Positions 1 to 64,000 of a stretch of DNA of 64,000 bases are shown here, one piece after another. The notes below the pieces were generated by a model that made no database searches, had not been told where the DNA came from, and saw nothing but the letters and a program-made list of their open reading frames with translations. A program made the position numbers and the translations under genes. The stretch is from Tritonibacter horizontis (GTDB lineage Bacteria > Pseudomonadota > Alphaproteobacteria > Rhodobacterales > Rhodobacteraceae): contig NZ_LPUY01000053.1 in assembly GCF_001518015.1 (NCBI RefSeq), positions 1 to 64,000 of the forward strand, read 5' to 3'. Position 1 is the first letter of the stretch; each line of letters starts with the position of its first letter.

Positions 1-1176
<1,176 letters not shown>

Positions 1177-1200
1177 TCAGATTTCTGATCTGCGTATTGA

Positions 1201-1230
1201 AAGGGCCTCCTTCGGGAGGCCCTTTTTTCC
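1201..1230 (+). terminator. Rho-independent terminator of tuf
   Basis: A 10-bp perfect stem (AAGGGCCTCC / GGAGGCCCTT) closed by a TTCG tetraloop is followed by a T-rich tract, 25 bp after the tuf stop. Confidence 0.95.
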
Positions 1231-1385
1231 TTGCGAGGCGCTGCCTCGCGCTCCGAGGTATTTTTGAAAAGATGAAGGGGGAGGGGCTGGGGTTGGCTCC
1301 GTGTCGATTGAGCGATGTCGATAAGGAAAATCGCAACTTGCCTCTTGCGTCCGTCGCCGGTCTCGCTTAGGAAATGCCGCACCGC

Positions 1386-1461
1386 AGGGGTATAGCTCAG
1401 TTGGTAGAGCGACGGTCTCCAAAACCGTAGGTCTCGGGTTCGAACCCTGATGCCCCTGCCA
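1386..1461 (+). tRNA. tRNA-Trp (anticodon CCA)
   Basis: A 76-nt cloverleaf. The acceptor stem AGGGGTA pairs with TGCCCCT, the D-arm reads AGCTCAGTTGGTAGAGC, the anticodon stem ACGGT/ACCGT encloses the loop CTCCAAA (anticodon CCA), and the T-arm contains GGTTCGAACC. Discriminator G and CCA are encoded. The gene normally precedes secE in related genomes. Here its 3' end borders about 52 kb of accessory DNA with an integrase remnant, as expected for a tRNA used as an integration site. Confidence 0.97.
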
Positions 1462-1517
1462 GTAAAATCAAACAGTTAGCCCGATGGTCCGCTCACTAAG
1501 CCTTTGCGTTTGGGAGG

Positions 1518-1800
1518 TCATTTGGGAGTTTTGCCCCGGTCGTCGAACATTTCCAGCTTCTTGATGGCCGATTCTGCGAGCTCCGAATCTCTGCTTAAAT
1601 AGTGCTCATCCAGGATGGCTCCGACGTCCCTCATGCTGTGGCCCGTGATGGTCGCTATCTCCGCTTCTGAGCAGCCCGCAATGGCGAGGCGTGTCACGGC
1701 TGTTCCTCTCAGATCGTGGAATGTGAGCCCGGTGATTTTGGCTCTCGCAACGGCCTTGCGCCATGAGGCACTGAAACCATGGCTGGTCCAGACTGTCCTG
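1518..1800 (-). pseudogene. Tyrosine integrase, C-terminal remnant
   Basis: The last ~92 residues of a phage/island-type tyrosine recombinase survive. They include WTSHGFSASWRKA, the catalytic H-x-x-R in TFHDLRGTAVTRLA, the TGHS motif (second active-site His) and the Tyr in ILDEHYLSRD. Upstream (above about position 1800) the open frame continues but no longer resembles an integrase, and the N-terminal DNA-binding and core domains are absent, so I call it a pseudogene. It ends 57 bp from the tRNA-Trp 3' end and points toward it. That placement is typical of integrases of tRNA-targeting islands and suggests an old integration event. Confidence 0.75.
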
Positions 1801-2074
1801 TACGACAGGGACAGAGACAAGGACATAACAAAACAGAAGGTCATCCACTGCAGGATCGGCGTGGGCACCTCGATGGTGGTCCGCAAGATCCGCCCCTCGG
1901 TTCGCGGGGTACGGAGCAACATCACTGATCTGCGCTTGGTCGATATGGTTTGTCTGGAGGATAAACGGATCAGCGCGGTCCTTCGGGCGCATGGCTGGGC
2001 AGTGAAAGGGGACCTTGGTCGCGCAGTTGCAAGTGGCGTTGGTAGAGATGCTGGAAGGGATGGTGGGGTGATTA

Positions 2075-2096
2075 GGCTCCAGACCCATTGATTTCA
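2075..2096 (+). repeat. Left terminal inverted repeat of the IS
   Basis: Matches the reverse complement of 2895-2917 with one substitution and one 1-bp indel. Confidence 0.85.
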
Positions 2097-2137
2097 TGCT
2101 TTTGGCGTGCTTCAGGATCGGCAAGGAGGCCTGAACG

Positions 2138-2536
2138 ATGAGCAATCTTTACTGGCTGACCGACGCCCAGATGGCGCGGTTGAAACCTTTCTTTCCCAAA
2201 AGCCATGGCAAGCCCCGCGTCGATGATCGGCGCGTCTTGAGCGGAATAATCTTCATCAATCGCAATGGGTTACGGTGGTGTGACGCGCTTAAGGAATACG
2301 GCCCGGCAAAGACACTTTATAATCGCTGGAAACGCTGGAGTGACAATGGCGTCTTCGCCCGGATCATGGTGGGCCTGGCCGCCGAGAGCGCCGAACACAA
2401 GACGATCATGATCGACGCGACGTATCTCAAGGCACACCGCACGGCATCGAGCCTGCGGGTCAAAAAGGGGGGGGCGAGCACGCCAGATCGGGCGAACCAA
2501 AGGCGGCATGAACACCAAGTTGCACGCCGTTGCTGA
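2138..2536 (+). CDS. IS5-family transposase, OrfA
   Basis: N-terminal half of the DDE transposase (132 aa). It has the family opening LTDAQMARLKPFFP, a helix-turn-helix region, GLRWCDALKEYGPAKTLYNRW, and the first catalytic Asp in IDATYLKAHRTASS. The frame then leaves family sequence after an A5G8 tract (2462-2474) and runs on to a stop at 2536. Joined to OrfB it would give a normal-length transposase. In the OrfB frame, upstream of its ATG, the expected IGRTKGG linker can be read, so the two halves need a +1 (or -2) shift at the A5G8 tract. This could be transcriptional slippage or a mutation that added one G. Confidence 0.85.
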   Translation: MSNLYWLTDAQMARLKPFFPKSHGKPRVDDRRVLSGIIFINRNGLRWCDALKEYGPAKTLYNRWKRWSDNGVFARIMVGLAAESAEHKTIMIDATYLKAHRTASSLRVKKGGASTPDRANQRRHEHQVARRC

Positions 2537-2897
2537 CGCGAAGGGGCGGCCAATCGGGTTCTTTATGTCGGCCGGACAGGTTAGTGATTACATCGGCGCA
2601 GCGGCCCTACTGGGCAGCCTGCCGAAGGCGGGATGGCTTCTAGGCGACAGGGGTCATGACGCCGACTGGTTCAGAGAATCGTTGGAAAACAAGGGAATAA
2701 AGGTTTTCATTCCCGGCCGGAAGTCCCGCAAGAAGCCCGTAAAATACGACAAGCGACGCTACAAACGGCGCAACCGCATTGAAATCATGTTCGGGCGCTT
2801 GAAAGATTGGAGGCGTGTCGCCACTCGATACGACCGATGCCCGGAAACCTTCTTCGCCGCCATCCTCCTCGCTGCAATTGTCTTGTTCTGGCTGTGA
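2508..2897 (+). CDS. IS5-family transposase, OrfB
   Basis: C-terminal half of the DDE transposase (129 aa from the first ATG). It has MNTKLHAVADAKGRP, the second catalytic Asp in LLGDRGHDADW, and the R-x-x-E signature in RRNRIEIMFGRLKDW with the catalytic Glu, ending at the IS right end. It lies one frame away from OrfA and overlaps it by 29 nt. It is probably translated only as a frameshift fusion; the in-frame ATG may be just an internal Met. Both halves look otherwise intact, so the element may be active or recently inactive. Confidence 0.85.
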   Translation: MNTKLHAVADAKGRPIGFFMSAGQVSDYIGAAALLGSLPKAGWLLGDRGHDADWFRESLENKGIKVFIPGRKSRKKPVKYDKRRYKRRNRIEIMFGRLKDWRRVATRYDRCPETFFAAILLAAIVLFWL

Positions 2898-2917
2898 AAT
2901 TCAATGAGTCTGGAGCC
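2895..2917 (-). repeat. Right terminal inverted repeat of the IS
   Basis: Partner of the repeat at 2075-2096. Its outer edge coincides with the first base of the reverse-strand imuC stop codon. Confidence 0.85.
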
Positions 2918-5900
2918 TAGTGGAAATCGCGGCTGGGGAAGAGGCGCTTTGCCTGCTCCCGGGGGTGATGGGCTGTGCGGCGGGGGGGCGGGGCGTCATC
3001 TGCGGGCGGGTGTGTTTGGCCCACGATCGCGCCCATCGGGTGACCAAGATCGGAAAGCCGCGCCGAGAGGTCGTCGATCCGGCTGGCAATGACATGGGTG
3101 ACGATGCCTTCGCGTTGCAGCATGCCGGTCACGCGCAACAGCCGCCCGCCCATCACCGCATGGCGGAAGGCGGCGTAGACCTTGGGCCAGACCACCACGT
3201 TGCACACCGCCGTTTCATCCTCCAGTGTGAGGAACACCACGCCCGAAGAGGTGCCGGGGCGCTGCCGGGTGATGACCAGCCCGCAGACAGTGACGCGCTG
3301 CAACGGCGTGCGGATCAGCTCGCTGTGCTGGGTCAGGCCGGGCAGCGCGGGGCGCAACAGCTCCATCGGATGAGCGCGGAGCGCCAGGCGGGTGGCTATG
3401 TAATCTTCGACCACCTCCTCGCCTAAGTGCATCTGCGCCAAGGCCACCGCAGGTTCGCGCAGGCCCTCGCCATCCAGGGGATCGGAAAACAGCGGCAGCG
3501 GCGCGGGGGCGCGGATCGCTTTGACCGCCCAAAGCGCATCGCGGCGGTTGACGCCCATGGCGGCAAAGGCATCGGCCTCGGCCAGCCGCTCGAGGACAGC
3601 GGGTGCCACTCCTGCTCGTAACCACAGCGCCTCGGGGTCGGGATAGCCATTGCCACGTGCGGCCACGATCCAACCCGCATCTTCGGCCCGCAAGCCCTTG
3701 ATCTGCCGGAAACCCAGCCGCAGCGCCAGTTGCCCATCGGTCCGGCGCTCGAGGCTATTGTCCCAGCCTGAATGGTTCACGCAGATGGGACGGACCTCGA
3801 CCCCATGCTCGCGGGCATCGCGCACCAGTTGCGCCGGGGCGTAGAACCCCATCGGCTGGGAATTCAGCAGCGCACAGGTGAAGATCGCCGGATGATGGCA
3901 TTTCAGCCATGACGACACATAGGTTAGCATGGCGAAGGCCGCCGCATGGCTTTCGGGAAAGCCGTAATCGGCAAAGCCCTCGATCTGGGCGAAACAGGCC
4001 TCGGCGACCTCAAGGGGATAGTCGCGCGCCATCATCCCGCGCAGAAAGCGGTCGCGATGTTCGCCGATCGTGCCCATCCGCCGGAAGGAGGCCAGTGATC
4101 GGCGCAGACGGTCGGCCTCTTCGGGACTGTAGCCCGCGCCGATCACCGCAATCTGCATCGCCTGTTCCTGAAACAGCGGCACGCCGAGGGTTTTGGCGGT
4201 GACCGCTGCCAGTTCGGGGCCAAAAGGCTCGGGCGCTTCAAGGCCCTGACGGCGGCGGATATAGGGTTTGACCATACCGCCCTGAATGGGGCCGGGCCGC
4301 ACGATGGCCACCTCGATCACCAGATCATAAAATTTATCCGGCTTCATCCGGGGCAGAAAATTCATCTGCGCCCGGCTTTCGACCTGAAACACCCCGACCG
4401 CATCGGCGCGGGTCAGCATGGCATAGGTGGGCCTGTCCTCTTGCGGGATGGTGTCTAGCCGATGATGGATCCCCTCATGCTCGGCCAAAAGATCGAAGCT
4501 TTTGCGCAGGCAGGTCAACATGCCCAAGGATAGAATATCGACCTTCAGGATGCCTAGGGCATCGATATCATCCTTATCCCATTCGATGCAGGTCCGCCCC
4601 TCCATCGCGGCATTTGCGATCGGGCACAGATCATCGAGCCGCCCGCGCGTGATGACGAACCCGCCGACATGCTGACCCAGATGGCGCGGAAAGCCGATGA
4701 TCTCACCTATGAGCTTCAGCGTCAGCCCCAGCCGTCGATCGGAAGGGTCGAGCCCCAGCGCTCGCACGCGGTCCGGGTCCGCCCCGCCATTCGACTGCCC
4801 CCAGATATCGCCCGACAGCCGTGCAGTCAGGTCTTGGGACAGGCCCATGACCTTGCCCACCTCTCGGATGGCGGCGCGGGTGCGGAAATGGATGACGGTG
4901 GCACACAGCCCCGCGCGGTCGCGGCCGTAGCGGTCATAGATCCACTGGATGATTTCCTCGCGACGCTCATGCTCGAAATCAACATCGATATCGGGCGGCT
5001 CCTTGCGGTGGCGCGAGATGAAGCGTTCAAACACCATGCCGATCATATCGGGGCTGACATCGGTGATGCCCAGCAGATAGCACAGGATCGAGTTGGCGGC
5101 GGATCCACGCCCCTGACAAAGGATGCCGCGGCTGCGGGCCTCGGCCACGATATCATGTACGGTCAGGAAATAGGGCGCATAGCCCAGTTCGGCCACGGTG
5201 CCCAGCTCCTTGGCCATCAGCAGATGCACCCGCTCGGTCGCGCCCTGCGGATAGCGGCGTTGCAGCCCGTCGCGGGCCAGCCGGTCGAGCCGCGCCTGCG
5301 GGGTTTCGCCTGCGGTGCCCTCATCGGGATAGTCATAGCTGAGTTCGGACAGATCGAAGCTGCAGCGCTTCGCGATCTCCAGCGTGCGCCGCACTGCTGC
5401 CGGATGATGGCGGTAAAGCCGCTCCATATCTTTCGCGCCTTTCAGGCGGTGCTCGGCATTCAACAGGGCGCGGGTGCCGATCTGACCGATAGTGATCCCC
5501 TCGCGCAGGCAGGTCAGCACATCGGCCAGCGGGCGACGCGCGGCGCGGTGCATCAGCACATCGCCCACCGCGACCATCGGCGCATTGCAGCGCAGCGCCT
5601 GCGCGGCACAGGCGCGAAACCACGCCTGATCGGAGCCATTATAGCGTGGTGCTGCGCCCAAGAAGACATGGTTCGGATAGCACCGCCCCAGCCGTTGCAA
5701 AGGTGCCTGGGCGACGTCCAGATCTTCGGGCGGCAGGGCGATCAGGATCATCCCGCGGCAGCCCGTCTCGAGATCGGCCAGATCCAGATCGCAGCCGCCT
5801 TTCTCTGCCCGCCGCTTGCCCAGGGTCAGCAAGCGCGACAGCCGCTCATAGGCGGCGCGGTCGGTGGGCAGCGCGACCCAGTCCACCGGGCAATCACGCA

Positions 5901-6216
5901 GGACCAGCCGCGCCCCCACGATCAGCCGTGGCAGGCGCGGCATCTCAGGCACGGGCATCTCCTGCGGAACACCAACCTCTTGGCGCGAACAGCTATCGAC
6001 CTGATGTGACGACCGCACCCGCAGGCTTTCGGTCGCTTCCTCGCGCAAAGATTTCAGGGCCGAATAGGCCCGAACTACGCCTGCGAGCGAGTTTCGGTCG
6101 GTGATGGCGATCGCCGAAAGCCCCAGTTCCGCCGCCCGCAGCACCAGTTCCTCGGGATGCGAGGCGCCAGTGAGGAAGGTGAAATTCGAGGTCACGCAAA
6201 GTTCCGCATAGCTCAT
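2917..6216 (-). CDS. imuC: Error-prone DNA polymerase ImuC/DnaE2
   Basis: C-family polymerase that extends past lesions in the SOS-induced ImuABC mutasome. The product is 1099 aa, typical for DnaE2. The N-terminal PHP domain starts YAELCVTSNFTFLTGAS. The polymerase core has the catalytic acidic motif PDIDVDFEHERR and a second acidic block around WDKDDIDALGILKVDILSLG. An OB-fold lies near the C-terminus, which ends in the family's usual SRDFH. I chose the ATG at 6216 because it gives the conserved N-terminus; it overlaps the imuB stop by 4 nt (ATGA), so the genes are translationally coupled. The 3' end was hit by the IS: the TAG stop contains the TA target site, but the protein is complete. 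Confidence 0.95.
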   Translation of the reverse strand: MSYAELCVTSNFTFLTGASHPEELVLRAAELGLSAIAITDRNSLAGVVRAYSALKSLREEATESLRVRSSHQVDSCSRQEVGVPQEMPVPEMPRLPRLIVGARLVLRDCPVDWVALPTDRAAYERLSRLLTLGKRRAEKGGCDLDLADLETGCRGMILIALPPEDLDVAQAPLQRLGRCYPNHVFLGAAPRYNGSDQAWFRACAAQALRCNAPMVAVGDVLMHRAARRPLADVLTCLREGITIGQIGTRALLNAEHRLKGAKDMERLYRHHPAAVRRTLEIAKRCSFDLSELSYDYPDEGTAGETPQARLDRLARDGLQRRYPQGATERVHLLMAKELGTVAELGYAPYFLTVHDIVAEARSRGILCQGRGSAANSILCYLLGITDVSPDMIGMVFERFISRHRKEPPDIDVDFEHERREEIIQWIYDRYGRDRAGLCATVIHFRTRAAIREVGKVMGLSQDLTARLSGDIWGQSNGGADPDRVRALGLDPSDRRLGLTLKLIGEIIGFPRHLGQHVGGFVITRGRLDDLCPIANAAMEGRTCIEWDKDDIDALGILKVDILSLGMLTCLRKSFDLLAEHEGIHHRLDTIPQEDRPTYAMLTRADAVGVFQVESRAQMNFLPRMKPDKFYDLVIEVAIVRPGPIQGGMVKPYIRRRQGLEAPEPFGPELAAVTAKTLGVPLFQEQAMQIAVIGAGYSPEEADRLRRSLASFRRMGTIGEHRDRFLRGMMARDYPLEVAEACFAQIEGFADYGFPESHAAAFAMLTYVSSWLKCHHPAIFTCALLNSQPMGFYAPAQLVRDAREHGVEVRPICVNHSGWDNSLERRTDGQLALRLGFRQIKGLRAEDAGWIVAARGNGYPDPEALWLRAGVAPAVLERLAEADAFAAMGVNRRDALWAVKAIRAPAPLPLFSDPLDGEGLREPAVALAQMHLGEEVVEDYIATRLALRAHPMELLRPALPGLTQHSELIRTPLQRVTVCGLVITRQRPGTSSGVVFLTLEDETAVCNVVVWPKVYAAFRHAVMGGRLLRVTGMLQREGIVTHVIASRIDDLSARLSDLGHPMGAIVGQTHPPADDAPPPRRTAHHPREQAKRLFPSRDFH

Positions 6217-7676
6217 GCAAATTCTCCATGCACATACCAGCCGGGGCTTTGAGGCGTGTAGAACAGCCACAGCCTGCGCCCCTCACGTGTGTCGACCTTC
6301 CAGTAATCGCGTAGGCCCGAAGCCCATGCCGGATTCTCAAACCACCATTCCGGTGCGATCCTTTCGGGGCCCACGGCGCGTCCGGTGCTGAAGGACATGC
6401 GCCGCCAGCGAAACCGCGCGGGTGGCTCTGCCCCTTTGGCCATGATCGGCTCGGGCGGAAACAGGGTGATCGGGCGTGGACGCGGCGCATGCCAGCCGCT
6501 GGCAGACGGGCTATGGGCCGCAGGCACGATCAGGAAACTATGCTCGGGAATATGGCTATCGGCGGGCTGAAAGCGCTGGATATTCTCCAGCCCGATTCGC
6601 GTGCCGATCCGGGTGATCAGATCATTCAGCCGGTCATTGCCGTGATCCACATGGCCGATTTGCTGCACGGCCAGCGGCTCGACCAGCACGGCCTCCAGCC
6701 GGATCATATCGATGCCAAAGCCTGCCTCGATCGTATCGATTCCACGCTGGAACAGCGGTAGGATGCGGGCGGTATCGCGCATCGGCGCGGCCAGACGCAG
6801 GTCCACCTGCTGGCTCGCCTGATCGACCCGGCGCAGCGTCAGTAGCAGCCGCCGCGCGCCCATATGCTGCGCTCGAAGCTTGGCGCAGAGCGGCTCCAGC
6901 AGGCGCTGCGTCACCCCCATGACATCTGCGACCAGCCCGATCGGCTCGGGCAGGGTCATACGGGTGGCATATTGCGGCGGCTCTGCCTCGGGGGTTATGG
7001 GCTCGGGCACCGCTCCCATCGCCTGATCCAGCCGCAACAGCAGTTCTGGCCCGAACCGGCGGGCCAAAGGTGCGCGGGCTGCGCCCTGCACCGCGCCGAT
7101 GCTACGCAGGCCCAGCCGCTGCAGCGCGGTGACCGTTTCCGCCCCGATCCGTAGCGCCGCCACCGGCAACTGCGCCAGATCGGCATCCTCGCCATAATGC
7201 GCCCGCGCCCAAGCCGCGCCGCGCGTGGCCCCTACACCCAGCCGCAGCGCGACACCCGTTCGCGCCATGACCGCGCGCATATCCTCCAGCATCGCCGCCT
7301 CGCCGCCCCAAAGATGAGCCGAGCCGGTCACATCCAGCACCAGACCATCCGCGCCCTCGCGCCCGACCCAAGGGCAATAGCGCATGGCCCAGCGGCGCAG
7401 CACATCCAGAAACCGCGCATCCAGATCGGGACGCGCGGGCCGACTGCGCAGATCGGGGCAAAGCGCGCGGGCATCGGCCAAGTTCATGCCGCGATACAGC
7501 CCCAGAGAATGGGCGGCATCATTCAAGCAATAAAGGCGCTCGGCATTCGCCTCCTTGTGGATCAGCGCAAAAGGAGCCTCACTCGGGCAACCCCGCAGAA
7601 CCCGGTTGGAGGCCAACCGGGGGAACCACATGCAGACGATTCGTCTGGGGGTCCCAGTGAACATACCAAACTCCAA
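6213..7676 (-). CDS. imuB: Y-family polymerase-like protein ImuB
   Basis: Catalytically degenerate Y-family polymerase homologue that links ImuA and ImuC to the beta clamp in translesion synthesis. The product is 487 aa. The N-terminus reads RRIVCMWFPRLASNRVLR, as in other ImuB proteins. The palm is recognisable (ALCPDLRSRPARPDLDARF; LVLDVTGSAHLWGGE) but lacks the paired acidic residues of active polymerases, as known for the family. An alternative Met lies four codons downstream (7664). Its 5' end overlaps the imuA 3' end by about 98 nt in a different frame, and its stop overlaps the imuC start, so the three genes form one tight operon. Confidence 0.93.
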   Translation of the reverse strand: MEFGMFTGTPRRIVCMWFPRLASNRVLRGCPSEAPFALIHKEANAERLYCLNDAAHSLGLYRGMNLADARALCPDLRSRPARPDLDARFLDVLRRWAMRYCPWVGREGADGLVLDVTGSAHLWGGEAAMLEDMRAVMARTGVALRLGVGATRGAAWARAHYGEDADLAQLPVAALRIGAETVTALQRLGLRSIGAVQGAARAPLARRFGPELLLRLDQAMGAVPEPITPEAEPPQYATRMTLPEPIGLVADVMGVTQRLLEPLCAKLRAQHMGARRLLLTLRRVDQASQQVDLRLAAPMRDTARILPLFQRGIDTIEAGFGIDMIRLEAVLVEPLAVQQIGHVDHGNDRLNDLITRIGTRIGLENIQRFQPADSHIPEHSFLIVPAAHSPSASGWHAPRPRPITLFPPEPIMAKGAEPPARFRWRRMSFSTGRAVGPERIAPEWWFENPAWASGLRDYWKVDTREGRRLWLFYTPQSPGWYVHGEFA

Positions 7677-8157
7677 CTGTTCCCGTTTTGTTCTTAATAA
7701 TTTCCCAGCGCATCAGAGTCGAGTCTTCCCGCATGGGATCGAAGACTGGCGTCGCCCGCCAACGGGTCTCGGCGGCATTCGAGCCCATGCCTTCGGGGAT
7801 GATGCACAGCCCCGTCGTGCCGCCCGCCTTCGCCGCCAATTGCAGCCTGCGCCCTTCGCGCAGATTGAGCGGGCGGGTGATCTCGAGGACGACAAAAGGC
7901 AGCGCTCCATCCTTCAGCGCCTCCTCGGCCACGGCCAACGCATCGGTCTGGCTATTGGGTCGCGCTACAAGCAGATTGGTCGGGTCCAGATAGGTCATAG
8001 CCCCCTGCGGCAACAGCTGACCCGCCAGCCAGGCCTCACGGACCCAAATCGCACCTGCGCGCGCCATGATCCCCGAAAAGGCAAAAGCCCCCGATCCACA
8101 GACCTCGTGGACACGTGTAGGCCGCAAGGCAGAGTTGAGATAGAAAGGAGCACGCAT
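7579..8157 (-). CDS. imuA: SOS mutagenesis protein ImuA
   Basis: First gene of the imuABC cassette, about 192 aa from the Met at 8157 (an upstream Met at 8184 gives 201 aa). The conserved opening ALRPTRVHEVCGSGAFAF and the middle WVREAWLAGQLLPQG and LPFVVLEITRPLNLREGRRLQLAAKAGG mark it as the RecA/SulA-like ImuA of alphaproteobacteria. It is thought to interact with RecA and ImuB rather than catalyse DNA synthesis. I looked upstream for the alphaproteobacterial LexA box (GTTC-N7-GTTC) and saw no convincing copy, which is unusual for this SOS operon. Confidence 0.85.
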   Translation of the reverse strand: MRAPFYLNSALRPTRVHEVCGSGAFAFSGIMARAGAIWVREAWLAGQLLPQGAMTYLDPTNLLVARPNSQTDALAVAEEALKDGALPFVVLEITRPLNLREGRRLQLAAKAGGTTGLCIIPEGMGSNAAETRWRATPVFDPMREDSTLMRWEIIKNKTGTVGVWYVHWDPQTNRLHVVPPVGLQPGSAGLPE

Positions 8158-8184
8158 AAGGGTATCATAACGCCAAAGCCGCAC

Positions 8185-8680
8185 GGATCCAATAATGGTA
8201 TCAGGCTGCGATGGCCTATGGTCTATTTAGCCGGCGTTCGGAATGTGGTTTGGCCAGGTCGACTTTGGGCCGGAGCAGTTGAACAGCAAGCCCTCGCGCC
8301 CCAGACGCCTCAACCGCTCACGACCCTGTGTACTTCTGTCGTCGTCACACTGCCCTTGACGGCAAGGTCACCGCCGCGGCAATGAATTGTCATCATCACA
8401 ACCTGCGCACACGGGAAACCGGCGGGCGTTTTTGCGTTGTGGCTTTCTGAACATTGAGGGGTTTGTGCGGTGTCGCGGATGAAGATCTGCGTTGCGTCTG
8501 GCTGCGATGAGTTCGCATTGGCAGGGTTGGCGCATTGCGAGGTGCATGAGGCGGCCTGGGCCTTGAGCATTTTGGCAATGACGTGTCCGGTAGGAAAGTA
8601 AGGCCCTTGATCAGCAGCTACCACACTGGAAACACGCAAGGAAACTCCCTTAGCACATATACAGCGCGGCCGAGGTTTTC
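8185..8680. other. Gene-poor stretch between imuA and the GntR regulator
   Basis: About 500 bp with no gene I can support. A 109-codon open frame on the minus strand (8310-8639) has an unusual Ser/Thr/Cys/Gln-rich composition, no recognisable domain and no clear ribosome binding site. The stretch should hold the imuA promoter (left-going). It may be decayed mobile DNA. Confidence 0.4.
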
Positions 8681-9361
8681 TTAAAGACTCTTCAACCGGT
8701 GCTTCTCCAGCAATCCGGTAAGTATCTCGCGCGCCTGTTGGCGATGGGCGCGGTGAATGCGGCGCGCGGTTTCGGGGTCGCCTTTGAAAATTGCCTGATA
8801 GACGGCGCGGTGGTCCTCGTTGGACTGCACCGGGAGCGGTCGAATGAAGAGGGTTGAGGCCTTTGCCCGGCGGACCTGATCGCTCATCATCGCGACGATC
8901 ATTTCGACGCGGGAATTGCCGCCGAGCCTGACGAGTTCGGCATGGAACCTGTCATCCGCTTCCGCCCAACCCTCGAGGTTCTCGGCGGCGATCGCGGCAT
9001 CCATGTCCCCAATGGCGGCGTTCAGGCGCGCAAGCTCGTCTCTGGTATAGCCGATGGCCGCCGCGCGCTCTGCAGCCAAGCTTTCGAGTTCGGTCAGAAC
9101 GTCATAGATTTCGCGCATGTCGTCGGAGGAGACGGGGAGGATGCGGACCCCCTTGCGGGGCCGCATTTCCAGGAGGCCCTGACTTTCCAGGAGCAGTGCC
9201 GCTTCGCGCACGGGCGTGCGGGACATGCCCAGCCGTTCTGCCAGTTCCGTTTCCAGATGGTCGGATCCGGCTGCCAACTCGCCTGAAAATATCAGCGCGC
9301 GCAATTCCTGTACGGCGCGTTGCGCGTTGGAGTGGGTTTTCTTTTCCTTCAGTTCTACCAA
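8681..9361 (-). CDS. GntR-family (FadR/FCD) transcriptional regulator
   Basis: A 226-aa regulator with an N-terminal winged helix (LETELAERLGMSRTPVREAALLLESQGLLEMRPRKGVRI, about residues 35-75) and a C-terminal FCD ligand domain containing the metal-binding Asp/His set (DDRFHAEL, HRAVYQAI, HRAHRQQAR). I chose the TTG at 9361 because it overlaps the stop of the upstream dehydrogenase gene (9355-9357) and gives the usual family length. It is co-transcribed with two dehydrogenase genes and most likely controls them and the divergent TTT transporter, sensing a sugar acid or pathway intermediate. A dyad at 11567-11590 is a possible operator. Confidence 0.85.
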   Translation of the reverse strand: MVELKEKKTHSNAQRAVQELRALIFSGELAAGSDHLETELAERLGMSRTPVREAALLLESQGLLEMRPRKGVRILPVSSDDMREIYDVLTELESLAAERAAAIGYTRDELARLNAAIGDMDAAIAAENLEGWAEADDRFHAELVRLGGNSRVEMIVAMMSDQVRRAKASTLFIRPLPVQSNEDHRAVYQAIFKGDPETARRIHRAHRQQAREILTGLLEKHRLKSL

Positions 9362-10401
9362 GCAGGTTGCTCCAACGTGATTTTCCGGCCCGTCTCTGAC
9401 GAGGCATAAATAGCCTGTTCGATTTCGATCACTGTGAGGTAGTCGCGAACGGTGTTCTCCAGCGGGTCCGCCCCCAGAAGACCGGAAATCACATGGGCTT
9501 GCAAGGCATGGACGCAATCGCCGCCAAATCCGTCCCATGTATCGGCTGCCAGCAGTGGGGTCGTCGCTGCGCTGCCAAAGTGGCGCAGGCGAACCGAGCC
9601 GTCGCCATGAAGGGTGAGTGAGCCTTCCGTGCCCTCGAACCAGGCTTCGCCCATGGTGCGGCGCAGGTTGTCGGCGGCATGGTCGAGATGGCGATTGCCA
9701 TCAAACAGCGCGCGCACACCATTGGGGTGGTCAAACAGCACAAAGCCCGCGTCCTCGCCCTGGATCACCGGGTTGACCTGGCGCAGATCCGCGTAAACGC
9801 CGGTTGGATTTCCCAGGAGATAGCGGAAGGTATCGACCCAATGAACGGCCGTTTCGTGGATCAGGAAACGCTCCATCTCCTGAAAATAGGGCTGCCGGTC
9901 GAGATAGGCATCTGGGCCTTGTCCGTCGCCGGGACGCAGGCGGAATGTCACCTGCTGCAGCGTGCCAAGAAGCCCCTCGTTCAGGGCGGACTTGATGGTG
10001 CGATACCACGGCTGAAAGCGAAAATTCTCATGCACGACGATCACCGCGCCTGCGGCCTCAGCCTCGGCGGTGATCTTGCGGGCCTCGTCGAGATCGGTGC
10101 AGAACGGTTTCTGGCAGATCATATGGGTGACGCCATGGGCGAGGGCGGTGCGGATGGTGTCGGCATGGGCGACAGGCGGCAGAATAATGTCAAGGAGGTC
10201 TGGCTTTACGTCCTCCAGCATCGTCGCCAGGTCGTTGTAGGCAGGCAATCCGGTGGCTTCTGCGCGCGTGATGTCGCGGTTGCAGGAGGCGACGGCGATC
10301 GCGCCCTCCATCCGCGCCCAGCTGTCGTAGTGAAAGCGACTGAAGTAGCCCGCGCCGACGCAGGCGACCCGGATCGGCGGCCTGTGCGACCCGCCGGTCA
10401 T
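9355..10401 (-). CDS. Gfo/Idh/MocA-family NAD(P)-dependent dehydrogenase
   Basis: A 348-aa oxidoreductase. The Rossmann fold starts with VACVGAGYFSRFHYDSW (GxGxxS). The family EKP motif appears as CQKPF, with the catalytic Lys retained. The C-terminal alpha/beta domain has HETAVHWVDTFRYLLG with the usual catalytic-region His. Members oxidise sugars, inositols or sugar acids. Its stop overlaps the GntR start and its start overlaps the stop of the next dehydrogenase gene by 4 nt, so the three are one operon divergent from the TTT transporter. It may supply a 3-oxo or 2-oxo sugar acid for the OtnK/OtnC pair downstream. The substrate is unknown. Confidence 0.85.
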   Translation of the reverse strand: MTGGSHRPPIRVACVGAGYFSRFHYDSWARMEGAIAVASCNRDITRAEATGLPAYNDLATMLEDVKPDLLDIILPPVAHADTIRTALAHGVTHMICQKPFCTDLDEARKITAEAEAAGAVIVVHENFRFQPWYRTIKSALNEGLLGTLQQVTFRLRPGDGQGPDAYLDRQPYFQEMERFLIHETAVHWVDTFRYLLGNPTGVYADLRQVNPVIQGEDAGFVLFDHPNGVRALFDGNRHLDHAADNLRRTMGEAWFEGTEGSLTLHGDGSVRLRHFGSAATTPLLAADTWDGFGGDCVHALQAHVISGLLGADPLENTVRDYLTVIEIEQAIYASSETGRKITLEQPAW

Positions 10402-11489
10402 GCTGCAAAGACCGCGCGCATGACGGCGCTGGCGGCCTCTTCGGTGCTGGCGCTGCCGCCAAGATCGCGGGTCAGACGATCACCGCGCGCGACGACGTTT
10501 TCCACGGCTTCGCGCAAGCGACGTCCGTCCTCCAGAAGGGCAGCATTGTTGTGTTTCAAGCCGAGCCAATCGAGCATCATCGCGGCAGAAAGGATCATTG
10601 CATGCGGGTTTGCAACCCCTCGGCCGGCAATATCAGGGGCAGAGCCGTGGCAGGGCTGAAACACGGCCTGATGGAGGCCAATATCGGCAGAGGGCGCAAG
10701 CCCGAGGCCGCCCATAAGTCCGGCGCCGAGGTCGGACAGGATATCCCCGAACATATTCTCCGTCACCAAAACATCGAAGTCCCAGGGTTTTTGCACCATC
10801 CAGAGCGCGGTGGCATCTACATAGGCGTGATCGGCAATTAAGTCCGGGAAGTCCTTGGCAATGTCATCAAAGATCTGGCGGAAGAAGGCAAACGCCCGGA
10901 ACACATTGGCCTTGTCCACGCAGGTCACCCGACCCGGCCCCCGCCCGGTGGATTTGCGTCCCTGCGCCAGATCAAACGCAAAGCGGAACAGTTTTTCGGA
11001 TACATCGCGGGTGATGCGCAGGGTCTCGGTGGCGGCCTCCTGGGTGACTTCTCCGCGGCCTTGCGAGTAAAATAGACCTTCGGTGCTTTCTCGGATCAGG
11101 ACAAAATCGATTTCGCGATTGTCGGGCAGGTTCAGTGGGCTGGCCTGGCCGGGTTTCAAACGCACCGGGCGGACACCGGCAAACAGACCATAGGCCTTGC
11201 GCAGTTCGATCTGTGGCGAGATCTCAGTGCCGTCTGGGTAGCGGACATCGGGAAGCCCCATCGCGGAGAGCAGGATCGCATCCGCAGCCCCCGCCGATTT
11301 CAGCGAGGATTCAGGAAGCGACTCGCCCGTTTTTGCATAGTGCGCAGCGCCTGCGGGCAGCGTGGAGAAGCGCAGATCATATCCGCGCGAGGCTTCCGAC
11401 AGGCTGCTGAGCAAGGTGACGGTCGGTGTCATGATTTCTGGGCCGATGCCGTCGCCCTCGAATACTGCAATTTCAAACGTCTGGGTCAT
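10398..11489 (-). CDS. Isocitrate/isopropylmalate-family dehydrogenase (tartrate dehydrogenase-like)
   Basis: A 363-aa beta-decarboxylating dehydrogenase. Family marks are EGDGIGPEIM at the N-terminus, the substrate motif LIRESTEGLFYSQGR, the catalytic Lys in VTCVDKANVFR, and the metal/NAD region NMFGDILSDLGAGLMGGLGLAPS followed by HGSAPDIAG. The last two fit an NAD-dependent tartrate/isopropylmalate-type enzyme rather than isocitrate dehydrogenase. Start chosen at the ATG at 11489; a longer frame extends upstream but lacks family sequence. It is the first gene of the left-going operon. Its location in a sugar-acid locus argues against leucine synthesis. Likely substrates are tartrate, malate analogues or a tetronate; which one cannot be told. 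Confidence 0.85.
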   Translation of the reverse strand: MTQTFEIAVFEGDGIGPEIMTPTVTLLSSLSEASRGYDLRFSTLPAGAAHYAKTGESLPESSLKSAGAADAILLSAMGLPDVRYPDGTEISPQIELRKAYGLFAGVRPVRLKPGQASPLNLPDNREIDFVLIRESTEGLFYSQGRGEVTQEAATETLRITRDVSEKLFRFAFDLAQGRKSTGRGPGRVTCVDKANVFRAFAFFRQIFDDIAKDFPDLIADHAYVDATALWMVQKPWDFDVLVTENMFGDILSDLGAGLMGGLGLAPSADIGLHQAVFQPCHGSAPDIAGRGVANPHAMILSAAMMLDWLGLKHNNAALLEDGRRLREAVENVVARGDRLTRDLGGSASTEEAASAVMRAVFAA

Positions 11490-11549
11490 CTCTGACTGCG
11501 CCCCTTCTGTGTTTTTGATGGCCGCCAATAGGGAATGGTGCGTGCGGCA

Positions 11550-11590
11550 TTGACAGTGTGTTTTTTAATGCATACATAAATAAATGCAAT
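11550..11590 (+). promoter_or_regulatory. Sigma-70-like promoter with overlapping inverted repeat, TTT operon
   Basis: TTGACA (11550-11555) and TACATA (11573-11578) are separated by 17 bp. The -10 region lies inside an inverted repeat whose arms AATGCAT (11567-11573) and ATGCAAT (11584-11590) match in 6 of 7 positions. An operator over the -10 suggests repression, most simply by the GntR regulator encoded at 8681-9361. Confidence 0.6.
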
Positions 11591-11624
11591 AACAAACGCA
11601 ACACAGCTGGGAGGAGCTGACATC

Positions 11625-12632
11625 ATGAACAAGCTTATGACAGGAGCGCTGGCGGTTTGGGCGGCCACCGCGGTTTTCACTGGCGCGGCCAGCGCGCAGG
11701 AATATCCCTATCGTGACATTACCAATGCCGTGGTCTGGGGGGCCGGCGGCGGTACCGACTCGATCAACCGTATGATCATGGCCGAGATGGAGAAAAACCT
11801 GCCGGTGTCGATCAACGTGATCAACCAGACCGGCGGCGTTGCCGGGTCGAATGGCATGGTCTATGTCGCCAACCAGCCCGACGATGGGTATACGTTGGTA
11901 GGCCTGTCGGAATCCAACGTGACCGCCGCTGTGCAGGGCGGTTGGGATAAAAAATTCGATTTTTGGTATCCCTTCATCGTCGGCGGATCGCCTGATCTGA
12001 TTTCTGTACCGGCCAATAGCCCCTATTCCACCCTGACCGAGTTGGTAGACGCCGCGATGGCGGAACCTGGCTCCATTCCGGCAGCGGCAGGCGGCGCCGG
12101 CTCGATCCACCATTTGAATTTGCTGGCTCTCGAAAAAGGTTCAGGCGCCGCGTTCAAATTCGTGCCCTACAAGGGATCCGCGCCCGGACAGGAAGCAGCT
12201 ATCGCGGGCGAAGTTGCCCTGGTGGTCACCTCTCTTGCCGAACAGGCCGCGCTGATCGAAGGCGGGCAGCTCAAGCCGCTGGCGATGCTGACCGCAGACA
12301 GTGCCGAGATCGCGGGCTTCACGGTGCCCTCAGCTTTTGACAGCTATGCGGCCCTGTCCGAGGTATTGCCGCTCAAGCAGGCGATTGGATTTGCCATCCA
12401 CAATTCGGCCCCGGAGAACGTGAAGGCGACATTGGGCGCGGCCTTTGAAAAAGCCATGGCGTCGGACACTGTCGCAGAGTGGGCCAAGGTCAACAAATAC
12501 GACATCGGCGGCGAGCATGGAGCCGAAGCACAGGCGCTGTTTGCCAACCTCGAAAGCACCTTTGCCTACACCCTGAAAGATCTGGGCGCGGCAACTGTGA
12601 TGCCAGAAGACCTGGGCATCGAGAAGCCGTGA
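11625..12632 (+). CDS. tctC: TTT transporter substrate-binding protein
   Basis: A 335-aa periplasmic receptor of the tripartite tricarboxylate transporter family (Bug/TctC). A signal peptide ends around AASAQEYP (residue ~25). Family motifs follow: VVWGAGGGTDSINRM, INQTGGVAGSNGM, QPDDGYTLVG and VPYKGSAPGQEAAIAGEV. A strong ribosome binding site (GGGAGGAGC) precedes the ATG. It delivers a carboxylate ligand to TctAB. Since the operon continues with a sugar-acid kinase and aldolase, the ligand is probably a four-carbon or similar sugar acid rather than citrate. A hairpin follows the gene. Confidence 0.93.
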   Translation: MNKLMTGALAVWAATAVFTGAASAQEYPYRDITNAVVWGAGGGTDSINRMIMAEMEKNLPVSINVINQTGGVAGSNGMVYVANQPDDGYTLVGLSESNVTAAVQGGWDKKFDFWYPFIVGGSPDLISVPANSPYSTLTELVDAAMAEPGSIPAAAGGAGSIHHLNLLALEKGSGAAFKFVPYKGSAPGQEAAIAGEVALVVTSLAEQAALIEGGQLKPLAMLTADSAEIAGFTVPSAFDSYAALSEVLPLKQAIGFAIHNSAPENVKATLGAAFEKAMASDTVAEWAKVNKYDIGGEHGAEAQALFANLESTFAYTLKDLGAATVMPEDLGIEKP

Positions 12633-12674
12633 CAGCCTGTGCCCCGTCAGGCGGGGTATCAGAAGACACGAAAA

Positions 12675-12695
12675 GGGGGCGCGGTGGCGCCCTCT
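12675..12695 (+). terminator. Hairpin between tctC and tctB (likely attenuator or mRNA stabiliser)
   Basis: GGGCGC / GCGCCC stem with a GGTG loop (12677-12692), extendable by wobble, followed by CTCTTG rather than a long T-run. It sits right after the binding-protein gene, where a partial terminator would keep the receptor in excess of the membrane subunits. Confidence 0.5.
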
Positions 12696-12717
12696 TGCTG
12701 AGGGGAGGAATGACTTT

Positions 12718-13482
12718 ATGGACAGGCTTGAGAAGGATGAGGCGCTCGCCCTTGCACAATTGCGGGCGCGGGACTTCTGGAGCGCCTTGGTGCTGATCGC
12801 AATTGCGCTGTTTTTCCTATGGAAGACATCAGGATTGTCGCTGGGTGCCCACAGCGGGGCAGGGGTGAGCAGCGCGGGATGGTATACGTCTGCGGCGGTT
12901 GTCCCTTTTGGAATTTTTGGTGCGCTTCTCGTGCTTGCCTTGGTCCTTTTGGGGATTTCCATACGCTCCGGCGGTGCGGCGCAGGCGATGAGTGGGCTCG
13001 GGCTGGGCTGGAACCCGCAAGAGGCAAGTCGGATCGGAGCAATTGGTCTGATCCTGCTGTGCTACATTGTCGGATTGGTGCCACGCGTCGATTTCATACT
13101 TGGGTCAGCTTTGTTGATCACCGCGCTGATCTGCGGGTTTCACGGTCGGGCGGGGCGGGGCGCAACAGTGCCTGTGTTGGCCCTGGGGCTGGCAGGTGGG
13201 TTTGCACTGCTTGCCTATCCGCAACAATCTGACTGGGCGCAGAGCGGCGATGATTGGATGACGCTTGGGCTGTTGATCAGTTTGACCGTCTGGCATCAAT
13301 ACACCGGCGCGCGCGATCGCGCGCTGCGCCTGACACCGGTGCTTGCACTGGGGCTGCCGCTCCTGCTGATCTGTGCAATGGCCTTTGGGTTTCGGCAGAA
13401 TGTGCCGAACCGTAGCGGGCTGATCTTCTCAAAGATCGAATACACCTATTACGTTCACCTTCGTCCGCTCTGGAGGTCCTGA
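12718..13482 (+). CDS. tctB: TTT transporter small membrane subunit
   Basis: 254-aa TctB-like integral membrane protein with about six predicted hydrophobic segments (around residues 20-36, 60-82, 100-116, 122-137, 147-162 and 198-216). This subunit is poorly conserved, so the assignment rests on its hydrophobic profile and its position between tctC and tctA. It is longer than the usual ~150-180 aa TctB, with extra hydrophobic segments at the C-terminal half. Confidence 0.8.
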   Translation: MDRLEKDEALALAQLRARDFWSALVLIAIALFFLWKTSGLSLGAHSGAGVSSAGWYTSAAVVPFGIFGALLVLALVLLGISIRSGGAAQAMSGLGLGWNPQEASRIGAIGLILLCYIVGLVPRVDFILGSALLITALICGFHGRAGRGATVPVLALGLAGGFALLAYPQQSDWAQSGDDWMTLGLLISLTVWHQYTGARDRALRLTPVLALGLPLLLICAMAFGFRQNVPNRSGLIFSKIEYTYYVHLRPLWRS

Positions 13483-13483
13483 A

Positions 13484-14995
13484 ATGGAGTTTCTCTTTGG
13501 GCAAATGCTCGGCTTTGCCTGGGCTTTTGCGGATTTGGTCATTGATCCATGGACCTATGTCTACCTCATCAGTTCCGTCTTCCTCGGCATTGTGTTCGGT
13601 GCCCTGCCGGGGCTGACGGCGACATTGGCTGTGACCATTCTCACAGGGTTCTTTGGCAATAAGATCCCGCTGGATTACGCGTTGATTGCGCTCCTCGGGG
13701 CCTATGTCGGGGCGATCTATGGCGGATCTTATCCGTCGATCCTGCTCAATATCCCTGGTACGGCGGCCAGTGCCGCGACCGCAATGGATGGGCATCCTCT
13801 TGCCAAGCAAGGGCGCGGCGCCGAGGCGCTTGGCCTGACCACCACAGGGAGTTTTATCGGAACGCTTGTTGGCACGGTGGCGCTATTGATTTTTGTCTGG
13901 GTGCTCTTGCTGATTTCCAAAAACATTGCCAGTCCGGAGAAAGCACTCCTGGCACTGTTCGGGATCTTGTTGTCCGGCACGCTGATGAGCGAGGATCTTG
14001 CGATCAAAGGTTGGATCGCAGGGCTTATCGGGTTGGCGCTGGCCATGGTTGGCATGGATCCGATCCTGAGCGAGGCGCGTTACACCTTCGGCTGGTCCTA
14101 TCTGCTGAGCGGTATTGCGGTGGTGCCGGTGCTGATGGGCGCCTTTGCCGTGCCCCAGATCATTGAGGGGCTGCGTCACCTGGAGGTTGGCAAGATGATT
14201 GAGGTGACCGGCCGCATTTTGCCAAACATGGCTGCGATCCGGCGCTATCTGCCAACCATCGGTCGTTCCGGCGTGATTGGAACCGGCGTTGGTGCACTGC
14301 CCGGTGTGGGCGAAGATGTCGCGGGCTGGGTAAGCTATGGCGTCGGCAAATCGGTCTCTGCCGAGGGGGACAAGTTCGGCAAAGGTAGCCTGGAGGGGCT
14401 GCTATGTTCGGAAACCGCGAATAACGCCTGCATCGGCGGAGCTTTGATCCCGCTCCTGGTGCTGGGTATTCCCGGCTCGCCACCGGCTGCCGCCTTGATG
14501 GGTGCGTTCAAGATCAACAACGTGATCCCCGGCCCCACCATCGACCCTGCTATCATTCTGCGCGTGGTTGCGATCATGGTGCTGGCCAGCTTTACCATGT
14601 TTGTCATGGGGTTGTTCACGGCGCGGGTGTTTATCAAGATCCTGCGGGTGCCACAGACGGTGTTTCTGCCGTTGGTCATGGTGCTGACCACCATAGGCTC
14701 GTTTAGTGTCGGCGGCGGTCTCAATGACCTTTACCTCATGCTGGGGGTGGGCGCGGTGGCCTACCTGATGAACCTCCTGAAGTACCCCATCGCGCCGCTG
14801 GTGATCGGTGTCATCCTTGGCGGTCTGTTTGACGAGACCTTCCGGCGGACGCTCTTGTTGTCCGATGGCGATCTTTTGGCCTTTGTCTCTCGTCCGGGGG
14901 CTGCAATTCTGGTGACGCTGAACGTCGCCCTCATCCTCGGCCAGCTGCCGATTGCAAAACGGGCACTGACCCGCATGAAAGGGCGCACTGTCTGA
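13484..14995 (+). CDS. tctA: TTT transporter large membrane subunit
   Basis: 503-aa TctA permease with about 10-12 membrane segments and the family hallmark GALPGLTATLAV near residues 37-48, plus PGVGEDVAGWVSYGVGK and IPGSPPAAALMGA. It forms the transport channel with TctB and accepts substrate from TctC, driven by an ion gradient. It starts one base after the tctB stop and its TGA overlaps the next ATG. Confidence 0.93.
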   Translation: MEFLFGQMLGFAWAFADLVIDPWTYVYLISSVFLGIVFGALPGLTATLAVTILTGFFGNKIPLDYALIALLGAYVGAIYGGSYPSILLNIPGTAASAATAMDGHPLAKQGRGAEALGLTTTGSFIGTLVGTVALLIFVWVLLLISKNIASPEKALLALFGILLSGTLMSEDLAIKGWIAGLIGLALAMVGMDPILSEARYTFGWSYLLSGIAVVPVLMGAFAVPQIIEGLRHLEVGKMIEVTGRILPNMAAIRRYLPTIGRSGVIGTGVGALPGVGEDVAGWVSYGVGKSVSAEGDKFGKGSLEGLLCSETANNACIGGALIPLLVLGIPGSPPAAALMGAFKINNVIPGPTIDPAIILRVVAIMVLASFTMFVMGLFTARVFIKILRVPQTVFLPLVMVLTTIGSFSVGGGLNDLYLMLGVGAVAYLMNLLKYPIAPLVIGVILGGLFDETFRRTLLLSDGDLLAFVSRPGAAILVTLNVALILGQLPIAKRALTRMKGRTV

Positions 14996-15291
14996 TGTAT
15001 GTTGTGACTGTAACCTTTACGCTCCTCCCCGGGTGTCTGACGGAATTCCTGCCCTTGATGGTGGAAAATGCCCGCCGGTCGCTGGCTGAGGAACCGGGCT
15101 GCCAGCAATTCGACGTCTGCACGGCGCGTGCAAGAAGCCCTGCCGACGAGGTCTTCCTTTATGAGATTTATGACGACGAGGCGGCCTTTGCCGCTCATCT
15201 CGACAGTGCGCATTTCAAAGCCTTTGATGCCGCCGTCGCGGGCTTTGTCGCCGCCAAGGACGTGAGGCTGTTCCGCGAGGTGCTGAGATGA
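14995..15291 (+). CDS. Antibiotic biosynthesis monooxygenase (ABM)-domain protein
   Basis: 98-aa ferredoxin-like dimeric alpha/beta barrel protein. Family features are VVTVTFTLLPGCLTEFLPLM, the central EEPGCQQFDVC and LYEIYDDEAAFAAHLDSAHFKAF. Relatives include small monooxygenases and isomerases such as LsrG. Its ATG overlaps the tctA stop (TGATG) and its stop overlaps the next start. Within a sugar-acid operon it may be an isomerase or epimerase of an intermediate rather than an oxygenase. The actual reaction is unknown. Confidence 0.8.
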   Translation: MYVVTVTFTLLPGCLTEFLPLMVENARRSLAEEPGCQQFDVCTARARSPADEVFLYEIYDDEAAFAAHLDSAHFKAFDAAVAGFVAAKDVRLFREVLR

Positions 15292-16097
15292 GCGATTGGC
15301 AGGTTCACAGTGTCAAATATGCCGAGCGCAACATGCGCACGCGGGCGGACAGCTTTTTGTTTGATGACAATCACGATGCGCCTCATGCGATGGATTATTC
15401 CATCTGGGTACTGCGTCGCGGGGCCGAGGTCATCCTTGTCGACACGGGGTATGACGCAGTCGAGGCACATCGTCGAAACCGCCCCATTGAGATGGACCCC
15501 CGAGAAGCGCTGAAACCACTCGGGATCGTCGCCGAGGACATCACCCAGGTGATTGTCACCCATCTGCATTATGACCATGCCGGCGGGCTCCATCTGTTTC
15601 CCAATGCCACGCTGCACATGCAGACAGCCGAGATGCAGTTCGCGACGGGCCCCTGTATGTGCCACGACACTCTGCGGGCACCGTTTAGTGCCTCGCATGT
15701 CTGCGAGGCGGTGCGTCGGCTCTATTCGGGAAAGGTGGTGTTCTACGAGGGGGACGCCGAGATCGCAGAGGGTGTTACGGTTCATGCCATTGGCGGCCAC
15801 TCGCGGGGCTTGCAATGCGTCCGGGTGCGCACCGCTGCGGGATGGTTGGTTCTGGCCTCGGATGCGGCGCATTTTTACGAAAACGTCTTTGCCCGCAAAC
15901 CCTTCCCCATCGTGGTCGATCTGCAAAACATGCTCGATGGCTTCGCCGTGCTGGAGCGTCTTGCATCTCATTCAAGACTGATCGTGCCGGGACATGACCC
16001 GTTGGTGCGGGTGCTGTACCCCGCCGAGATCGCGCCGCATGTTTTTCGGTTGGACCATGGCCCGATACGAGATCCAAAACAGGAGGTGGGCGCATGA
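15288..16097 (+). CDS. Metallo-beta-lactamase-fold hydrolase, lactonase-like
   Basis: 269-aa MBL-fold protein with the zinc motif THLHYDHAGG (HxHxDH), a downstream metal-binding His in GGHSRGLQ, Asp in LASDAAH and a C-terminal His in VPGHDPL. These are the five or six ligands of a two-metal N-acyl-homoserine-lactonase-like enzyme. No signal peptide, so cytoplasmic. In this operon the best guess is opening of a sugar-acid lactone. Quenching of acyl-homoserine lactones is possible by homology but not indicated by the context. Overlaps both neighbouring genes by 4 nt. Confidence 0.83.
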   Translation: MSDWQVHSVKYAERNMRTRADSFLFDDNHDAPHAMDYSIWVLRRGAEVILVDTGYDAVEAHRRNRPIEMDPREALKPLGIVAEDITQVIVTHLHYDHAGGLHLFPNATLHMQTAEMQFATGPCMCHDTLRAPFSASHVCEAVRRLYSGKVVFYEGDAEIAEGVTVHAIGGHSRGLQCVRVRTAAGWLVLASDAAHFYENVFARKPFPIVVDLQNMLDGFAVLERLASHSRLIVPGHDPLVRVLYPAEIAPHVFRLDHGPIRDPKQEVGA

Positions 16098-17326
16098 AGA
16101 TCGGCGTTATCGCGGATGATTTCACGGGGGCGTCCGACATTGCCCTCACCCTCGCCGAAGCCGGGATGGCGACTGTTCAGTACAACGGTGTTCCAAAGGC
16201 AGCTGGGGCCAGTTCCTCAGAGGTCGCCGTTGTCGCGCTCAAGTCGCGGACCGCGCCGGTTGTCGATGCCGTCGCGCAGTCGGTTGCTGCCTGTGACTGG
16301 TTGCTGGCACAGGGAGCGGAGCAGATTGTCTTTAAGGTGTGTTCGACCTTTGACAGCACTGCCGACGGTAATATTGGTCCCGTTCTTGATGCATTGAGCA
16401 CCAGATTGAATGCCGACGGCGTGATCATATGCCCGGCCTTTCCCGAAAATGGCCGCAGCGTCTATCAGGGTCATCTCTTTGTCGGGGACCGGCTGCTGAA
16501 TGAAAGCGGGATGCAGGACCATCCCCTGACGCCGATGCGCGATGCGGATCTGCGTCGTGTTCTGGCGGAACAGACCCCGCGGCCTGTGGCGCATGTTCCC
16601 CTGCCTGTGGTTGCCGCAGGCCCGGAGGCTATTCGGAATGCCCTGCCGGTCACGGGGTATGCGATCGTTGATGCTGTGTCGGATTGCGACCTTCGGTCGA
16701 TCGGTCGTGCGGCATGCGGGGCGTCTTTGGTCTGTGGTGGGTCGGGAATTGCATTGGGATTGCCGGAAAATTTCGGCGCCACGGCCCTTACACCGCCTTG
16801 GCAGCCGATCACCGGGCCGGGCGTGGTCCTGTCGGGGTCTTGCAGCCGGGCGACGCGCCGGCAGGTGGAGCTGTATCTTGAAACGGCGCCTGCGCGCGAA
16901 ATCAGTGCAGAAGACATTCTCGAGGGGCGGACCTCTGTCGAACAGCTTTGCGATTGGGTCCTGTCGCAAGGGGTTCCCCCGATGGTGTACTCCTCCGCGG
17001 ATCCGTCGACGGTGGCAGAGGTTCAGGACCGACTGGGTCGGGAGCGCACGGCGCAGGTCCTTGAGGGGACGTTTGCCCAGCTGGCGGCGCGGTTGCGGCA
17101 AGAGGGGGTGCGGCGGATCGTGGTGGCGGGGGGCGAAACCTCCGGTGCGGTGGTGCAGGGGCTTGCTGCGACCGAGCTGGAGATCGGCCCGCGCCTTGCC
17201 CCCGGTGTTCCGGTCGTGCGCCTGGTCGGGGCAGAGCCTGTCGCGTTGGCCCTGAAGTCCGGAAATTTTGGCGCGCCGCGCTTCTTTGAAGCCGCGCTTG
17301 CCCGGATGGAGGGACGTGATGTCTGA
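16094..17326 (+). CDS. otnK: Four-carbon acid sugar kinase (3-oxo-tetronate kinase family)
   Basis: 410-aa DUF1537-family kinase. The N-terminal substrate domain opens with IGVIADDFTGASDIALTLAEAG and contains VFKVCSTFDSTADGNIGPV. The C-terminal nucleotide domain carries RRIVVAGGETSGAVVQGL. OtnK phosphorylates 3-oxo-tetronates at O4; close relatives phosphorylate D-threonate (DtnK). Directly followed by an OtnC-like aldolase overlapping by 8 nt, which favours the OtnK/OtnC pathway (3-oxo-tetronate to dihydroxyacetone phosphate). No LtnD-type tetronate dehydrogenase or OtnI isomerase is present in the locus. Confidence 0.88.
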   Translation: MKIGVIADDFTGASDIALTLAEAGMATVQYNGVPKAAGASSSEVAVVALKSRTAPVVDAVAQSVAACDWLLAQGAEQIVFKVCSTFDSTADGNIGPVLDALSTRLNADGVIICPAFPENGRSVYQGHLFVGDRLLNESGMQDHPLTPMRDADLRRVLAEQTPRPVAHVPLPVVAAGPEAIRNALPVTGYAIVDAVSDCDLRSIGRAACGASLVCGGSGIALGLPENFGATALTPPWQPITGPGVVLSGSCSRATRRQVELYLETAPAREISAEDILEGRTSVEQLCDWVLSQGVPPMVYSSADPSTVAEVQDRLGRERTAQVLEGTFAQLAARLRQEGVRRIVVAGGETSGAVVQGLAATELEIGPRLAPGVPVVRLVGAEPVALALKSGNFGAPRFFEAALARMEGRDV

Positions 17327-17954
17327 AGAAGCGCACCTGCGGGAGCAGATCTGTCGCCTCGCCAAGAGTATGTTTGATCGCGGCCTGACCTGTGGCAGCT
17401 CTGGAAACATCTCCGCGCGCCTGTCGGATGGGTCATTGCTTGTGACGCCAACAGGGCAGTCGATGGGATTTCTTGATCCGGCGCGCATCAGCCGGTTGGA
17501 CACGCAGATGCGCCTGCTGTCCGGTGATGCGCCCACCAAGGAAACGCCGCTCCACGCCGCTTTTTACGAGACCCGCACCGGGGCGGGCGCAGTGGTGCAC
17601 TTGCATTCGACCCATTCCGTTGCCTTGTCGATGTTGCCTGACATTGACCCTGACAACGTGTTGCCGCCGCTGACCCCATATTCGATCATGAAACTGGGCA
17701 AGGTGAAATTGTTGCCTGTCTTCATGCCCGGTGATCCGGCGATGGGCGAGGCGATCCGTGGCTTGGCTGGCCAGCGGTCTGCCGTGCTGTTGGCGAACCA
17801 TGGACCCGTTGTAGCCGCCTCCGACCTGGAGGCTGCGGTCTTTGCCATGGAAGAACTGGAGGAGACGGCGAAGCTCGCTCTGCTGACGCGCGGCCTCGAT
17901 CCGCAGCTTTTGGATCCGGAGATGATTGCTGCCTTGCTGGCGCGTTTCGGCTAG
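17319..17954 (+). CDS. otnC: Class II aldolase/adducin family, 3-oxo-tetronate 4-phosphate decarboxylase-like
   Basis: 211-aa zinc-dependent aldolase fold. The phosphate-binding region is CGSSGNISARLSDG. The metal ligands lie in VVHLHSTHSVAL (H-x-H) and a later His in LLANHGPVVAA; the acidic residue is in KETPLHAAFYE. OtnC decarboxylates 3-oxo-tetronate 4-phosphate to dihydroxyacetone phosphate. I chose the ATG at 17319, overlapping the otnK stop; the frame extends upstream without family sequence. It is the last gene of the operon. Alternatively it could be a fuculose-phosphate-type aldolase on a different phospho-sugar acid. Confidence 0.85.
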   Translation: MSEEAHLREQICRLAKSMFDRGLTCGSSGNISARLSDGSLLVTPTGQSMGFLDPARISRLDTQMRLLSGDAPTKETPLHAAFYETRTGAGAVVHLHSTHSVALSMLPDIDPDNVLPPLTPYSIMKLGKVKLLPVFMPGDPAMGEAIRGLAGQRSAVLLANHGPVVAASDLEAAVFAMEELEETAKLALLTRGLDPQLLDPEMIAALLARFG

Positions 17955-18077
17955 ATCGCAATAGTCTCGAGCGGGCCTTTTGCGCCAGCATGGAACATGT
18001 GGCCTCTGCGCGGGTGGCATGACCGCTTTTGAAGGGCAGGTTGCGTCGGCCTTGGGCGGGGAGGCATGCGGTGCACG

Positions 18078-18299
18078 TTATGTCTCGGTCGGTAGCGCCT
18101 CCAGCAGGTCTCCTGGCTGGCATTCCAGAACGGCACAGATTTTTGCCAGCGTCTCAAACCGGATGCCTTTGACCTTTCCGGACTTCAACAGGCTGATGTT
18201 TTGCTCGGTAATGCCAACGGCCAGCGCGAGGTCGCGTGACTTCATCTTGCGCAGAGCCAAAACAACATCCAGCCGGACGACAATTTCCAGATCTTTCAT
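18078..18299 (-). CDS. Small XRE/Cro-type helix-turn-helix regulator
   Basis: 73-aa HTH_26/YozG-like protein: RLDVVLALRKMKSRDLALAVGITEQNISLLKSGKVKGIRFETLAKICAVLECQPGDLLE, a whole Cro/CI domain and nothing else. It overlaps the stop of the DUF2975 gene by 4 nt. DUF2975 plus YozG-type regulator is a recurrent bacterial pair; the regulator presumably controls the membrane protein gene. Confidence 0.88.
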   Translation of the reverse strand: MKDLEIVVRLDVVLALRKMKSRDLALAVGITEQNISLLKSGKVKGIRFETLAKICAVLECQPGDLLEALPTET

Positions 18300-18832
18300 A
18301 TAAATGCCCGATTTTCCGACGCCACATCGGCGGCCTCTCCCATGGCCCAGCCAATCACCGTAATCAGACCGCCCGCCAGCGCGAAAAAGACCATCTCGCT
18401 GCTGATCGCGATGGAGAGGGCACGCGCATCAGGGGCATTGCCGATCGTCAGCAGGACGGAGGCCACCGGGCGCAGAACGAAGGGCGCCAACGCCAGCGCG
18501 AGAAATCCGTGGCCGATCCGTTGGATCAATGCCGCGCAGCTGTCCGTCAAAACCCGACCCTGCCGGTAGCATGCGAACAGATGCCGCATCGTGTTCAACG
18601 TAAAGAGCAAGATGGCCAGCGGAACCAGGGTCAGCGCAACAGCCGCATAGATCTGCGCCGTTGTCGCAGCGGGGGACACCGCCAGATGCCCCAATTTCTG
18701 CCCCAGAACCTCAGGCGTGATCGGGGTGACGGATAGGGACACAATCGTCGCCACAGGGATGGCGATCAGACTGAAGGTCGTCGCCCATTCCAGTATTCGC
18801 GACAAATTTTCCAACCTGTGCTTTTGGGGCAT
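18296..18832 (-). CDS. DUF2975-family membrane protein
   Basis: 178-aa protein with four hydrophobic segments (about residues 15-33, 62-80, 108-127 and 145-165), matching DUF2975 in size, layout and pairing with a small XRE regulator. Function is unknown. Confidence 0.75.
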   Translation of the reverse strand: MPQKHRLENLSRILEWATTFSLIAIPVATIVSLSVTPITPEVLGQKLGHLAVSPAATTAQIYAAVALTLVPLAILLFTLNTMRHLFACYRQGRVLTDSCAALIQRIGHGFLALALAPFVLRPVASVLLTIGNAPDARALSIAISSEMVFFALAGGLITVIGWAMGEAADVASENRAFI

Positions 18833-18897
18833 TTTTCATCCTTTCCTTTTATAATTTATCGTATCACATTAAAAAATGAATGCACAAGGAGATTCGA

Positions 18898-19431
18898 ATG
18901 CGCTTGCTTATATTGCCTGTCCTGTTGCTGTCCGCTTGCACCAGTGTTGTTCCCGCCACCGCGTTGCGGCTGCGGTCTCTGTCCCCGATGGAGGCTGATC
19001 CGGCGGGATTTGCGGTGACCATCACATTGCCGGAGGGGTTGGATATTGAGCCGAGCTCCGCACGGCTGAAGTTCACGGTCACCAGAGCCGACACCGGCGA
19101 AATCCACGAGAATACCTTTGTACTGGATCGAATGGCCGCTGGGCAGGCCACCTATCGGGTGGCGCCAAGTGACCTTGACGCCCTGCGCGCGGCCCAAGCG
19201 GTCGCCCGCCAATGGAAGGCCGAAGCGGATGATGCGACAAGCGGTTCGCTGAATGTCACCCTGTCGCCCTGCAAGATCGGCGCGGGTCCTGCACCCGAGG
19301 CCCGGGTCAGTGTTGGCATCCGGGTGGCCAAAGATGGCCCATTCCAGCCGCTGGTCCGCAACGCCCCGATTTCAGCCATCGCCGACCCGCAGCAGATCGG
19401 CAATATGGGTGCTTGCAGCACAATCCAGTGA
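18898..19431 (+). CDS. Putative lipoprotein of unknown function
   Basis: 177 aa with a short signal peptide and lipobox (LLLSAC, Cys at residue ~14). The mature part is a soluble, beta-rich domain with no recognised family. The ATG at 18898 is chosen because an AAGGAG ribosome binding site lies just upstream and it places the lipobox correctly. Divergent from the DUF2975 gene. Confidence 0.65.
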   Translation: MRLLILPVLLLSACTSVVPATALRLRSLSPMEADPAGFAVTITLPEGLDIEPSSARLKFTVTRADTGEIHENTFVLDRMAAGQATYRVAPSDLDALRAAQAVARQWKAEADDATSGSLNVTLSPCKIGAGPAPEARVSVGIRVAKDGPFQPLVRNAPISAIADPQQIGNMGACSTIQ

Positions 19432-19562
19432 GGTTGAAATGTGATCCGTGATCGATGCGCCGACGAAAGAGTGGGTCTGTCCGGGTGCAAGAAATTCAGG
19501 CGACCACCATAGATTTGCCGCTTTGTCAGCGGAGGCTTGATAGCAAGCAACGCGGTGCAAAA

Positions 19563-20093
19563 ATGAACACAACGCCTGACTTCGATATGATTGGCCAGAC
19601 GGTTCCGCTTGAGACGGCGGCGACCGTGCGGGTCTATGCGGCGCTGCGCCTTTGTATCGTGGCCGTGGCCCTCTGTGTGTGTCTCCTGCAGGGGCTCCAA
19701 ATCGGCTTCTGGTCAGCTGCCGGGGACCGTGTGCTTATTCTGCTCGGCCTTTGGGCTGGGTTGGGGCTTTACGGAGACGGCATTGAAGTTGCCTGGCGTA
19801 GCGTGGGACCATCGGGGCGACGTCTGATATATGGTTTCAGCCTTGTTCTCCTGGCAGGGACAGTGATGGCAGCGGGCAACCGGATCTGGTTCACCAGCTC
19901 CATGGTTGGGGTCATGCTGGTTCTGGGGGCACTGGCATACGGGTTGATACAGGTTCTGACGAACCCTCTGCGTGCTTTGCGGTTCCGGCAGATGACGAAA
20001 TATCTGCGCGGGCTGCCGGGCGAGAAACGGCGCGCCATGCGGGACAGATTGGACAGGAACTTTCATTCCCTTATCGCCGAAGGGTTTGACTGA
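19563..20093 (+). CDS. Membrane protein of unknown function
   Basis: 176 aa with four hydrophobic segments (about residues 24-44, 52-66, 84-101 and 108-128) and a basic cytoplasmic tail (RFRQMTKYLRGLPGEKRRAMRDRLDR). No family recognised. The ATG at 19563 is used; the frame extends upstream without membrane-protein character. Confidence 0.6.
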   Translation: MNTTPDFDMIGQTVPLETAATVRVYAALRLCIVAVALCVCLLQGLQIGFWSAAGDRVLILLGLWAGLGLYGDGIEVAWRSVGPSGRRLIYGFSLVLLAGTVMAAGNRIWFTSSMVGVMLVLGALAYGLIQVLTNPLRALRFRQMTKYLRGLPGEKRRAMRDRLDRNFHSLIAEGFD

Positions 20094-20148
20094 TATCACC
20101 CCAGCCACGGCCCGCCCGCACCGACGCGACAACATCGGCTAAGCCGCG

Positions 20149-20730
20149 TCAGATCCGCTCCAGATAATAGCCGATAGCTTCGGCCAGTTCGGTTTCCTCA
20201 TAGCCAAAATGAGAGCGCACAACGGCCTCAAGCTTGCGGAAGGTGGTTGCGGCTTGGGTGAAATTTGCCTCTGACGGATCGTCGATCAAGGCGTCCGCCG
20301 CGCGGTTCAGTCGGATAATCAACTCGTGCACCACCTCGTGTTCGGCCTTCAGCTTGGCCACGATGTCGCGAAACTTGCCTCCGCCGGCTGCCTCCACCCT
20401 GGGAAACATGTCGGAACTTTCGATATCATGGTGCAGCTTCAGCACCTGACATTCGCGCCCGCAAAGGGAGCCAAACCCGCGCAGGTTTTCTGTCATATCA
20501 AGCGACAGCACGATGCGTTTGAGATGCGCGGGTGGCGCATCCTTTGCCTCGATCCGGGCCAAGACCGCTGCGATCTGCGCCATCTCGGCCAGGTAGTGAC
20601 GGTGAATCGCGGCCAGTTGCTGACCCTGCCTGCGGTGCTGGTCGGTCGCCTCCGGCACCGGCGGTGCCTTGGGGCGGGCAGCCTCATTCAGGGTCAGGTC
20701 GTCCAGCGCATGGGAGGAAAGATCAGTCAT
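20149..20730 (-). CDS. Hemerythrin-domain protein
   Basis: 193-aa four-helix HHE protein. Candidate di-iron ligands are in AAIHRHYLAEM, KLHHDIESSDMFP (H-x-x-x-E), AEHEVVHELI and HFGYEETEL. An extra ~35 residues at the N-terminus (SSHALDDLTLNEAARPKAPP) are disordered. Such proteins bind O2 or NO, or store iron. It is monocistronic, and the NO-related block starts about 18.5 kb away, so no direct link is implied. Confidence 0.82.
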   Translation of the reverse strand: MTDLSSHALDDLTLNEAARPKAPPVPEATDQHRRQGQQLAAIHRHYLAEMAQIAAVLARIEAKDAPPAHLKRIVLSLDMTENLRGFGSLCGRECQVLKLHHDIESSDMFPRVEAAGGGKFRDIVAKLKAEHEVVHELIIRLNRAADALIDDPSEANFTQAATTFRKLEAVVRSHFGYEETELAEAIGYYLERI

Positions 20731-20912
20731 GCCGCATATATAGCGGTGTCCGGCGTATTTCCAAGCGCGTTTGCCTGCCAGCGACCATCACGGTATCGCG
20801 GTTCCAGGCGTCGTTTCCGACATCCGGGTCGTGGAAAGGCAAGACAGCCGTCCCTTCGGCCACTAGGTGCGGGGAGCAATTTTGCGTTGCCCTATGAACT
20901 GAGTCCCTCAAA

Positions 20913-21464
20913 ATGTTGACCCCCCTGACATGCAGCGCCATGTTTTCCCCTGCTCAATGCGACGAAATCATTCGCTATGCCAAGGCGGGCGGCGTTCAGG
21001 AGGCGGGCCTCGTCAAGGGGCGCCAGAATGACAAAATCCGCACCGCGCGCATTGCCTGGCTGGATGAGGACGGCGACGCAGGCTGGGTTTTTTCCCAGGT
21101 GATGGCAACGGTCAGCGCCGCCAACAGATCCCATTTCAAATTCGCCCTGACCGAATTTGCCGAAAAGGTACAGATTGCAGTCTATGATGCCGCAGATGGC
21201 AGCCATTTTGACTGGCACAGCGACATCGGGGCGGGGCATTGCGCTGAGAAACGGAAGTTGACCCTGGTCGCGCAGCTAAGCGATCCGCTGACCTATGAGG
21301 GGGGGCGGTTGGAGATGAACAGCACCGGCCGGGTGGAAACCGCAGCCGTGTGTTGGGGGGATGCGACACTGTTTCCCAGCTTCACGCCGCATCGCGTGAC
21401 GCCGGTGGCGTCGGGGACCCGCTGTTCGCTCACCACTTGGGTGCACGGCCCGGCCTTCCTCTAA
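20913..21464 (+). CDS. 2-oxoglutarate/Fe(II)-dependent oxygenase (P4H-like)
   Basis: 183-aa double-stranded beta-helix enzyme. The HxD iron motif is in FDWHSDIG, the distal His and 2OG-binding Arg are in PHRVTPVASGTRCSL, and the ring region is EGGRLEM. It resembles PKHD-type hydroxylases of the prolyl-4-hydroxylase superfamily. Substrate unknown; no operon partner. Confidence 0.82.
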   Translation: MLTPLTCSAMFSPAQCDEIIRYAKAGGVQEAGLVKGRQNDKIRTARIAWLDEDGDAGWVFSQVMATVSAANRSHFKFALTEFAEKVQIAVYDAADGSHFDWHSDIGAGHCAEKRKLTLVAQLSDPLTYEGGRLEMNSTGRVETAAVCWGDATLFPSFTPHRVTPVASGTRCSLTTWVHGPAFL

Positions 21465-21520
21465 ACCCACCGGCAAATCCGCCCAAAGCCGCGCCCGTCA
21501 TGGAGGCGGCGAGGCGTGAT

Positions 21521-21952
21521 CTAGCGGACCACGTAGACCGAGCAGGTGGAATGGCGCACCACCCGTGCGGCGTTGGGACCAAGGAGGTAATCCTTGAAAT
21601 CCGGCCGGTGCGCCCCGATCACGATCAGATCGGCGCCTGACAGTTTCGCCGCTTTCAACACTTCCTCATAAACATTGCCGATTGCGACGATATGGCGAAC
21701 GCCCTTGTTCGCCTCTTCTCCGATCACTTTGGTGACCAGCGCATTCATCGCGGCAGAGGCGCTGTCCCTGGCGGTCTTGACATCATGGTCCTTGAAGTAG
21801 GCACCAACCACCGAGGCGCCGAAATCCGGCACTACGGTGATGACATCCAGCCGGGCGCCGTCTGCATCAGCCATCTTCTTGGCCTGTTGCAGAACTGCGG
21901 CTTCTTCGTCGCCGCGATTGATGTCGATTGCGCAGAGAACTGTCTGGGTCAT
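21521..21952 (-). CDS. Universal stress protein, UspA family
   Basis: 143 aa; alpha/beta nucleotide-binding fold with VLCAIDINRGDEEA at the N-terminus and the ATP-binding G-x2-G-x9-G(S/T) type region near GADLIVIGAHRPDFKDYLLGPNAARVVRHSTCSVYVV. Its ATG overlaps the stop of the TRAP permease gene (ATGA), so it is translationally coupled to the transporter, a recurrent association in TRAP operons where Usp may gate transport in response to ATP. Confidence 0.88.
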   Translation of the reverse strand: MTQTVLCAIDINRGDEEAAVLQQAKKMADADGARLDVITVVPDFGASVVGAYFKDHDVKTARDSASAAMNALVTKVIGEEANKGVRHIVAIGNVYEEVLKAAKLSGADLIVIGAHRPDFKDYLLGPNAARVVRHSTCSVYVVR

Positions 21953-24558
21953 GCCGTTTCTCCTTTGGTGAAGGCTCTTGCCCGCCGGGTTTGCAGGAGG
22001 CTGATCAGCGCCATCAGCAGCAGGGCGGGGATGAAGATCAGCTCCTTGGGAAGTTGATCCGCTGTCGCCTTGACGGTCACGATCTGGACAGGGGCGTCGC
22101 CGTAGAAATCAAAGCTGGACAGGGCATCGCCAAGCTCGGTGCCGAACATCGGTTCATCCAGCCGCTGCACGTCGCCTTCGGGGATGAGGATGAAACCAAG
22201 CGCGTCGAGACGCGCGGCGGCGTCCTCGCCCTCCGGCACGGTGACGGGCACGGTGACCTCCTTGATTTCCAGCGTGTCGAAATCCGGGCCGGATACAACA
22301 ACGCGCCATGCGCTGCCGGGCGTGGCAGTGCCGATGGCCTCGCCGAAGGCGGCGGGGTCGATCTGTTCAAACGGCGGTTGGATCTGGTTCATGAAGAACC
22401 CGGGCCGGAACAGGGCGAAGGCGACCAGCAGCATCGCGACGGTTTCCCAGATCCGGTTGCGGGTCAGGAACCAGCCCATCGTGGCCGCAGTAAAGATCAA
22501 GATGCCAAGCGTTGCGACGACAAAGACGATAATGCCCTGCGTGACCGTCACATCAATCAGCAGCAGATCCGTGTTGAAGATAAAGACAAAGGGCAGTGCG
22601 ACGGTGCGCAGGCTGTAGAAGAACGCGATAAACCCGGTGCGGATCGCATCACCGCCAGAAACGGCGGCAGCGGCGAAACTGGCCAGGCCGACGGGCGGCG
22701 TCACATCAGCCATGATCCCGAAGTAGAACACAAAGAGGTGCACCGCGATCAGTGGCACGATGAGGCCGGATTGCGCGCCAAGCTCGACGACCACCCCGAC
22801 CATCAGCGATGAGACCACGATATAGTTGGCCGTTGTCGGCAGCCCCATCCCGAGGATCAGCGACAGGATCGCCACGAAAAGCAGCATCAGGATCAGATTG
22901 CCGCCGGAGAGGAATTCGACAAAATCCGCCATGACCTGCCCGATGCCGGTCAGGGAGACGGTGCCGACGATGATCCCGGCGGTTGCGGTGGCAAGGCCGA
23001 TCCCGATCATGTTGCGGGCGCCGTCGATCATGCCCTGGATCAGGTCAACCAGCCCGTCGCGCAGACGGTTCAGGGCGTTTTCCTCGCCCCGGAAGAACGC
23101 CTTGAGCGATTTCTGTGTCAGCAGGATGCCAAAGAGCAGGAATGTGGCCCAGAAGGCCGACAGGCCCGGGGATTTACGCTCGATCATCAGGAAATAGACC
23201 AGAACAATGATCGGCAGCAGATAGTAGAGGCCCGATTTATAGATCTTGGCCACGTCCGGCAGTTCGACCACTTCGGCTGTTGGATCATCGGGTTCAAGAT
23301 CCGGGATTTGCGCCGCCAGATAGACCAGTGCCACATAGATCAGCCCCAGCAAAGCCGACAGGATCAGCCCGGAGCCTTCGGGAAACAGCGAGACGATCGC
23401 GGAGACCGGAAATTGCGTGGCGTAGCACAGTAGCGCAAAACCGGCGAAAAAGGCAAACATGCCGCCAACCGTGCGGCCCATGCTGACCACCTTGTTGCCG
23501 ATGGTGGGCATGTTGTTTTTCACTGCTTCGAGGTGAACGATATAGACCAGCGCGATATAGCTGATGATCGCGGGCAAGAAGGCGTGGGTGATGACTTCGA
23601 CGTAGGAAATACCGACGTATTCCACCATCAAAAAGGCAGCAGCCCCCATCACCGGCGGCATGATCTGACCGTTGACGGAAGAGGCAACCTCGACCGAGCC
23701 GGCCTTTTCCGCGGAAAATCCGACGCGTTTCATCAACGGGATGGTGAAGGTGCCGGTGGTGACCACATTGGCGATGGACGAGCCGGAAATCAGCCCCGTC
23801 GCGGCAGAGCCGACAACGGCCGCTTTGGCCGGGCCGCCCCGCAGGTGGCCAAGCGCGCCAAAGGCCATCTTGATAAAATAGTTGCCGGCACCGGCCTTAT
23901 CCAGCAGCGCGCCGAACAGCACAAAGAGAAAGACGAATTTGGTGGATACCCCAAGCGCGATGCCAAAGACACCTTCGGAGGTGATCCACATATGGCTCAT
24001 CGCCTTGCGCAGCGAGGCACCGGCCCAGCGGATCTGATCGGGCACCAGTTCAGAAGAGCCGAAGAAGACGTAGAGCAGAAAGACCACCGCGAGGATCACC
24101 ATGATCGGACCCAGCACCCGGTAGGAGGCGATAAACAGCAGGATTAGGCCCGCGAGGGCGAAATAGGCGTCCGATGCATCCGCCAGACCGCCATTCCCGA
24201 CGATCTTCTCATAGAAGAAATAGCCATAAAGCGCGAGAAACGCGCCGGCGATGCCAAGCGCCCAGTCATAATAGGGAATGTGATCGCGTGGGCTGGATTT
24301 GAACAGCGGGTAGGCCATGGCGGCCAGGAAAACGGCAAAGGCCAGATGGATCTGACGCGAATTGTTGATCAGATCGCCGGGCAGGATATAGGGGGCGACG
24401 GGCGAGGCGAGAAGCACCTGAAAGATCGACCAGACCAGCGCCACCACGGCAATAAAAATACCGACCGCACCGGTCGGGCTTCTGGCTCCGCTGTCGCTGG
24501 CGGCAACCAGCTCTTGCAGTTCTTCTTCGCTTAGCGCGCGGTTTTCGTGTGACGACAT
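21949..24558 (-). CDS. TAXI-type TRAP transporter fused DctQM permease
   Basis: 869-aa fused 4TM-12TM subunit: the small DctQ-like region lies in the first ~200 residues, the DctM-like channel follows (GALLDKAGAGNYFIKMAFGALGHLRGGPAKAAVVGSAATGLISGSS; LGMGLPTTANYIVV), and a C-terminal extension of ~170 residues contains further membrane segments and an acidic soluble region. Fused permeases pair with TAXI receptors, as here (gene at 24677-25645). Sodium-driven uptake of a carboxylate or amino acid is likely. Confidence 0.92.
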   Translation of the reverse strand: MSSHENRALSEEELQELVAASDSGARSPTGAVGIFIAVVALVWSIFQVLLASPVAPYILPGDLINNSRQIHLAFAVFLAAMAYPLFKSSPRDHIPYYDWALGIAGAFLALYGYFFYEKIVGNGGLADASDAYFALAGLILLFIASYRVLGPIMVILAVVFLLYVFFGSSELVPDQIRWAGASLRKAMSHMWITSEGVFGIALGVSTKFVFLFVLFGALLDKAGAGNYFIKMAFGALGHLRGGPAKAAVVGSAATGLISGSSIANVVTTGTFTIPLMKRVGFSAEKAGSVEVASSVNGQIMPPVMGAAAFLMVEYVGISYVEVITHAFLPAIISYIALVYIVHLEAVKNNMPTIGNKVVSMGRTVGGMFAFFAGFALLCYATQFPVSAIVSLFPEGSGLILSALLGLIYVALVYLAAQIPDLEPDDPTAEVVELPDVAKIYKSGLYYLLPIIVLVYFLMIERKSPGLSAFWATFLLFGILLTQKSLKAFFRGEENALNRLRDGLVDLIQGMIDGARNMIGIGLATATAGIIVGTVSLTGIGQVMADFVEFLSGGNLILMLLFVAILSLILGMGLPTTANYIVVSSLMVGVVVELGAQSGLIVPLIAVHLFVFYFGIMADVTPPVGLASFAAAAVSGGDAIRTGFIAFFYSLRTVALPFVFIFNTDLLLIDVTVTQGIIVFVVATLGILIFTAATMGWFLTRNRIWETVAMLLVAFALFRPGFFMNQIQPPFEQIDPAAFGEAIGTATPGSAWRVVVSGPDFDTLEIKEVTVPVTVPEGEDAAARLDALGFILIPEGDVQRLDEPMFGTELGDALSSFDFYGDAPVQIVTVKATADQLPKELIFIPALLLMALISLLQTRRARAFTKGETA

Positions 24559-24632
24559 GTAACCCCCTGCGGCCTGTTCTCAGGTCTGACCTTTTATCCG
24601 TGCAGACCTCTGTGGGCGCACGCCTTGGTTGA

Positions 24633-24657
24633 GTCGGGGGCGATCACCGCCCCCGAC
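24633..24657 (-). terminator. Strong hairpin between TAXI receptor and permease genes
   Basis: GTCGGGGGCG / CGCCCCCGAC, 10-bp perfect stem with a 5-nt loop in the 118-bp gap. No T-run follows on the minus strand, so it more likely limits read-through or protects the receptor mRNA than stops transcription fully. Confidence 0.6.
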
Positions 24658-24676
24658 CTAGTTCACACCAGATCGC

Positions 24677-25645
24677 TTACTCGATCCAGCCTTGTTCGCG
24701 GTAGTATTTCGCGGCACCGGGGTGCAGCGGCGCGGACAGGCCTGCGGTTGCCATTTCTTCGGGCTTCAGATTTGCAAAGGCCGGGTGCAGGCCGGTGAAA
24801 TCCTCAAAGTTCTCGAAGATGGAGCTGACGAGTGTATAGACGACCTCCTCGGATACGTTCGAGGAGCTGACAAAGGTCGCACCAACGCCAAAGGTCGTGG
24901 TGTCCTCATCGTTGCCGCGATACATGCCGCCCGGAATGGTTGCTGTCCGGTAGAAGGAGTTCTCTGCCACGAGACCGTCAACCACATCGCCGGAGACTTC
25001 GACCAGCACCGAGTCACAGGCGGTTGTGGCTTCCTGGATGGAGCCGGAGGGGTGGCCGACCGTATAGACCATCGCGTCGATCTGGTTGTCACAGAGGGCC
25101 GCGGATTGTTCGGCGGCTTTCAATTCTGTGGCCAGTGCGAAATCGTCGGTGGTCCAGCCGAGGGCTTCCATCAGCACTTCCATGGTGCCGCGCTGACCGG
25201 AGCCGGGGTTGCCGATGTTGACGCGCTTGCCTTTGAGGTCCTCGATCGAGATGATGCCGCTGTCGGCGCGGGCCACAACGGTGAAGGGTTCCGGGTGGAC
25301 CGAGAAAACCGCCCGCAGTTCTTCAAACGGGCCGGCCTCTTCAAAGCGGGAAGAGCCGTTATAGGCGTGGTACTGCCAGTCGGATTGGGCGACACCGAAC
25401 TCCAGCTCGCCTTCGCGGATGGTGTTGATGTTATAGACCGACCCGCCGGTGGATTCGACCGAGCAGCGGATGCCGTGATCGCGCCGGCCCTTGTTCACCA
25501 GACGGCAGATTGCGCCACCGGTGGGGTAATAAACCCCGGTCACACCGCCGGTGCCGATGGTGATGAACTCCTCCGCAATGGCGGCAGGTGCCAGCATGGC
25601 CACCGCAACGGCGCTCGCAGCCGTCAGTTTCAGTTTAGCGAACAT
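24677..25645 (-). CDS. TAXI-family TRAP solute-binding protein
   Basis: 322-aa periplasmic receptor: signal peptide to about AIAEEF (residue ~25), then the TAXI family signature FITIGTGGVTGVYYPTGGAICRLVN, QSDWQYHAYNG, GKRVNIGNPGSGQRGTMEVLMEALGW. It hands substrate to the fused DctQM permease. A ribosome binding site (AAAGGAGATC) lies upstream. The neighbouring aminotransferase suggests an amino-acid-like ligand; this is inference only. Confidence 0.93.
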   Translation of the reverse strand: MFAKLKLTAASAVAVAMLAPAAIAEEFITIGTGGVTGVYYPTGGAICRLVNKGRRDHGIRCSVESTGGSVYNINTIREGELEFGVAQSDWQYHAYNGSSRFEEAGPFEELRAVFSVHPEPFTVVARADSGIISIEDLKGKRVNIGNPGSGQRGTMEVLMEALGWTTDDFALATELKAAEQSAALCDNQIDAMVYTVGHPSGSIQEATTACDSVLVEVSGDVVDGLVAENSFYRTATIPGGMYRGNDEDTTTFGVGATFVSSSNVSEEVVYTLVSSIFENFEDFTGLHPAFANLKPEEMATAGLSAPLHPGAAKYYREQGWIE

Positions 25646-25679
25646 AAAGATCTCCTTTCGATTACATGTTCTGAATCAG

Positions 25680-26606
25680 TCACAGGTCCCAGACTTCGGC
25701 CAGGACCCGATTGGCATCTTCTACTTCGGCGATTCTGGCGCGGGCTTCGGGGCCGGACCGGCTGATCAAAACCCCGATCAGGGTTTCCACCAGGAACATC
25801 GTGACGACGTAGGAAGAATAGAAATGGGGGCCATCGGTCGGCACGATGAAACGTGCAGACGCGTGTTTGAGCGCCGGACAGCCCAGGGAATCGGTGATCA
25901 GGACGACATAGACGTCCTGCTCTTGCGCCAGCGCCGCCGCACGGATGGCCTGAGCGGAAAAGGGCGGTTTGGTGACAATGATCAACACGTCCTCCGCCCC
26001 AAGCCCGGCAATGCCGGCCCCAAGGGAGGCGCCCATGCGACTGGCGAGGGACCAGTTTTCGGCGCAGAAACTGGCCATGTAGGACAGGTATTCGACCACG
26101 CCGGTGGACCCGAGCGCGCCCAGCAACAGCACCTTGCGGGCGCGCGAAATCCGCTCTACCGCCTCATCCAGCGCCTTGCGGTCGATTGTCTCGCCAAAGT
26201 GCTGCAGGTTCCGCTGGCAGGCGGTCAGATGTGCATCCAGAAAGCCCGCGTTTCGGTTTTGCGGGTCATTGTGCAGTCGCTCCGCGCGGGCCGCGAAATT
26301 ATTGACGCGCTGGCCGATTTTCGTACGGACCTCTTCGCGCAACTCTTCGATATCGCTGTAGTCAAGCGCCCGGGCGAGCCGGGAAAATGCCGCCGGGGAG
26401 ATACCGCTGTCGCGCGACACGCTGCGTAGGCTTCTGGTTGCAAGGTCAATGGGGTTGTCCACGATGTAATCCGCAGCCACGCGCAGGGCATCGCTGAGCT
26501 CACCGTAACGTTCTGTCAGTCGCACTTCGAATGTCGAAATCAAACCGGCCCCCCTAATCGCCCTGACTGTCCGTTTTGTTTCATGGGTTGTCAATGCTGG
26601 TCTCAT
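25680..26606 (-). CDS. RpiR/MurR-family transcriptional regulator
   Basis: About 308 aa from the Met at 26606; the exact start is uncertain and may lie a little further in. The N-terminal RpiR helix-turn-helix is LSDALRVAADYIVDNPIDLATRSLRSVSRDSGISPAAFSRLARALDY. A C-terminal SIS domain runs from about ARKVLLLGALGSTGVVEYLSYM through EDVLIIVTKPPFSAQAIRAAALAQEQDVYVVLITDS. SIS domains in this family usually bind phosphosugars, which is at odds with the amino-acid-type neighbours. It is the first gene of the transporter operon and is divergent from the aminotransferase gene. Confidence 0.88.
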   Translation of the reverse strand: MRPALTTHETKRTVRAIRGAGLISTFEVRLTERYGELSDALRVAADYIVDNPIDLATRSLRSVSRDSGISPAAFSRLARALDYSDIEELREEVRTKIGQRVNNFAARAERLHNDPQNRNAGFLDAHLTACQRNLQHFGETIDRKALDEAVERISRARKVLLLGALGSTGVVEYLSYMASFCAENWSLASRMGASLGAGIAGLGAEDVLIIVTKPPFSAQAIRAAALAQEQDVYVVLITDSLGCPALKHASARFIVPTDGPHFYSSYVVTMFLVETLIGVLISRSGPEARARIAEVEDANRVLAEVWDL

Positions 26607-26651
26607 CTGTTTCAGTGCCAGCCCATGTTGCTGCCGATTGAAGGATAGAGC

Positions 26652-27971
26652 ATGGCACATGTCTTCCCACGACATACGACGGGAAATCTCCCATTGGCGG
26701 TCAGAGGTCAAGGGGCATATCTTTATGATTCTAATGGTAAATCATATCTTGATGGGTCGGGCGGTGCCGCCGTGTCCTGCCTTGGTCACAGCGACCCGGA
26801 TGTGATTGCCGCGATCCGGTCGCAGCTGGACAGGCTCGACTTTGCGCACACCGGTTTTCTGACGTCCGAGTCGGCAGAATCACTGGCGGACAAGCTGGTT
26901 GCCCATGCGCCGGCCGGAATTGACCGGGTCTATCTGGTCTCTGGTGGGTCCGAAGCCGTCGAAGCGGCGCTGAAGCTGGCGCGCCAGTACATGCTGGAAA
27001 TCGGCCAGCCGGAGCGGACCCGATTTATCGCGCGGAGGCAGAGTTACCACGGCAATACGCTTGGGGCGCTGGGCACCGGTGGCAACCTTTGGCGCCGGGC
27101 GCCGTTCGATCCGGTGATGGTCTCGGCCAGCCATATCGCGCCTTGCTATGAATATCGCGACCGTCAGGAAGGCGAGAGCCAGGAAAGCTACGGTCAGCGC
27201 GTTGCGAATGAGCTGGAAGCCGAGATTTTGCGGCTGGGGCCCGAAACGGTGATCGGTTTTCTTGCCGAGCCGGTTGTCGGGGCCACTGCGGGGGCGGTGC
27301 CTGCGGTCAAAGGCTATTTCCGGCGCATCCGCGAGATCTGCGACACCTATGGCGTGCTGCTCATCCTCGACGAGGTCATGTGCGGCATGGGGCGCACGGG
27401 GACGTTTTTTGCCTGCGAGCAGGATGAGGTCGCCCCGGACATCGTCACCATCGCCAAGGGGCTTGGCGCGGGCTATCAGCCGATCGGCGCGATGCTGTGC
27501 AGCGATGTGATCTACCGCGCCATTGAAACCGGCAGCGGGTTCTTCCAGCACGGTCATACCTATCTTGGCCATCCGGTCGCCTGCGCGGCGGCCAACGCGG
27601 TGGTGACGCGGCTGACCGAGGGTGGCCTTACCGACCGCTCAGCCGAGATGGGGGGCTACCTGATGCAGGCGCTGACCGCAGAATTCGGCGATCATCCCCA
27701 TGTCGGCGATATCCGGGGACGCGGCATGTTCCGGGCGCTGGAATTCGTGGCTGATCGTGAAACCAAGATGCCGTTTGAGCCGGAACTCAAGCTGGCCGCG
27801 CGCCTGAAAGCTGCCGCGATGGAGAATGGACTGATCTGCTACCCGATGAGCGGCACCATTGATGGCCAGCGCGGCGACCATGTGCTGCTTGCGCCCCCGT
27901 TCATCTGCACGCGGGATCAGATTGACGAGCTGGTGACCAAGCTGTCCATCAGTCTGGCGGCTGTGCTATGA
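26652..27971 (+). CDS. Class III pyridoxal-phosphate aminotransferase
   Basis: 439-aa omega-aminotransferase. The PLP motifs are LVSGGSEAVEAALKLAR, SYHGNTLGALG, the PLP-binding Asp240 in LLILDEVMCGMGRTG, and Lys269 in IVTIAKGLGAGYQPIGA. This class transfers terminal or beta-amino groups (beta-alanine, GABA, beta-amino acids, amines). Its stop overlaps the start of the BKACE gene, so its product is likely the keto acid that BKACE cleaves: transamination of a beta-amino acid would give a beta-keto acid. Confidence 0.92.
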   Translation: MAHVFPRHTTGNLPLAVRGQGAYLYDSNGKSYLDGSGGAAVSCLGHSDPDVIAAIRSQLDRLDFAHTGFLTSESAESLADKLVAHAPAGIDRVYLVSGGSEAVEAALKLARQYMLEIGQPERTRFIARRQSYHGNTLGALGTGGNLWRRAPFDPVMVSASHIAPCYEYRDRQEGESQESYGQRVANELEAEILRLGPETVIGFLAEPVVGATAGAVPAVKGYFRRIREICDTYGVLLILDEVMCGMGRTGTFFACEQDEVAPDIVTIAKGLGAGYQPIGAMLCSDVIYRAIETGSGFFQHGHTYLGHPVACAAANAVVTRLTEGGLTDRSAEMGGYLMQALTAEFGDHPHVGDIRGRGMFRALEFVADRETKMPFEPELKLAARLKAAAMENGLICYPMSGTIDGQRGDHVLLAPPFICTRDQIDELVTKLSISLAAVL

Positions 27972-28741
27972 GGTCGCTGCCCCGGATCATGGTGGCGCCA
28001 AATGGCGCTCGTCTGCAGAAATCGGACCATCCAGCGCTGCCAATCACCGAGGCGGAGATGGTGGCCTGTGCGAAGGCCTGTTTTGCCGCCGGGGCAGGGG
28101 GGCTTCACGCGCATCTGCGCGATCCGAATGGGGGGCATCTTCTGGATGCCGCAGCGTATCAGCGACTGGTCGCGCGGCTGAAAGAAACGGTGCCACAGAT
28201 GGCGGTTCAGATCACGACAGAGGCGGTCGGGCAGTATGGGCCGGACGTGCAGATGGAGATCGCCCTGATATCGGGCGCAGATATGGTCTCGGTTTCGATC
28301 CGCGAGATTCTGCGGGCGGGACAACCGGCTGCGGCGGCGTTTTTCCGAACCTGCCAGCAGGCGGGCATTGCGGTGCAGCATATCCTTTACGATCTGGAGG
28401 ATTGCCGGGTATTGGTCGAGGCGTTGGACCCGGCATCGCTGGCCGCGCCGGATCTGCAACTGTTGTTTGTGCTCGGGCGCTACACAGCGGGCGGCGCCTC
28501 GTCACCGGCGGAGCTGGATCCCTTTGTTGACTGGATGAAGGCGCATCGTCTGACGCCGGACTGGGCGGTCTGTGCATTTGGTGCCGCCGAAACGGATTGC
28601 CTGTGCCGAGCGGTTGCGCGGGGCGGGAAATGCCGGGTTGGTTTCGAAAACGCGCTCGTGCTGAGCGACGGTCGGATTGCCCGCGACAACGCGGAAAAAG
28701 TGTCCGATTTGGCGGCACGGCTTGCCGAATCTGCGGCCTGA
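27968..28741 (+). CDS. Beta-keto acid cleavage enzyme (BKACE, DUF849)
   Basis: 257-aa TIM-barrel enzyme of the Kce/BKACE family: VAPNGARLQKSDHPALPIT, the zinc-site His pair in GGLHAHLRDPNG, VQITTEAVG, and the conserved C-terminal GFENALVLSDG. BKACE enzymes condense a beta-keto acid with acetyl-CoA to give acetoacetate plus a new CoA ester. At 257 aa it is a little shorter than the usual 270-310. Coupled to the aminotransferase by a 4-nt overlap. Confidence 0.87.
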   Translation: MRSLPRIMVAPNGARLQKSDHPALPITEAEMVACAKACFAAGAGGLHAHLRDPNGGHLLDAAAYQRLVARLKETVPQMAVQITTEAVGQYGPDVQMEIALISGADMVSVSIREILRAGQPAAAAFFRTCQQAGIAVQHILYDLEDCRVLVEALDPASLAAPDLQLLFVLGRYTAGGASSPAELDPFVDWMKAHRLTPDWAVCAFGAAETDCLCRAVARGGKCRVGFENALVLSDGRIARDNAEKVSDLAARLAESAA

Positions 28742-28859
28742 TCAACTCTGGCGCGCCCTCGGTCCCCAAACCGGTCCCGCAACCGGCAAAAACAGGACAG
28801 ACCATCATCAAAGGCACATGTGTTTTTTTGACACGGGTTTTGCGCAGCTTTTATCGTAT

Positions 28860-28875
28860 ACTTGCCATAGCAAGT
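28860..28875. promoter_or_regulatory. Inverted repeat upstream of the TonB-dependent receptor
   Basis: ACTTGC-CATA-GCAAGT is a perfect 6-bp dyad about 77 bp before the receptor ATG, near a TATACT hexamer (28857-28862). Possible operator; the cognate regulator is unknown. Confidence 0.4.
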
Positions 28876-28951
28876 CTCTAGGCTGTATCGGACCATCCGA
28901 AGCCAGCTGCATATACGAGCCAGCCTGAAAACAAGATTTTTGGGACCTCGA

Positions 28952-30889
28952 ATGTTAGCTATGAAAACCTCTCTACGTGCCAGTTTGTTGTGTGGTGCGG
29001 CAGCGGCGCTGCTGCCTCTAGCTCCGGCAAAGGCGCAGGTCATCACCCTTGATCCAATCATCGTGCGTGGCAACGACCCGATTGGCGATGCTGCGGACCG
29101 CGCGACAGCGGTCTATGTCGCGGATGCGGAGCTGGAGCGTGCCCGTCTCGGTGATCTGAAGGATCTGTTTGCCGGTCTGGCCTCCGTGTCGGTAGGCGGT
29201 GCGATTCCTGTCGCGCAAAAGATCTTTGTGAACGGCGTCGATATGCTCAATCTCACGATTGCGGTGGACGGTGCGCTGCAGAACAACCGTGCCTTTCACC
29301 ACGTCACCGCCAACGCGTTTGATCCGGGCATGCTCAAGTTTGTGCGGGTTGATCCGGGGATCGCAGCGGCGGACACCGGTCCAAATGCGGTTGCCGGTGC
29401 GGTCATCATGGAAACGGTTGATGCCGGTGACGTCCTGCAGGCGGGCGAAAACTTTGGTGGCACTTTCCGGCTGGGCTATGGAAGCAACGGGCAGACCGCG
29501 ACGGGCTCTTTGACCCTTGCCGGGCGGACGGACCGTGGTTTCGAAATTCTCGCCTATGCCAAACGGGCCAGCGGTGATGACTATAAGGACGGCAACGGCA
29601 ATGTCGTTGCGGGCACTGGTGCGGATATGAGCAGCCAGTTGTTGAAGTTCGCGTGGGAATCCGCCGAAGGGCACCGCGTGGAGTTTTCCGGCCAGCAGCT
29701 GATTGACGACGGCGCGCGCCCCTACCGGGCGAATATCGGTGACATCGTCGGGGCCACGACGCCGGCGACGCGGATCTATGACACCCGGCGCAGCAGCTAT
29801 AGCCTGCGCTATGAGAACACCAACGACTTTGGCATGTGGGACCCGGAAGTGGTCTTGGGCTTTTCCGAAAGCGACATCGCGGTCCCCAGCCCATATCAAA
29901 GCTCTGGCATGTCCGACACGTTGTCTTTCAAGGCGCAAAACACTTTTCACCTGTCTGACAGCAGCACAGTGTCTGCCGGTGTCGACTATTACCGCAAATC
30001 GGCGGAGTATTCCGATCCGACGGATGGGGCACTGGAAGAAGGGTCGAACAATGTCGGGCTTTTCGCACAGTTGCGGATGGAACCGACAGAGAAATGGCGC
30101 GTGTCCGGCGGTGTGCGATACGATTGGCAGGACTTCGACGGCATCGGCGATTACGAGCAATCGGCCAACGGCGCCAGCGGTAACCTCTCCGCGACCTACC
30201 GGATCACCGATCAACTGTCGGTGCGGGCCGGCTATTCCAGTGTCTTTGGTGGCATCCCGCTGGAAGACAACTACGAATTCTGGCGGCGCTGGACCTATGA
30301 TGGACTGCGCAGCACCCGGGCGCAGAACTATGTCGCGGGCCTGGACTGGAGCAACGACAGGCTGACTCTTGGCGGCGAAGTGTTCCTGACCAAGATCAAC
30401 GATGCCCGCAGCGGTGGCGCAAATATAGATTTCGAAAGCCAGGGCTACAGCATCGCAGGGACATACGGCTGGGACCTCGGGTTCCTCAGGTTCAGCTACA
30501 CGGACACCGATGTGAAGGTGAACGGCAATGCCTCTGGCAGCTATGAAGCGCTGGATCTTGGCGCACCGCTCGGGCAGGTCATCGCACTGGAAGTCCAGCA
30601 CGAGCTGCCGGGTCAAAATCTGGTGGTCGGTGGCAGTCTCGATATGGCGCTTGATTATGACGACACCGAAGGTACTTCGGGCCAGGGGCTGGAGGGCTAT
30701 GAGGTGGTGAACCTTTTTGCCGAATACACCCCGCCGTCGATGCCGGATGTGACTCTGCGCGCCTCGGTGAACAATCTGTTTGATACCGACTATGCCGACC
30801 GCGCGACCTATGGTGCGGATTATGCATCAGTGGTGCCACTGAAAGAGGCGGGCCGGTCATTCATGCTGGAACTGGTCGCCCGCTTCTGA
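28952..30889 (+). CDS. TonB-dependent outer-membrane receptor
   Basis: About 645 aa. A signal peptide ends near APAKAQ, followed by a TonB-box-like ITLDPIIVRG, a plug domain (FAGLASVSVGGAIPVAQKIFVNGVDM; DPGIAAADTGPNAVAGAVIMETV) and a beta-barrel ending in aromatic Phe (LELVARF). Consecutive ATGs at 28952 and 28961 are both possible starts. It imports a siderophore, metal chelate or other large nutrient through the outer membrane using TonB energy. No ExbB/D, TonB, ABC transporter or siderophore gene lies nearby, so the ligand cannot be told. Confidence 0.93.
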   Translation: MLAMKTSLRASLLCGAAAALLPLAPAKAQVITLDPIIVRGNDPIGDAADRATAVYVADAELERARLGDLKDLFAGLASVSVGGAIPVAQKIFVNGVDMLNLTIAVDGALQNNRAFHHVTANAFDPGMLKFVRVDPGIAAADTGPNAVAGAVIMETVDAGDVLQAGENFGGTFRLGYGSNGQTATGSLTLAGRTDRGFEILAYAKRASGDDYKDGNGNVVAGTGADMSSQLLKFAWESAEGHRVEFSGQQLIDDGARPYRANIGDIVGATTPATRIYDTRRSSYSLRYENTNDFGMWDPEVVLGFSESDIAVPSPYQSSGMSDTLSFKAQNTFHLSDSSTVSAGVDYYRKSAEYSDPTDGALEEGSNNVGLFAQLRMEPTEKWRVSGGVRYDWQDFDGIGDYEQSANGASGNLSATYRITDQLSVRAGYSSVFGGIPLEDNYEFWRRWTYDGLRSTRAQNYVAGLDWSNDRLTLGGEVFLTKINDARSGGANIDFESQGYSIAGTYGWDLGFLRFSYTDTDVKVNGNASGSYEALDLGAPLGQVIALEVQHELPGQNLVVGGSLDMALDYDDTEGTSGQGLEGYEVVNLFAEYTPPSMPDVTLRASVNNLFDTDYADRATYGADYASVVPLKEAGRSFMLELVARF

Positions 30890-30918
30890 CCGCATGGCGA
30901 CAGCGATGTTGAATAGTG

Positions 30919-30954
30919 GAGGGCTCCGGCGCATGCGGCGGGGCCTTCTTTTTG
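30919..30954 (+). terminator. Terminator of the TonB-dependent receptor gene
   Basis: A GC-rich imperfect hairpin (GGCTCCGGC ... GCGGGGCC) is followed by TTCTTTTT, 30 bp after the stop. Confidence 0.75.
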
Positions 30955-31036
30955 GATCACGCCCACCAGCGTCTAGGCTGTTCCCTTGCGCGAAACGGTT
31001 GGACCGCCAGCGCGATGTCTGGGCAACAACCGGGCG

Positions 31037-31747
31037 CTAGAAAAACTCCGGGTGGCGCGCCATGATGGCATCAACACGGGCCAGGGTGCCGGACAAGTGT
31101 TCGCGCACTGCGGCCTCGGCGCTGACATTGTCTGCCGCCTTGATCGCGTCCAGAATACGATGGTGGCAGGCGATGATCTCGGCGGTTTTGCCGGGGTCGG
31201 GGAGGTTCAGTTTGCGCAGCCGGTCGATGTGTCCCGACCGTTCGGTGACCAGATCCCAGAGATCCGGCACCTGAGTGGCTTCGAACAAGGCCCGGTGAAA
31301 GGCGCGGTCATGGATTGAAAAACTGTCCAGATCGTTCAGATCCAGGGCTTGCTGTTGGCGCTGCAACGCGCGTTCGGCCCCGGCGAGGGCGTCGTTTCGG
31401 GTGCTGGCGATCAATCGCCGCGTAACCTCGATTTCCAGCGACAGCCGCAAAAACTGGGTCTCTCTTGCGTGACAGGTGTCGATTTTTGACACTTCGGTCT
31501 TTGACTGCGGATAGATATGCAGCAGCCCTTCTTCTTCGAGCCGCATCATCGCGTCACGCACCGGGGTTTGGCTGACTCCGTAATATTCTGCGATTTCCAA
31601 CCGGGAGAGATTCTGTCCAGGCGCGAGGTCCAGGTCAATAATGCGGGCTCGCATGGCCGCGTGAATCTGCTGACTCGCAGACAATTTGCGAATCTTGTTT
31701 CCGCTTCGCGACGGTTTCGTGACTGTTTTGCCCGCGTCTAGAGACAT
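31037..31747 (-). CDS. GntR-family (FCD) transcriptional regulator
   Basis: 236 aa. The winged helix is LSRLEIAEYYGVSQTPVRDAMMRLEEEGLLHIYPQSKTEVSKI. The FCD domain follows with HDRAFHRALFEAT, CHHRILDAIKA and REHLSGTLARVDAI. Divergent from the DctPQM/sugar-acid operon and most likely its repressor; a perfect palindrome lies between the two at 31832-31847. Confidence 0.9.
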   Translation of the reverse strand: MSLDAGKTVTKPSRSGNKIRKLSASQQIHAAMRARIIDLDLAPGQNLSRLEIAEYYGVSQTPVRDAMMRLEEEGLLHIYPQSKTEVSKIDTCHARETQFLRLSLEIEVTRRLIASTRNDALAGAERALQRQQQALDLNDLDSFSIHDRAFHRALFEATQVPDLWDLVTERSGHIDRLRKLNLPDPGKTAEIIACHHRILDAIKAADNVSAEAAVREHLSGTLARVDAIMARHPEFF

Positions 31748-31831
31748 CTTTTACCCTGTTTTTATCTGGCCTTACACGTGGTCCAGCTTGGAAAGCCAGA
31801 AACCAACTATACAATTTTATTGTCATAGGTG

Positions 31832-31847
31832 CACTAATATATTAGTG
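31832..31847. promoter_or_regulatory. Perfect 16-bp palindrome, likely GntR operator
   Basis: CACTAATATATTAGTG, a perfect AT-rich palindrome in the divergent promoter region between the GntR gene and dctP, of the size and symmetry bound by FCD-type GntR dimers. A second short dyad (ACAAT-TTT-ATTGT, 31811-31823) lies just upstream. Confidence 0.65.
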
Positions 31848-31896
31848 TATCAGCATCGCAGGGAGGGAGCCTGCGTCAACCAATGGGAGGATACCT

Positions 31897-32919
31897 ATGA
31901 AACACTCAACAGCCGCGATGTTGGCGATGACCGTCTCGGGGTTTGCGTCAATGGCCGCCGCCGAGACCTTCAACATTCAGACGTCGTTCAACGCCGGCGA
32001 TTTCTCCACCCAGTACATCACCGAGAACTGGCTGCCAGAGATCGAGGCGCGGACCGAGGGCCGGATCAAGATCATCCTGACGCCAAATGGGTCCGTGGTT
32101 CCGGCGCGTGAAACACCGGATGCGGTGGCCGCCGGCGTGATTGACGGCGATTTCACATCTGTGAACTATTTTGCCGGGCTGGAGCCGGCCTATGCCATCA
32201 TGGGGGATCTGATCTCCGGTTATGACACGCCCGAACAGATGCTCGGTTTCTGCAAGGACGGCGGCGGTGAGGCGATGATGCAGAAGGCCGCGGACGCGAT
32301 CACCGACGGTGAAGTGACGGTTGTCGCCTGCGGGCCATACTCGCGTGAGGCCTTGGCGGCGCGGACCCCGATCCGCACCTTTGAAGATCTGCAGGGCATG
32401 AAGATCCGGTCGCCCGAAGGTCTCGCCGCGGCTGTGTTCTCCGCAGCGGGGGCCTCGCCGGTGTCGATTCCCTTCTCCGAGGTCTTTGGTGCTCTCGAAA
32501 AAGGGATCGTGGATGCGGCGGATGCCTCGGCCTATGTGAACAACGACGCGACCGGCTTGCAGGACGTCGCGCCCTATCCGTTGTACCCCGGCATTCACTC
32601 GATGCCGTCCATGCAGCTGACCGTCAACACGGCCAAATGGGACGGTCTGTCCGCCGATGATCAGGCCGCGTTGCGGACCTGGTGGTACGACGCGATGTAT
32701 GCGATGGCCGCCGAAGTGTCCAAGCAGGACGCGGAAATCGCCGCGCGCGATGACGCAACCGACAAGATCGAAGTCATTGATTGGGCACAAGAAGACCGGG
32801 ATCAACTGCGTGTCGTGGCGCGGCAGCAATGGGAAGACTACGCCAAAAAGTCTGAGCTCGCCCAGGAAGCGCTGGACGCGCATATTGCCTACATGACCAA
32901 AATCGGTCTGTTCAAGTAA
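31897..32919 (+). CDS. dctP: TRAP transporter DctP-type solute-binding protein
   Basis: 340-aa periplasmic receptor: signal peptide to about MAAAETF (residue ~24), then DctP features NIQTSFNAGDFSTQYITENWLPEIEARTEGRIKI, LQGMKIRSPEGLAAAVFSAAGASPVSIPFSEVFGALEKGIVDAADAS with the Arg that pairs with the substrate carboxylate in MKIRSPEG. It captures an organic acid, probably the sugar acid used by the dehydratase pathway downstream. Confidence 0.94.
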   Translation: MKHSTAAMLAMTVSGFASMAAAETFNIQTSFNAGDFSTQYITENWLPEIEARTEGRIKIILTPNGSVVPARETPDAVAAGVIDGDFTSVNYFAGLEPAYAIMGDLISGYDTPEQMLGFCKDGGGEAMMQKAADAITDGEVTVVACGPYSREALAARTPIRTFEDLQGMKIRSPEGLAAAVFSAAGASPVSIPFSEVFGALEKGIVDAADASAYVNNDATGLQDVAPYPLYPGIHSMPSMQLTVNTAKWDGLSADDQAALRTWWYDAMYAMAAEVSKQDAEIAARDDATDKIEVIDWAQEDRDQLRVVARQQWEDYAKKSELAQEALDAHIAYMTKIGLFK

Positions 32920-32933
32920 GCCATTCCTCCCGG

Positions 32934-32963
32934 TGCCGCGCCGCCTTTCGGGGCGGGGCGGCA
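32934..32963 (+). terminator. Hairpin between dctP and dctQ
   Basis: A 12-bp stem (32934-32945 with 32952-32963) with one mismatch and a 6-nt loop, directly after dctP, not followed by a T-run. Likely attenuator or mRNA-end stabiliser keeping the receptor in excess. Confidence 0.55.
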
Positions 32964-32994
32964 TTCCATCCATTCTGATTGCCGAGGGTTTGCG

Positions 32995-33516
32995 ATGAAA
33001 CGCATTTTCGCACTCTACGCCGATGTCATGGACAACATCAGCGTCTTTGTCGGCCAGGCCTGTTCCGTGCTTTTCTTTGCCTGTATTGCGATCTCCGCCG
33101 CCGAGGTGGTGTTGCGCTATGGCTTTGATGCACCGACGCTCTGGTCCACCGAACTCGCCATGACCCTCTGTGCCAGCGCCTGGGTGCTGTCCGTGGGCTA
33201 TGTGACACAACGCCACCGCCATATCTCCATCACCATGATGGAGCTGATCGTGGGCGAACGGGTCTGGCGTATCTTTCGTCTGTTTCAGATGCTGATTGCG
33301 ACGGGCGCGCTCTTTGTCCTGACGCTTGCCCTGCATCACCCTGCAAGCAAGGTGCTTGGCCGGACCGAGTACTCCGGCACCGCGATGAACTCTCTGGCGC
33401 CGACCTATCTCAAGGTTCTGCTCTTTGTGGGCTGCATCTTCTACATCCTGCAATTGCTGGCCAACATCGTGCGTTGGACCCAAAACACCGAGGGAGACCT
33501 GACCGGTGGGCATTGA
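32995..33516 (+). CDS. dctQ: TRAP transporter small permease subunit
   Basis: 173 aa with four membrane segments (about residues 16-35, 50-70, 92-110 and 138-158); the DctQ region includes EVVLRYGFDAPTLWSTELAMTLCASAWVLSVGYVTQRHRHISI. Works with DctM. It overlaps the start of dctM by 11 nt. Confidence 0.9.
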   Translation: MKRIFALYADVMDNISVFVGQACSVLFFACIAISAAEVVLRYGFDAPTLWSTELAMTLCASAWVLSVGYVTQRHRHISITMMELIVGERVWRIFRLFQMLIATGALFVLTLALHHPASKVLGRTEYSGTAMNSLAPTYLKVLLFVGCIFYILQLLANIVRWTQNTEGDLTGGH

Positions 33517-34822
33517 AATTATCACCCTTCTGATCGTGGCATCGCTGCTCGGACTGATGGCGCTCGGGGTGCCGCTGGGCATCACCACGCTGACCGTCTC
33601 GCTGGCAACTGCGATCCTGTACTTTGGCGAACGCGCCGGGTTTTTCATTGTGGCGGCCAACGTGGGCGAGGTGCTGCACAAATACGAACTGATCGCGGTG
33701 CCGTTCTTCGTCTTCATGGCCAATGTGCTGGAGCGATCTGGCATCGCAAAGTCGATGTTCGACTCCATGGCGATCATGGGCGGGCGGTTCCGGGGCTCTG
33801 TGGGCGTGCAAACCACATTTGTGGCGGTCCTGCTGGCCGCCATGTCGGGGATCATGGGCGGCGAGATCGTCATGCTTGGCCTGATTGCGCTGCCGCAGAT
33901 GATGCGGCTTGGCTATGACCGCAAGCTGGCCATCGGCATCATCTGTGCGGCCGGGGCGCTGGCGACCCTGATCCCGCCGTCGGTGGTGCTGATCATCTAC
34001 GGGCTTGCAGCGCAGGTTTCGATCACCAAGCTGTTTGCCGCCTCTGCCGTGCCGGGGCTGATCCTGGCGACTCTCTATATCATCTACATCCTCGTTCGGG
34101 TGCGCCTGAACCCGTCGCTGGCGCCGATCTATGACGTGCCGGAAACCGGGCTGCCGTTCTTCCAACGAATGCGGTACCTCAAGGGCATCATCTTGCCGGC
34201 CCTTTTGATCGGCACCGTGCTTGGGGTGATCTACTCCGGTGTGGCCACGGTGACCGAAGCCGCTGCCATTGGTGCCGTCGGAGCCCTTGTGGTGGCCGCC
34301 GCCCGCAAGGAGCTGAACTGGGTCATGGCGCGCGATGCGATGCGGCAGACGGTTCTGACGGTCGGTTCGATCATCTGGCTGGTCATCGGGGCGGTGTCAC
34401 TGATCGGGATCTACAACCGGATCGGCGGCGGCGAGTTCCTGCGCGGCGTTCTGACCTCGCTCGATATCGGGCCGATCTGGGTGATTGTCGTGATGATGCT
34501 GATCGTCATGGTGCTGGGCACCTTCCTGGAATGGATCGCAATCATCTTTATCACCGTGCCGATCTTTGCGCCGGTGGTCATTGACCTTGGGTTTGACCCG
34601 GTGTGGTTCGGGGTGCTCTTTGCCATGAATATCCAGATGTATTACCTGTCGCCGCCGTTTGGACCGGCCTGTTTCTTCCTGAAATCGGTCGCGCCCAAGG
34701 AAATCCAGCTTCAGGAGATCTTTGTGGCGGTGCTGCCCTTCATCGCGCTGCAGGCGGTTGGCCTGTTTCTTGTCCTGGCGTTTCCGCAGCTCGCGCTGTG
34801 GCTGCCCTCGATGCTGGATTGA
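33506..34822 (+). CDS. dctM: TRAP transporter large permease subunit
   Basis: 438 aa, about 12 membrane segments; the DctM pattern includes LMALGVPLGITTLTVSLATAI, GGEIVMLGLIALPQMMRLGYDRKLAIG and LGTFLEWIAIIFITVPIFAPVV. It starts at GTG inside dctQ. It forms the sodium-dependent channel that moves the DctP ligand across the inner membrane. Confidence 0.93.
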   Translation: MGIEIITLLIVASLLGLMALGVPLGITTLTVSLATAILYFGERAGFFIVAANVGEVLHKYELIAVPFFVFMANVLERSGIAKSMFDSMAIMGGRFRGSVGVQTTFVAVLLAAMSGIMGGEIVMLGLIALPQMMRLGYDRKLAIGIICAAGALATLIPPSVVLIIYGLAAQVSITKLFAASAVPGLILATLYIIYILVRVRLNPSLAPIYDVPETGLPFFQRMRYLKGIILPALLIGTVLGVIYSGVATVTEAAAIGAVGALVVAAARKELNWVMARDAMRQTVLTVGSIIWLVIGAVSLIGIYNRIGGGEFLRGVLTSLDIGPIWVIVVMMLIVMVLGTFLEWIAIIFITVPIFAPVVIDLGFDPVWFGVLFAMNIQMYYLSPPFGPACFFLKSVAPKEIQLQEIFVAVLPFIALQAVGLFLVLAFPQLALWLPSMLD

Positions 34823-34839
34823 GGCGAAAGGAGATAGAT

Positions 34840-35001
34840 ATGTCCGATCAAGATCTCACCAAACAAGACGAGGATCTGCCCGCCCCCGAATACCAGGGGG
34901 AAGAACGCCGGGATGGCCACAGCTTTGGCAGCTGGCCCGAAGTCCTGGGTCTGGTGTTCACGATTTTCGTGTGCTGGCTGATTTTCAATTTCCGAGGGTA
35001 A
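34840..35001 (+). CDS. 53-aa single-span membrane protein of unknown function
   Basis: A small ORF with a strong AAAGGAG ribosome binding site 8 nt upstream. Residues 1-31 are acidic and hydrophilic (DQDLTKQDEDLPAPEYQGEERRDG). Residues ~34-51 form one membrane span (VLGLVFTIFVCWLIFNF). It lies between dctM (17 bp before) and the dehydratase gene (4 bp after), all on the same strand, so it is surely co-transcribed. No family recognised. It may be a small accessory subunit of the transporter. Confidence 0.75.
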   Translation: MSDQDLTKQDEDLPAPEYQGEERRDGHSFGSWPEVLGLVFTIFVCWLIFNFRG

Positions 35002-35005
35002 CCCC

Positions 35006-36748
35006 ATGACAACACCAACGAAAAAAGCCCCGCAAGATCTGCGGTCGGCCCGGTGGTTTGCACCGGATGACCTGCGGTCCTTTGGCCACCGCTCGCGGAT
35101 GATGCAACTGGGCTACGCGGAGGAAGAGTTCCGGGACAAGCCGATCATTGGCGTGCTGCACACCTGGTCCGAGCTCAACACCTGTCACAGTCATTTCCCC
35201 GAGCGGATCAAGGATGTGAAACGCGGTGTGGCGCAGGCGGGCGGTTTCGCGGTCGAGATGCCCGCACTGTCCGTCGACGAAAGCTTTACCAAGCCGACGT
35301 CGATGCTCTATCGCAATATGCTGGCGATGGAAGTCGAGGAGATGATCCGGTCGCATCCCTTGGACGGCGTTGTCCTGATGGGCGGCTGCGACAAGACCAC
35401 GCCGGGTCTGGTGATGGGGGCCACCTCGGCGGGGGTGCCGATGATCTTTTTGCCGGCCGGGCCGATGCTGCGCGGCAATTACGCGGGCAAGATCCTCGGA
35501 TCCGGCTCGGATGCCTGGAAATACTGGGACGAGCGGCGCGCAGGCAATATTTCCGATCAGGAATGGCTTGGCGTGCAGGGCGGTATCGCACGGTCGGCCG
35601 GCACCTGCATGACCATGGGCACCGCCGCGACGATGATGTCGATTACGGATGCCATGGGGCTGACCATGTCTGGTGCCTCCTCCATTCCGGCCGTTGACAG
35701 CAATCACCAGCGGATGTCTGCGGCCTGCGGGCGGCGGATCGTGGATATGGTCTGGGATGACATGACGCCAGACAAGATCATCACCGATGCTTCGGTGCGC
35801 AATGCCGCGATGGTGGCGATGGCGACGGGCTGTTCGACCAATGCGGTTGTACACCTGATTGCGATGGCGCGTCGCGCGGGCGTGGCCCTGACGCTGGATG
35901 ACCTTGATGCGCTGGGTCGCAACACGCCGCTGATTGCCAATGTCCGTCCCTCCGGCAAGGATTACCTGATGGAGGATTTCTACTACGCGGGCGGGTTGCG
36001 TGCGCTGATGAAACAGATGGAAGCGCGGCTTGATACTTCCTGCATCACCGTGACGGGCAAGACCCTGGGCGAAAACCTGGAAGGCGCGGAGGTCTATAAT
36101 GACGACGTGATCCGACCGCTGGGGAACCCCGTCTATCATGAAGGCTCGCTTGCGGTGCTCAAGGGCAATCTCTGCCCGCAGGGGGCGGTGATCAAACCGG
36201 CGGCGTGCGATCCGAAATACTATGTGCACGAAGGTCCGGCACTGGTGTTTGACAGCTACCCGGAGATGAAAGCTGCCGTGGATGACGACACACTCGACAT
36301 CACGCCGGATCATGTCATGGTCCTGCGCAATGCAGGCCCTCTGGGCGGGCCGGGATTCCCCGAGTGGGGGATGCTTCCCATCCCCAAGGCGCTGATCAAA
36401 CAGGGCCACCGCGACATGCTGCGGATCTCTGACGCACGCATGTCGGGCACGTCCTATGGTGCCTGTGTGTTGCACGTCAGCCCGGAAAGTTTCGCAGGTG
36501 GACCGCTGGCTTTGCTCCGGACCGGTGACATGATACGGCTTGATTTGCCCAAAAGACGGCTGGATATGCTGGTGGATGAAATCGAACTCGAGAGTCGGCG
36601 TGCCGCCCTTACACCGCCCAAACCAAGGTTTGAACGTGGCTATGGCTATATGTTTTCCAAACATGTTACGCAGGCGGACGAGGGCTGTGACTTTGATTTC
36701 CTGCAAACCGACTTCGGCAAAACAGCCGGTGAACCTGATATCTTCTGA
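35006..36748 (+). CDS. IlvD/Edd-family sugar-acid dehydratase
   Basis: 580-aa Fe-S dehydratase. Candidate cluster cysteines are in LNTCHSHFPERI, MGGCDKTTPGLVMG and AGTCMTMGTAATMM; the conserved C-terminal DARMSGTSYGACVLHVSPE is present. Close in length and motifs to arabonate/xylonate dehydratases rather than to IlvD itself. It would turn a pentonate or hexonate into a 2-keto-3-deoxy acid, supplied by the upstream TRAP transporter. Which sugar acid is used cannot be told from sequence. Confidence 0.9.
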   Translation: MTTPTKKAPQDLRSARWFAPDDLRSFGHRSRMMQLGYAEEEFRDKPIIGVLHTWSELNTCHSHFPERIKDVKRGVAQAGGFAVEMPALSVDESFTKPTSMLYRNMLAMEVEEMIRSHPLDGVVLMGGCDKTTPGLVMGATSAGVPMIFLPAGPMLRGNYAGKILGSGSDAWKYWDERRAGNISDQEWLGVQGGIARSAGTCMTMGTAATMMSITDAMGLTMSGASSIPAVDSNHQRMSAACGRRIVDMVWDDMTPDKIITDASVRNAAMVAMATGCSTNAVVHLIAMARRAGVALTLDDLDALGRNTPLIANVRPSGKDYLMEDFYYAGGLRALMKQMEARLDTSCITVTGKTLGENLEGAEVYNDDVIRPLGNPVYHEGSLAVLKGNLCPQGAVIKPAACDPKYYVHEGPALVFDSYPEMKAAVDDDTLDITPDHVMVLRNAGPLGGPGFPEWGMLPIPKALIKQGHRDMLRISDARMSGTSYGACVLHVSPESFAGGPLALLRTGDMIRLDLPKRRLDMLVDEIELESRRAALTPPKPRFERGYGYMFSKHVTQADEGCDFDFLQTDFGKTAGEPDIF

Positions 36749-36760
36749 AGGAATTTTTTG

Positions 36761-37486
36761 ATGACGGACTATGTCCTCTCGAATGAAACGCGCGACAAAT
36801 TGAAACGTATCTCTACCGCTTCAATCGCGACCCAGCTTTATAAGCGCGGCCTGCGCAATCAGTTCATCCAAGGCGTGCGCCCGGTTTCTGACAAGGCGGT
36901 GAATATGGTGGGGCAGGCCTTCACGCTGCGCTACATTCCCGCCCGCGAAGATCGCAACCAGCTGGAGGTGTTTCGCAATCCGGACCACCCGCAGCGCGTC
37001 GCCGTTGAAACCTGCCCCGAAGGCCAGATCCTGGTGATGGATGCACGCGGCGATGCCTCGGCTGCGACCGCCGGCTCCATCCTGGTGACCCGGCTGGCGG
37101 TGCGTGGCTGTGCCGGTGTCGTTTCGGACGGTGGGTTCCGCGATGCCAAGGGGATTGGTGAGCTGGACATGCCAGCCTATTGCGCCAACCCCTCGGCGCC
37201 GACCAACCTGACCAAGCATGAGGCGCTTGATATCAACGTGCCGATTGCCTGTGGCGAAGCCCCGGTGTTTCCCGGCGATGTGCTGGTTGGGGATGGCGAC
37301 GGCGTCATGGTGATCCCGGCCCATCTGGCGGATGAAATCGCAGAGGTCTGCGCTGGAATGGAAAGTTTCGAAGACTTCGTATTGGAAGAGGTGGTGAACG
37401 GCGCCCCGATCATCGGCCTTTACCCCTGCACCAAGCCGGAGAACGAAGAGAAGTTCAAAGCCTGGCGCGAAAAGAATGGCCGCTGA
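36761..37486 (+). CDS. RraA-like protein (HMG aldolase/dimethylmenaquinone methyltransferase-like family)
   Basis: 241 aa: the RraA-fold active site is GDASAATAGSILVTRLAVRGCAGVVSDGGFRDAKGI (with the D-G-G-F-R-D loop) and the C-terminal GDVLVGDGDGVMVIP. Members are divalent-metal aldolases or decarboxylases acting on 2-oxo acids; others lack enzyme activity. It lies 12 bp after the dehydratase and before a semialdehyde dehydrogenase, the slot normally filled by a 2-keto-3-deoxy acid dehydratase or aldolase. I start it at the ATG at 36761. Confidence 0.87.
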   Translation: MTDYVLSNETRDKLKRISTASIATQLYKRGLRNQFIQGVRPVSDKAVNMVGQAFTLRYIPAREDRNQLEVFRNPDHPQRVAVETCPEGQILVMDARGDASAATAGSILVTRLAVRGCAGVVSDGGFRDAKGIGELDMPAYCANPSAPTNLTKHEALDINVPIACGEAPVFPGDVLVGDGDGVMVIPAHLADEIAEVCAGMESFEDFVLEEVVNGAPIIGLYPCTKPENEEKFKAWREKNGR

Positions 37487-37519
37487 TCTACACAGAAAAA
37501 GTAGATTGTGACGACAAAG

Positions 37520-37540
37520 AGCGCCGCTTTAGCGGCGCTT
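37520..37540 (+). terminator. Hairpin between the RraA-like and aldehyde dehydrogenase genes
   Basis: GCGCCGC / GCGGCGC stem with a TTTA loop and flanking A/T pairs, then TTGTTCT. Could be a weak terminator or attenuator within the operon. Confidence 0.5.
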
Positions 37541-37564
37541 GTTCTGATTAAGGAAGGAAAACGC

Positions 37565-39079
37565 ATGACGTTCACCCCCCATGGCAAACATCTGGTCGCA
37601 GGCAATTGGTGCGGTTCGGATCAAAGTTTCACCTCTGAACCTGCGCATGGCGAAGCCTTTGAGTTCAGCATTGGTACGCCTGCATTGGTTGATGAGGCGG
37701 TGCGCGCCGCCGAGGATGCATTCTGGAGCTATAGTGACACATCGCGGGAGGAGCGCGCGGTCTTTCTGGAGACCATCGCGCAGGAAATAGATGCACGCGG
37801 CGATGCGGTCACTGAGATCGGCACATCGGAAACCGGCCTGCCAGAGGCACGGCTTGTGGGAGAACGCGGGCGGACGACCGGCCAGCTGCGCCTGTTTGCC
37901 AGCCATATTCGCGATGGGGCCTACCTCGACCGCCGTCATGACGCGGCATTGCCCGACCGCGCGCCGCTGCCGCGCCCGGATTTGCGGATGATGCAACGTC
38001 CGATCGGGCCGGTTGCCGTCTTTGGCGCGTCCAACTTTCCGCTCGCCTTTTCGACCGCTGGCGGCGACACGGCCTCGGCGCTTGCGGCAGGGTGTCCGGT
38101 TGTGGTCAAGGGGCACTCGGCCCACCCCGGCACCGGCGAGATCATCGCCGAGGCCATTCATGCGGCGATCCAGAAATGCGGGCTGCATCCCGGTGTTTTC
38201 TCCCTGATCCAGGGCGGAAAGCGGGATGTCGGCCAGGCGCTGGTGCAGCACCCGTTGATCAAGGCTGTCGGCTTTACCGGATCGCTTGGCGGCGGGCGGG
38301 CGCTGTTTGACCTCTGTGCAGCGCGTCCGGAACCGATCCCGTTTTTCGGCGAACTGGGGTCGGTCAACCCGATGTTCATCCTGCCTGCGGCATTGCATGC
38401 CCGCGGCGCAGAGATCGCAGCGGGCTGGGCCGGGTCGCTGACCATGGGGGCGGGACAGTTTTGCACCAATCCCGGTATCTCGGTCCTGATGGACGGCCCG
38501 GAGGCAGATGCCTTTGTCGCTGCCGCTACCGCGGCACTTGAACCGATGGGGGCGCAGACGATGCTGACCGACGGGATCGCGCAGGCCTACCGCGCGGGTC
38601 GGGATCGCATCGCGGCAACGCAAGGGGCGCAGTCGCTGTTGTCGGCAAGCTGCGAGGGGCGTGAGGCAACGCCCAATCTGTTTGCCATCACAGGCAAGGC
38701 ATGGCTTGCCAACGAGGAACTGGGCGAAGAGGTCTTTGGCCCGCTGGGATTGATCGTGCGGGTTGCGGATCTGGATGAGATGATGGCGGTGGCCCGCAGT
38801 CTGCAGGGGCAGCTGACCTGCACGCTGCATCTCGATGACAGCGATTCGGCACCGGCGCGTGATCTTTTGCGTGTGCTGGAACGCAAGGCGGGGCGCATTC
38901 TGGCCAATGGATTTCCGACCGGCGTCGAGGTCTGCGAGGCCATGGTGCACGGTGGACCATATCCTGCCTCGACCAATTTCGGCGCCACCTCTGTCGGCAC
39001 GCTGGCCATTCGGCGGTTCCTGCGGCCGGTGAGCTATCAGAACCTGCCCGAGGGCATTCTGCCAAACGACCTGATCTAA
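37565..39079 (+). CDS. NAD(P)-dependent aldehyde dehydrogenase, 2-oxoglutarate semialdehyde type
   Basis: 504 aa. ALDH motifs: RPIGPVAVFGASNFPLAFSTAGGDTASALAAGCPVVVKGHSAHPGT, the catalytic Glu in FFGELGSVNPMFI and the catalytic Cys in MGAGQFCTNPGI. The PVVVKGHSAHPGTGE and ELGSVNP wording fits the alpha-ketoglutaric semialdehyde dehydrogenase group. It would form 2-oxoglutarate, the end product of a non-phosphorylated (Weimberg-type) sugar-acid route. Start chosen at the ATG at 37565; a longer frame from 37508 includes the hairpin. Confidence 0.9.
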   Translation: MTFTPHGKHLVAGNWCGSDQSFTSEPAHGEAFEFSIGTPALVDEAVRAAEDAFWSYSDTSREERAVFLETIAQEIDARGDAVTEIGTSETGLPEARLVGERGRTTGQLRLFASHIRDGAYLDRRHDAALPDRAPLPRPDLRMMQRPIGPVAVFGASNFPLAFSTAGGDTASALAAGCPVVVKGHSAHPGTGEIIAEAIHAAIQKCGLHPGVFSLIQGGKRDVGQALVQHPLIKAVGFTGSLGGGRALFDLCAARPEPIPFFGELGSVNPMFILPAALHARGAEIAAGWAGSLTMGAGQFCTNPGISVLMDGPEADAFVAAATAALEPMGAQTMLTDGIAQAYRAGRDRIAATQGAQSLLSASCEGREATPNLFAITGKAWLANEELGEEVFGPLGLIVRVADLDEMMAVARSLQGQLTCTLHLDDSDSAPARDLLRVLERKAGRILANGFPTGVEVCEAMVHGGPYPASTNFGATSVGTLAIRRFLRPVSYQNLPEGILPNDLI

Positions 39080-39130
39080 CCGCAGGTCTGTGTTGGAATC
39101 GCTTTGAGCCACGAGGTTTTGAGCCAGAAG

Positions 39131-39160
39131 AAAGGCCCCTGCAAACGCAGGGGCCTTTTG
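39131..39160 (+). terminator. Terminator of the sugar-acid operon
   Basis: AGGCCCCTGC - AAAC - GCAGGGGCCT, a 10-bp perfect stem followed by TTTG, about 52 bp after the aldehyde dehydrogenase stop. Confidence 0.92.
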
Positions 39161-39257
39161 CGGTCACCGAATAGGGCCTGCCGCATCTGTGTGCCGGGCA
39201 GTCCCGACAAGCAGCCTGATCGATAGGCCCGTCCGACAGGTCTGACAAGGGAGCGGG

Positions 39258-39698
39258 TCAACTGGCCTCCAGCCGCAATAACAGCCGTTTCGTGGCCGGG
39301 GTTTCGCACAGATCCTGCAGCGTATAATCGTCCAAGATCCGAAAGAAGGCTTCTTGCGCTCTCAGCAGCGCGCCGGTCAGTCCGCAGCCGGACGAAAGCG
39401 GGCAGGTGCCGCCATCGGCGAGCATGCAGTCCACAAGGCAGGTCTTGCTTTCGAGATCCCGCACCAGGGCCCCGATTCTGATGTCACCGGGCGGTTTGGC
39501 CAGCTGCAGCCCCCCAGACCGCCCTCGATTCGACAGCACGTATCCTTCCTGAGCCAGCCATTGGATGACCTTGGTCAGGTGGTTGTATTTCGCGTCATGC
39601 ATGTCGGCGATCTGGCGCGTTGTGAGCTTGTGCCCTTCTGCCACACCGAGGTGCATCAGAGAGCGGAGGGCGTAGTCTGTGAACATGGCGAGTTGCAT
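39258..39698 (-). CDS. nsrR: NsrR-type Rrf2-family NO-sensing repressor
   Basis: 146-aa Rrf2 regulator. The winged helix is MQLAMFTDYALRSLMHLGVAEGHKLTTRQIADMHDAKYNHLTKVIQWLAQEGYV. The iron-sulfur loop has three cysteines in CLVDCMLADGGTCPLSSGCGL as in NsrR (four Cys in total in this segment). NsrR's [Fe-S] cluster reacts with NO and derepresses NO-detoxification genes. IscR and RirA relatives differ in Cys spacing. It is divergent from the norSY-like operon with NsrR-like dyads between them, which strongly suggests that it controls that operon and itself. Confidence 0.86.
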   Translation of the reverse strand: MQLAMFTDYALRSLMHLGVAEGHKLTTRQIADMHDAKYNHLTKVIQWLAQEGYVLSNRGRSGGLQLAKPPGDIRIGALVRDLESKTCLVDCMLADGGTCPLSSGCGLTGALLRAQEAFFRILDDYTLQDLCETPATKRLLLRLEAS

Positions 39699-39725
39699 GG
39701 GGAGAGACTAGCAGGTCTTAACTAG

Positions 39726-39767
39726 CATTATAAGCGCGAATTTAAATTGACATTATAAATGCGAATT
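39726..39767. promoter_or_regulatory. Tandem NsrR-like operator half-repeats between nsrR and norS
   Basis: Two direct repeats, CATTATAAGCGCGAATT (39726-39742) and CATTATAAATGCGAATT (39751-39767), match in 15 of 17 positions and are spaced 25 bp apart. The second, with its upstream base (39750-39762), fits the NsrR palindrome GYATTTNAAATRC with two mismatches; the first fits with three. Position between divergent nsrR and norS fits autoregulation plus control of the norSY operon. Confidence 0.65.
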
Positions 39768-39803
39768 ATATTGTGACCCCGCAATCAAGAGGTTCGAGGT
39801 CCC

Positions 39804-40307
39804 ATGCAATCACAAATCTTTCTTGTCAGCCTCGCGCTGATGTTTCTTCTCGCGCTGGTCTTTGTCCGGGGTGTCGTTGCGCCCGGCGCACCGTTGGAGG
39901 CCACCCGTGTCAACCGCCAGCGCAGCTGGCTTCTCTGGGGGCTGGTCATGATCGGGCTTGTCCTGTCCGTGGCGTCGTTGCGGAGCTGGCCCCATCGCGC
40001 CGCCGGAGCGGAGGTTCTGGTGGTCAATGTGTCCGGTGGGCAGTGGTGGTGGGAGACCGACACCACCGAGATCCCGCTGGGCCAAGAGGTGGAGTTCCGT
40101 GTCACAACCGAGGACGTGAACCACGGGTTGGGCATCTATACCGACGATATGACCCTGATCACGCAGGTTCAGGTGATGCCCGGCTATACCAACACATTGG
40201 TCCATACATTCGAGCAACCGGGCAGGTTTCATCTTCTGTGCATGGAGTATTGCGGCGTTGCGCATCACGACATGGTCAATGAATTCCAGGTTGTGGAGGT
40301 CCAGTGA
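39804..40307 (+). CDS. norS: CuA-containing subunit II of a heme-copper NO reductase (NorS-like)
   Basis: 167-aa protein with two N-terminal membrane segments (about 5-22 and 42-60) and a periplasmic cupredoxin domain. All CuA ligands are present: His107 (VNHGLG) and Cys146, Glu148, Cys150, His154 and Met157 in LLCMEYCGVAHHDM, preceded by GGQWWWE. It accepts electrons from a c-type cytochrome and passes them to the catalytic subunit. The small size and operon order (subunit II, subunit I, SenC, membrane Orf) match norS of the norSY-senC-orf1 cluster of nitrifiers. The alternative is a B-type oxygen reductase subunit II. Confidence 0.75.
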   Translation: MQSQIFLVSLALMFLLALVFVRGVVAPGAPLEATRVNRQRSWLLWGLVMIGLVLSVASLRSWPHRAAGAEVLVVNVSGGQWWWETDTTEIPLGQEVEFRVTTEDVNHGLGIYTDDMTLITQVQVMPGYTNTLVHTFEQPGRFHLLCMEYCGVAHHDMVNEFQVVEVQ

Positions 40308-41776
40308 TGCGTACTCTGTCTCAAATCCCCGACAATGCAGCCCAGCAGAGCGCAACTAAAACCGCCGCGGTCATCAAGCTGTCCATCGGGCTAAGTGGCG
40401 TCGTGTTCTTGCTGATGATGATCTTTGGTCTGATCATGCGGGCAGCACAGGCCGGCTGGGTCGACCTGGACAACGCGCTGTTCTATCAGCTCCTGACCGC
40501 CCATGGCGCTGGCATGGTCGGCACCGCGACATTCTCGGGTGCGGCGATCATGTGGTATTTTCTGGCGCGGCACGTCGCATTGAATGCCACTGTTTACATT
40601 GCGTTTCTGGGCCTCTTTCTGCTGGGGGTCGTGCTGGTGCTCGGGTCGATCTTCATCGGCGGTTTCGGTGGCGCCTGGAATTTCCTGTTCCCCTTGCCGG
40701 CCCTGTCCGGGGGCATCTGGGAGGTGGGCGCGGCGGTTGCGTTCTGCCTCGGCTATATCTCGATCGGGGTGGGATTCTTGCTCTACTACCTTGAGGTCGG
40801 CTACAAGATTGCCCGCGCCTATGGTGGCTTGCTCGGTGGGTTGGGCTGGCGCTTCGTGTGGCATGGTGATGTGTCCCGCGCGCCGCCGCCGACAGTGATC
40901 GCCGCCGCCAGCGTCACCATCTTCAATTCCATCGGCATCATCTTTGGTGCGATCGTGCTGGTGGCGACAATCGTCAACCTGCTGTTCCCGGAATTTGCAA
41001 TCGATGCGCTGATGGCAAAGAACGCAATCCTGTTCTTTGGCCATGTCTTTATCAATGCCAGCATCTATATGGCCGTCACCGCCGTATACGAGGTGATCCC
41101 GGAGTATACCGGCAAGCCGTGGAAGGTTTCGCGCGTGTTCGTCATCGCCTGGGCTGTGGTCGTCATCTTTGTTCAGGGTGTCTATTTCCACCATCTGCTG
41201 CAGGACGTGAACATGCCGAAATGGAGCATGGTCGTCGGTCAGGTCATGTCCTATGGCTCGTCGGTCGTGCTGATCGCGGTCACGGTCTATTCCACCGCTG
41301 TTTATCTGAAAGGCGCGGCGATCAAATGGGACCTGAGCCTGCGCCTGCTGGTTCTGGGGGTGATCGGCTGGGGCGTCGGGACGATCCCTGCCTTCATCGA
41401 CGGTATGGTCGCGGTGAACAAGATCATGCACAACACCATGTGGGTGCCGGGACATTTCCACACCTATCTGCTGCTGGGCGAAGTCGCGATGGCCTTTGGA
41501 TTTGCCGCTTGGCTGGTGCGGGGACGCGCGATCCGCGAGACCTCGGCGCTCGACCGGTTTGCTTTTGGCGCCTATGTGGCCGGGGGGGGCGGGTTCGTGC
41601 TGATGTTCCTGTGGTCCGGGGCAAGTTCGATCCCACGCCGCTGGGCGGTGCATTATGCGCAGTGGCAATTGCAAAGCCAGTTGGCGACGGTGTTCGCAAC
41701 TGTGGTTGTGCTGGCAACGGCGTTGCTTGTTGCAGGCTACCTGCGCGGCCTTCTGCGCCGGGGGACCGAGCAATGA
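40307..41776 (+). CDS. norY: Heme-copper oxidoreductase catalytic subunit, sNOR-type (NorY-like)
   Basis: 489 aa from the ATG at 40307 (a GTG one codon earlier is possible), about 12 membrane segments. Metal ligands: low-spin heme His66 and His385, CuB His246, His295 and His296, high-spin heme His383 (MHNTMWVPGHFHTYL). Oxygen reductases read GHPEVY or GHPIVY in helix VI, with the cross-linked Tyr four residues after the CuB His; here the sequence is GHVFIN, so Asn250 replaces Tyr, and Pro and Glu are also absent. Loss of this Tyr is a mark of NO reductases in the superfamily. Together with NsrR control and the norSY-senC-orf1 gene order, NO reduction to N2O is the best prediction, without proof. 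Confidence 0.75.
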   Translation: MRTLSQIPDNAAQQSATKTAAVIKLSIGLSGVVFLLMMIFGLIMRAAQAGWVDLDNALFYQLLTAHGAGMVGTATFSGAAIMWYFLARHVALNATVYIAFLGLFLLGVVLVLGSIFIGGFGGAWNFLFPLPALSGGIWEVGAAVAFCLGYISIGVGFLLYYLEVGYKIARAYGGLLGGLGWRFVWHGDVSRAPPPTVIAAASVTIFNSIGIIFGAIVLVATIVNLLFPEFAIDALMAKNAILFFGHVFINASIYMAVTAVYEVIPEYTGKPWKVSRVFVIAWAVVVIFVQGVYFHHLLQDVNMPKWSMVVGQVMSYGSSVVLIAVTVYSTAVYLKGAAIKWDLSLRLLVLGVIGWGVGTIPAFIDGMVAVNKIMHNTMWVPGHFHTYLLLGEVAMAFGFAAWLVRGRAIRETSALDRFAFGAYVAGGGGFVLMFLWSGASSIPRRWAVHYAQWQLQSQLATVFATVVVLATALLVAGYLRGLLRRGTEQ

Positions 41777-42369
41777 GCCGCGCCGGGGCCTATACGCTGA
41801 CGGCGGTGGTTGTGGCTGCAACGGGGCTTTATGCGGCGACCGATGGTCTGCGCGCCCTGACAGCAGAAGCGGCGCGCCGGGTGCAGATACAAGAGACCCG
41901 GCCTGCGGTCCCGCCCTTTGTGGTGGAGGGCCTGCAGGGGCGCCGCCATGCGCTGCGCCCGGACTCAAACCAGGTGGTGATGGTCGAGTTCATCTATACC
42001 ACCTGTCCGACCATCTGTCAGACGGCGGGCGGCGATTTCGCCGCCCTGCGCGACCGGGCGGTTGACCGGGGGCTGCCGGTGCGGATGCTTTCCGTCAGTT
42101 TCGACCCGGCGGCTGACGGGCTGAGCGAACTTCGCGACTATGCGGATCGTCATGGGGCGGATGGCGACGTCTGGAGCGTGGCCCGACTGCGACCGGCGGA
42201 TCTGCAGGACGCATTGCGGTTCTTTCGGGTCAAGGCGGTTCCCGACGGATGGGGGGGCTACCAGCACAACGCCGCCGTATTGCTGATCGATCCGGATGGC
42301 CTTCTGGTGGCGGCTTATGACACCGGTGACTTTGACCGGATCCTCGCCCATGTGGAGCAGTTGTCGTGA
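41773..42369 (+). CDS. senC: SCO1/SenC copper chaperone
   Basis: 198 aa. An N-terminal membrane anchor, then a thioredoxin-like fold with the copper-binding CxxxC in YTTCPTICQTAGGDF and a distal His in GYQHNAAVLLID. SCO proteins load or reduce the CuA site, matching the CuA-containing subunit II encoded two genes upstream. ATG at 41773 overlaps the norY stop; its own stop overlaps the next GTG start. Confidence 0.92.
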   Translation: MSRAGAYTLTAVVVAATGLYAATDGLRALTAEAARRVQIQETRPAVPPFVVEGLQGRRHALRPDSNQVVMVEFIYTTCPTICQTAGGDFAALRDRAVDRGLPVRMLSVSFDPAADGLSELRDYADRHGADGDVWSVARLRPADLQDALRFFRVKAVPDGWGGYQHNAAVLLIDPDGLLVAAYDTGDFDRILAHVEQLS

Positions 42370-42932
42370 ACACGGTCCTTCTTTCGACGCTCTGTTTCGG
42401 CGCCGCATTGGTGCTTCAGCCGATGGCGCGGCTGGACCCGGTGGCGCATATGCTGCTGCAATATCCGGTGTTGGGGGTTTCGGGCTATCTGCTGGGGCTG
42501 AAGATGCCGACAGCGCCGGATCTGCGCGGACCGCTCCTGGTCCTCGGGATCACCTGCGTGGGGTTCTGGATGCTGCCGCGGTCCCTCGATGCGGCGCTCG
42601 ATAGCCCGGGCATGCATCTGGCGAAACTGGTCACGCTGCCGCTGTTGGCCGGCCTGCCGCTCGGGATGAGCGTGCCGCGTGTCGGCGCCGTGCTGCGGGG
42701 ATTTCTCAAGGCGCAGTCGTTGTCGATGCTCGGGGTGCTTTCGTTCCTTTATAGCCATGCGCCGATCCGTATCTGCAATTCCTATCTGATCGAGGATCAG
42801 CAGCGGCTGGGCGCGGGGTTCCTCTGGCTGGCGGGTGGGCTTTCGCTGCTTTGGGCGGTGCCTCTCTTTCTCGGGCATTCTCTGATGCCCGATCTTCTCC
42901 TCCAACGAAAGAAACATCATGACCTTTGCTGA
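42366..42932 (+). CDS. Membrane protein, Orf1 of the norSY-senC-orf1 cluster type
   Basis: 188 aa, about five hydrophobic segments. Notable polar residues lie in or near membrane segments: PVAHMLLQYPVLG, PRSLDAALDSPGMHLAKLVTLPLLAGLPLG and SHAPIRICNSYLIEDQQRLGAGFLWLAGG with a conserved-looking His, Cys and Asp/Gln set. It starts at GTG, overlapping the senC stop (GTGA). Function unknown; a role in metal or heme insertion into the sNOR enzyme is plausible from its fixed position. Confidence 0.65.
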   Translation: MNTVLLSTLCFGAALVLQPMARLDPVAHMLLQYPVLGVSGYLLGLKMPTAPDLRGPLLVLGITCVGFWMLPRSLDAALDSPGMHLAKLVTLPLLAGLPLGMSVPRVGAVLRGFLKAQSLSMLGVLSFLYSHAPIRICNSYLIEDQQRLGAGFLWLAGGLSLLWAVPLFLGHSLMPDLLLQRKKHHDLC

Positions 42933-43746
42933 CTCCGTCAATGAATTCGCGGGTGCTGCGCTGATCAAGCGGCAGAAACTGCGATCCGATCCGCTGGGCT
43001 ATCTCGTGTTGTCGATGATGGCGGGGGCCTATGTTGGCCTGGGCATTCTGTTGATCTTTTCCGTCGGGCAGGGGGTTGAGGCGGGCATCCGGCCGGTGGT
43101 GATGGGGGCCAGCTTTGGGATCGCGTTGATCCTGGTGATCTTTGCAGGGTCCGAACTGTTCACCGGTCAGACCATGTATATGACCCATGGCGTTCTGACC
43201 CGGCGCACCAGCCTGCGGGATCTTGGCGCCTGCTGGGGGGCGAGCTGGCTTGGGAACCTGCTGGGCGCAGTGCTGCTGGCGGTATTCTTTGTCTACGGGG
43301 GCGGTGGGCTGGTGCTGAACATAGGCGACACGTCGCTGCTGCACACGGTTGCTGAAAAGAAAATGCACGGCTCCGGGCTGAGTCTGTTTCTCAACGGGGC
43401 GCTGTGCAACTGGCTGGTCTGCCTTGCGATCTGGTCCGCGTCGCGGATCACCAACGAGATGGCGCGCATGGTGATCATCTGGTTCTGTCTCTATGCCTTT
43501 ATCGCGGCGGGGTTTGAACATTCCGTGGCCAATATGACCGTCTTTTCGGTCGCGCTTCTGTCGGATCATCCGGATACGATCACGACCGGTCTTGCCCTCA
43601 GAAACCTGGTTTTCGTCACCCTTGGCAATGTCTTTGCGGGCGTTGTGATCATGGGGGGCGGCTACTGGATCGCGGCGGGCCGACCCCTTGCACCCTCTAC
43701 GCCCGCCAGAGATGCCGCCGCCGACGGCCCCTCTCAGCCAGTGTAA
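42919..43746 (+). CDS. Formate/nitrite transporter family channel (NirC-like)
   Basis: 275 aa, six membrane segments, with FNT hallmarks IFAGSELFTGQTMYM, GALCNWLVCLAIWSA and AAGFEHSVANMTVF (the central His and narrow-pore residues). These are pentameric channels for formate, nitrite or similar anions. Start overlaps the previous gene by 14 nt, so it belongs to the norSY-like operon, where moving nitrite across the inner membrane would fit best. Formate cannot be excluded. Confidence 0.87.
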   Translation: MTFADSVNEFAGAALIKRQKLRSDPLGYLVLSMMAGAYVGLGILLIFSVGQGVEAGIRPVVMGASFGIALILVIFAGSELFTGQTMYMTHGVLTRRTSLRDLGACWGASWLGNLLGAVLLAVFFVYGGGGLVLNIGDTSLLHTVAEKKMHGSGLSLFLNGALCNWLVCLAIWSASRITNEMARMVIIWFCLYAFIAAGFEHSVANMTVFSVALLSDHPDTITTGLALRNLVFVTLGNVFAGVVIMGGGYWIAAGRPLAPSTPARDAAADGPSQPV

Positions 43747-43820
43747 AACGGCAGGCCGGGTCGCGATATTTTCCGCAAGGCCGGCCGCCACCATTCACAC
43801 ATACTCATCAGGAGAAAATC

Positions 43821-44216
43821 ATGTCCATGAAAGTGACAACCCGTCTGTTTGCCGTCCTCGCGCTGGCTGTTGGTCCTGCATCGGCTGTTGTGGCCCAGGA
43901 TGCCGAGGCCGGGGCCAAGGTGTTCAAGAAATGTGCCGCCTGCCATGCGGTCGGAGAGGGGGCCGATCACAAGGTTGGTCCAGCCTTGAACGGCATCGTC
44001 GGCGCCCCGGCCGGGGCGATAGCAGGGTTTCGATACAGCACCGCCATGGTGGCTGCAGGCGAAGCGGGGGTGATCTGGGACGATGCGACCCTGGCGGCCT
44101 TTTTGACCAAGCCGAAAGACGTCGTTGCCAAAACAAAGATGAGCTTTCCCGGGCTGAAGAAGGACGAGGATCTGTTGAATGTGATTGCGTATCTGAAGAG
44201 CTTTCCCGACCGGTAA
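43821..44216 (+). CDS. Soluble class I c-type cytochrome
   Basis: 131 aa. A signal peptide is cleaved near VVAQD (residue ~26), then the heme motif CAACH (Cys38, Cys41, His42) and an axial Met107 in KTKMSFPGLK: a c2/c550-type periplasmic cytochrome. A good AGGAG lies upstream. It lies 74 bp after the FNT gene and ends in a terminator. It is a natural electron donor for the CuA subunit of the sNOR-like enzyme or for the cbb3 oxidase encoded on the other strand. Confidence 0.92.
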   Translation: MSMKVTTRLFAVLALAVGPASAVVAQDAEAGAKVFKKCAACHAVGEGADHKVGPALNGIVGAPAGAIAGFRYSTAMVAAGEAGVIWDDATLAAFLTKPKDVVAKTKMSFPGLKKDEDLLNVIAYLKSFPDR

Positions 44217-44254
44217 AGCGGGCGTGATGGCGCCACAGGTTTTAAACACCCTGA

Positions 44255-44283
44255 AACGGCCCTGCGAATGCGGGGCCGTTTTG
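44255..44283 (+). terminator. Terminator after the cytochrome c gene, possibly bidirectional
   Basis: AACGGCCCTGC - GAAT - GCGGGGCCGTT stem with one wobble pair, then TTGCC. Flanking A/T bases could also let it end the converging cco operon. Confidence 0.8.
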
Positions 44284-44327
44284 CCTAATCTGATCTTGGC
44301 TGACGTAGGTGGGGCATTTGCGGGTTG

Positions 44328-44498
44328 CTACCTGGCCGCTCCGGCGACGTCCTGCAGGGGTTGGTCCTGATAGGCCGCCAGCGCCAAGCGGATATGCCAG
44401 GCCTTGTAGGCGCCATAGGCGACAAGGAGGCTGGCGATCAGGACAAACATGAACCGGGCAAATCGCCGGCTTTGGCGGCCGCCCTCAGCCGTCGTCAT
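44328..44498 (-). CDS. 56-aa single-span membrane protein at the end of the cco operon
   Basis: Not an annotated family I recognise. A basic N-terminus (TTAEGGRQSRRFARF), one membrane span (about residues 16-32), then a short amphipathic tail ending QDQPLQDVAGAAR. Its ATG lies inside the ccoP 3' end (14-nt overlap), so it is translationally coupled. It is not CcoH, which is much larger. It could be a small accessory subunit of the cbb3 oxidase, like CcoM or CcoS in position but not in sequence. Confidence 0.6.
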   Translation of the reverse strand: MTTAEGGRQSRRFARFMFVLIASLLVAYGAYKAWHIRLALAAYQDQPLQDVAGAAR

Positions 44499-45351
44499 TG
44501 TTGGCCCACAGGACGTACAACACGATCATGCGGATTTCCTCCGGGCTGAGCCGCTCCTGCCAGCCGGGCATGACGCCCTGGCGGCCATGGATCAGCGTCT
44601 GTTGCAAGGAGGCCCGGTCACCGCCGTATATCCAGGCCTCATCAACGAGGCTGGGAGCGCCGGTTTCAAGTCCTCCGACCGCGCCGTCGTTGTGGCAGGC
44701 GCTGCAGTTCTCCGCAAAGAGTTCGGCCCCGATTGCCGCCTCTGTGGCATCATGTGGTGCCGCATTGAGGTGAAGCAGGTAGTCTGTGACGGCGTTGATC
44801 TCTGTCCGGTCCAGCATTTCGTCACGTCCGAAGGCCGGCATCTCGGCATATCGGGTGTCGTCGCTGGTGTGGTTGATCCCATGCAACACGGTCCACTCGA
44901 CCTCCTCCGGGCTGCCGGACCACAGCCAATGGTCGTCGGCGAGGTTCGGAAACCCCGGCTGTCCCGTTCGGTCACGTCCGTGGCAGGCGGCGCAATTGTC
45001 GCGGTAAAGGACGCTGAACTTTTGTTGGTAGGCCGATTTTAGCGCGGTATCATGGACCAGCGTTTCCAGATCGCCTTGCAGGATGGGGCCAAGCGCCTCG
45101 GTGCGTGCCCGGGCTCTGTCCGCGACGGCGGCCTCCACGGCGTCGCGCGATGAATAACCGAGAAAACCACGGGTATAGTCGCTGACATAGGGCCAGGCGG
45201 GGTAAAGCAGCCAAAGCGGCACGCAGACGCCGAAACTTGCCAGGAGCCAGATCCGAAATGCAGTCGGGACCGGCGTGTCGAGCTCTTTGAGCCCGTCCCA
45301 TTCGTGCCCCGTGGTGGGGCGGCCGCTATGGGGGTCGATGTCGGATTTCAT
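44485..45351 (-). CDS. ccoP: cbb3 oxidase diheme cytochrome c subunit CcoP
   Basis: 288 aa. N-terminal WDGLKELDTPVPTAF and one membrane span (about 33-51), then two cytochrome c domains with CAACH (Cys120, Cys123, His124) and CSACH (Cys216, Cys219, His220) and axial Met171 and Met261. Passes electrons from soluble cytochromes to CcoO. Overlaps ccoQ by 4 nt. Confidence 0.96.
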   Translation of the reverse strand: MKSDIDPHSGRPTTGHEWDGLKELDTPVPTAFRIWLLASFGVCVPLWLLYPAWPYVSDYTRGFLGYSSRDAVEAAVADRARARTEALGPILQGDLETLVHDTALKSAYQQKFSVLYRDNCAACHGRDRTGQPGFPNLADDHWLWSGSPEEVEWTVLHGINHTSDDTRYAEMPAFGRDEMLDRTEINAVTDYLLHLNAAPHDATEAAIGAELFAENCSACHNDGAVGGLETGAPSLVDEAWIYGGDRASLQQTLIHGRQGVMPGWQERLSPEEIRMIVLYVLWANNDDG

Positions 45352-45509
45352 TGCTGTATCTCCTCTGTGCTGAGGGGCGAGCGTGCTGCGGCGTCATAGG
45401 TGGCTTTGCGGCTGGGCCAGTAGACCCAGGCGACTGCGATGACAAAAACCACAAGAAGATAGATCGCCCCCCAGGTCTTGGAGAAGACAAGCACCGCGTC
45501 ATGGCTCAT
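45348..45509 (-). CDS. ccoQ: cbb3 oxidase small subunit CcoQ
   Basis: 53-aa single-span protein ([20 protein letters not shown] near residues 11-30) in the usual slot between ccoO and ccoP, overlapping both by 4 nt. The tail is [13 protein letters not shown]. Helps stabilise CcoP in the complex in known systems. Confidence 0.9.
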
Positions 45510-46225
45510 TGCGCATCCTCCCGCGGCAAAGTGGCGAGGGTACCGAGCATTTGTAGGTAGGCGACCAGGGCGTCCATTTCCGTCACCCGGTTGGGGTCGC
45601 CGTCAAAGTCGCGGATCTGTACCTTGTCGCCGTAGCGCTCGATCAGGTCGTCCTCATAACCGGCATCCGGGTCTGCCTGATTGATGGCGTCGCGTTGGGC
45701 CTGCGCGATCTGGGCGTCGGAATATGGCACCCCGACGCGCCGCAGTGCCGTGAGCGCCGCTGGCAAGGTCGCCGTATTCAGGGCCGTTGCCGCCAGGAAC
45801 GGATAGCCCGGCATGACCGAACCCTCGACCAGATCGCGGGGGGCGTTCAGGTGGGCGACATGCCAGGCATCGGAATATTTTCCGCCAACCCGGGCCAGAT
45901 CCGGCCCGGTCCGTTTGGACCCCCATTGATGGGGGTGATCGTACATGCTTTCGGCGGCCAGGGAATAGGGCCCATACCGGTCGACATCCGACCGTAAGGT
46001 CCGGATCATCTGGCTATGGCAGGCATAACAGCCCTCGCGGACGTAGATATCGCGTCCTGCCTGTTCCAGTGGCGTATAGGGGCGCATTCCATCGACCTGC
46101 TCCACCGTGTTCTCGATCGTGAAAAGCGGCGCGATTTCGACGATGCCGCCAATGGAGGCGACGAGCAGGATTGCGATGGCAAAGCCGACGGAGTGACGTT
46201 CCAGTTTCTGATGATGCGTGTTCAC
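45506..46225 (-). CDS. ccoO: cbb3 oxidase monoheme cytochrome c subunit CcoO
   Basis: 239 aa: N-terminal membrane anchor (about 13-33), heme motif CYACH (Cys66, Cys69, His70) in [13 protein letters not shown] and [31 protein letters not shown]; axial Met in VMPGYPFLA. Starts 3 bp after ccoN ends. Confidence 0.96.
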
Positions 46226-46228
46226 AGG

Positions 46229-47860
46229 TTATCCCCCCGGCTGTGGCTGCGGTAACGGCTGGCGATCCGGTTCGGGCGCAGCCAGACGGGGGCCACGCAC
46301 CGTCATGTAGATGTTGTAGGCACCGATCAACGCACCGAGCAGATAGAGGAACCCACCGATAGCGCGGGCGGTGTAGTAGGGACGCATGGCGTCCACCGTG
46401 TCGATGAAGGCAAAGACAAAGTTGCCGACGGGATCATAGGTCTGCCACATCAGCGCCTGTGTGATCCCGCTGTTCCACATTGCGCCGACGTAGATCAGCG
46501 TCCCGGTGAGGGCGAGCCAGAAATGCCAGGCTTCGAGTTGCAAGGAATAGATCCCTTCGCGGCGCCAGACCCAAGGCACCAGTTTGTACATTGCGCCAAA
46601 GGTGATGAACGCGACCCAGCCAAGCGCGCCGGCATGCACATGGCCAACGGTCCAGTCGGTATAGTGGCTGAGTGTGTTGACCGGGCGAATGGCGAGGAAG
46701 GAACCTTCGAATGTGGCCAGCCCGTAGAACAATACCGCCACCATCATGAACCGCACGGCCGGATCCGTCCGCACCTTGTCCCAGGCCCCGTTGATCGTGA
46801 GAATGCCGTTGAACACGGATCCCCAGCTTGGCACCAGAAGCACAATCGACATGGTCATGCCGAGATACTGAACCCAGTCGGGCAGGGCGGTGTAGTGCAG
46901 GTGGTGCGAGCCGGCCCAGAGGTAAAGAAAAGTGATCCCCCAAAAGCCAATGATCGACAGCCGGTAAGAATAGATCGGCCGGCCAACCGCCTTGGGCAGA
47001 AAGTAATACATCATTCCCAGAAACCCGGCGGTCAACAGGAACCCGACAGCGTTGTGGCCATACCACCACTGTGTCATTGCGTCCTGCACCCCGGCCCAGA
47101 GCGAATAGCTCTTGGGGGATGTGATGGAGACCGGCATGGCGAGGTTATTGACCACATGGAGCATGGCAATCACCACGATAAAGCCGAGGTAGTACCAGTT
47201 CGCGACGTAGATATGTGGCTCAGCGCGGCGTGCCAGGGTCCGCAGGTAAAGCACCAGATAGTTGATCCAGGCGAGTGTCAGCACCAGGTCGGCGTACCAT
47301 TCGGGCTCTGCGTATTCCTTGCCCTGCGTGATGCCAAACGGATAGCCGGTCACCGCCAACAGCACAAAAAGGTTGTAGCCGCCCAGCACGATCCATGGGG
47401 CGACTTCGCTGGCCAGACGCGCGCGGGAGGTTCGCTGGACGACGTAAAACGAGGTTGCGATCAGGGCGTTGCCGCCAAACCCAAAGATGACGGCAGTGGT
47501 ATGAATTGGACGCAATCGACCAAAGTTGGTCAGATCTATATCGCCGTTCAGCGCCGGAACCGCCAATTGCCATGCCAGCACGTCGCCGACGGTAAATCCG
47601 ACAATGCCCCACCCGAAACAGGCCAGAATGCCCCAACGGATCACGTCATCCTTGTAGGCCAGGGGGATGGCCGCTTCGGGATCGCTCAGGCGTGAGATCT
47701 GATGGAGGAGCCCCCAGCCGGCGACCAAGGCAATGATCCAGCCATGCAGCACATAGCCGATCTGCTGGCCCCAGCCCAGGATTGCGATACCAAGAAGCAG
47801 AACCGCGAACAGCACTATGGCCGTTAGACCGCGTTCGATACGTGTTGCCTGTTGAGTCAT
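46229..47860 (-). CDS. ccoN: cbb3 oxidase catalytic subunit CcoN
   Basis: 543 aa, 12 or more membrane segments. Ligands: low-spin heme His120 and His409, CuB His269 ([10 protein letters not shown]), His319 and His320 (AGSHHLHYT), and high-spin heme His407 ([11 protein letters not shown]). The [11 protein letters not shown] motif in the next helix carries the family's cross-linked Tyr, so this is a normal oxygen-reducing C-type oxidase. It reduces O2 at low concentration and shows some NO reductase activity in known members. A proline-rich C-terminal tail is unusual. No ccoGHIS assembly genes are in the window, so they must lie elsewhere. Confidence 0.96.
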
Positions 47861-48159
47861 GTGCTGCCCCCGGGTTGAGTGTCGCGCTGGCGATAGAACT
47901 CGATCTGAAAGGTCACCGCGTCACCCGGTGTCACATGGTGGGGCTCTTGCGGCAGGATCACGGCGCTGTCGCCTGCGGTCAGACGGATCGGGGTGCAGCC
48001 CTTGCGGGTGTAGGTCAATGCCCCGTCGCGCACCACGATCAGCCCCCAGGCGCCGACTTTGGTGCTGTGCTCTCGTAACAGGGCTGCGGGGACGGTGCCT
48101 TCGGTGAAAACCGGGCTTTCGGCGTATTTTTCGACGGTACTAGGAAGCGTGATCGTCAT
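47857..48159 (-). CDS. DUF1971 protein (YeaR-like)
   Basis: 100-aa beta-sandwich cupin-like protein: [48 protein letters not shown] and the C-terminal [19 protein letters not shown]. coli YeaR of this family is induced by nitrate and NO through NsrR, so the family is linked to NO stress by established knowledge, though its biochemistry is unknown. I used the Met at 48159; the frame runs further upstream only into the overlapping DUF2189 gene. Its stop overlaps the ccoN start. Confidence 0.82.
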
Positions 48160-48928
48160 GCTGTGTCTCTCCGTGAAAGAGGTCGCAGTAGGCATGCCAG
48201 GTGGCAAAGCCGAGCAGGGGGAACAGGAAAATGAGGCCGACGAACCCGGTGCACACCCCGATGAGGATCGCCCCAGAGACGGTGGCACCCCAGGTCACAG
48301 CCAATTTAAAATTATGGATCGTCGCGCTGAAACTCAGCGCCATGGCGCTGAAGCAGTCCAATTCGTGATCGACCAGCATCGGGATCGAAAAGGCCGAGAT
48401 CGCAAAGGTAAAGGCCGCAAACAGCCCGCCGATCAGGGTTCCCGTCACCACTGTGGCGATGCCCTGAGGGCTCTGCAGCAAGCTCAGCAACGTTTCGGTG
48501 AAACCGGAAAAAGGGACAAGGCCGAAGAAGACGGCAAAAATCAATGTCGCCGCACGCAGCCAGGTCAGCATCAGGACCATCAAGATGGCCCCGGCCAATG
48601 CAACCTGTCCCGGGGATGCAAGGCGGCCCTCCCTACCCATGGCGAGGCGGCTGATACGGTAGATCCCGACTGTGGCCGCCGGGCCAACCAGCATAGCGCC
48701 GGCCAGCGCGGGCAAGATCATCCAGCTTAGTCCCCAGTGCCAGAGCAGCGCGATGCCGCCCCAGCCCAGAAGGGCCAGCATTGTGCCATAGCTGATGGCT
48801 TGCGCGGGGTGAGATCTGAAATCCAGCCAGCCGCGTGCCAGCCAGCGCATGACCGTGGCAGCGGGGGGATCGTCAATCCGTCGTGGACGAGGGGCCATGC
48901 GGGTCTTTGGGTCCGGCTGGGCGGTCAT
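48140..48928 (-). CDS. DUF2189 integral membrane protein
   Basis: 262 aa, about six membrane segments (LARGWLDFRSHPAQAISYGTMLALLGWGGIAL; LSLLQSPQGIATVVTGTLIGGLFAAFTFAISAFSIPMLVD; WGATVSGAILIGVCTGFVGLIFLFPLLGFATWHAYCDLF). The DUF2189 family is often found near terminal oxidase genes. The C-terminal His-rich tail ([12 protein letters not shown]) might bind metal. Its 3' end overlaps the DUF1971 start by 20 nt, its start overlaps the preceding stop. Confidence 0.83.
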   Translation of the reverse strand: MTAQPDPKTRMAPRPRRIDDPPAATVMRWLARGWLDFRSHPAQAISYGTMLALLGWGGIALLWHWGLSWMILPALAGAMLVGPAATVGIYRISRLAMGREGRLASPGQVALAGAILMVLMLTWLRAATLIFAVFFGLVPFSGFTETLLSLLQSPQGIATVVTGTLIGGLFAAFTFAISAFSIPMLVDHELDCFSAMALSFSATIHNFKLAVTWGATVSGAILIGVCTGFVGLIFLFPLLGFATWHAYCDLFHGETQHDDHAS

Positions 48929-49383
48929 GACAGCCCCTTTGGCAATGGGAGAGGCCGGTTGGAATGTGTCATCCCGAGATAGCCCACGACCAGCAGCAGG
49001 CTGGTTTTGAGCAATTCCAGCCCAACAAAAAGCAAATGGTAGCTGCCAGCGCTGCGCGGTGCACCGGCCAGGATGGCGTCGGTGCGGGCTGCCAGTAGCG
49101 GCATCAGGCCGAGCCGTTGCAGTGCAAACACGGCAACGGCAAGCGACAGCAATGCACACAGATCCCTGCGAACCACAAAGGCGGCGAAGAGCGCCAGCGC
49201 CGCCAGTGCAACTTCGGCATATCCAAGCCAGTGAAACTGGGCCCGCCCCACCTGAAGCGCAAGACCGAGGTCCAGCGCCGGGACGGTGAATTTGGCCGGG
49301 GCAGCGATCAGGTTGCCGCCGAGGCAGACGCCCGCCCAGACCAAGACAGAAATCGGGAGAACCCCGCCAAGTCTATGTCGCAT
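48925..49383 (-). CDS. Membrane protein of unknown function, first gene of the cco operon
   Basis: 152 aa with four hydrophobic segments (about 9-27, 53-69, 75-93 and 118-137); His residues in RAQFHWLGY and SYHLLFVGLELLK recur at membrane boundaries. No family recognised. It overlaps the DUF2189 gene by 4 nt (ATGA) and so is transcribed with DUF1971 and ccoNOQP. Confidence 0.65.
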   Translation of the reverse strand: MRHRLGGVLPISVLVWAGVCLGGNLIAAPAKFTVPALDLGLALQVGRAQFHWLGYAEVALAALALFAAFVVRRDLCALLSLAVAVFALQRLGLMPLLAARTDAILAGAPRSAGSYHLLFVGLELLKTSLLLVVGYLGMTHSNRPLPLPKGLS

Positions 49384-49991
49384 TGTTTAGGGTTCCTTTT
49401 GCCGCGCGTACCCGGACAGCCAAGGCTGGGAGGTTTTGACCTTTCTTCGCCAGTGGCGCCGCCGGGTCGTCGGAGGCGTTGAAACATGGTTCGGATGCAA
49501 AGAAACCCCGCCTGGTGCCTGGCCGCCCTCTGTGGGCTGGCAGGACGGGAAAAGGGGCCGGATAGGGGAACGGATGCAGTTCATGATGGCTTACCTGGGA
49601 CTCTGTTTGGACGTGTGTCTATCGGCTTTAATTGGTATTTGCAATGCTATTTATGTGGGGCGATTGTGGCATGGCCTGGAACTGCGCTCTCGGGGCCAAA
49701 CAGGGGCAGGGTCCAACGCCGACGTCGGACTTGAAACAGGGAAGAGAGTTTTGATGGTCGGGCCACAAATGCCCGGTGGCCGGAGCGGGGAGCCGGCGGC
49801 GGGCGGTATTGAGGCCAGCCAAATGACACAAGGTATGATCAGTCCATCGCGAGATCACGGCAGGGTCCTCGTTGCGGGGATACTGCTATGACGCGCCACC
49901 GCGCCGGACTGTGACATCTCGCGCGATTTTTTTACCTGCCGGTCAGCGCACATGGCGTGGCGGATGGCATGGTCGGGGACTGTGATGGGTG
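49384..49991. other. Intergenic stretch holding the cco-operon promoter region
   Basis: 608 bp without a gene I can support. Frames in it (for example 49436-49891, plus) lack family sequence and domain-like composition. It should contain the promoter of the left-going operon starting at 49383, and it contains an NsrR-like dyad at 49635-49647. Confidence 0.5.
49635..49647. promoter_or_regulatory. NsrR-like dyad upstream of the cco operon
   Basis: GTATTTGCAATGC matches the NsrR consensus GYATTTNAAATRC at 11 of 12 defined positions. It lies 252 bp upstream of the first gene of the operon, farther than usual, so a long leader or coincidence must be considered. Confidence 0.5.
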
Positions 49992-50351
49992 CTAGGTGTC
50001 GTCCGTTGCTGTGTCCGCCTCTGCAACGGCGTTCAGATAGGATCGCGACCAGTTCTCCAGCGCATCCAGAATGGGCTTCAGGCTCTGCCCATGTGCGCTC
50101 AGCCGGTATTCCACCCGCGGCGGGATCTGAGCGAAAACCTCGCGCGTTATGATGCCATGGGCTTCCAGCTCCCGTAGTTGCTTGGTCAGCATGCGCTGAG
50201 AGATGTTTGGGATCGTTCGGTGCAGTTCATTGAAGCGCATCGTCTTGCGACAGATGCACCACAGGATCATCCCTTTCCATTTGCCGCCGATGATACCGAG
50301 GGCGGTTTCTGTCGGACAGAATAGCGGATCGTCGGGGGCCGGATGAGACAT
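49992..50351 (-). CDS. HxlR/MarR-type winged-helix regulator
   Basis: 119 aa: CPTETALGIIGGKWKGMILWCICRKTMRFNELHRTIPNISQRMLTKQLRELEAHGIITREVFAQIPPRVEYRLSAHGQSLKPIL, a complete HxlR domain with the usual N-terminal Cys. HxlR proteins often sense electrophiles or redox change. Divergent from the Old Yellow Enzyme gene and probably its regulator. The Met at 50351 gives the family length. Confidence 0.9.
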   Translation of the reverse strand: MSHPAPDDPLFCPTETALGIIGGKWKGMILWCICRKTMRFNELHRTIPNISQRMLTKQLRELEAHGIITREVFAQIPPRVEYRLSAHGQSLKPILDALENWSRSYLNAVAEADTATDDT

Positions 50352-50460
50352 GGAATTTCCTTTAGTTACCAAAAGGGAAGTATGGGCCAATATGTTGCGT
50401 ACTAGCCTATAGGTACCATGGTTTGTACGTCTTTGGCAGTCAATAAACTGGAGAAGAATC

Positions 50461-51579
50461 ATGGCCGCCAAACTGACAACAGACACGCCGGGCCAAATCG
50501 GCTTGCTCAGAACCGCAAACCGGTTTGTTCTTGCCCCCATGTCCCGCGCCAGCGCGTATAAGGACGGTACCCCAACCGCTGCGATGGCGCGTTACTATGC
50601 GGAATTTGCCAAGGGCGGCTTTGGCCTCTTGATTGCGGAGGGGGCGTTTACAGATGATGTGTTCGCGCAGAGCTATTCCAATCAACCCGGACTGGTAACG
50701 GATGCACATCAGGCGGGCTGGGCGCAAGTCGTTACGGCCGTCAAGGCCGAAGGTGGGCGGATTATCCTGCAACTCATTCACGCGGGCGCTGTCTCGCAAC
50801 ATGTCGACACGCCGCATGCGCCATCGGCCATCCGCCCAAAGGGCAGCATGTTGGTTGGATATGGCCACAAGCAAGGCGCCTACGGCATTCCCGAGGTGCT
50901 CAGCCTGGACGACATAGACAATGTTGTGGGAGGCTTTGTTTCGGCCGCAAAACGCGCGGAACGCGCTGGTTTTGATGGGGTGGAGATCCATTGCGCCAAC
51001 GGATACCTGCTGGACCAGTTTCTGACACCGGAAAGCAACACCCGCACGGACAAATACGGGGGCGATATCGCAAATCGCCTGCGGCTGACCTGCGATATCC
51101 TGTCAGAGGTCAAAGCCAGGGCGACAACCGGCTTCCTTGTTGGCGTGCGGTTGTCGCAGGCCAAGGCAACAGAGCCGGATTACTTCTGGCACAACGGGTT
51201 GCAAGATGCGGGTCAGATTTTTGACTCGGTGGCCGCAGCAGGCGCGGATTTCATTCACCTTGCAAGCGAGGCCAAGGGCTATGCCTATCATAGCGCGACA
51301 AAAAGTGGCGAGAACCTGACCTCCTTTGCCAAGCGGTTGACCGGGCTGCCAGTGATAGCGAACGGCGGATTGCAGGATGTTTCACTGGCGAATGAGATCC
51401 TGGGAGCGGATCAGGCGGATTTTGTGGCGGTCGGAAAAACCGCCCTTCTGAACCCGGATCTGCCCAAGCGGCTCCGGGCAGGTTTGCCGCTCCGGGCCTT
51501 TAGCTATGACATGTTCAAATATGGTGTGACGATCGACGCACAGGAAAAATGGACACAAGAGCAAACGGTGAACGTCTAA
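50461..51579 (+). CDS. Old Yellow Enzyme-family NADH:flavin oxidoreductase
   Basis: 372-aa FMN TIM-barrel: NRFVLAPMSRASA, LIAEGAFT, IILQLIHAGAVSQ, EIHCANGYLLDQFLTPESNTRTDKYGG (active-site His/Asn), VIANGGLQD and VAVGKTALLNPDLPKRL. Reduces alpha,beta-unsaturated carbonyl compounds or related electrophiles. Divergent from an HxlR regulator, a common pairing for electrophile detoxification. Confidence 0.92.
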   Translation: MAAKLTTDTPGQIGLLRTANRFVLAPMSRASAYKDGTPTAAMARYYAEFAKGGFGLLIAEGAFTDDVFAQSYSNQPGLVTDAHQAGWAQVVTAVKAEGGRIILQLIHAGAVSQHVDTPHAPSAIRPKGSMLVGYGHKQGAYGIPEVLSLDDIDNVVGGFVSAAKRAERAGFDGVEIHCANGYLLDQFLTPESNTRTDKYGGDIANRLRLTCDILSEVKARATTGFLVGVRLSQAKATEPDYFWHNGLQDAGQIFDSVAAAGADFIHLASEAKGYAYHSATKSGENLTSFAKRLTGLPVIANGGLQDVSLANEILGADQADFVAVGKTALLNPDLPKRLRAGLPLRAFSYDMFKYGVTIDAQEKWTQEQTVNV

Positions 51580-51652
51580 GGGGCGGCTGTCAGGCTGCGT
51601 CCGCTCCCCCAAGCCGAGATATCAACGGTTCGGGGGACGGAGCAACCTGCGT

Positions 51653-53854
51653 TCAGGCCGCGGCAATTGCGGGTTTTGTACCCTGAGCCTGAGCCTGATC
51701 TTGATTTGATACGGACACGGTCAGATGGGTCTTGGGCGCGTCGTGGAGCCATTGGGCAAATGCCGCGTCAAAGGCCGCCTCAAGGCCGCGGGCATAGGTT
51801 CCGGCGTCAAACAGCGGCGCTTTACGCCGGTTGACGGCCAGTTTGCTGCGCAGGGACATCAGTGCCTCTGGGTCCTTGGCAAAATGCAGGGCCAGCCGCT
51901 CATAATCGGCTTCATCGGTCGCGATCAGTTCGGGCAGATTGACCGCGCTGACCAGGCTTGCGCCGACGCGTGCGGCGAATTGTTGTCCGGGCATTGTCAG
52001 CACTGGAAGCCCGGCCCACAGCGCGTCGCTACAGGTCGTATGTGCGTTGACGGCAAATGTGTCGAGAAACAGATCCGCCGCTTTTTGCCGCGCAAGGTGT
52101 TGATCCTGCGCCATGCGTTCCGCGAACACCAGCCGTTCGGGGGCGATGCCGCGCGCGACAGCTTCGCGGCGCAAGTTGGTCTCTGATGCGGTGCCGCCGG
52201 ACAAGAGCCACAAGACGCTGTCCTCCACCTGGGCCAACAGACGCATCCAGATATCGAATTCGCGCGGGGTGATCTTGTAGCTGTTGTTGAAGCAGCAGAA
52301 GATGAAACCCTCTTCCGGTAGTCCGCAATCGGCGCGGGTGAATTGTCGCGGTGCGATCGTGCGCTGTGGGTCGTTGGGCTGATAGCTGTGTGGCAAGCGG
52401 ATCAAATGTTCGTCGAAATGGCGCTCGCTGCCGGGTGGGCTGACGACCTCGTCGGTGATCAGGTAATCCATCGTGGCCGCGCCCAGGGTGCCGGGATAGC
52501 CCAGATAGGTGATCTGAACCGGGGCCACGCGTTCGGCAAAGATCGAACAACGCGATCCGCCGGTAAATCCCTTGAGGTCGACCGCGATATCCAGATGCTG
52601 TGCCCGCGCCAGATCGATCAGCGACCTGTCAGAGGTCTCCGACACCTCGTGGAACTGCGCCACATGGTTGCGCGCAAAGCTGCGCTGGGCGTCGTCGCGT
52701 TGCGGGCCGTAGGAGAAGGCGTGGATCTCAAACCGATCCGCGTCATGGCTGCGCAGCAGGCCCGCCATCAGGTACATCGTGGCATGGCAATGGAAATCGG
52801 CAGAAAAATAGCCCACGCGCAAGCGTTCGGGTCGCTGGTTCGGTCGCGCAAAGGAGGCGCTCGGTTGACGGGGGGGCGTGAATTGCGTTGCCGCATAGGC
52901 CTGGGTACGGACACGCAGCAGATCCGGGTTGTCCTCCATCGCGAGCGTCGTGAACGGAGACACCGGCGTGCCCCGCAGGCCAAGTTGTTTGCGGTGGCTG
53001 TCGTAGTCTGCGGTCCAGCGAAAATCATTGAGCATCGCCATGACATGGAGGCGATAGGCCTGGGCGCGATCATCCTCTGGATTCTCTGCAACCAAACGGT
53101 CGAACTGAACTGCGGCCGCCTCGAATTCTCGGTCGATATAGAGCAACTGACCATAGTTGAACCGGGCACCGCTGAGATCGGGCCGCAGCGCGAGGGCCTG
53201 ACCATAAAGGCGCTTGGCCTCTTGCGCATCTCCGAGCTGCCGCCGGGCGTTGGCGAGATTGTAGGCAATGACGGCGTTCTGGGGTGTTTGTTCGAGGGCT
53301 TGCTGCAGCAGATCTGCGGCCTCTTCGGTGCGGCCCCGGCTGGTCAGGAAATTCGCGAAATTGTTCATGGCGATGGCGTTGCGCGCATCCAGACCAAGAG
53401 CAGTCCGAAAATGCGCTTCTGCTGCGTCGGGGCGATCCAGTTGCAGGTAGACGCCGGCCATGCCGAGATGAGGTTCGGGCGCGGTAGGTGCCAGCTCCCG
53501 GCCCCGATTGAGGCAGGTTAGCGCGTCGTTCAGCGCCCGCTGGTGCGCGTGGCACATGCCTAGGGTCGTCCACAGGAAGGCGGAGGTTTTATAGGTGTTG
53601 AGAAGTCGGCCGCAGACGGAAGCTGCCTTGTCGAACTGCCCGGCGGCGAGAACGATCCGGATCTGGGACTGAACATCTTGCGGTAGCGGATCATCGGTTG
53701 CAGCCGGATGCAGCTCGACTGGGGCCGCGAGGGCCGTATGGCCTTGTGATCCTGTCGCGGGTGTCTTTGTGGTCAGAACCGTATCTGCAGGCAAAGTCCC
53801 GGGGTCTGCCATTGGTTCCAGGTCGTTATTCTGCATGGAAAACGCGAAGGTCAT
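51653..53854 (-). CDS. TPR-containing GT41-family (OGT/SPINDLY-like) glycosyltransferase
   Basis: About 733 aa from the Met at 53854 (Mets at 53869 and 53902 are alternatives). The N-terminus is disordered, then about six TPR repeats (ALTCLNRGRELAPTAPEPHLGMAGVYLQLDRPDAAEAHFRTALGLDARNAIAM ...), then a GT41 catalytic domain: RVGYFSADFHCHATMYLMAGLL, VDLKGFTGGSRCSIFAERVAPVQITYLGYPGT, FCCFNNSYKITPREFDIWMRLL and TCSDALWAGLPVLTMPG. Transfers a sugar, typically GlcNAc, to protein; bacterial targets are largely unknown. Confidence 0.9.
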   Translation of the reverse strand: MTFAFSMQNNDLEPMADPGTLPADTVLTTKTPATGSQGHTALAAPVELHPAATDDPLPQDVQSQIRIVLAAGQFDKAASVCGRLLNTYKTSAFLWTTLGMCHAHQRALNDALTCLNRGRELAPTAPEPHLGMAGVYLQLDRPDAAEAHFRTALGLDARNAIAMNNFANFLTSRGRTEEAADLLQQALEQTPQNAVIAYNLANARRQLGDAQEAKRLYGQALALRPDLSGARFNYGQLLYIDREFEAAAVQFDRLVAENPEDDRAQAYRLHVMAMLNDFRWTADYDSHRKQLGLRGTPVSPFTTLAMEDNPDLLRVRTQAYAATQFTPPRQPSASFARPNQRPERLRVGYFSADFHCHATMYLMAGLLRSHDADRFEIHAFSYGPQRDDAQRSFARNHVAQFHEVSETSDRSLIDLARAQHLDIAVDLKGFTGGSRCSIFAERVAPVQITYLGYPGTLGAATMDYLITDEVVSPPGSERHFDEHLIRLPHSYQPNDPQRTIAPRQFTRADCGLPEEGFIFCCFNNSYKITPREFDIWMRLLAQVEDSVLWLLSGGTASETNLRREAVARGIAPERLVFAERMAQDQHLARQKAADLFLDTFAVNAHTTCSDALWAGLPVLTMPGQQFAARVGASLVSAVNLPELIATDEADYERLALHFAKDPEALMSLRSKLAVNRRKAPLFDAGTYARGLEAAFDAAFAQWLHDAPKTHLTVSVSNQDQAQAQGTKPAIAAA

Positions 53855-54065
53855 GGAATTCTGCCTCATTTTTCGCTTTGGCCGTCGGCTGGACCCCATC
53901 ACACACTGGGGAGGCGGTTCTGCCTGCCGGTCATTTTGTTATGAATCTGAAAAATTAAGATTGAATTGACCGGGCGACCCTCGTGAACTGGGCGCTGGGC
54001 CTTGATATTATCGTCTCATCCGGTTAAATCGCCGCCTAGTCGACAAGAGAGAGTGTGAAAGCCCT

Positions 54066-54263
54066 ATGGCCACCATCAATCCCGTACAGTTCATCCAGCA
54101 GGTGCGTGCCGAAGTTGGCAAGGTCGTCTGGCCGACTCGCCGCGAGGTACTGCTGACCACTGTCATGGTGTTCATCATGGCGGCCCTGACGGCAGTCTTT
54201 TTTGCCATGGTGGATCTTGCGATCCGATCCGGGCTGAATGGCGTTCTGGGAATGTTCGGCTAA
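54066..54263 (+). CDS. secE: Preprotein translocase subunit SecE
   Basis: 65 aa, the short single-span bacterial form: INPVQFIQQVRAEVGKVVWPTRREVLLTTVMVFIMAALTAVFFAMVDLAI. The VWPTRREV motif sits before the membrane span. Clamps SecY in the translocon. It is the first backbone gene right of the accessory region, so it must use its own promoter in this genome; a TATTAT (54006-54011) could be the -10. Confidence 0.97.
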   Translation: MATINPVQFIQQVRAEVGKVVWPTRREVLLTTVMVFIMAALTAVFFAMVDLAIRSGLNGVLGMFG

Positions 54264-54353
54264 CCGGCATCTCTGGCCGCGCTTTGAAGAGCAGAGCGTC
54301 GATGCCTCTTGATCTTGGTTGTCCGGGGCGATAGGTCAGCCAACACTGAAAGA

Positions 54354-54383
54354 GGCGTGCGGCGATTCGCACGCCGATTTTTG
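54354..54383 (+). terminator. Terminator-like hairpin between secE and nusG
   Basis: GGCGTGCG / CGCACGCC, an 8-bp perfect stem (54354-54361 with 54368-54375), then GATTTTTG. A second hairpin follows at 54390-54404 (GCAGCC-TTC-GGCTGC). This partitions secE from nusG, usually one operon, and may form a leader controlling nusG. Confidence 0.7.
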
Positions 54384-54463
54384 TTTGGTCGCAGCCTTCG
54401 GCTGCACGATAAAGACACTTCGCAGGTACGGACCTGCACGGAACACAGGGGACGGTCAGGTTC

Positions 54464-54997
54464 ATGGCGAAACGGTGGTACTCGGTCAGCGTTCTTTCGA
54501 ACTTCGAAAAGAAAATCGCAGAACAGATTCGCGCCGCGGTCGTGGAACAGAATCTGGAAGATGACATCGACGAAGTCCTGGTGCCGACCGAGGAAGTCAT
54601 CGAAATACGCCGCGGCAAAAAGGTTTCGACCGAACGCCGTTTTATGCCGGGTTACGTGCTGGTGCATATGGAGATGTCCGATCAGGGCTATCACCTGATT
54701 TCCTCCATCAACCGGGTCACGGGGTTCCTCGGGCCGCAGGGGCGTCCCATGCCGATGCGCGATGCCGAGGTGAACGGCATTCTGAACCGGGTCCAGGAAG
54801 GCGAGGAATCGCCACGGACCCTGATCAGCTTTGAAATTGGCGAACGGGTGAAGGTCAACGACGGCCCGTTCGAAGACTTCGACGGTATGGTCGAAGGGGT
54901 CGACGACGAGAGCCAGAAGCTGAAGGTGACCGTGTCCATTTTTGGTCGCGAAACTCCGGTCGAGCTGGACTTTACCCAAGTGACCAAGCAGGGCTGA
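54464..54997 (+). CDS. nusG: Transcription termination/antitermination factor NusG
   Basis: 177 aa: the NGN domain starts [20 protein letters not shown] and contains [22 protein letters not shown]. The C-terminal KOW domain is [51 protein letters not shown]. Binds RNA polymerase, Rho and ribosomal protein S10. A 200-bp leader with two hairpins precedes it and a terminator follows. Confidence 0.97.
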
Positions 54998-55080
54998 GCT
55001 CTCGGGTGCTCCGGCTGGGGGCTTAAGCCCGACAGCCCACCCGTTGCAATCAGGCGCGAATTCCCATTGGGAACGTTGAG

Positions 55081-55109
55081 ATCGGCCCCTAGTGTGGGGC
55101 CGATTTTTG
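55081..55109 (+). terminator. Terminator after nusG
   Basis: ATCGGCCCC / GGGGCCGAT stem, then TTTTTG, 83 bp after the nusG stop and before the glycosyltransferase gene. Confidence 0.9.
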
Positions 55110-55134
55110 TTTCAACCCATGGGGACGAGGCCAC

Positions 55135-56364
55135 ATGAAGCTGATTGTCGTGTCGACAAACGCCGCCATGACCATGGGTGGCGAGGCGGTCAAAGCGCTG
55201 CAATATGTTCAGGTCTTACTCGCGCAAGGCCGCGATGTGACTTTGATTACCCATGAAAGATGCCGTGCAGCCCTCAAGGGCGCGCTGCCTGCGGATCGCG
55301 TGCTCTATGTGCGGGACACCAGGTTGATGCAGCTCTGCTGGCGGGTGCCGGGCCTGTCGCGACTGGTCAACACTCTGTTTCACCACGCGGTGCGGCATCT
55401 CTGCCGTCAGTTTGATCCCGCCGACGTGGTAATTCACTATCTGTGCCCGATTTCCCCGGTCGAACAACGGTTGCCGCCGCACGGCTATCGCTACATTATC
55501 GGCCCGGTGTCGGGGAATATTTTCTACCCGCCCGGGTTCCGCCATCTGGAAAGCCGGGGCGGGCGCCTGCAGGAAGCGATCTATCGCCCCTTGCAGCAGG
55601 CGCTGGGGATTGTCTCGCGTCAATATGTCAATGCAGAGCAGGTGTTGGTCTCCGGGTATGACCGGACGTCCGAGGCCCTGCGCTGGGCGGGGTGCCCGCC
55701 GGAAAAAATGCGCTTTGTGCGGGATGCAGGTCTGGAGGAGGCACTGTTCGCTCACCCTCGTGCCCGACCGGAGGCGGCGATTGCAGAGTTTGTCTGGATC
55801 GGGCGGATGGTCCCCTACAAGGGTGCGGATCTGGCCATTCGCGCATTGGCCGCGACGCCACCGGACATCGGGCTGACGCTCTATGGCGATGGTCCGGACC
55901 GCGCAGAATTGGAGGTGCTGACCGCGGCCTTGGGCCTGGAGGGGCGCGTCCGGTTTGCGGGCTGGCTGGCGCATGACTCGCTTGGCCAGGTGCTGGGGCA
56001 GTATCGTGGGCTGATCTTTTCGACCCTGAAAGAGGCGAACGGGATCATTATGCAGGAAAGCATGGCCATTGGCCTGCCCGTGTTGACCCTGCGTTGGGGC
56101 GGGCCGCAGGGCCTGGCAGGGGAGGGCGAGGCGCGTTTTGTCGACCCTGAAACTCCAGAGCAGGTGATCCGGGATCTAGCATTGGAAATGACACGCTTGG
56201 CCCGCGATGGTGACCTCGTGGCGGCCCTGTCGCAGGCTGCACGGCAGAAGGCCGAACAAGAGTTCCCTTGGCACCGGGTTGCGGCGGATTGGTACGATGC
56301 GGCCGATAGGGGTGCCGTCGAGGTTCAGAGCCAAACAAGCCACCGATCCGGAGATGAGGGTTGA
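55135..56364 (+). CDS. GT4-family glycosyltransferase
   Basis: 409-aa GT-B enzyme: N-terminal donor-free domain (VSTNAAMTMGGEAVKALQYVQVLLAQG), then the GT4 nucleotide-sugar domain with FVWIGRMVPYKGADLAIRALAATPPDIGLTLYGDGPDRAELE and the E-x7-E motif around STLKEANGIIMQESMAIGLPVLTLRWGG. Probably acts on cell-surface polysaccharide. It lies between the nusG terminator and rplK, an unusual position in a normally compact ribosomal operon. Acceptor and donor cannot be told. Confidence 0.88.
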   Translation: MKLIVVSTNAAMTMGGEAVKALQYVQVLLAQGRDVTLITHERCRAALKGALPADRVLYVRDTRLMQLCWRVPGLSRLVNTLFHHAVRHLCRQFDPADVVIHYLCPISPVEQRLPPHGYRYIIGPVSGNIFYPPGFRHLESRGGRLQEAIYRPLQQALGIVSRQYVNAEQVLVSGYDRTSEALRWAGCPPEKMRFVRDAGLEEALFAHPRARPEAAIAEFVWIGRMVPYKGADLAIRALAATPPDIGLTLYGDGPDRAELEVLTAALGLEGRVRFAGWLAHDSLGQVLGQYRGLIFSTLKEANGIIMQESMAIGLPVLTLRWGGPQGLAGEGEARFVDPETPEQVIRDLALEMTRLARDGDLVAALSQAARQKAEQEFPWHRVAADWYDAADRGAVEVQSQTSHRSGDEG

Positions 56365-56524
56365 AACGCGATCCGTTTCCGCGTAGGAGCCGCCAATCTG
56401 TCTGGTTCTTCAATCGGGCATGATTCTTGTGGGAGGTCCGCCGCATCGCGATGTGGCAACCGCACCACGCAACATTTGCAAGCCAAAGGGCGCGCCCTGC
56501 GGCTGTTGAACAGGAGATAACCAG

Positions 56525-56950
56525 ATGGCTAAGAAGCTTGTTGGTTCGATGAAACTGCAGGTTCCTGCAGGTCAAGCAAACCCCTCCCCGCCGGTCGGTC
56601 CGGCGCTGGGTCAGCGCGGCATCAACATCATGGAATTCTGCAAGGCGTTTAACGCCAAGACCGCAGATATGGAGCAAGGCGCCCCTTGCCCGACCGTGAT
56701 CACCTACTATCAGGACAAGTCCTTCACCATGGACATCAAGACGCCGCCTGCGTCTTATTACCTGAAGAAGGCCGCGAACATCAAATCCGGTGCGAACAAC
56801 CCGAGCCGCGAAACCGCCGGCACGGTGACCCCCGCGCAGGTGAAAGAGATCGCCGAAGCGAAGATGAAAGATCTGAACGCGCACGATATCGAAGCCGCGA
56901 TGCAGATCATCCTGGGCTCTGCCCGCTCTATGGGCATTGAGGTGAAGTAA
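56525..56950 (+). CDS. rplK: 50S ribosomal protein L11
   Basis: 141 aa: full length; [43 protein letters not shown] and the C-terminal rRNA-binding domain [43 protein letters not shown] 160-bp leader separates it from the glycosyltransferase gene and likely has its own promoter. Confidence 0.98.
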
Positions 56951-56951
56951 G

Positions 56952-57650
56952 ATGGCAAAGCTCGGTAAACGGACCCGCGCAGCGCGCGAAGCCTTCGCAG
57001 GCAAGACAAACCTCAGCGTTGAAGATGCGGTTGCACTGGTGAAAGCCAACGCAAACAGCAAATTCGATGAGACCGTTGAAATCGCCGTCAACCTCGGCGT
57101 TGACACCCGTCACGCCGACCAGATGGTTCGTGGCGTGATCGGCCTGCCCAACGGCACCGGCAAAACCATGCGCGTCGCCGTATTTGCCCGTGGCCCCAAG
57201 GCGGACGAAGCACAGGCTGCAGGCGCAGACATCGTTGGCGCCGAAGACCTGATGGAATCCATCCAGGCCGGCAACATCGAGTTTGATCGTTGCATCGCGA
57301 CCCCGGACATGATGCCGATCGTTGGTCGCCTCGGCAAGATCCTCGGCCCGCGCAACCTGATGCCGAACCCCAAGGTTGGCACCGTGACCATGGACGTGAA
57401 AGCGGCCGTGGAAGCAGCCAAAGGCGGCGAAGTTCAGTTCAAAGCGGAAAAAGGCGGCGTTGTTCACGCCGGTGTTGGCAAAGCGTCCTTCGACGAAGCC
57501 AAGTTGGTCGAAAACGTCCGTGCCTTCATCTCTGCCGTGTCCAAAGCGAAGCCCTCGGGCGCCAAAGGCACCTACATGAAGAAAATCGCCCTGTCGTCCA
57601 CCATGGGCCCCGGCGTGACGCTTGACGTTGAAGGTGCCGTCACCGAGTGA
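56952..57650 (+). CDS. rplA: 50S ribosomal protein L1
   Basis: 232 aa: full length; [41 protein letters not shown] and [40 protein letters not shown]. It starts one base after the rplK stop. In other bacteria L1 represses translation of the rplK-rplA mRNA. Confidence 0.98.
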
Positions 57651-57692
57651 TCGGGGCGCTGGCTTTAATGTAAGCGAAAAACAGAATTGAAA

Positions 57693-57720
57693 GAGGCGGC
57701 ACCTGGTGTCGCCTTTTTTT
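57693..57720 (+). terminator. Terminator after rplA
   Basis: A GGCGGCACC / GGTGTCGCC stem with one wobble pair, then seven Ts, before the glycosyltransferase gene at 57783. Confidence 0.92.
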
Positions 57721-57782
57721 ATTCACGATCCCGCGCTATCCCCTAGGGATGAACCGCATCGGGCAACGCGGCAAGGGGACAG

Positions 57783-58763
57783 ATGAACGACGCATCCAAT
57801 CAGGTCTGGCGGGTCGGCGCCATCATGAATGAACCTCTGGCCGAGGTGCTGCGGTTCTGCGCCTGGTATCTGGCGCTTGGCGCTGACGAGGTGGTGATCT
57901 GTTTCGACAACCCGGATGACGAAGCCATTGCGCTGCTCTGCGATCATCCACGACTGCGATGCGTACCCTGCACGCCGCAGTTCTGGTCCGATCTTGAGCT
58001 GACCCCGCAGGACGCTTTTGTCACCCGACAGAATGCCGCCATAACCTGGATCTACCAGCAATACGCCGACGGCTGGCTGTTGAATGTGGACGCGGACGAG
58101 TTTCTGTTTCTGGAGCAGGGCGGGCTGGCAGACCTGCTCGCTGCGGTGCCGCAGGGCATCCGGTCTGTGCGGATCGTGTCCGCCGAACGTATTCTGACAG
58201 AGGCAGACGATGGGTTGACCTATTTCCGCCGCCCGATGTCCTATGAGGCGCGCAAGCTGGTTTATGGCGACGATGCCGAATTGTTCGGGCCACGTCGGGC
58301 GGGCTTGATCGGGCATCCACAGGGCAAGTCGGTGGTGCGCTGCGGCATACCCGGGCTGAGGCTGCGCCAGCACTGGCCCCGGGGCGGCGGCAAGGATGGC
58401 GACAAGCTGGAACTGCTGCTGGACCACCGGCATGGCGCGCATCTTTTGCACATGATCGGGGCCGACTATGCGATCTGGCGGAGCAAGCTTGCCTGGCGCT
58501 GCCAGTCGCGGGGCTTCACCGGCGGGCTGACCGCTCGGATCGAAGAGGCCCTGGCTGGACCGGACCCGGAGACCACGCTGCGCGCGTTGTTTGCGCGTCT
58601 GCACAGCGCCACGTCTGCGCTGTTGGCACGGCTGGAAGCTGAGGACGCTTTGCTTCGGTTGCGGCTGGATATTGATGCTTTGGTGCGTGAATGTTTTTGG
58701 GTCACCCCGGATCAGGTGACCCACGCACAGGACCCTCAGGCCCAGGAGAGCGGCGCCTCCTGA
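57783..58763 (+). CDS. GT2-like glycosyltransferase (Glyco_tranf_2_4-like)
   Basis: 326-aa GT-A-type protein: VGAIMNEPLAEVLRFCAWYLALGADEVVICFDNPDDE and the D-x-D-type motif VDADEFLFL, with later conserved His-containing RLRQHWPRGGGKDG and LLDHRHGAHLLHM. Members of this group act on surface glycans. Inserted between rplA and rplJ and flanked by a terminator and a hairpin, so it is a separate unit. Function unknown. Confidence 0.8.
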   Translation: MNDASNQVWRVGAIMNEPLAEVLRFCAWYLALGADEVVICFDNPDDEAIALLCDHPRLRCVPCTPQFWSDLELTPQDAFVTRQNAAITWIYQQYADGWLLNVDADEFLFLEQGGLADLLAAVPQGIRSVRIVSAERILTEADDGLTYFRRPMSYEARKLVYGDDAELFGPRRAGLIGHPQGKSVVRCGIPGLRLRQHWPRGGGKDGDKLELLLDHRHGAHLLHMIGADYAIWRSKLAWRCQSRGFTGGLTARIEEALAGPDPETTLRALFARLHSATSALLARLEAEDALLRLRLDIDALVRECFWVTPDQVTHAQDPQAQESGAS

Positions 58764-59080
58764 TCTGGTAGCAGGCCACGGGCGGGCAGGGGCGGCACAT
58801 TTAGGGCTTGGAACTTTTCTCCTGCAGGACTAAGAACAGCCCACGGAGCAAAGCGTGCGATTCGTCGCGCGCTTTGTGCCTTTTCGTCCAAGATGGTGGG
58901 TGACCTGTCGATCGGGTCTTAATTTCCCTCCTGAGACGGGTAAAGACCAATGAAAGATCGAGGGTTTTCTAACCTTCGGGCAATTTTGGCTCAACCCCGT
59001 AAAACGGACTTGACCGCTGATCCCTTCGGGGAGAGGCAGAAATGAGCCGGGGCCATGCGCCCCTAAACTTGGAGAGAACT
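58764..59080 (+). promoter_or_regulatory. rplJ leader with a strong hairpin
   Basis: 317 bp without a gene. The hairpin CAAAGCGTGCG / CGCGCGCTTTG with a 6-nt loop (58850-58877) is followed by TGCCTTTTCG and may terminate the glycosyltransferase transcript. The rest should contain the rplJ promoter and a long structured leader, the usual site of L10(L12)4 autoregulation. Confidence 0.55.
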
Positions 59081-59599
59081 GTGGATAGAGCCCAGAAAGA
59101 GAAAGTGGTCGAGGAACTCGGCCAGATCTTCGAAAGCTCTGGCGTGGTGGTCGTAGCCCACTATGTCGGTCTGACAGTTGCTGAGATGCAGGACCTGCGT
59201 GCGCGTGCTCGTGACGCCGGTGGGTCTGTGCGTGTTGCCAAGAACAGGCTCGCCAAAATCGCCCTTGAGGGTAAGCCGTGTGAAAACATGTCTGACCTGC
59301 TGACAGGGATGACCGTTCTGACCTATTCCGAGGACCCTGTGGCAGCTGCCAAGGTCGCCGAGGACTTCGCCAAGGATAACAAAAAGTTTGAAATCCTCGG
59401 CGGTGCAATGGGTGAGAATGCTCTGGACCGTGCTGGCGTTGAAGCCGTGTCGAAAATGCCGTCTCGCGAGGAGCTTATTGCTCAGATCGCAAGCTGCATC
59501 GGCGCACCTGCTTCCAACATCGCTGGCGCGATTGGCGCACCTGCAAGCAACATCGCAAGCATTCTTTCGACCATCGAAGAGAAGGCGGAAGCTGCGTAA
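59081..59599 (+). CDS. rplJ: 50S ribosomal protein L10
   Basis: 172 aa from a GTG start at 59081 with the ribosome binding site GGAGAG five bases upstream; a longer frame from 59042 lacks L10 sequence. [61 protein letters not shown] and the L12-binding C-terminal helix are present. Confidence 0.97.
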
Positions 59600-59684
59600 G
59601 CGGTTGGCACTGAATGACTGGCGTGGGGCGCAAACTGCCCACGTTGGAACACATTACACACTGTAAACGGAAAGAGCTGATACA

Positions 59685-60059
59685 ATGGCTGATCTGAAAG
59701 CACTCGCGGAAAGCATCGTAGGTCTGACCCTGCTGGAAGCACAAGAACTGAAAACCATCCTCAAAGACGAGTACGGCATCGAGCCCGCAGCTGGCGGCGC
59801 AGTCATGATGGCCGGCCCTGCAGGCGGCGACGCTGCTGCTGAGGAAGAGAAAACCGAATTCGACGTCGTTCTGAAGAACGCCGGCGCGTCCAAAATCAAC
59901 GTCATCAAAGAAGTCCGCGCCATCACTGGCCTGGGCCTCAAAGAAGCCAAAGAGCTCGTTGAAGCCGGCGGAAAAATCAAAGAAGGCGTGTCCAAGGACG
60001 AAGCCGAAGAAGTCAAAGGCAAGCTGGAAGCAGCTGGCGCCGAAGTCGAAGTGGCCTAA
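59685..60059 (+). CDS. rplL: 50S ribosomal protein L7/L12
   Basis: 124 aa: N-terminal dimer domain [30 protein letters not shown], an Ala/Gly-rich hinge, and the C-terminal domain [68 protein letters not shown]. Confidence 0.98.
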
Positions 60060-60130
60060 GCCACTGGATAAGGGAAATTCAGGCTGGATTTCATATAGAA
60101 ACTTCTGCTTTATATCCCTGAAAATTTTGG

Positions 60131-60211
60131 CTGGATCCGGGGCGACCCGGGTCCAGCTGAACCTGTCTCAGAAAGGGGCCTTTGACACCTGAACGCGGGT
60201 GGGCCCTTTTT
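60131..60211 (+). terminator. Two hairpins between rplL and rpoB (partial terminator)
   Basis: The first is CTGGATCCGGG / CCCGGGTCCAG with a GCGA loop (60131-60156). The second is AAAGGGGCC ... GGGCCCTTTTTT (60172-60211), with a T-run. A partial terminator here is known from other bacteria and lowers rpoB expression relative to L7/L12. Confidence 0.65.
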
Positions 60212-60353
60212 TCAGGCGAGGTTTTTTGGATCGGGAGGCCGCCATTCGGGACGGTGGCCATGAATTGATCCAGATCGCGCTGTCTCTGACGGGCAAGGTG
60301 CCGGGGCCCGGCGGCATCTTGTGTGTTGAGAACTCTGAAAGGTGACATCTGAC

Positions 60354-64000
<3,647 letters not shown>

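Follow-up and report, generated by a model that had tools for sequence, protein, structure and literature searches.

An sNOR operon and an adjoining cbb3 oxidase operon of Tritonibacter horizontis are predicted to share an NsrR-type repressor

The DNA analysed here, called the window throughout, comprises positions 1-64,000 of contig NZ_LPUY01000053.1 of Tritonibacter horizontis (GCF_001518015.1; Alphaproteobacteria, Rhodobacteraceae). The list of open reading frames together with family profiles shows, at 39258-44216, a divergent NsrR-like Rrf2 gene followed by norS-norY-senC-orf1, a nitrite/formate channel gene (FNT) and a cytochrome c gene:

39258-39698, minus strand: NsrR-type Rrf2 repressor, predicted NO sensor (Pfam Rrf2, 6.9e-32)
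39804-40307, plus strand: NorS, CuA subunit II (Pfam COX2; CuA motif C-x3-C-x3-H-x2-M)
40304-41776, plus strand: NorY, catalytic heme-copper subunit I of the sNOR kind, 490 aa (Pfam COX1; Asn251; tree clade)
41773-42369, plus strand: SCO/SenC copper assembly protein (Pfam SCO1-SenC; CxxxC)
42366-42932, plus strand: Orf1, membrane protein and possible copper-site assembly factor (DUF1404 sub-cut-off; weak Caa3_CtaG profile match)
42919-43746, plus strand: nitrite/formate channel, NirC-like (Pfam Form_Nir_trans; PDB NirC 4fc4)
43821-44216, plus strand: cytochrome c, candidate electron donor (Pfam Cytochrom_C)

The order CuA subunit, heme-copper subunit, SCO/SenC, Orf1, channel and cytochrome c, which an earlier reading of the bare letters (the sequence-only reading) had proposed, is borne out by the open reading frames and Pfam and contains the norSY-senC-orf1 arrangement characteristic of sNOR. 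From norS to the FNT gene there are five genes, each overlapping its successor, and a single operon is therefore likely; the sNOR operon probably spans 39804-43746, with a probable extension to 44216. Of the 87 loci, the window among them, 86 have the CuA motif in NorS (locus L032 does not), and all 85 SenC proteins found have the CxxxC motif. For the channel NirC is the best PDB relative (4fc4, 5.8e-70), and its score against the NCBIfam NirC family is 274 bits, under the cut-off of 293, while the cytochrome c reaches 107 bits against c-550 CycA, under the cut-off of 240. A kinship of Orf1 with Caa3_CtaG was considered but remains a guess, because DUF1404 is matched below the Pfam cut-off in 4 of 20 members and profile comparison yields a probability of only 5%.

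To which branch of the heme-copper superfamily does NorY belong? In a 54-row tree with rows for A, B, C, eNOR, cNOR/qNOR and sNOR (bNOR, gNOR and nNOR not represented; two A-type rows and one of two identical Thermus rows dropped, the qNOR row trimmed), NorY falls inside a 29-row sNOR clade with a support of 100/100, which includes the NorY proteins of Ruegeria pomeroyi and Nitrosomonas halophila. The B, A, eNOR and C rows each form a group of their own, the six B rows with a support of 100/98 and NorY not among them, and NorY also stands apart from the cNOR/qNOR rows. This tree, which the sequence-only reading had proposed as a check, shows no clustering with A- or B-type O2 reductases; no bNOR sequence was recognised among the 50 of 217 records listed. 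Moreover, NorY has Asn251 at CuB-His247+4, where O2 reductases have the active-site Tyr; the Tyr typical of B-type ba3 enzymes is not present at this position in NorY, and Asn occupies it in 87 of 87 sNOR loci, window included. The K-pathway of ba3 oxidases includes Tyr237, Tyr244, Tyr248, Ser309, Thr312 and Thr315, and in a pairwise alignment four of these six are replaced in NorY (Tyr237, Tyr244, Ser309 and Thr312 by N251, V258, V321 and I324), Tyr248 and Thr315 being retained. The traits listed for sNOR include substitution of the active-site Tyr by Asn, which CuANOR shares, and the lack of a conserved proton channel (PMC8756737, Table A4). The predicted structure of NorY has 12 long helices (pLDDT 85.6) and the general oxidase fold, O2 reductases being the top hits and no NOR being found among the 50 matches listed. 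By its sequence NorY is a member of the already known sNOR kind, an assignment made in the earlier reading and supported by the tree clade, the active-site Asn, the complete CuA motif and the norSY-senC-orf1 order.

The divergent Rrf2 protein scores 100.6 bits against the NCBIfam NsrR family (PRK11014), under the cut-off of 182, and 92.4 bits against RirA. Its closest solved relative is Streptomyces coelicolor NsrR (5n07, 2.6e-24; next other protein 7.8e-8), and D8, C91, C99 and C105 are invariant in 26 of 26 rows. Asp8 and the three Cys correspond to the cluster ligands of S. coelicolor NsrR. By the 5n07 match and these invariant residues the proposed NsrR-type sensor is indeed NsrR-like, though its score stays under the NCBIfam cut-off and near that for RirA, which counts against the assignment. 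In 2005 NsrR was reported to be absent from alphaproteobacteria except R. capsulatus E1F1 (Rodionov et al. 2005, PMC1274295).

Binding sites were modelled as a 23-bp 11-1-11 palindrome built from 30 Rrf2/norS intergenic regions, that of the window excluded. The model reached a total of 601.5 bits against 232-258 bits in 8 mononucleotide shuffles (20 restarts for the shuffles, 60 for the real regions), and the dyad is close to the classical NsrR consensus. The highest-scoring sites in the window are the following:

39745-39767, no strand: NsrR-type 11-1-11 dyad AATTGACATTATAAATGCGAATT, 20.0 bits, top of the 64 kb
49630-49652, no strand: second-promoter NsrR-type dyad, 18.7 bits, rank 2 in the 64 kb
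39720-39742, no strand: weaker NsrR-type dyad, 7.7 bits, rank 3 in the 64-kb window

The NsrR-like dyads suspected between regulator and norS are therefore real, since a model built without the window ranks the site at 39745 first; the best site after these three has 6.0 bits. Across the 4.86-Mb genome the site at 39745 is the only pattern match without mismatch and that at 49630 the only one with a single mismatch. The latter lies 10 kb from the Rrf2/norS gap and 247 bp upstream of the start codon of memb152, the first gene of a second operon on the opposite strand (memb152-DUF2189-DUF1971-ccoNO-P, 44485-49383):

48925-49383, minus strand: memb152, 152-aa membrane protein, first gene of the second operon (without Pfam match)
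48140-49159, minus strand: DUF2189 membrane protein (coordinates of the ORF list, translation probably beginning near 48927; Pfam DUF2189)
47857-48288, minus strand: DUF1971 cupin (coordinates of the ORF list, translation probably beginning further downstream; Pfam DUF1971)
46229-47860, minus strand: CcoN, island isoform (TIGR00780 over cut-off; ccoN clade)
45506-46225, minus strand: CcoO (TIGR00781 over cut-off)
44485-45351, minus strand: CcoP of the island cbb3 oxidase (TIGR00782 over cut-off)

The island ccoN is distinct from the genome's other ccoN and belongs to a clade of 16 linked ccoN (support 89/99). Linkage of ccoN was found in 19 of 65 loci, a twentieth match (L059, 27 bits) being discounted as it lies inside NorY; memb152 was located in 11 of the 87 loci, the window counted as one. 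A dyad on the cbb3 side is present in 14 of the 16 testable clusters (window included), and the two sites suggest that the same predicted regulator governs both the sNOR operon and the cbb3 operon at 44485-49383. In front of norS a dyad was found in only 8 of 30 loci without a linked Rrf2 gene and in 3 of 12 with Rrf2 elsewhere; NsrR control is therefore not universal in the sNOR family. A combined sNOR and cbb3 NsrR regulon was not found in the published literature searched.

How does the island compare with known systems? In the ammonia oxidiser N. europaea norSY-senC-orf1 corresponds to NE0683-86 (PMC4940428). Gene order, CuA subunit and active-site Asn are common to both, and N. halophila NorY is in the same clade, whereas the T. 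horizontis operon has as neighbours a divergent NsrR gene and genes for a NirC-like channel and a cytochrome c, and no nitrification genes were noticed in the window. The megaplasmid of R. pomeroyi DSS-3 shares the order Rrf2 / norS norY sco orf1 FNT cytc, an adjoining ccoNOQP-DUF2189 operon, and dyads before norS and before trHb-DUF2189-ccoNOQP. There, however, the cco genes are found on the Rrf2 side, with a truncated hemoglobin gene as the first of their operon, and the same plasmid carries nitrite reductase and cNOR-like genes. The DSS-3 NorY is annotated as a cbb3-type subunit I. An sNOR is not new to this group, as 'Silicibacter', which we equate with R. pomeroyi, is among the genera listed (PMC8756737, Table A4), nor is NsrR close to sNOR, which is tabulated for Nitrosococcus oceani (PMC3772326). 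The bNOR/qCuANOR of Bacillus azotoformans has in common CuA and the active-site Asn (PMC8756737, Table A4) as well as a cluster with senC and a gene for a 6-TM protein, in a source that equates the enzyme with sNOR (PMC3475470); a later source separates the two (PMC11388526). It calls this related Asn-type CuANOR/bNOR of Bacillus biochemically characterised and lists sNOR as proposed rather than characterised. With the NsrR regulons of PMC1274295 the island shares an Rrf2 NO repressor and the 11-1-11 type of dyad, whereas the predicted target set, sNOR plus cbb3, is different.

Counting the window, 65 loci have sufficient flanking sequence; NorS is linked in all 65, SenC in 64, Orf1 in 63, Rrf2 in 42 and FNT in 39. 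Within the genus norY occurs in 1 of 18 genomes and within the family in 8 of 394 searched, its own genome counted. The host has four heme-copper genes (aa3, two cbb3 and NorY), and its genome gave no NirK over the cut-off and no match to NirS, cNOR/qNOR or NosZ. In five of the eight genomes with typed heme-copper genes sNOR is the only recognised NOR-type enzyme; one of these five (Bradyrhizobium sp.) has NirK over the cut-off and two have NosZ. A nirS-linked genome (G328) was rejected as a further such case, a Q-type (eNOR-like) enzyme being encoded on the same contig. Genomes G131 and G372 also contain a Q-type (eNOR-like) enzyme.

The genes, their family membership, the dyads and the conservation of the dyads are read directly from the DNA, and from them we infer NO reduction by NorSY. 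We consider it likely that the operon serves NO reduction and is held, together with a dedicated cbb3 operon, under an NsrR-type repressor that NO releases. Briefly, the divergent [Fe-S] repressor would act at the 11-1-11 palindromes to keep both operons off, and damage to its cluster by NO would release them. Electrons would enter from a c-type cytochrome, the putative donor, at the CuA of NorS, and NorY, whose heme-CuB site is without the Tyr of O2 reductases, would convert NO to N2O there. SenC, and perhaps Orf1, may load the copper sites, and the NirC-like channel may handle nitrite. In this host, for which the searches recognised neither a nitrite reductase nor another NOR nor NosZ, NO from outside is the likely target, and its removal or respiration under low oxygen the likely role. 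The argument for NO reduction is carried by the active site and by the genomes in which sNOR is the only recognised NOR. The sequence-only reading had argued instead from NO regulation. Predicted NsrR-type control stands, but NO reduction follows from it only weakly: an O2 reductase of the cbb3 type is expected to be under that regulator too, so that NO control alone is no proof of NO reduction. This regulation, which does not single out NO, speaks against an NO-specific reading, and the host's lack of a recognised nitrite reductase as NO source speaks against NO reduction.

The predicted shared regulator would also suit a different reading, in which NorSY is a high-affinity O2 reductase for low-oxygen growth, induced by NsrR as an NO-tolerant oxidase when NO would poison the others. 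Whether sNOR acts on NO or on O2 is a matter of open dispute (PMC6967387): that source argues that the N. europaea enzyme could work as a high-affinity oxidase and remarks that the NorB glutamates are absent from NorY, yet it also cites indirect signs that the sNOR of Nitrococcus mobilis has NO reductase activity. For control of an oxidase by NsrR, AOX of Vibrio fischeri is a reported case (a title in the reference lists of PMC8780969 and PMC6472365), and oxidases are the closest folds among the 50 matches listed. However, the invariant Asn, the replacement of most ba3 K-pathway residues in the pairwise alignment, the separation of NorY from A, B and C in the tree, and Bradyrhizobium, with NirK and sNOR as its only recognised NOR, make an oxidase unlikely. 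It is quite improbable that NorSY processes NO otherwise, for example by oxidation to nitrite at CuB, with the nitrite then moved by the linked NirC-like channel. This would suit the linkage of the channel, which takes several arrangements at 39 of the 65 loci and is also seen in Thermomicrobium, but no heme-copper enzyme is known to have NO oxidation to nitrite as its main reaction, and N2O formation is the better fit for the two genomes that combine NosZ with sNOR as sole recognised NOR. That the island is a remnant or silent in T. horizontis and the regulon real elsewhere, as the rarity of norY in genus and family and an interrupted norY in one plasmid relative might indicate, is hardly probable, given open genes, conserved active-site and CuA motifs and both dyads retained in the window.

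Returning to NO reduction, a broader form of it can be imagined for Rhodobacterales, for and against which we find the balance about even. Here a local NsrR would co-induce sNOR and its nitrite channel along with a separate cbb3 isoform, in many cases accompanied by DUF2189, DUF1971 and a truncated hemoglobin of group III, as a small dedicated NO-respiration regulon for simultaneous NO reduction and O2 respiration. The cbb3 half would be an NO-adapted oxidase that can also occur on its own, and sNOR would truly reduce NO, even where the host has no recognised genes for denitrification. Why would an NO sensor induce cbb3, an oxidase type that NO is said to inhibit strongly (PMC6472365, with reference to Arjona et al.)? 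In another alphaproteobacterium proximal cco genes are repressed by NO according to the same source, opposite to the prediction for the island cco. The conserved, predicted two-operon NsrR regulon offers a direct genetic handle on the disputed function of sNOR in R. pomeroyi DSS-3, a tractable laboratory strain, and surveys that annotate sNOR genes as cytochrome oxidase may overlook N2O sources. Two minor observations may be added. In Thermomicrobium a genuine Caa3_CtaG gene lies downstream of norS-norY-FNT, and within the genus Tritonibacter the flanks of the island match other species on both sides, while norSY does not.

The potentially new part of this locus is a conserved two-operon NO regulon, predicted here, as a term-based search of the open-access literature gave, among the matches listed, no account of an NsrR regulon that joins sNOR and cbb3. 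The genome containing the window is 4.86 Mb in size with a completeness of 99.79%, and the genes concerned are:

39258-39698, minus strand: Rrf2 regulator (family match)
39804-40307: CuA subunit, NorS (family match)
40304-41776: heme-copper subunit, NorY (family match)
41773-42369: SCO/SenC (family match)
42366-42932: Orf1
42919-43746: formate/nitrite channel, FNT (family match)
43821-44216: cytochrome c (family match)
44485-47860, opposite strand, beyond the cytochrome c: ccoP, ccoO, ccoN
after ccoN, opposite strand: DUF1971, DUF2189, then a 152-aa membrane protein
48925-49383, minus strand: this membrane protein, memb152, heading the second operon (without Pfam match)

The gene list read from the sequence alone, from Rrf2 to the cytochrome c, was borne out by family assignments. 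The channel is NirC-like (PDB NirC 4fc4, 5.8e-70). In 11 of 87 loci, including the window, memb152 has an sNOR in its vicinity.

Is the enzyme a nitric oxide reductase by type? By sequence, the closest solved relatives of NorY are ba3 oxidases, with a weak match (best 1.1e-5), and the best 50 matches shown in a structure search with its AlphaFold model (12 long helices, pLDDT 85.6, pTM 0.90) are O2 reductases throughout. An alignment of the window protein with its 8 first relatives reveals that the heme and CuB histidines are all invariant and that Asn251 occupies the position of the O2-reductase tyrosine. This active-site residue is Asn in 87/87 loci (the window plus 86 relatives, some of which are near-duplicates), and according to a published table N marks sNOR and CuANOR, Y the O2 reductases, E cNOR/qNOR and Q eNOR, with Silicibacter appearing among the sNOR hosts (PMC8756737). 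Typing on this residue split aa3 (Y), cbb3 (G or A), eNOR-like (Q) and sNOR (N) enzymes. Moreover, a 9-protein profile gave at least 360 bits for sNOR-like sequences and at most 50 bits for the others among the matches listed. In a careful tree of 54 sequences, which took in no bNOR, gNOR or nNOR sequence, 29 sNOR sequences form one clade (100/100) that includes R. pomeroyi, N. halophila and Thermomicrobium and is separate from the A, B, C, eNOR and cNOR/qNOR sequences, its position relative to A and B being unsure (72/36). The sequence-only reading had proposed a probable sNOR, and within this sampling NorY indeed groups in the sNOR clade and not with A or B. At the enzyme level, the window sNOR is an ordinary but rare family member. 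Two rhizobial proteins annotated as b(o/a)3 subunit 1 (loci L156, L157) are without the usual CuB motif as written in the search expression used.

Among solved structures the Rrf2 protein comes closest to S. coelicolor NsrR (2.6e-24, as against 7.8e-8 for the next other protein), and Asp8 and three cysteines, which we take to be the NsrR cluster ligands, are invariant among 26 aligned Rrf2 proteins. The divergent NsrR-type sensor suggested earlier thus stands by its nearest relative and ligands but misses the NCBIfam NsrR cut-off, with a score just slightly above that for RirA, which counts against NsrR identity. A 23-bp palindrome (consensus AATAGGCATTTnAAATGCCTATT) was learned from 30 non-redundant Rrf2/norS regions, the window left out, and reached 601.5 bits versus 232-258 in 8 mononucleotide shuffles (60 restarts for the model, 20 for the shuffles). 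Its top sites in the 64-kb window are 39745 (20.0 bits), 49630 (18.7) and 39720 (7.7), followed by 6.0 and lower; the NsrR-like dyads noticed between regulator and norS therefore reappear as predicted sites at 39745, the window's best, and 39720. Across the whole genome 6 sites match the degenerate pattern with at most 2 mismatches, four of them at 2, so that 39745 and 49630 are the only matches with 0-1 mismatch, a class in which the reversed-pattern control gave none genome-wide. At a threshold of 11 bits, with 3 loci too short to score, a dyad lies upstream of norS in 28/30 training loci, in 11/11 other divergent-Rrf2 loci (many close to training loci), in 3/12 loci with Rrf2 elsewhere and in 8/30 without linked Rrf2; 75 positions score 15 bits or more in the 1.06 Mb of DNA that the loci comprise. 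In L029, L053 and L055 a site precedes Rrf2 itself. The norS dyads of L068, L069, L083, L100 and L105 lean to the classical NsrR consensus; the first three loci are without linked Rrf2.

The region of the second promoter, ahead of the cbb3 operon, was kept out of model training throughout. After 13 loci whose DNA ends ahead of the first cco-cluster gene had been set aside, a site was found in 14 of 16 testable clusters, which include L026 and fresh stretches from five genomes of the set-aside loci (sites in the window, L033, L039, L040, L068, L101, L113, L121, L026 and L170 to L174; that of L172 has 10.4 bits only). Two loci were left out of this count: L051, whose cluster comes after FNT in the same orientation, perhaps under the norS promoter as well, and L083, in which a shared region holds the norS dyad at 492 bp from ccoN. 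The site stands ahead of a cytochrome c gene heading the cco cluster in L033 and L040, and its region serves both directions in L068 and L101. The cbb3 half can occur on its own, since the congener G682 (L176, G682:C31:54500-68500) lacks norSY yet carries the regulator, a dyad scoring 19.1 bits and trHb-DUF2189-DUF1971-ccoNOP. Of 18 linked ccoN copies placed in a tree with 8 unlinked ones, 16 group in a single clade (89/99, not starred) to which none of the unlinked copies belongs, the window genome's own second ccoN being one of these; the linked copies of L083 and L101 fall outside this clade.

Flanks of 3 kb or more to the left of norY and 4 kb or more to its right were available in 65 of 87 loci (the window counted, near-duplicates kept), and in these linkage was found for NorS in 65, SenC in 64, Orf1 in 63, Rrf2 in 42, FNT in 39, DUF2189 in 20, ccoN in 19 (one false match removed) and group III truncated hemoglobin in 15. 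Rrf2 is divergent upstream in many alphaproteobacteria and downstream in several gammaproteobacteria, and FNT follows orf1, lies inverted upstream or, in Thermomicrobium, adjoins norY. R. pomeroyi DSS-3 has the identical gene order from Rrf2 to cytochrome c, but its cco operon is on the other side of the sNOR genes. Its megaplasmid also has a gene with the annotation haoB and a multiheme cytochrome (L114, 1719-4343) at a distance of about 13 kb from the sNOR genes; genes for cytochrome c maturation occupy the space between. Counting the window's own genome, norY occurs in 1/18 genomes of the genus, 8/394 of the family (E 1e-30) and, as a strong match, 2/289 of the class, where 9 further weak matches include eNOR-like, cbb3-type and A-type enzymes (6/9 typed). 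A scan of one genome per species (84,980 species) confirmed 226 relatives, 80 of which were kept. On plasmid pW43B of Parasedimentitalea marina, norY is interrupted and lacks an annotation (L121, about 9990-11439), and norS of HTCC2083 was found just as a short piece (L032, 5474-5719).

How might such a regulon work? NO would damage the Fe-S cluster of NsrR, whereupon both operons would be released. The cytochrome c would feed electrons to the CuA of NorS, which SenC would assist, and NorY would couple two NO to N2O at heme-CuB; the channel could bring nitrite in or let it out as NO is turned over. The cbb3 isoform may sustain O2 respiration. For control of an oxidase by NsrR, the AOX of V. 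fischeri, reportedly under this regulator, is a precedent. As cbb3 oxidases are described as strongly inhibited by NO, and NO repressed proximal cco genes in Sphingopyxis (PMC6472365), an NO-induced cbb3 would be a paradox worth testing. Other papers state that in N. europaea sNOR may act as a high-affinity oxidase, with indirect evidence that NO is reduced in Nitrococcus also cited there (PMC6967387), that bNOR is characterised and sNOR proposed (PMC11388526), that NsrR is Noc2967 and sNOR Noc2969-2971 (PMC3772326), that in 2005 NsrR was not found in alphaproteobacteria except one strain (PMC1274295), and that qCuANOR clusters contain senC and a 6-TM protein (PMC3475470). A Thermus thermophilus plasmid (L160, 2423-5660) provides another Rrf2 linkage: a Q-type (eNOR-like) enzyme that carries a cytochrome oxidase annotation, and after it an Rrf2 regulator, a DUF542 protein and a ligand-binding protein of AraC type.

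Among 39 genomes with norY (locus L035 outside the count), NirK over cut-off was found in 11, NosZ in 25, cNOR/qNOR (1e-10) in 23 and cytochrome d1 in 15, the latter counted solely below 1e-100 because the search also picks up NirS relatives and other propellers; at these thresholds the window genome has none of the four. Typing of the heme-copper genes that passed the cut-off covered 8 of the 16 norY genomes without cNOR/qNOR: an eNOR-like enzyme accompanies sNOR in three (G328, G131, G372), and sNOR is alone in five, namely the window genome, Bradyrhizobium G715 (NirK present), N. halophila G724 (a NirK-like match below cut-off), and G703 and G705 (NosZ in both). No further heme-copper genes, as bNOR, gNOR or nNOR would give, were found in these 8 genomes. 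A single contig of G328 (L029 = G328:C4:1-12000, 2401-12000, on into L149) carries sNOR together with a gene of the cytochrome cd1 type and a CuA plus Q-type (eNOR-like) enzyme, all in a stretch of roughly 10 kb.
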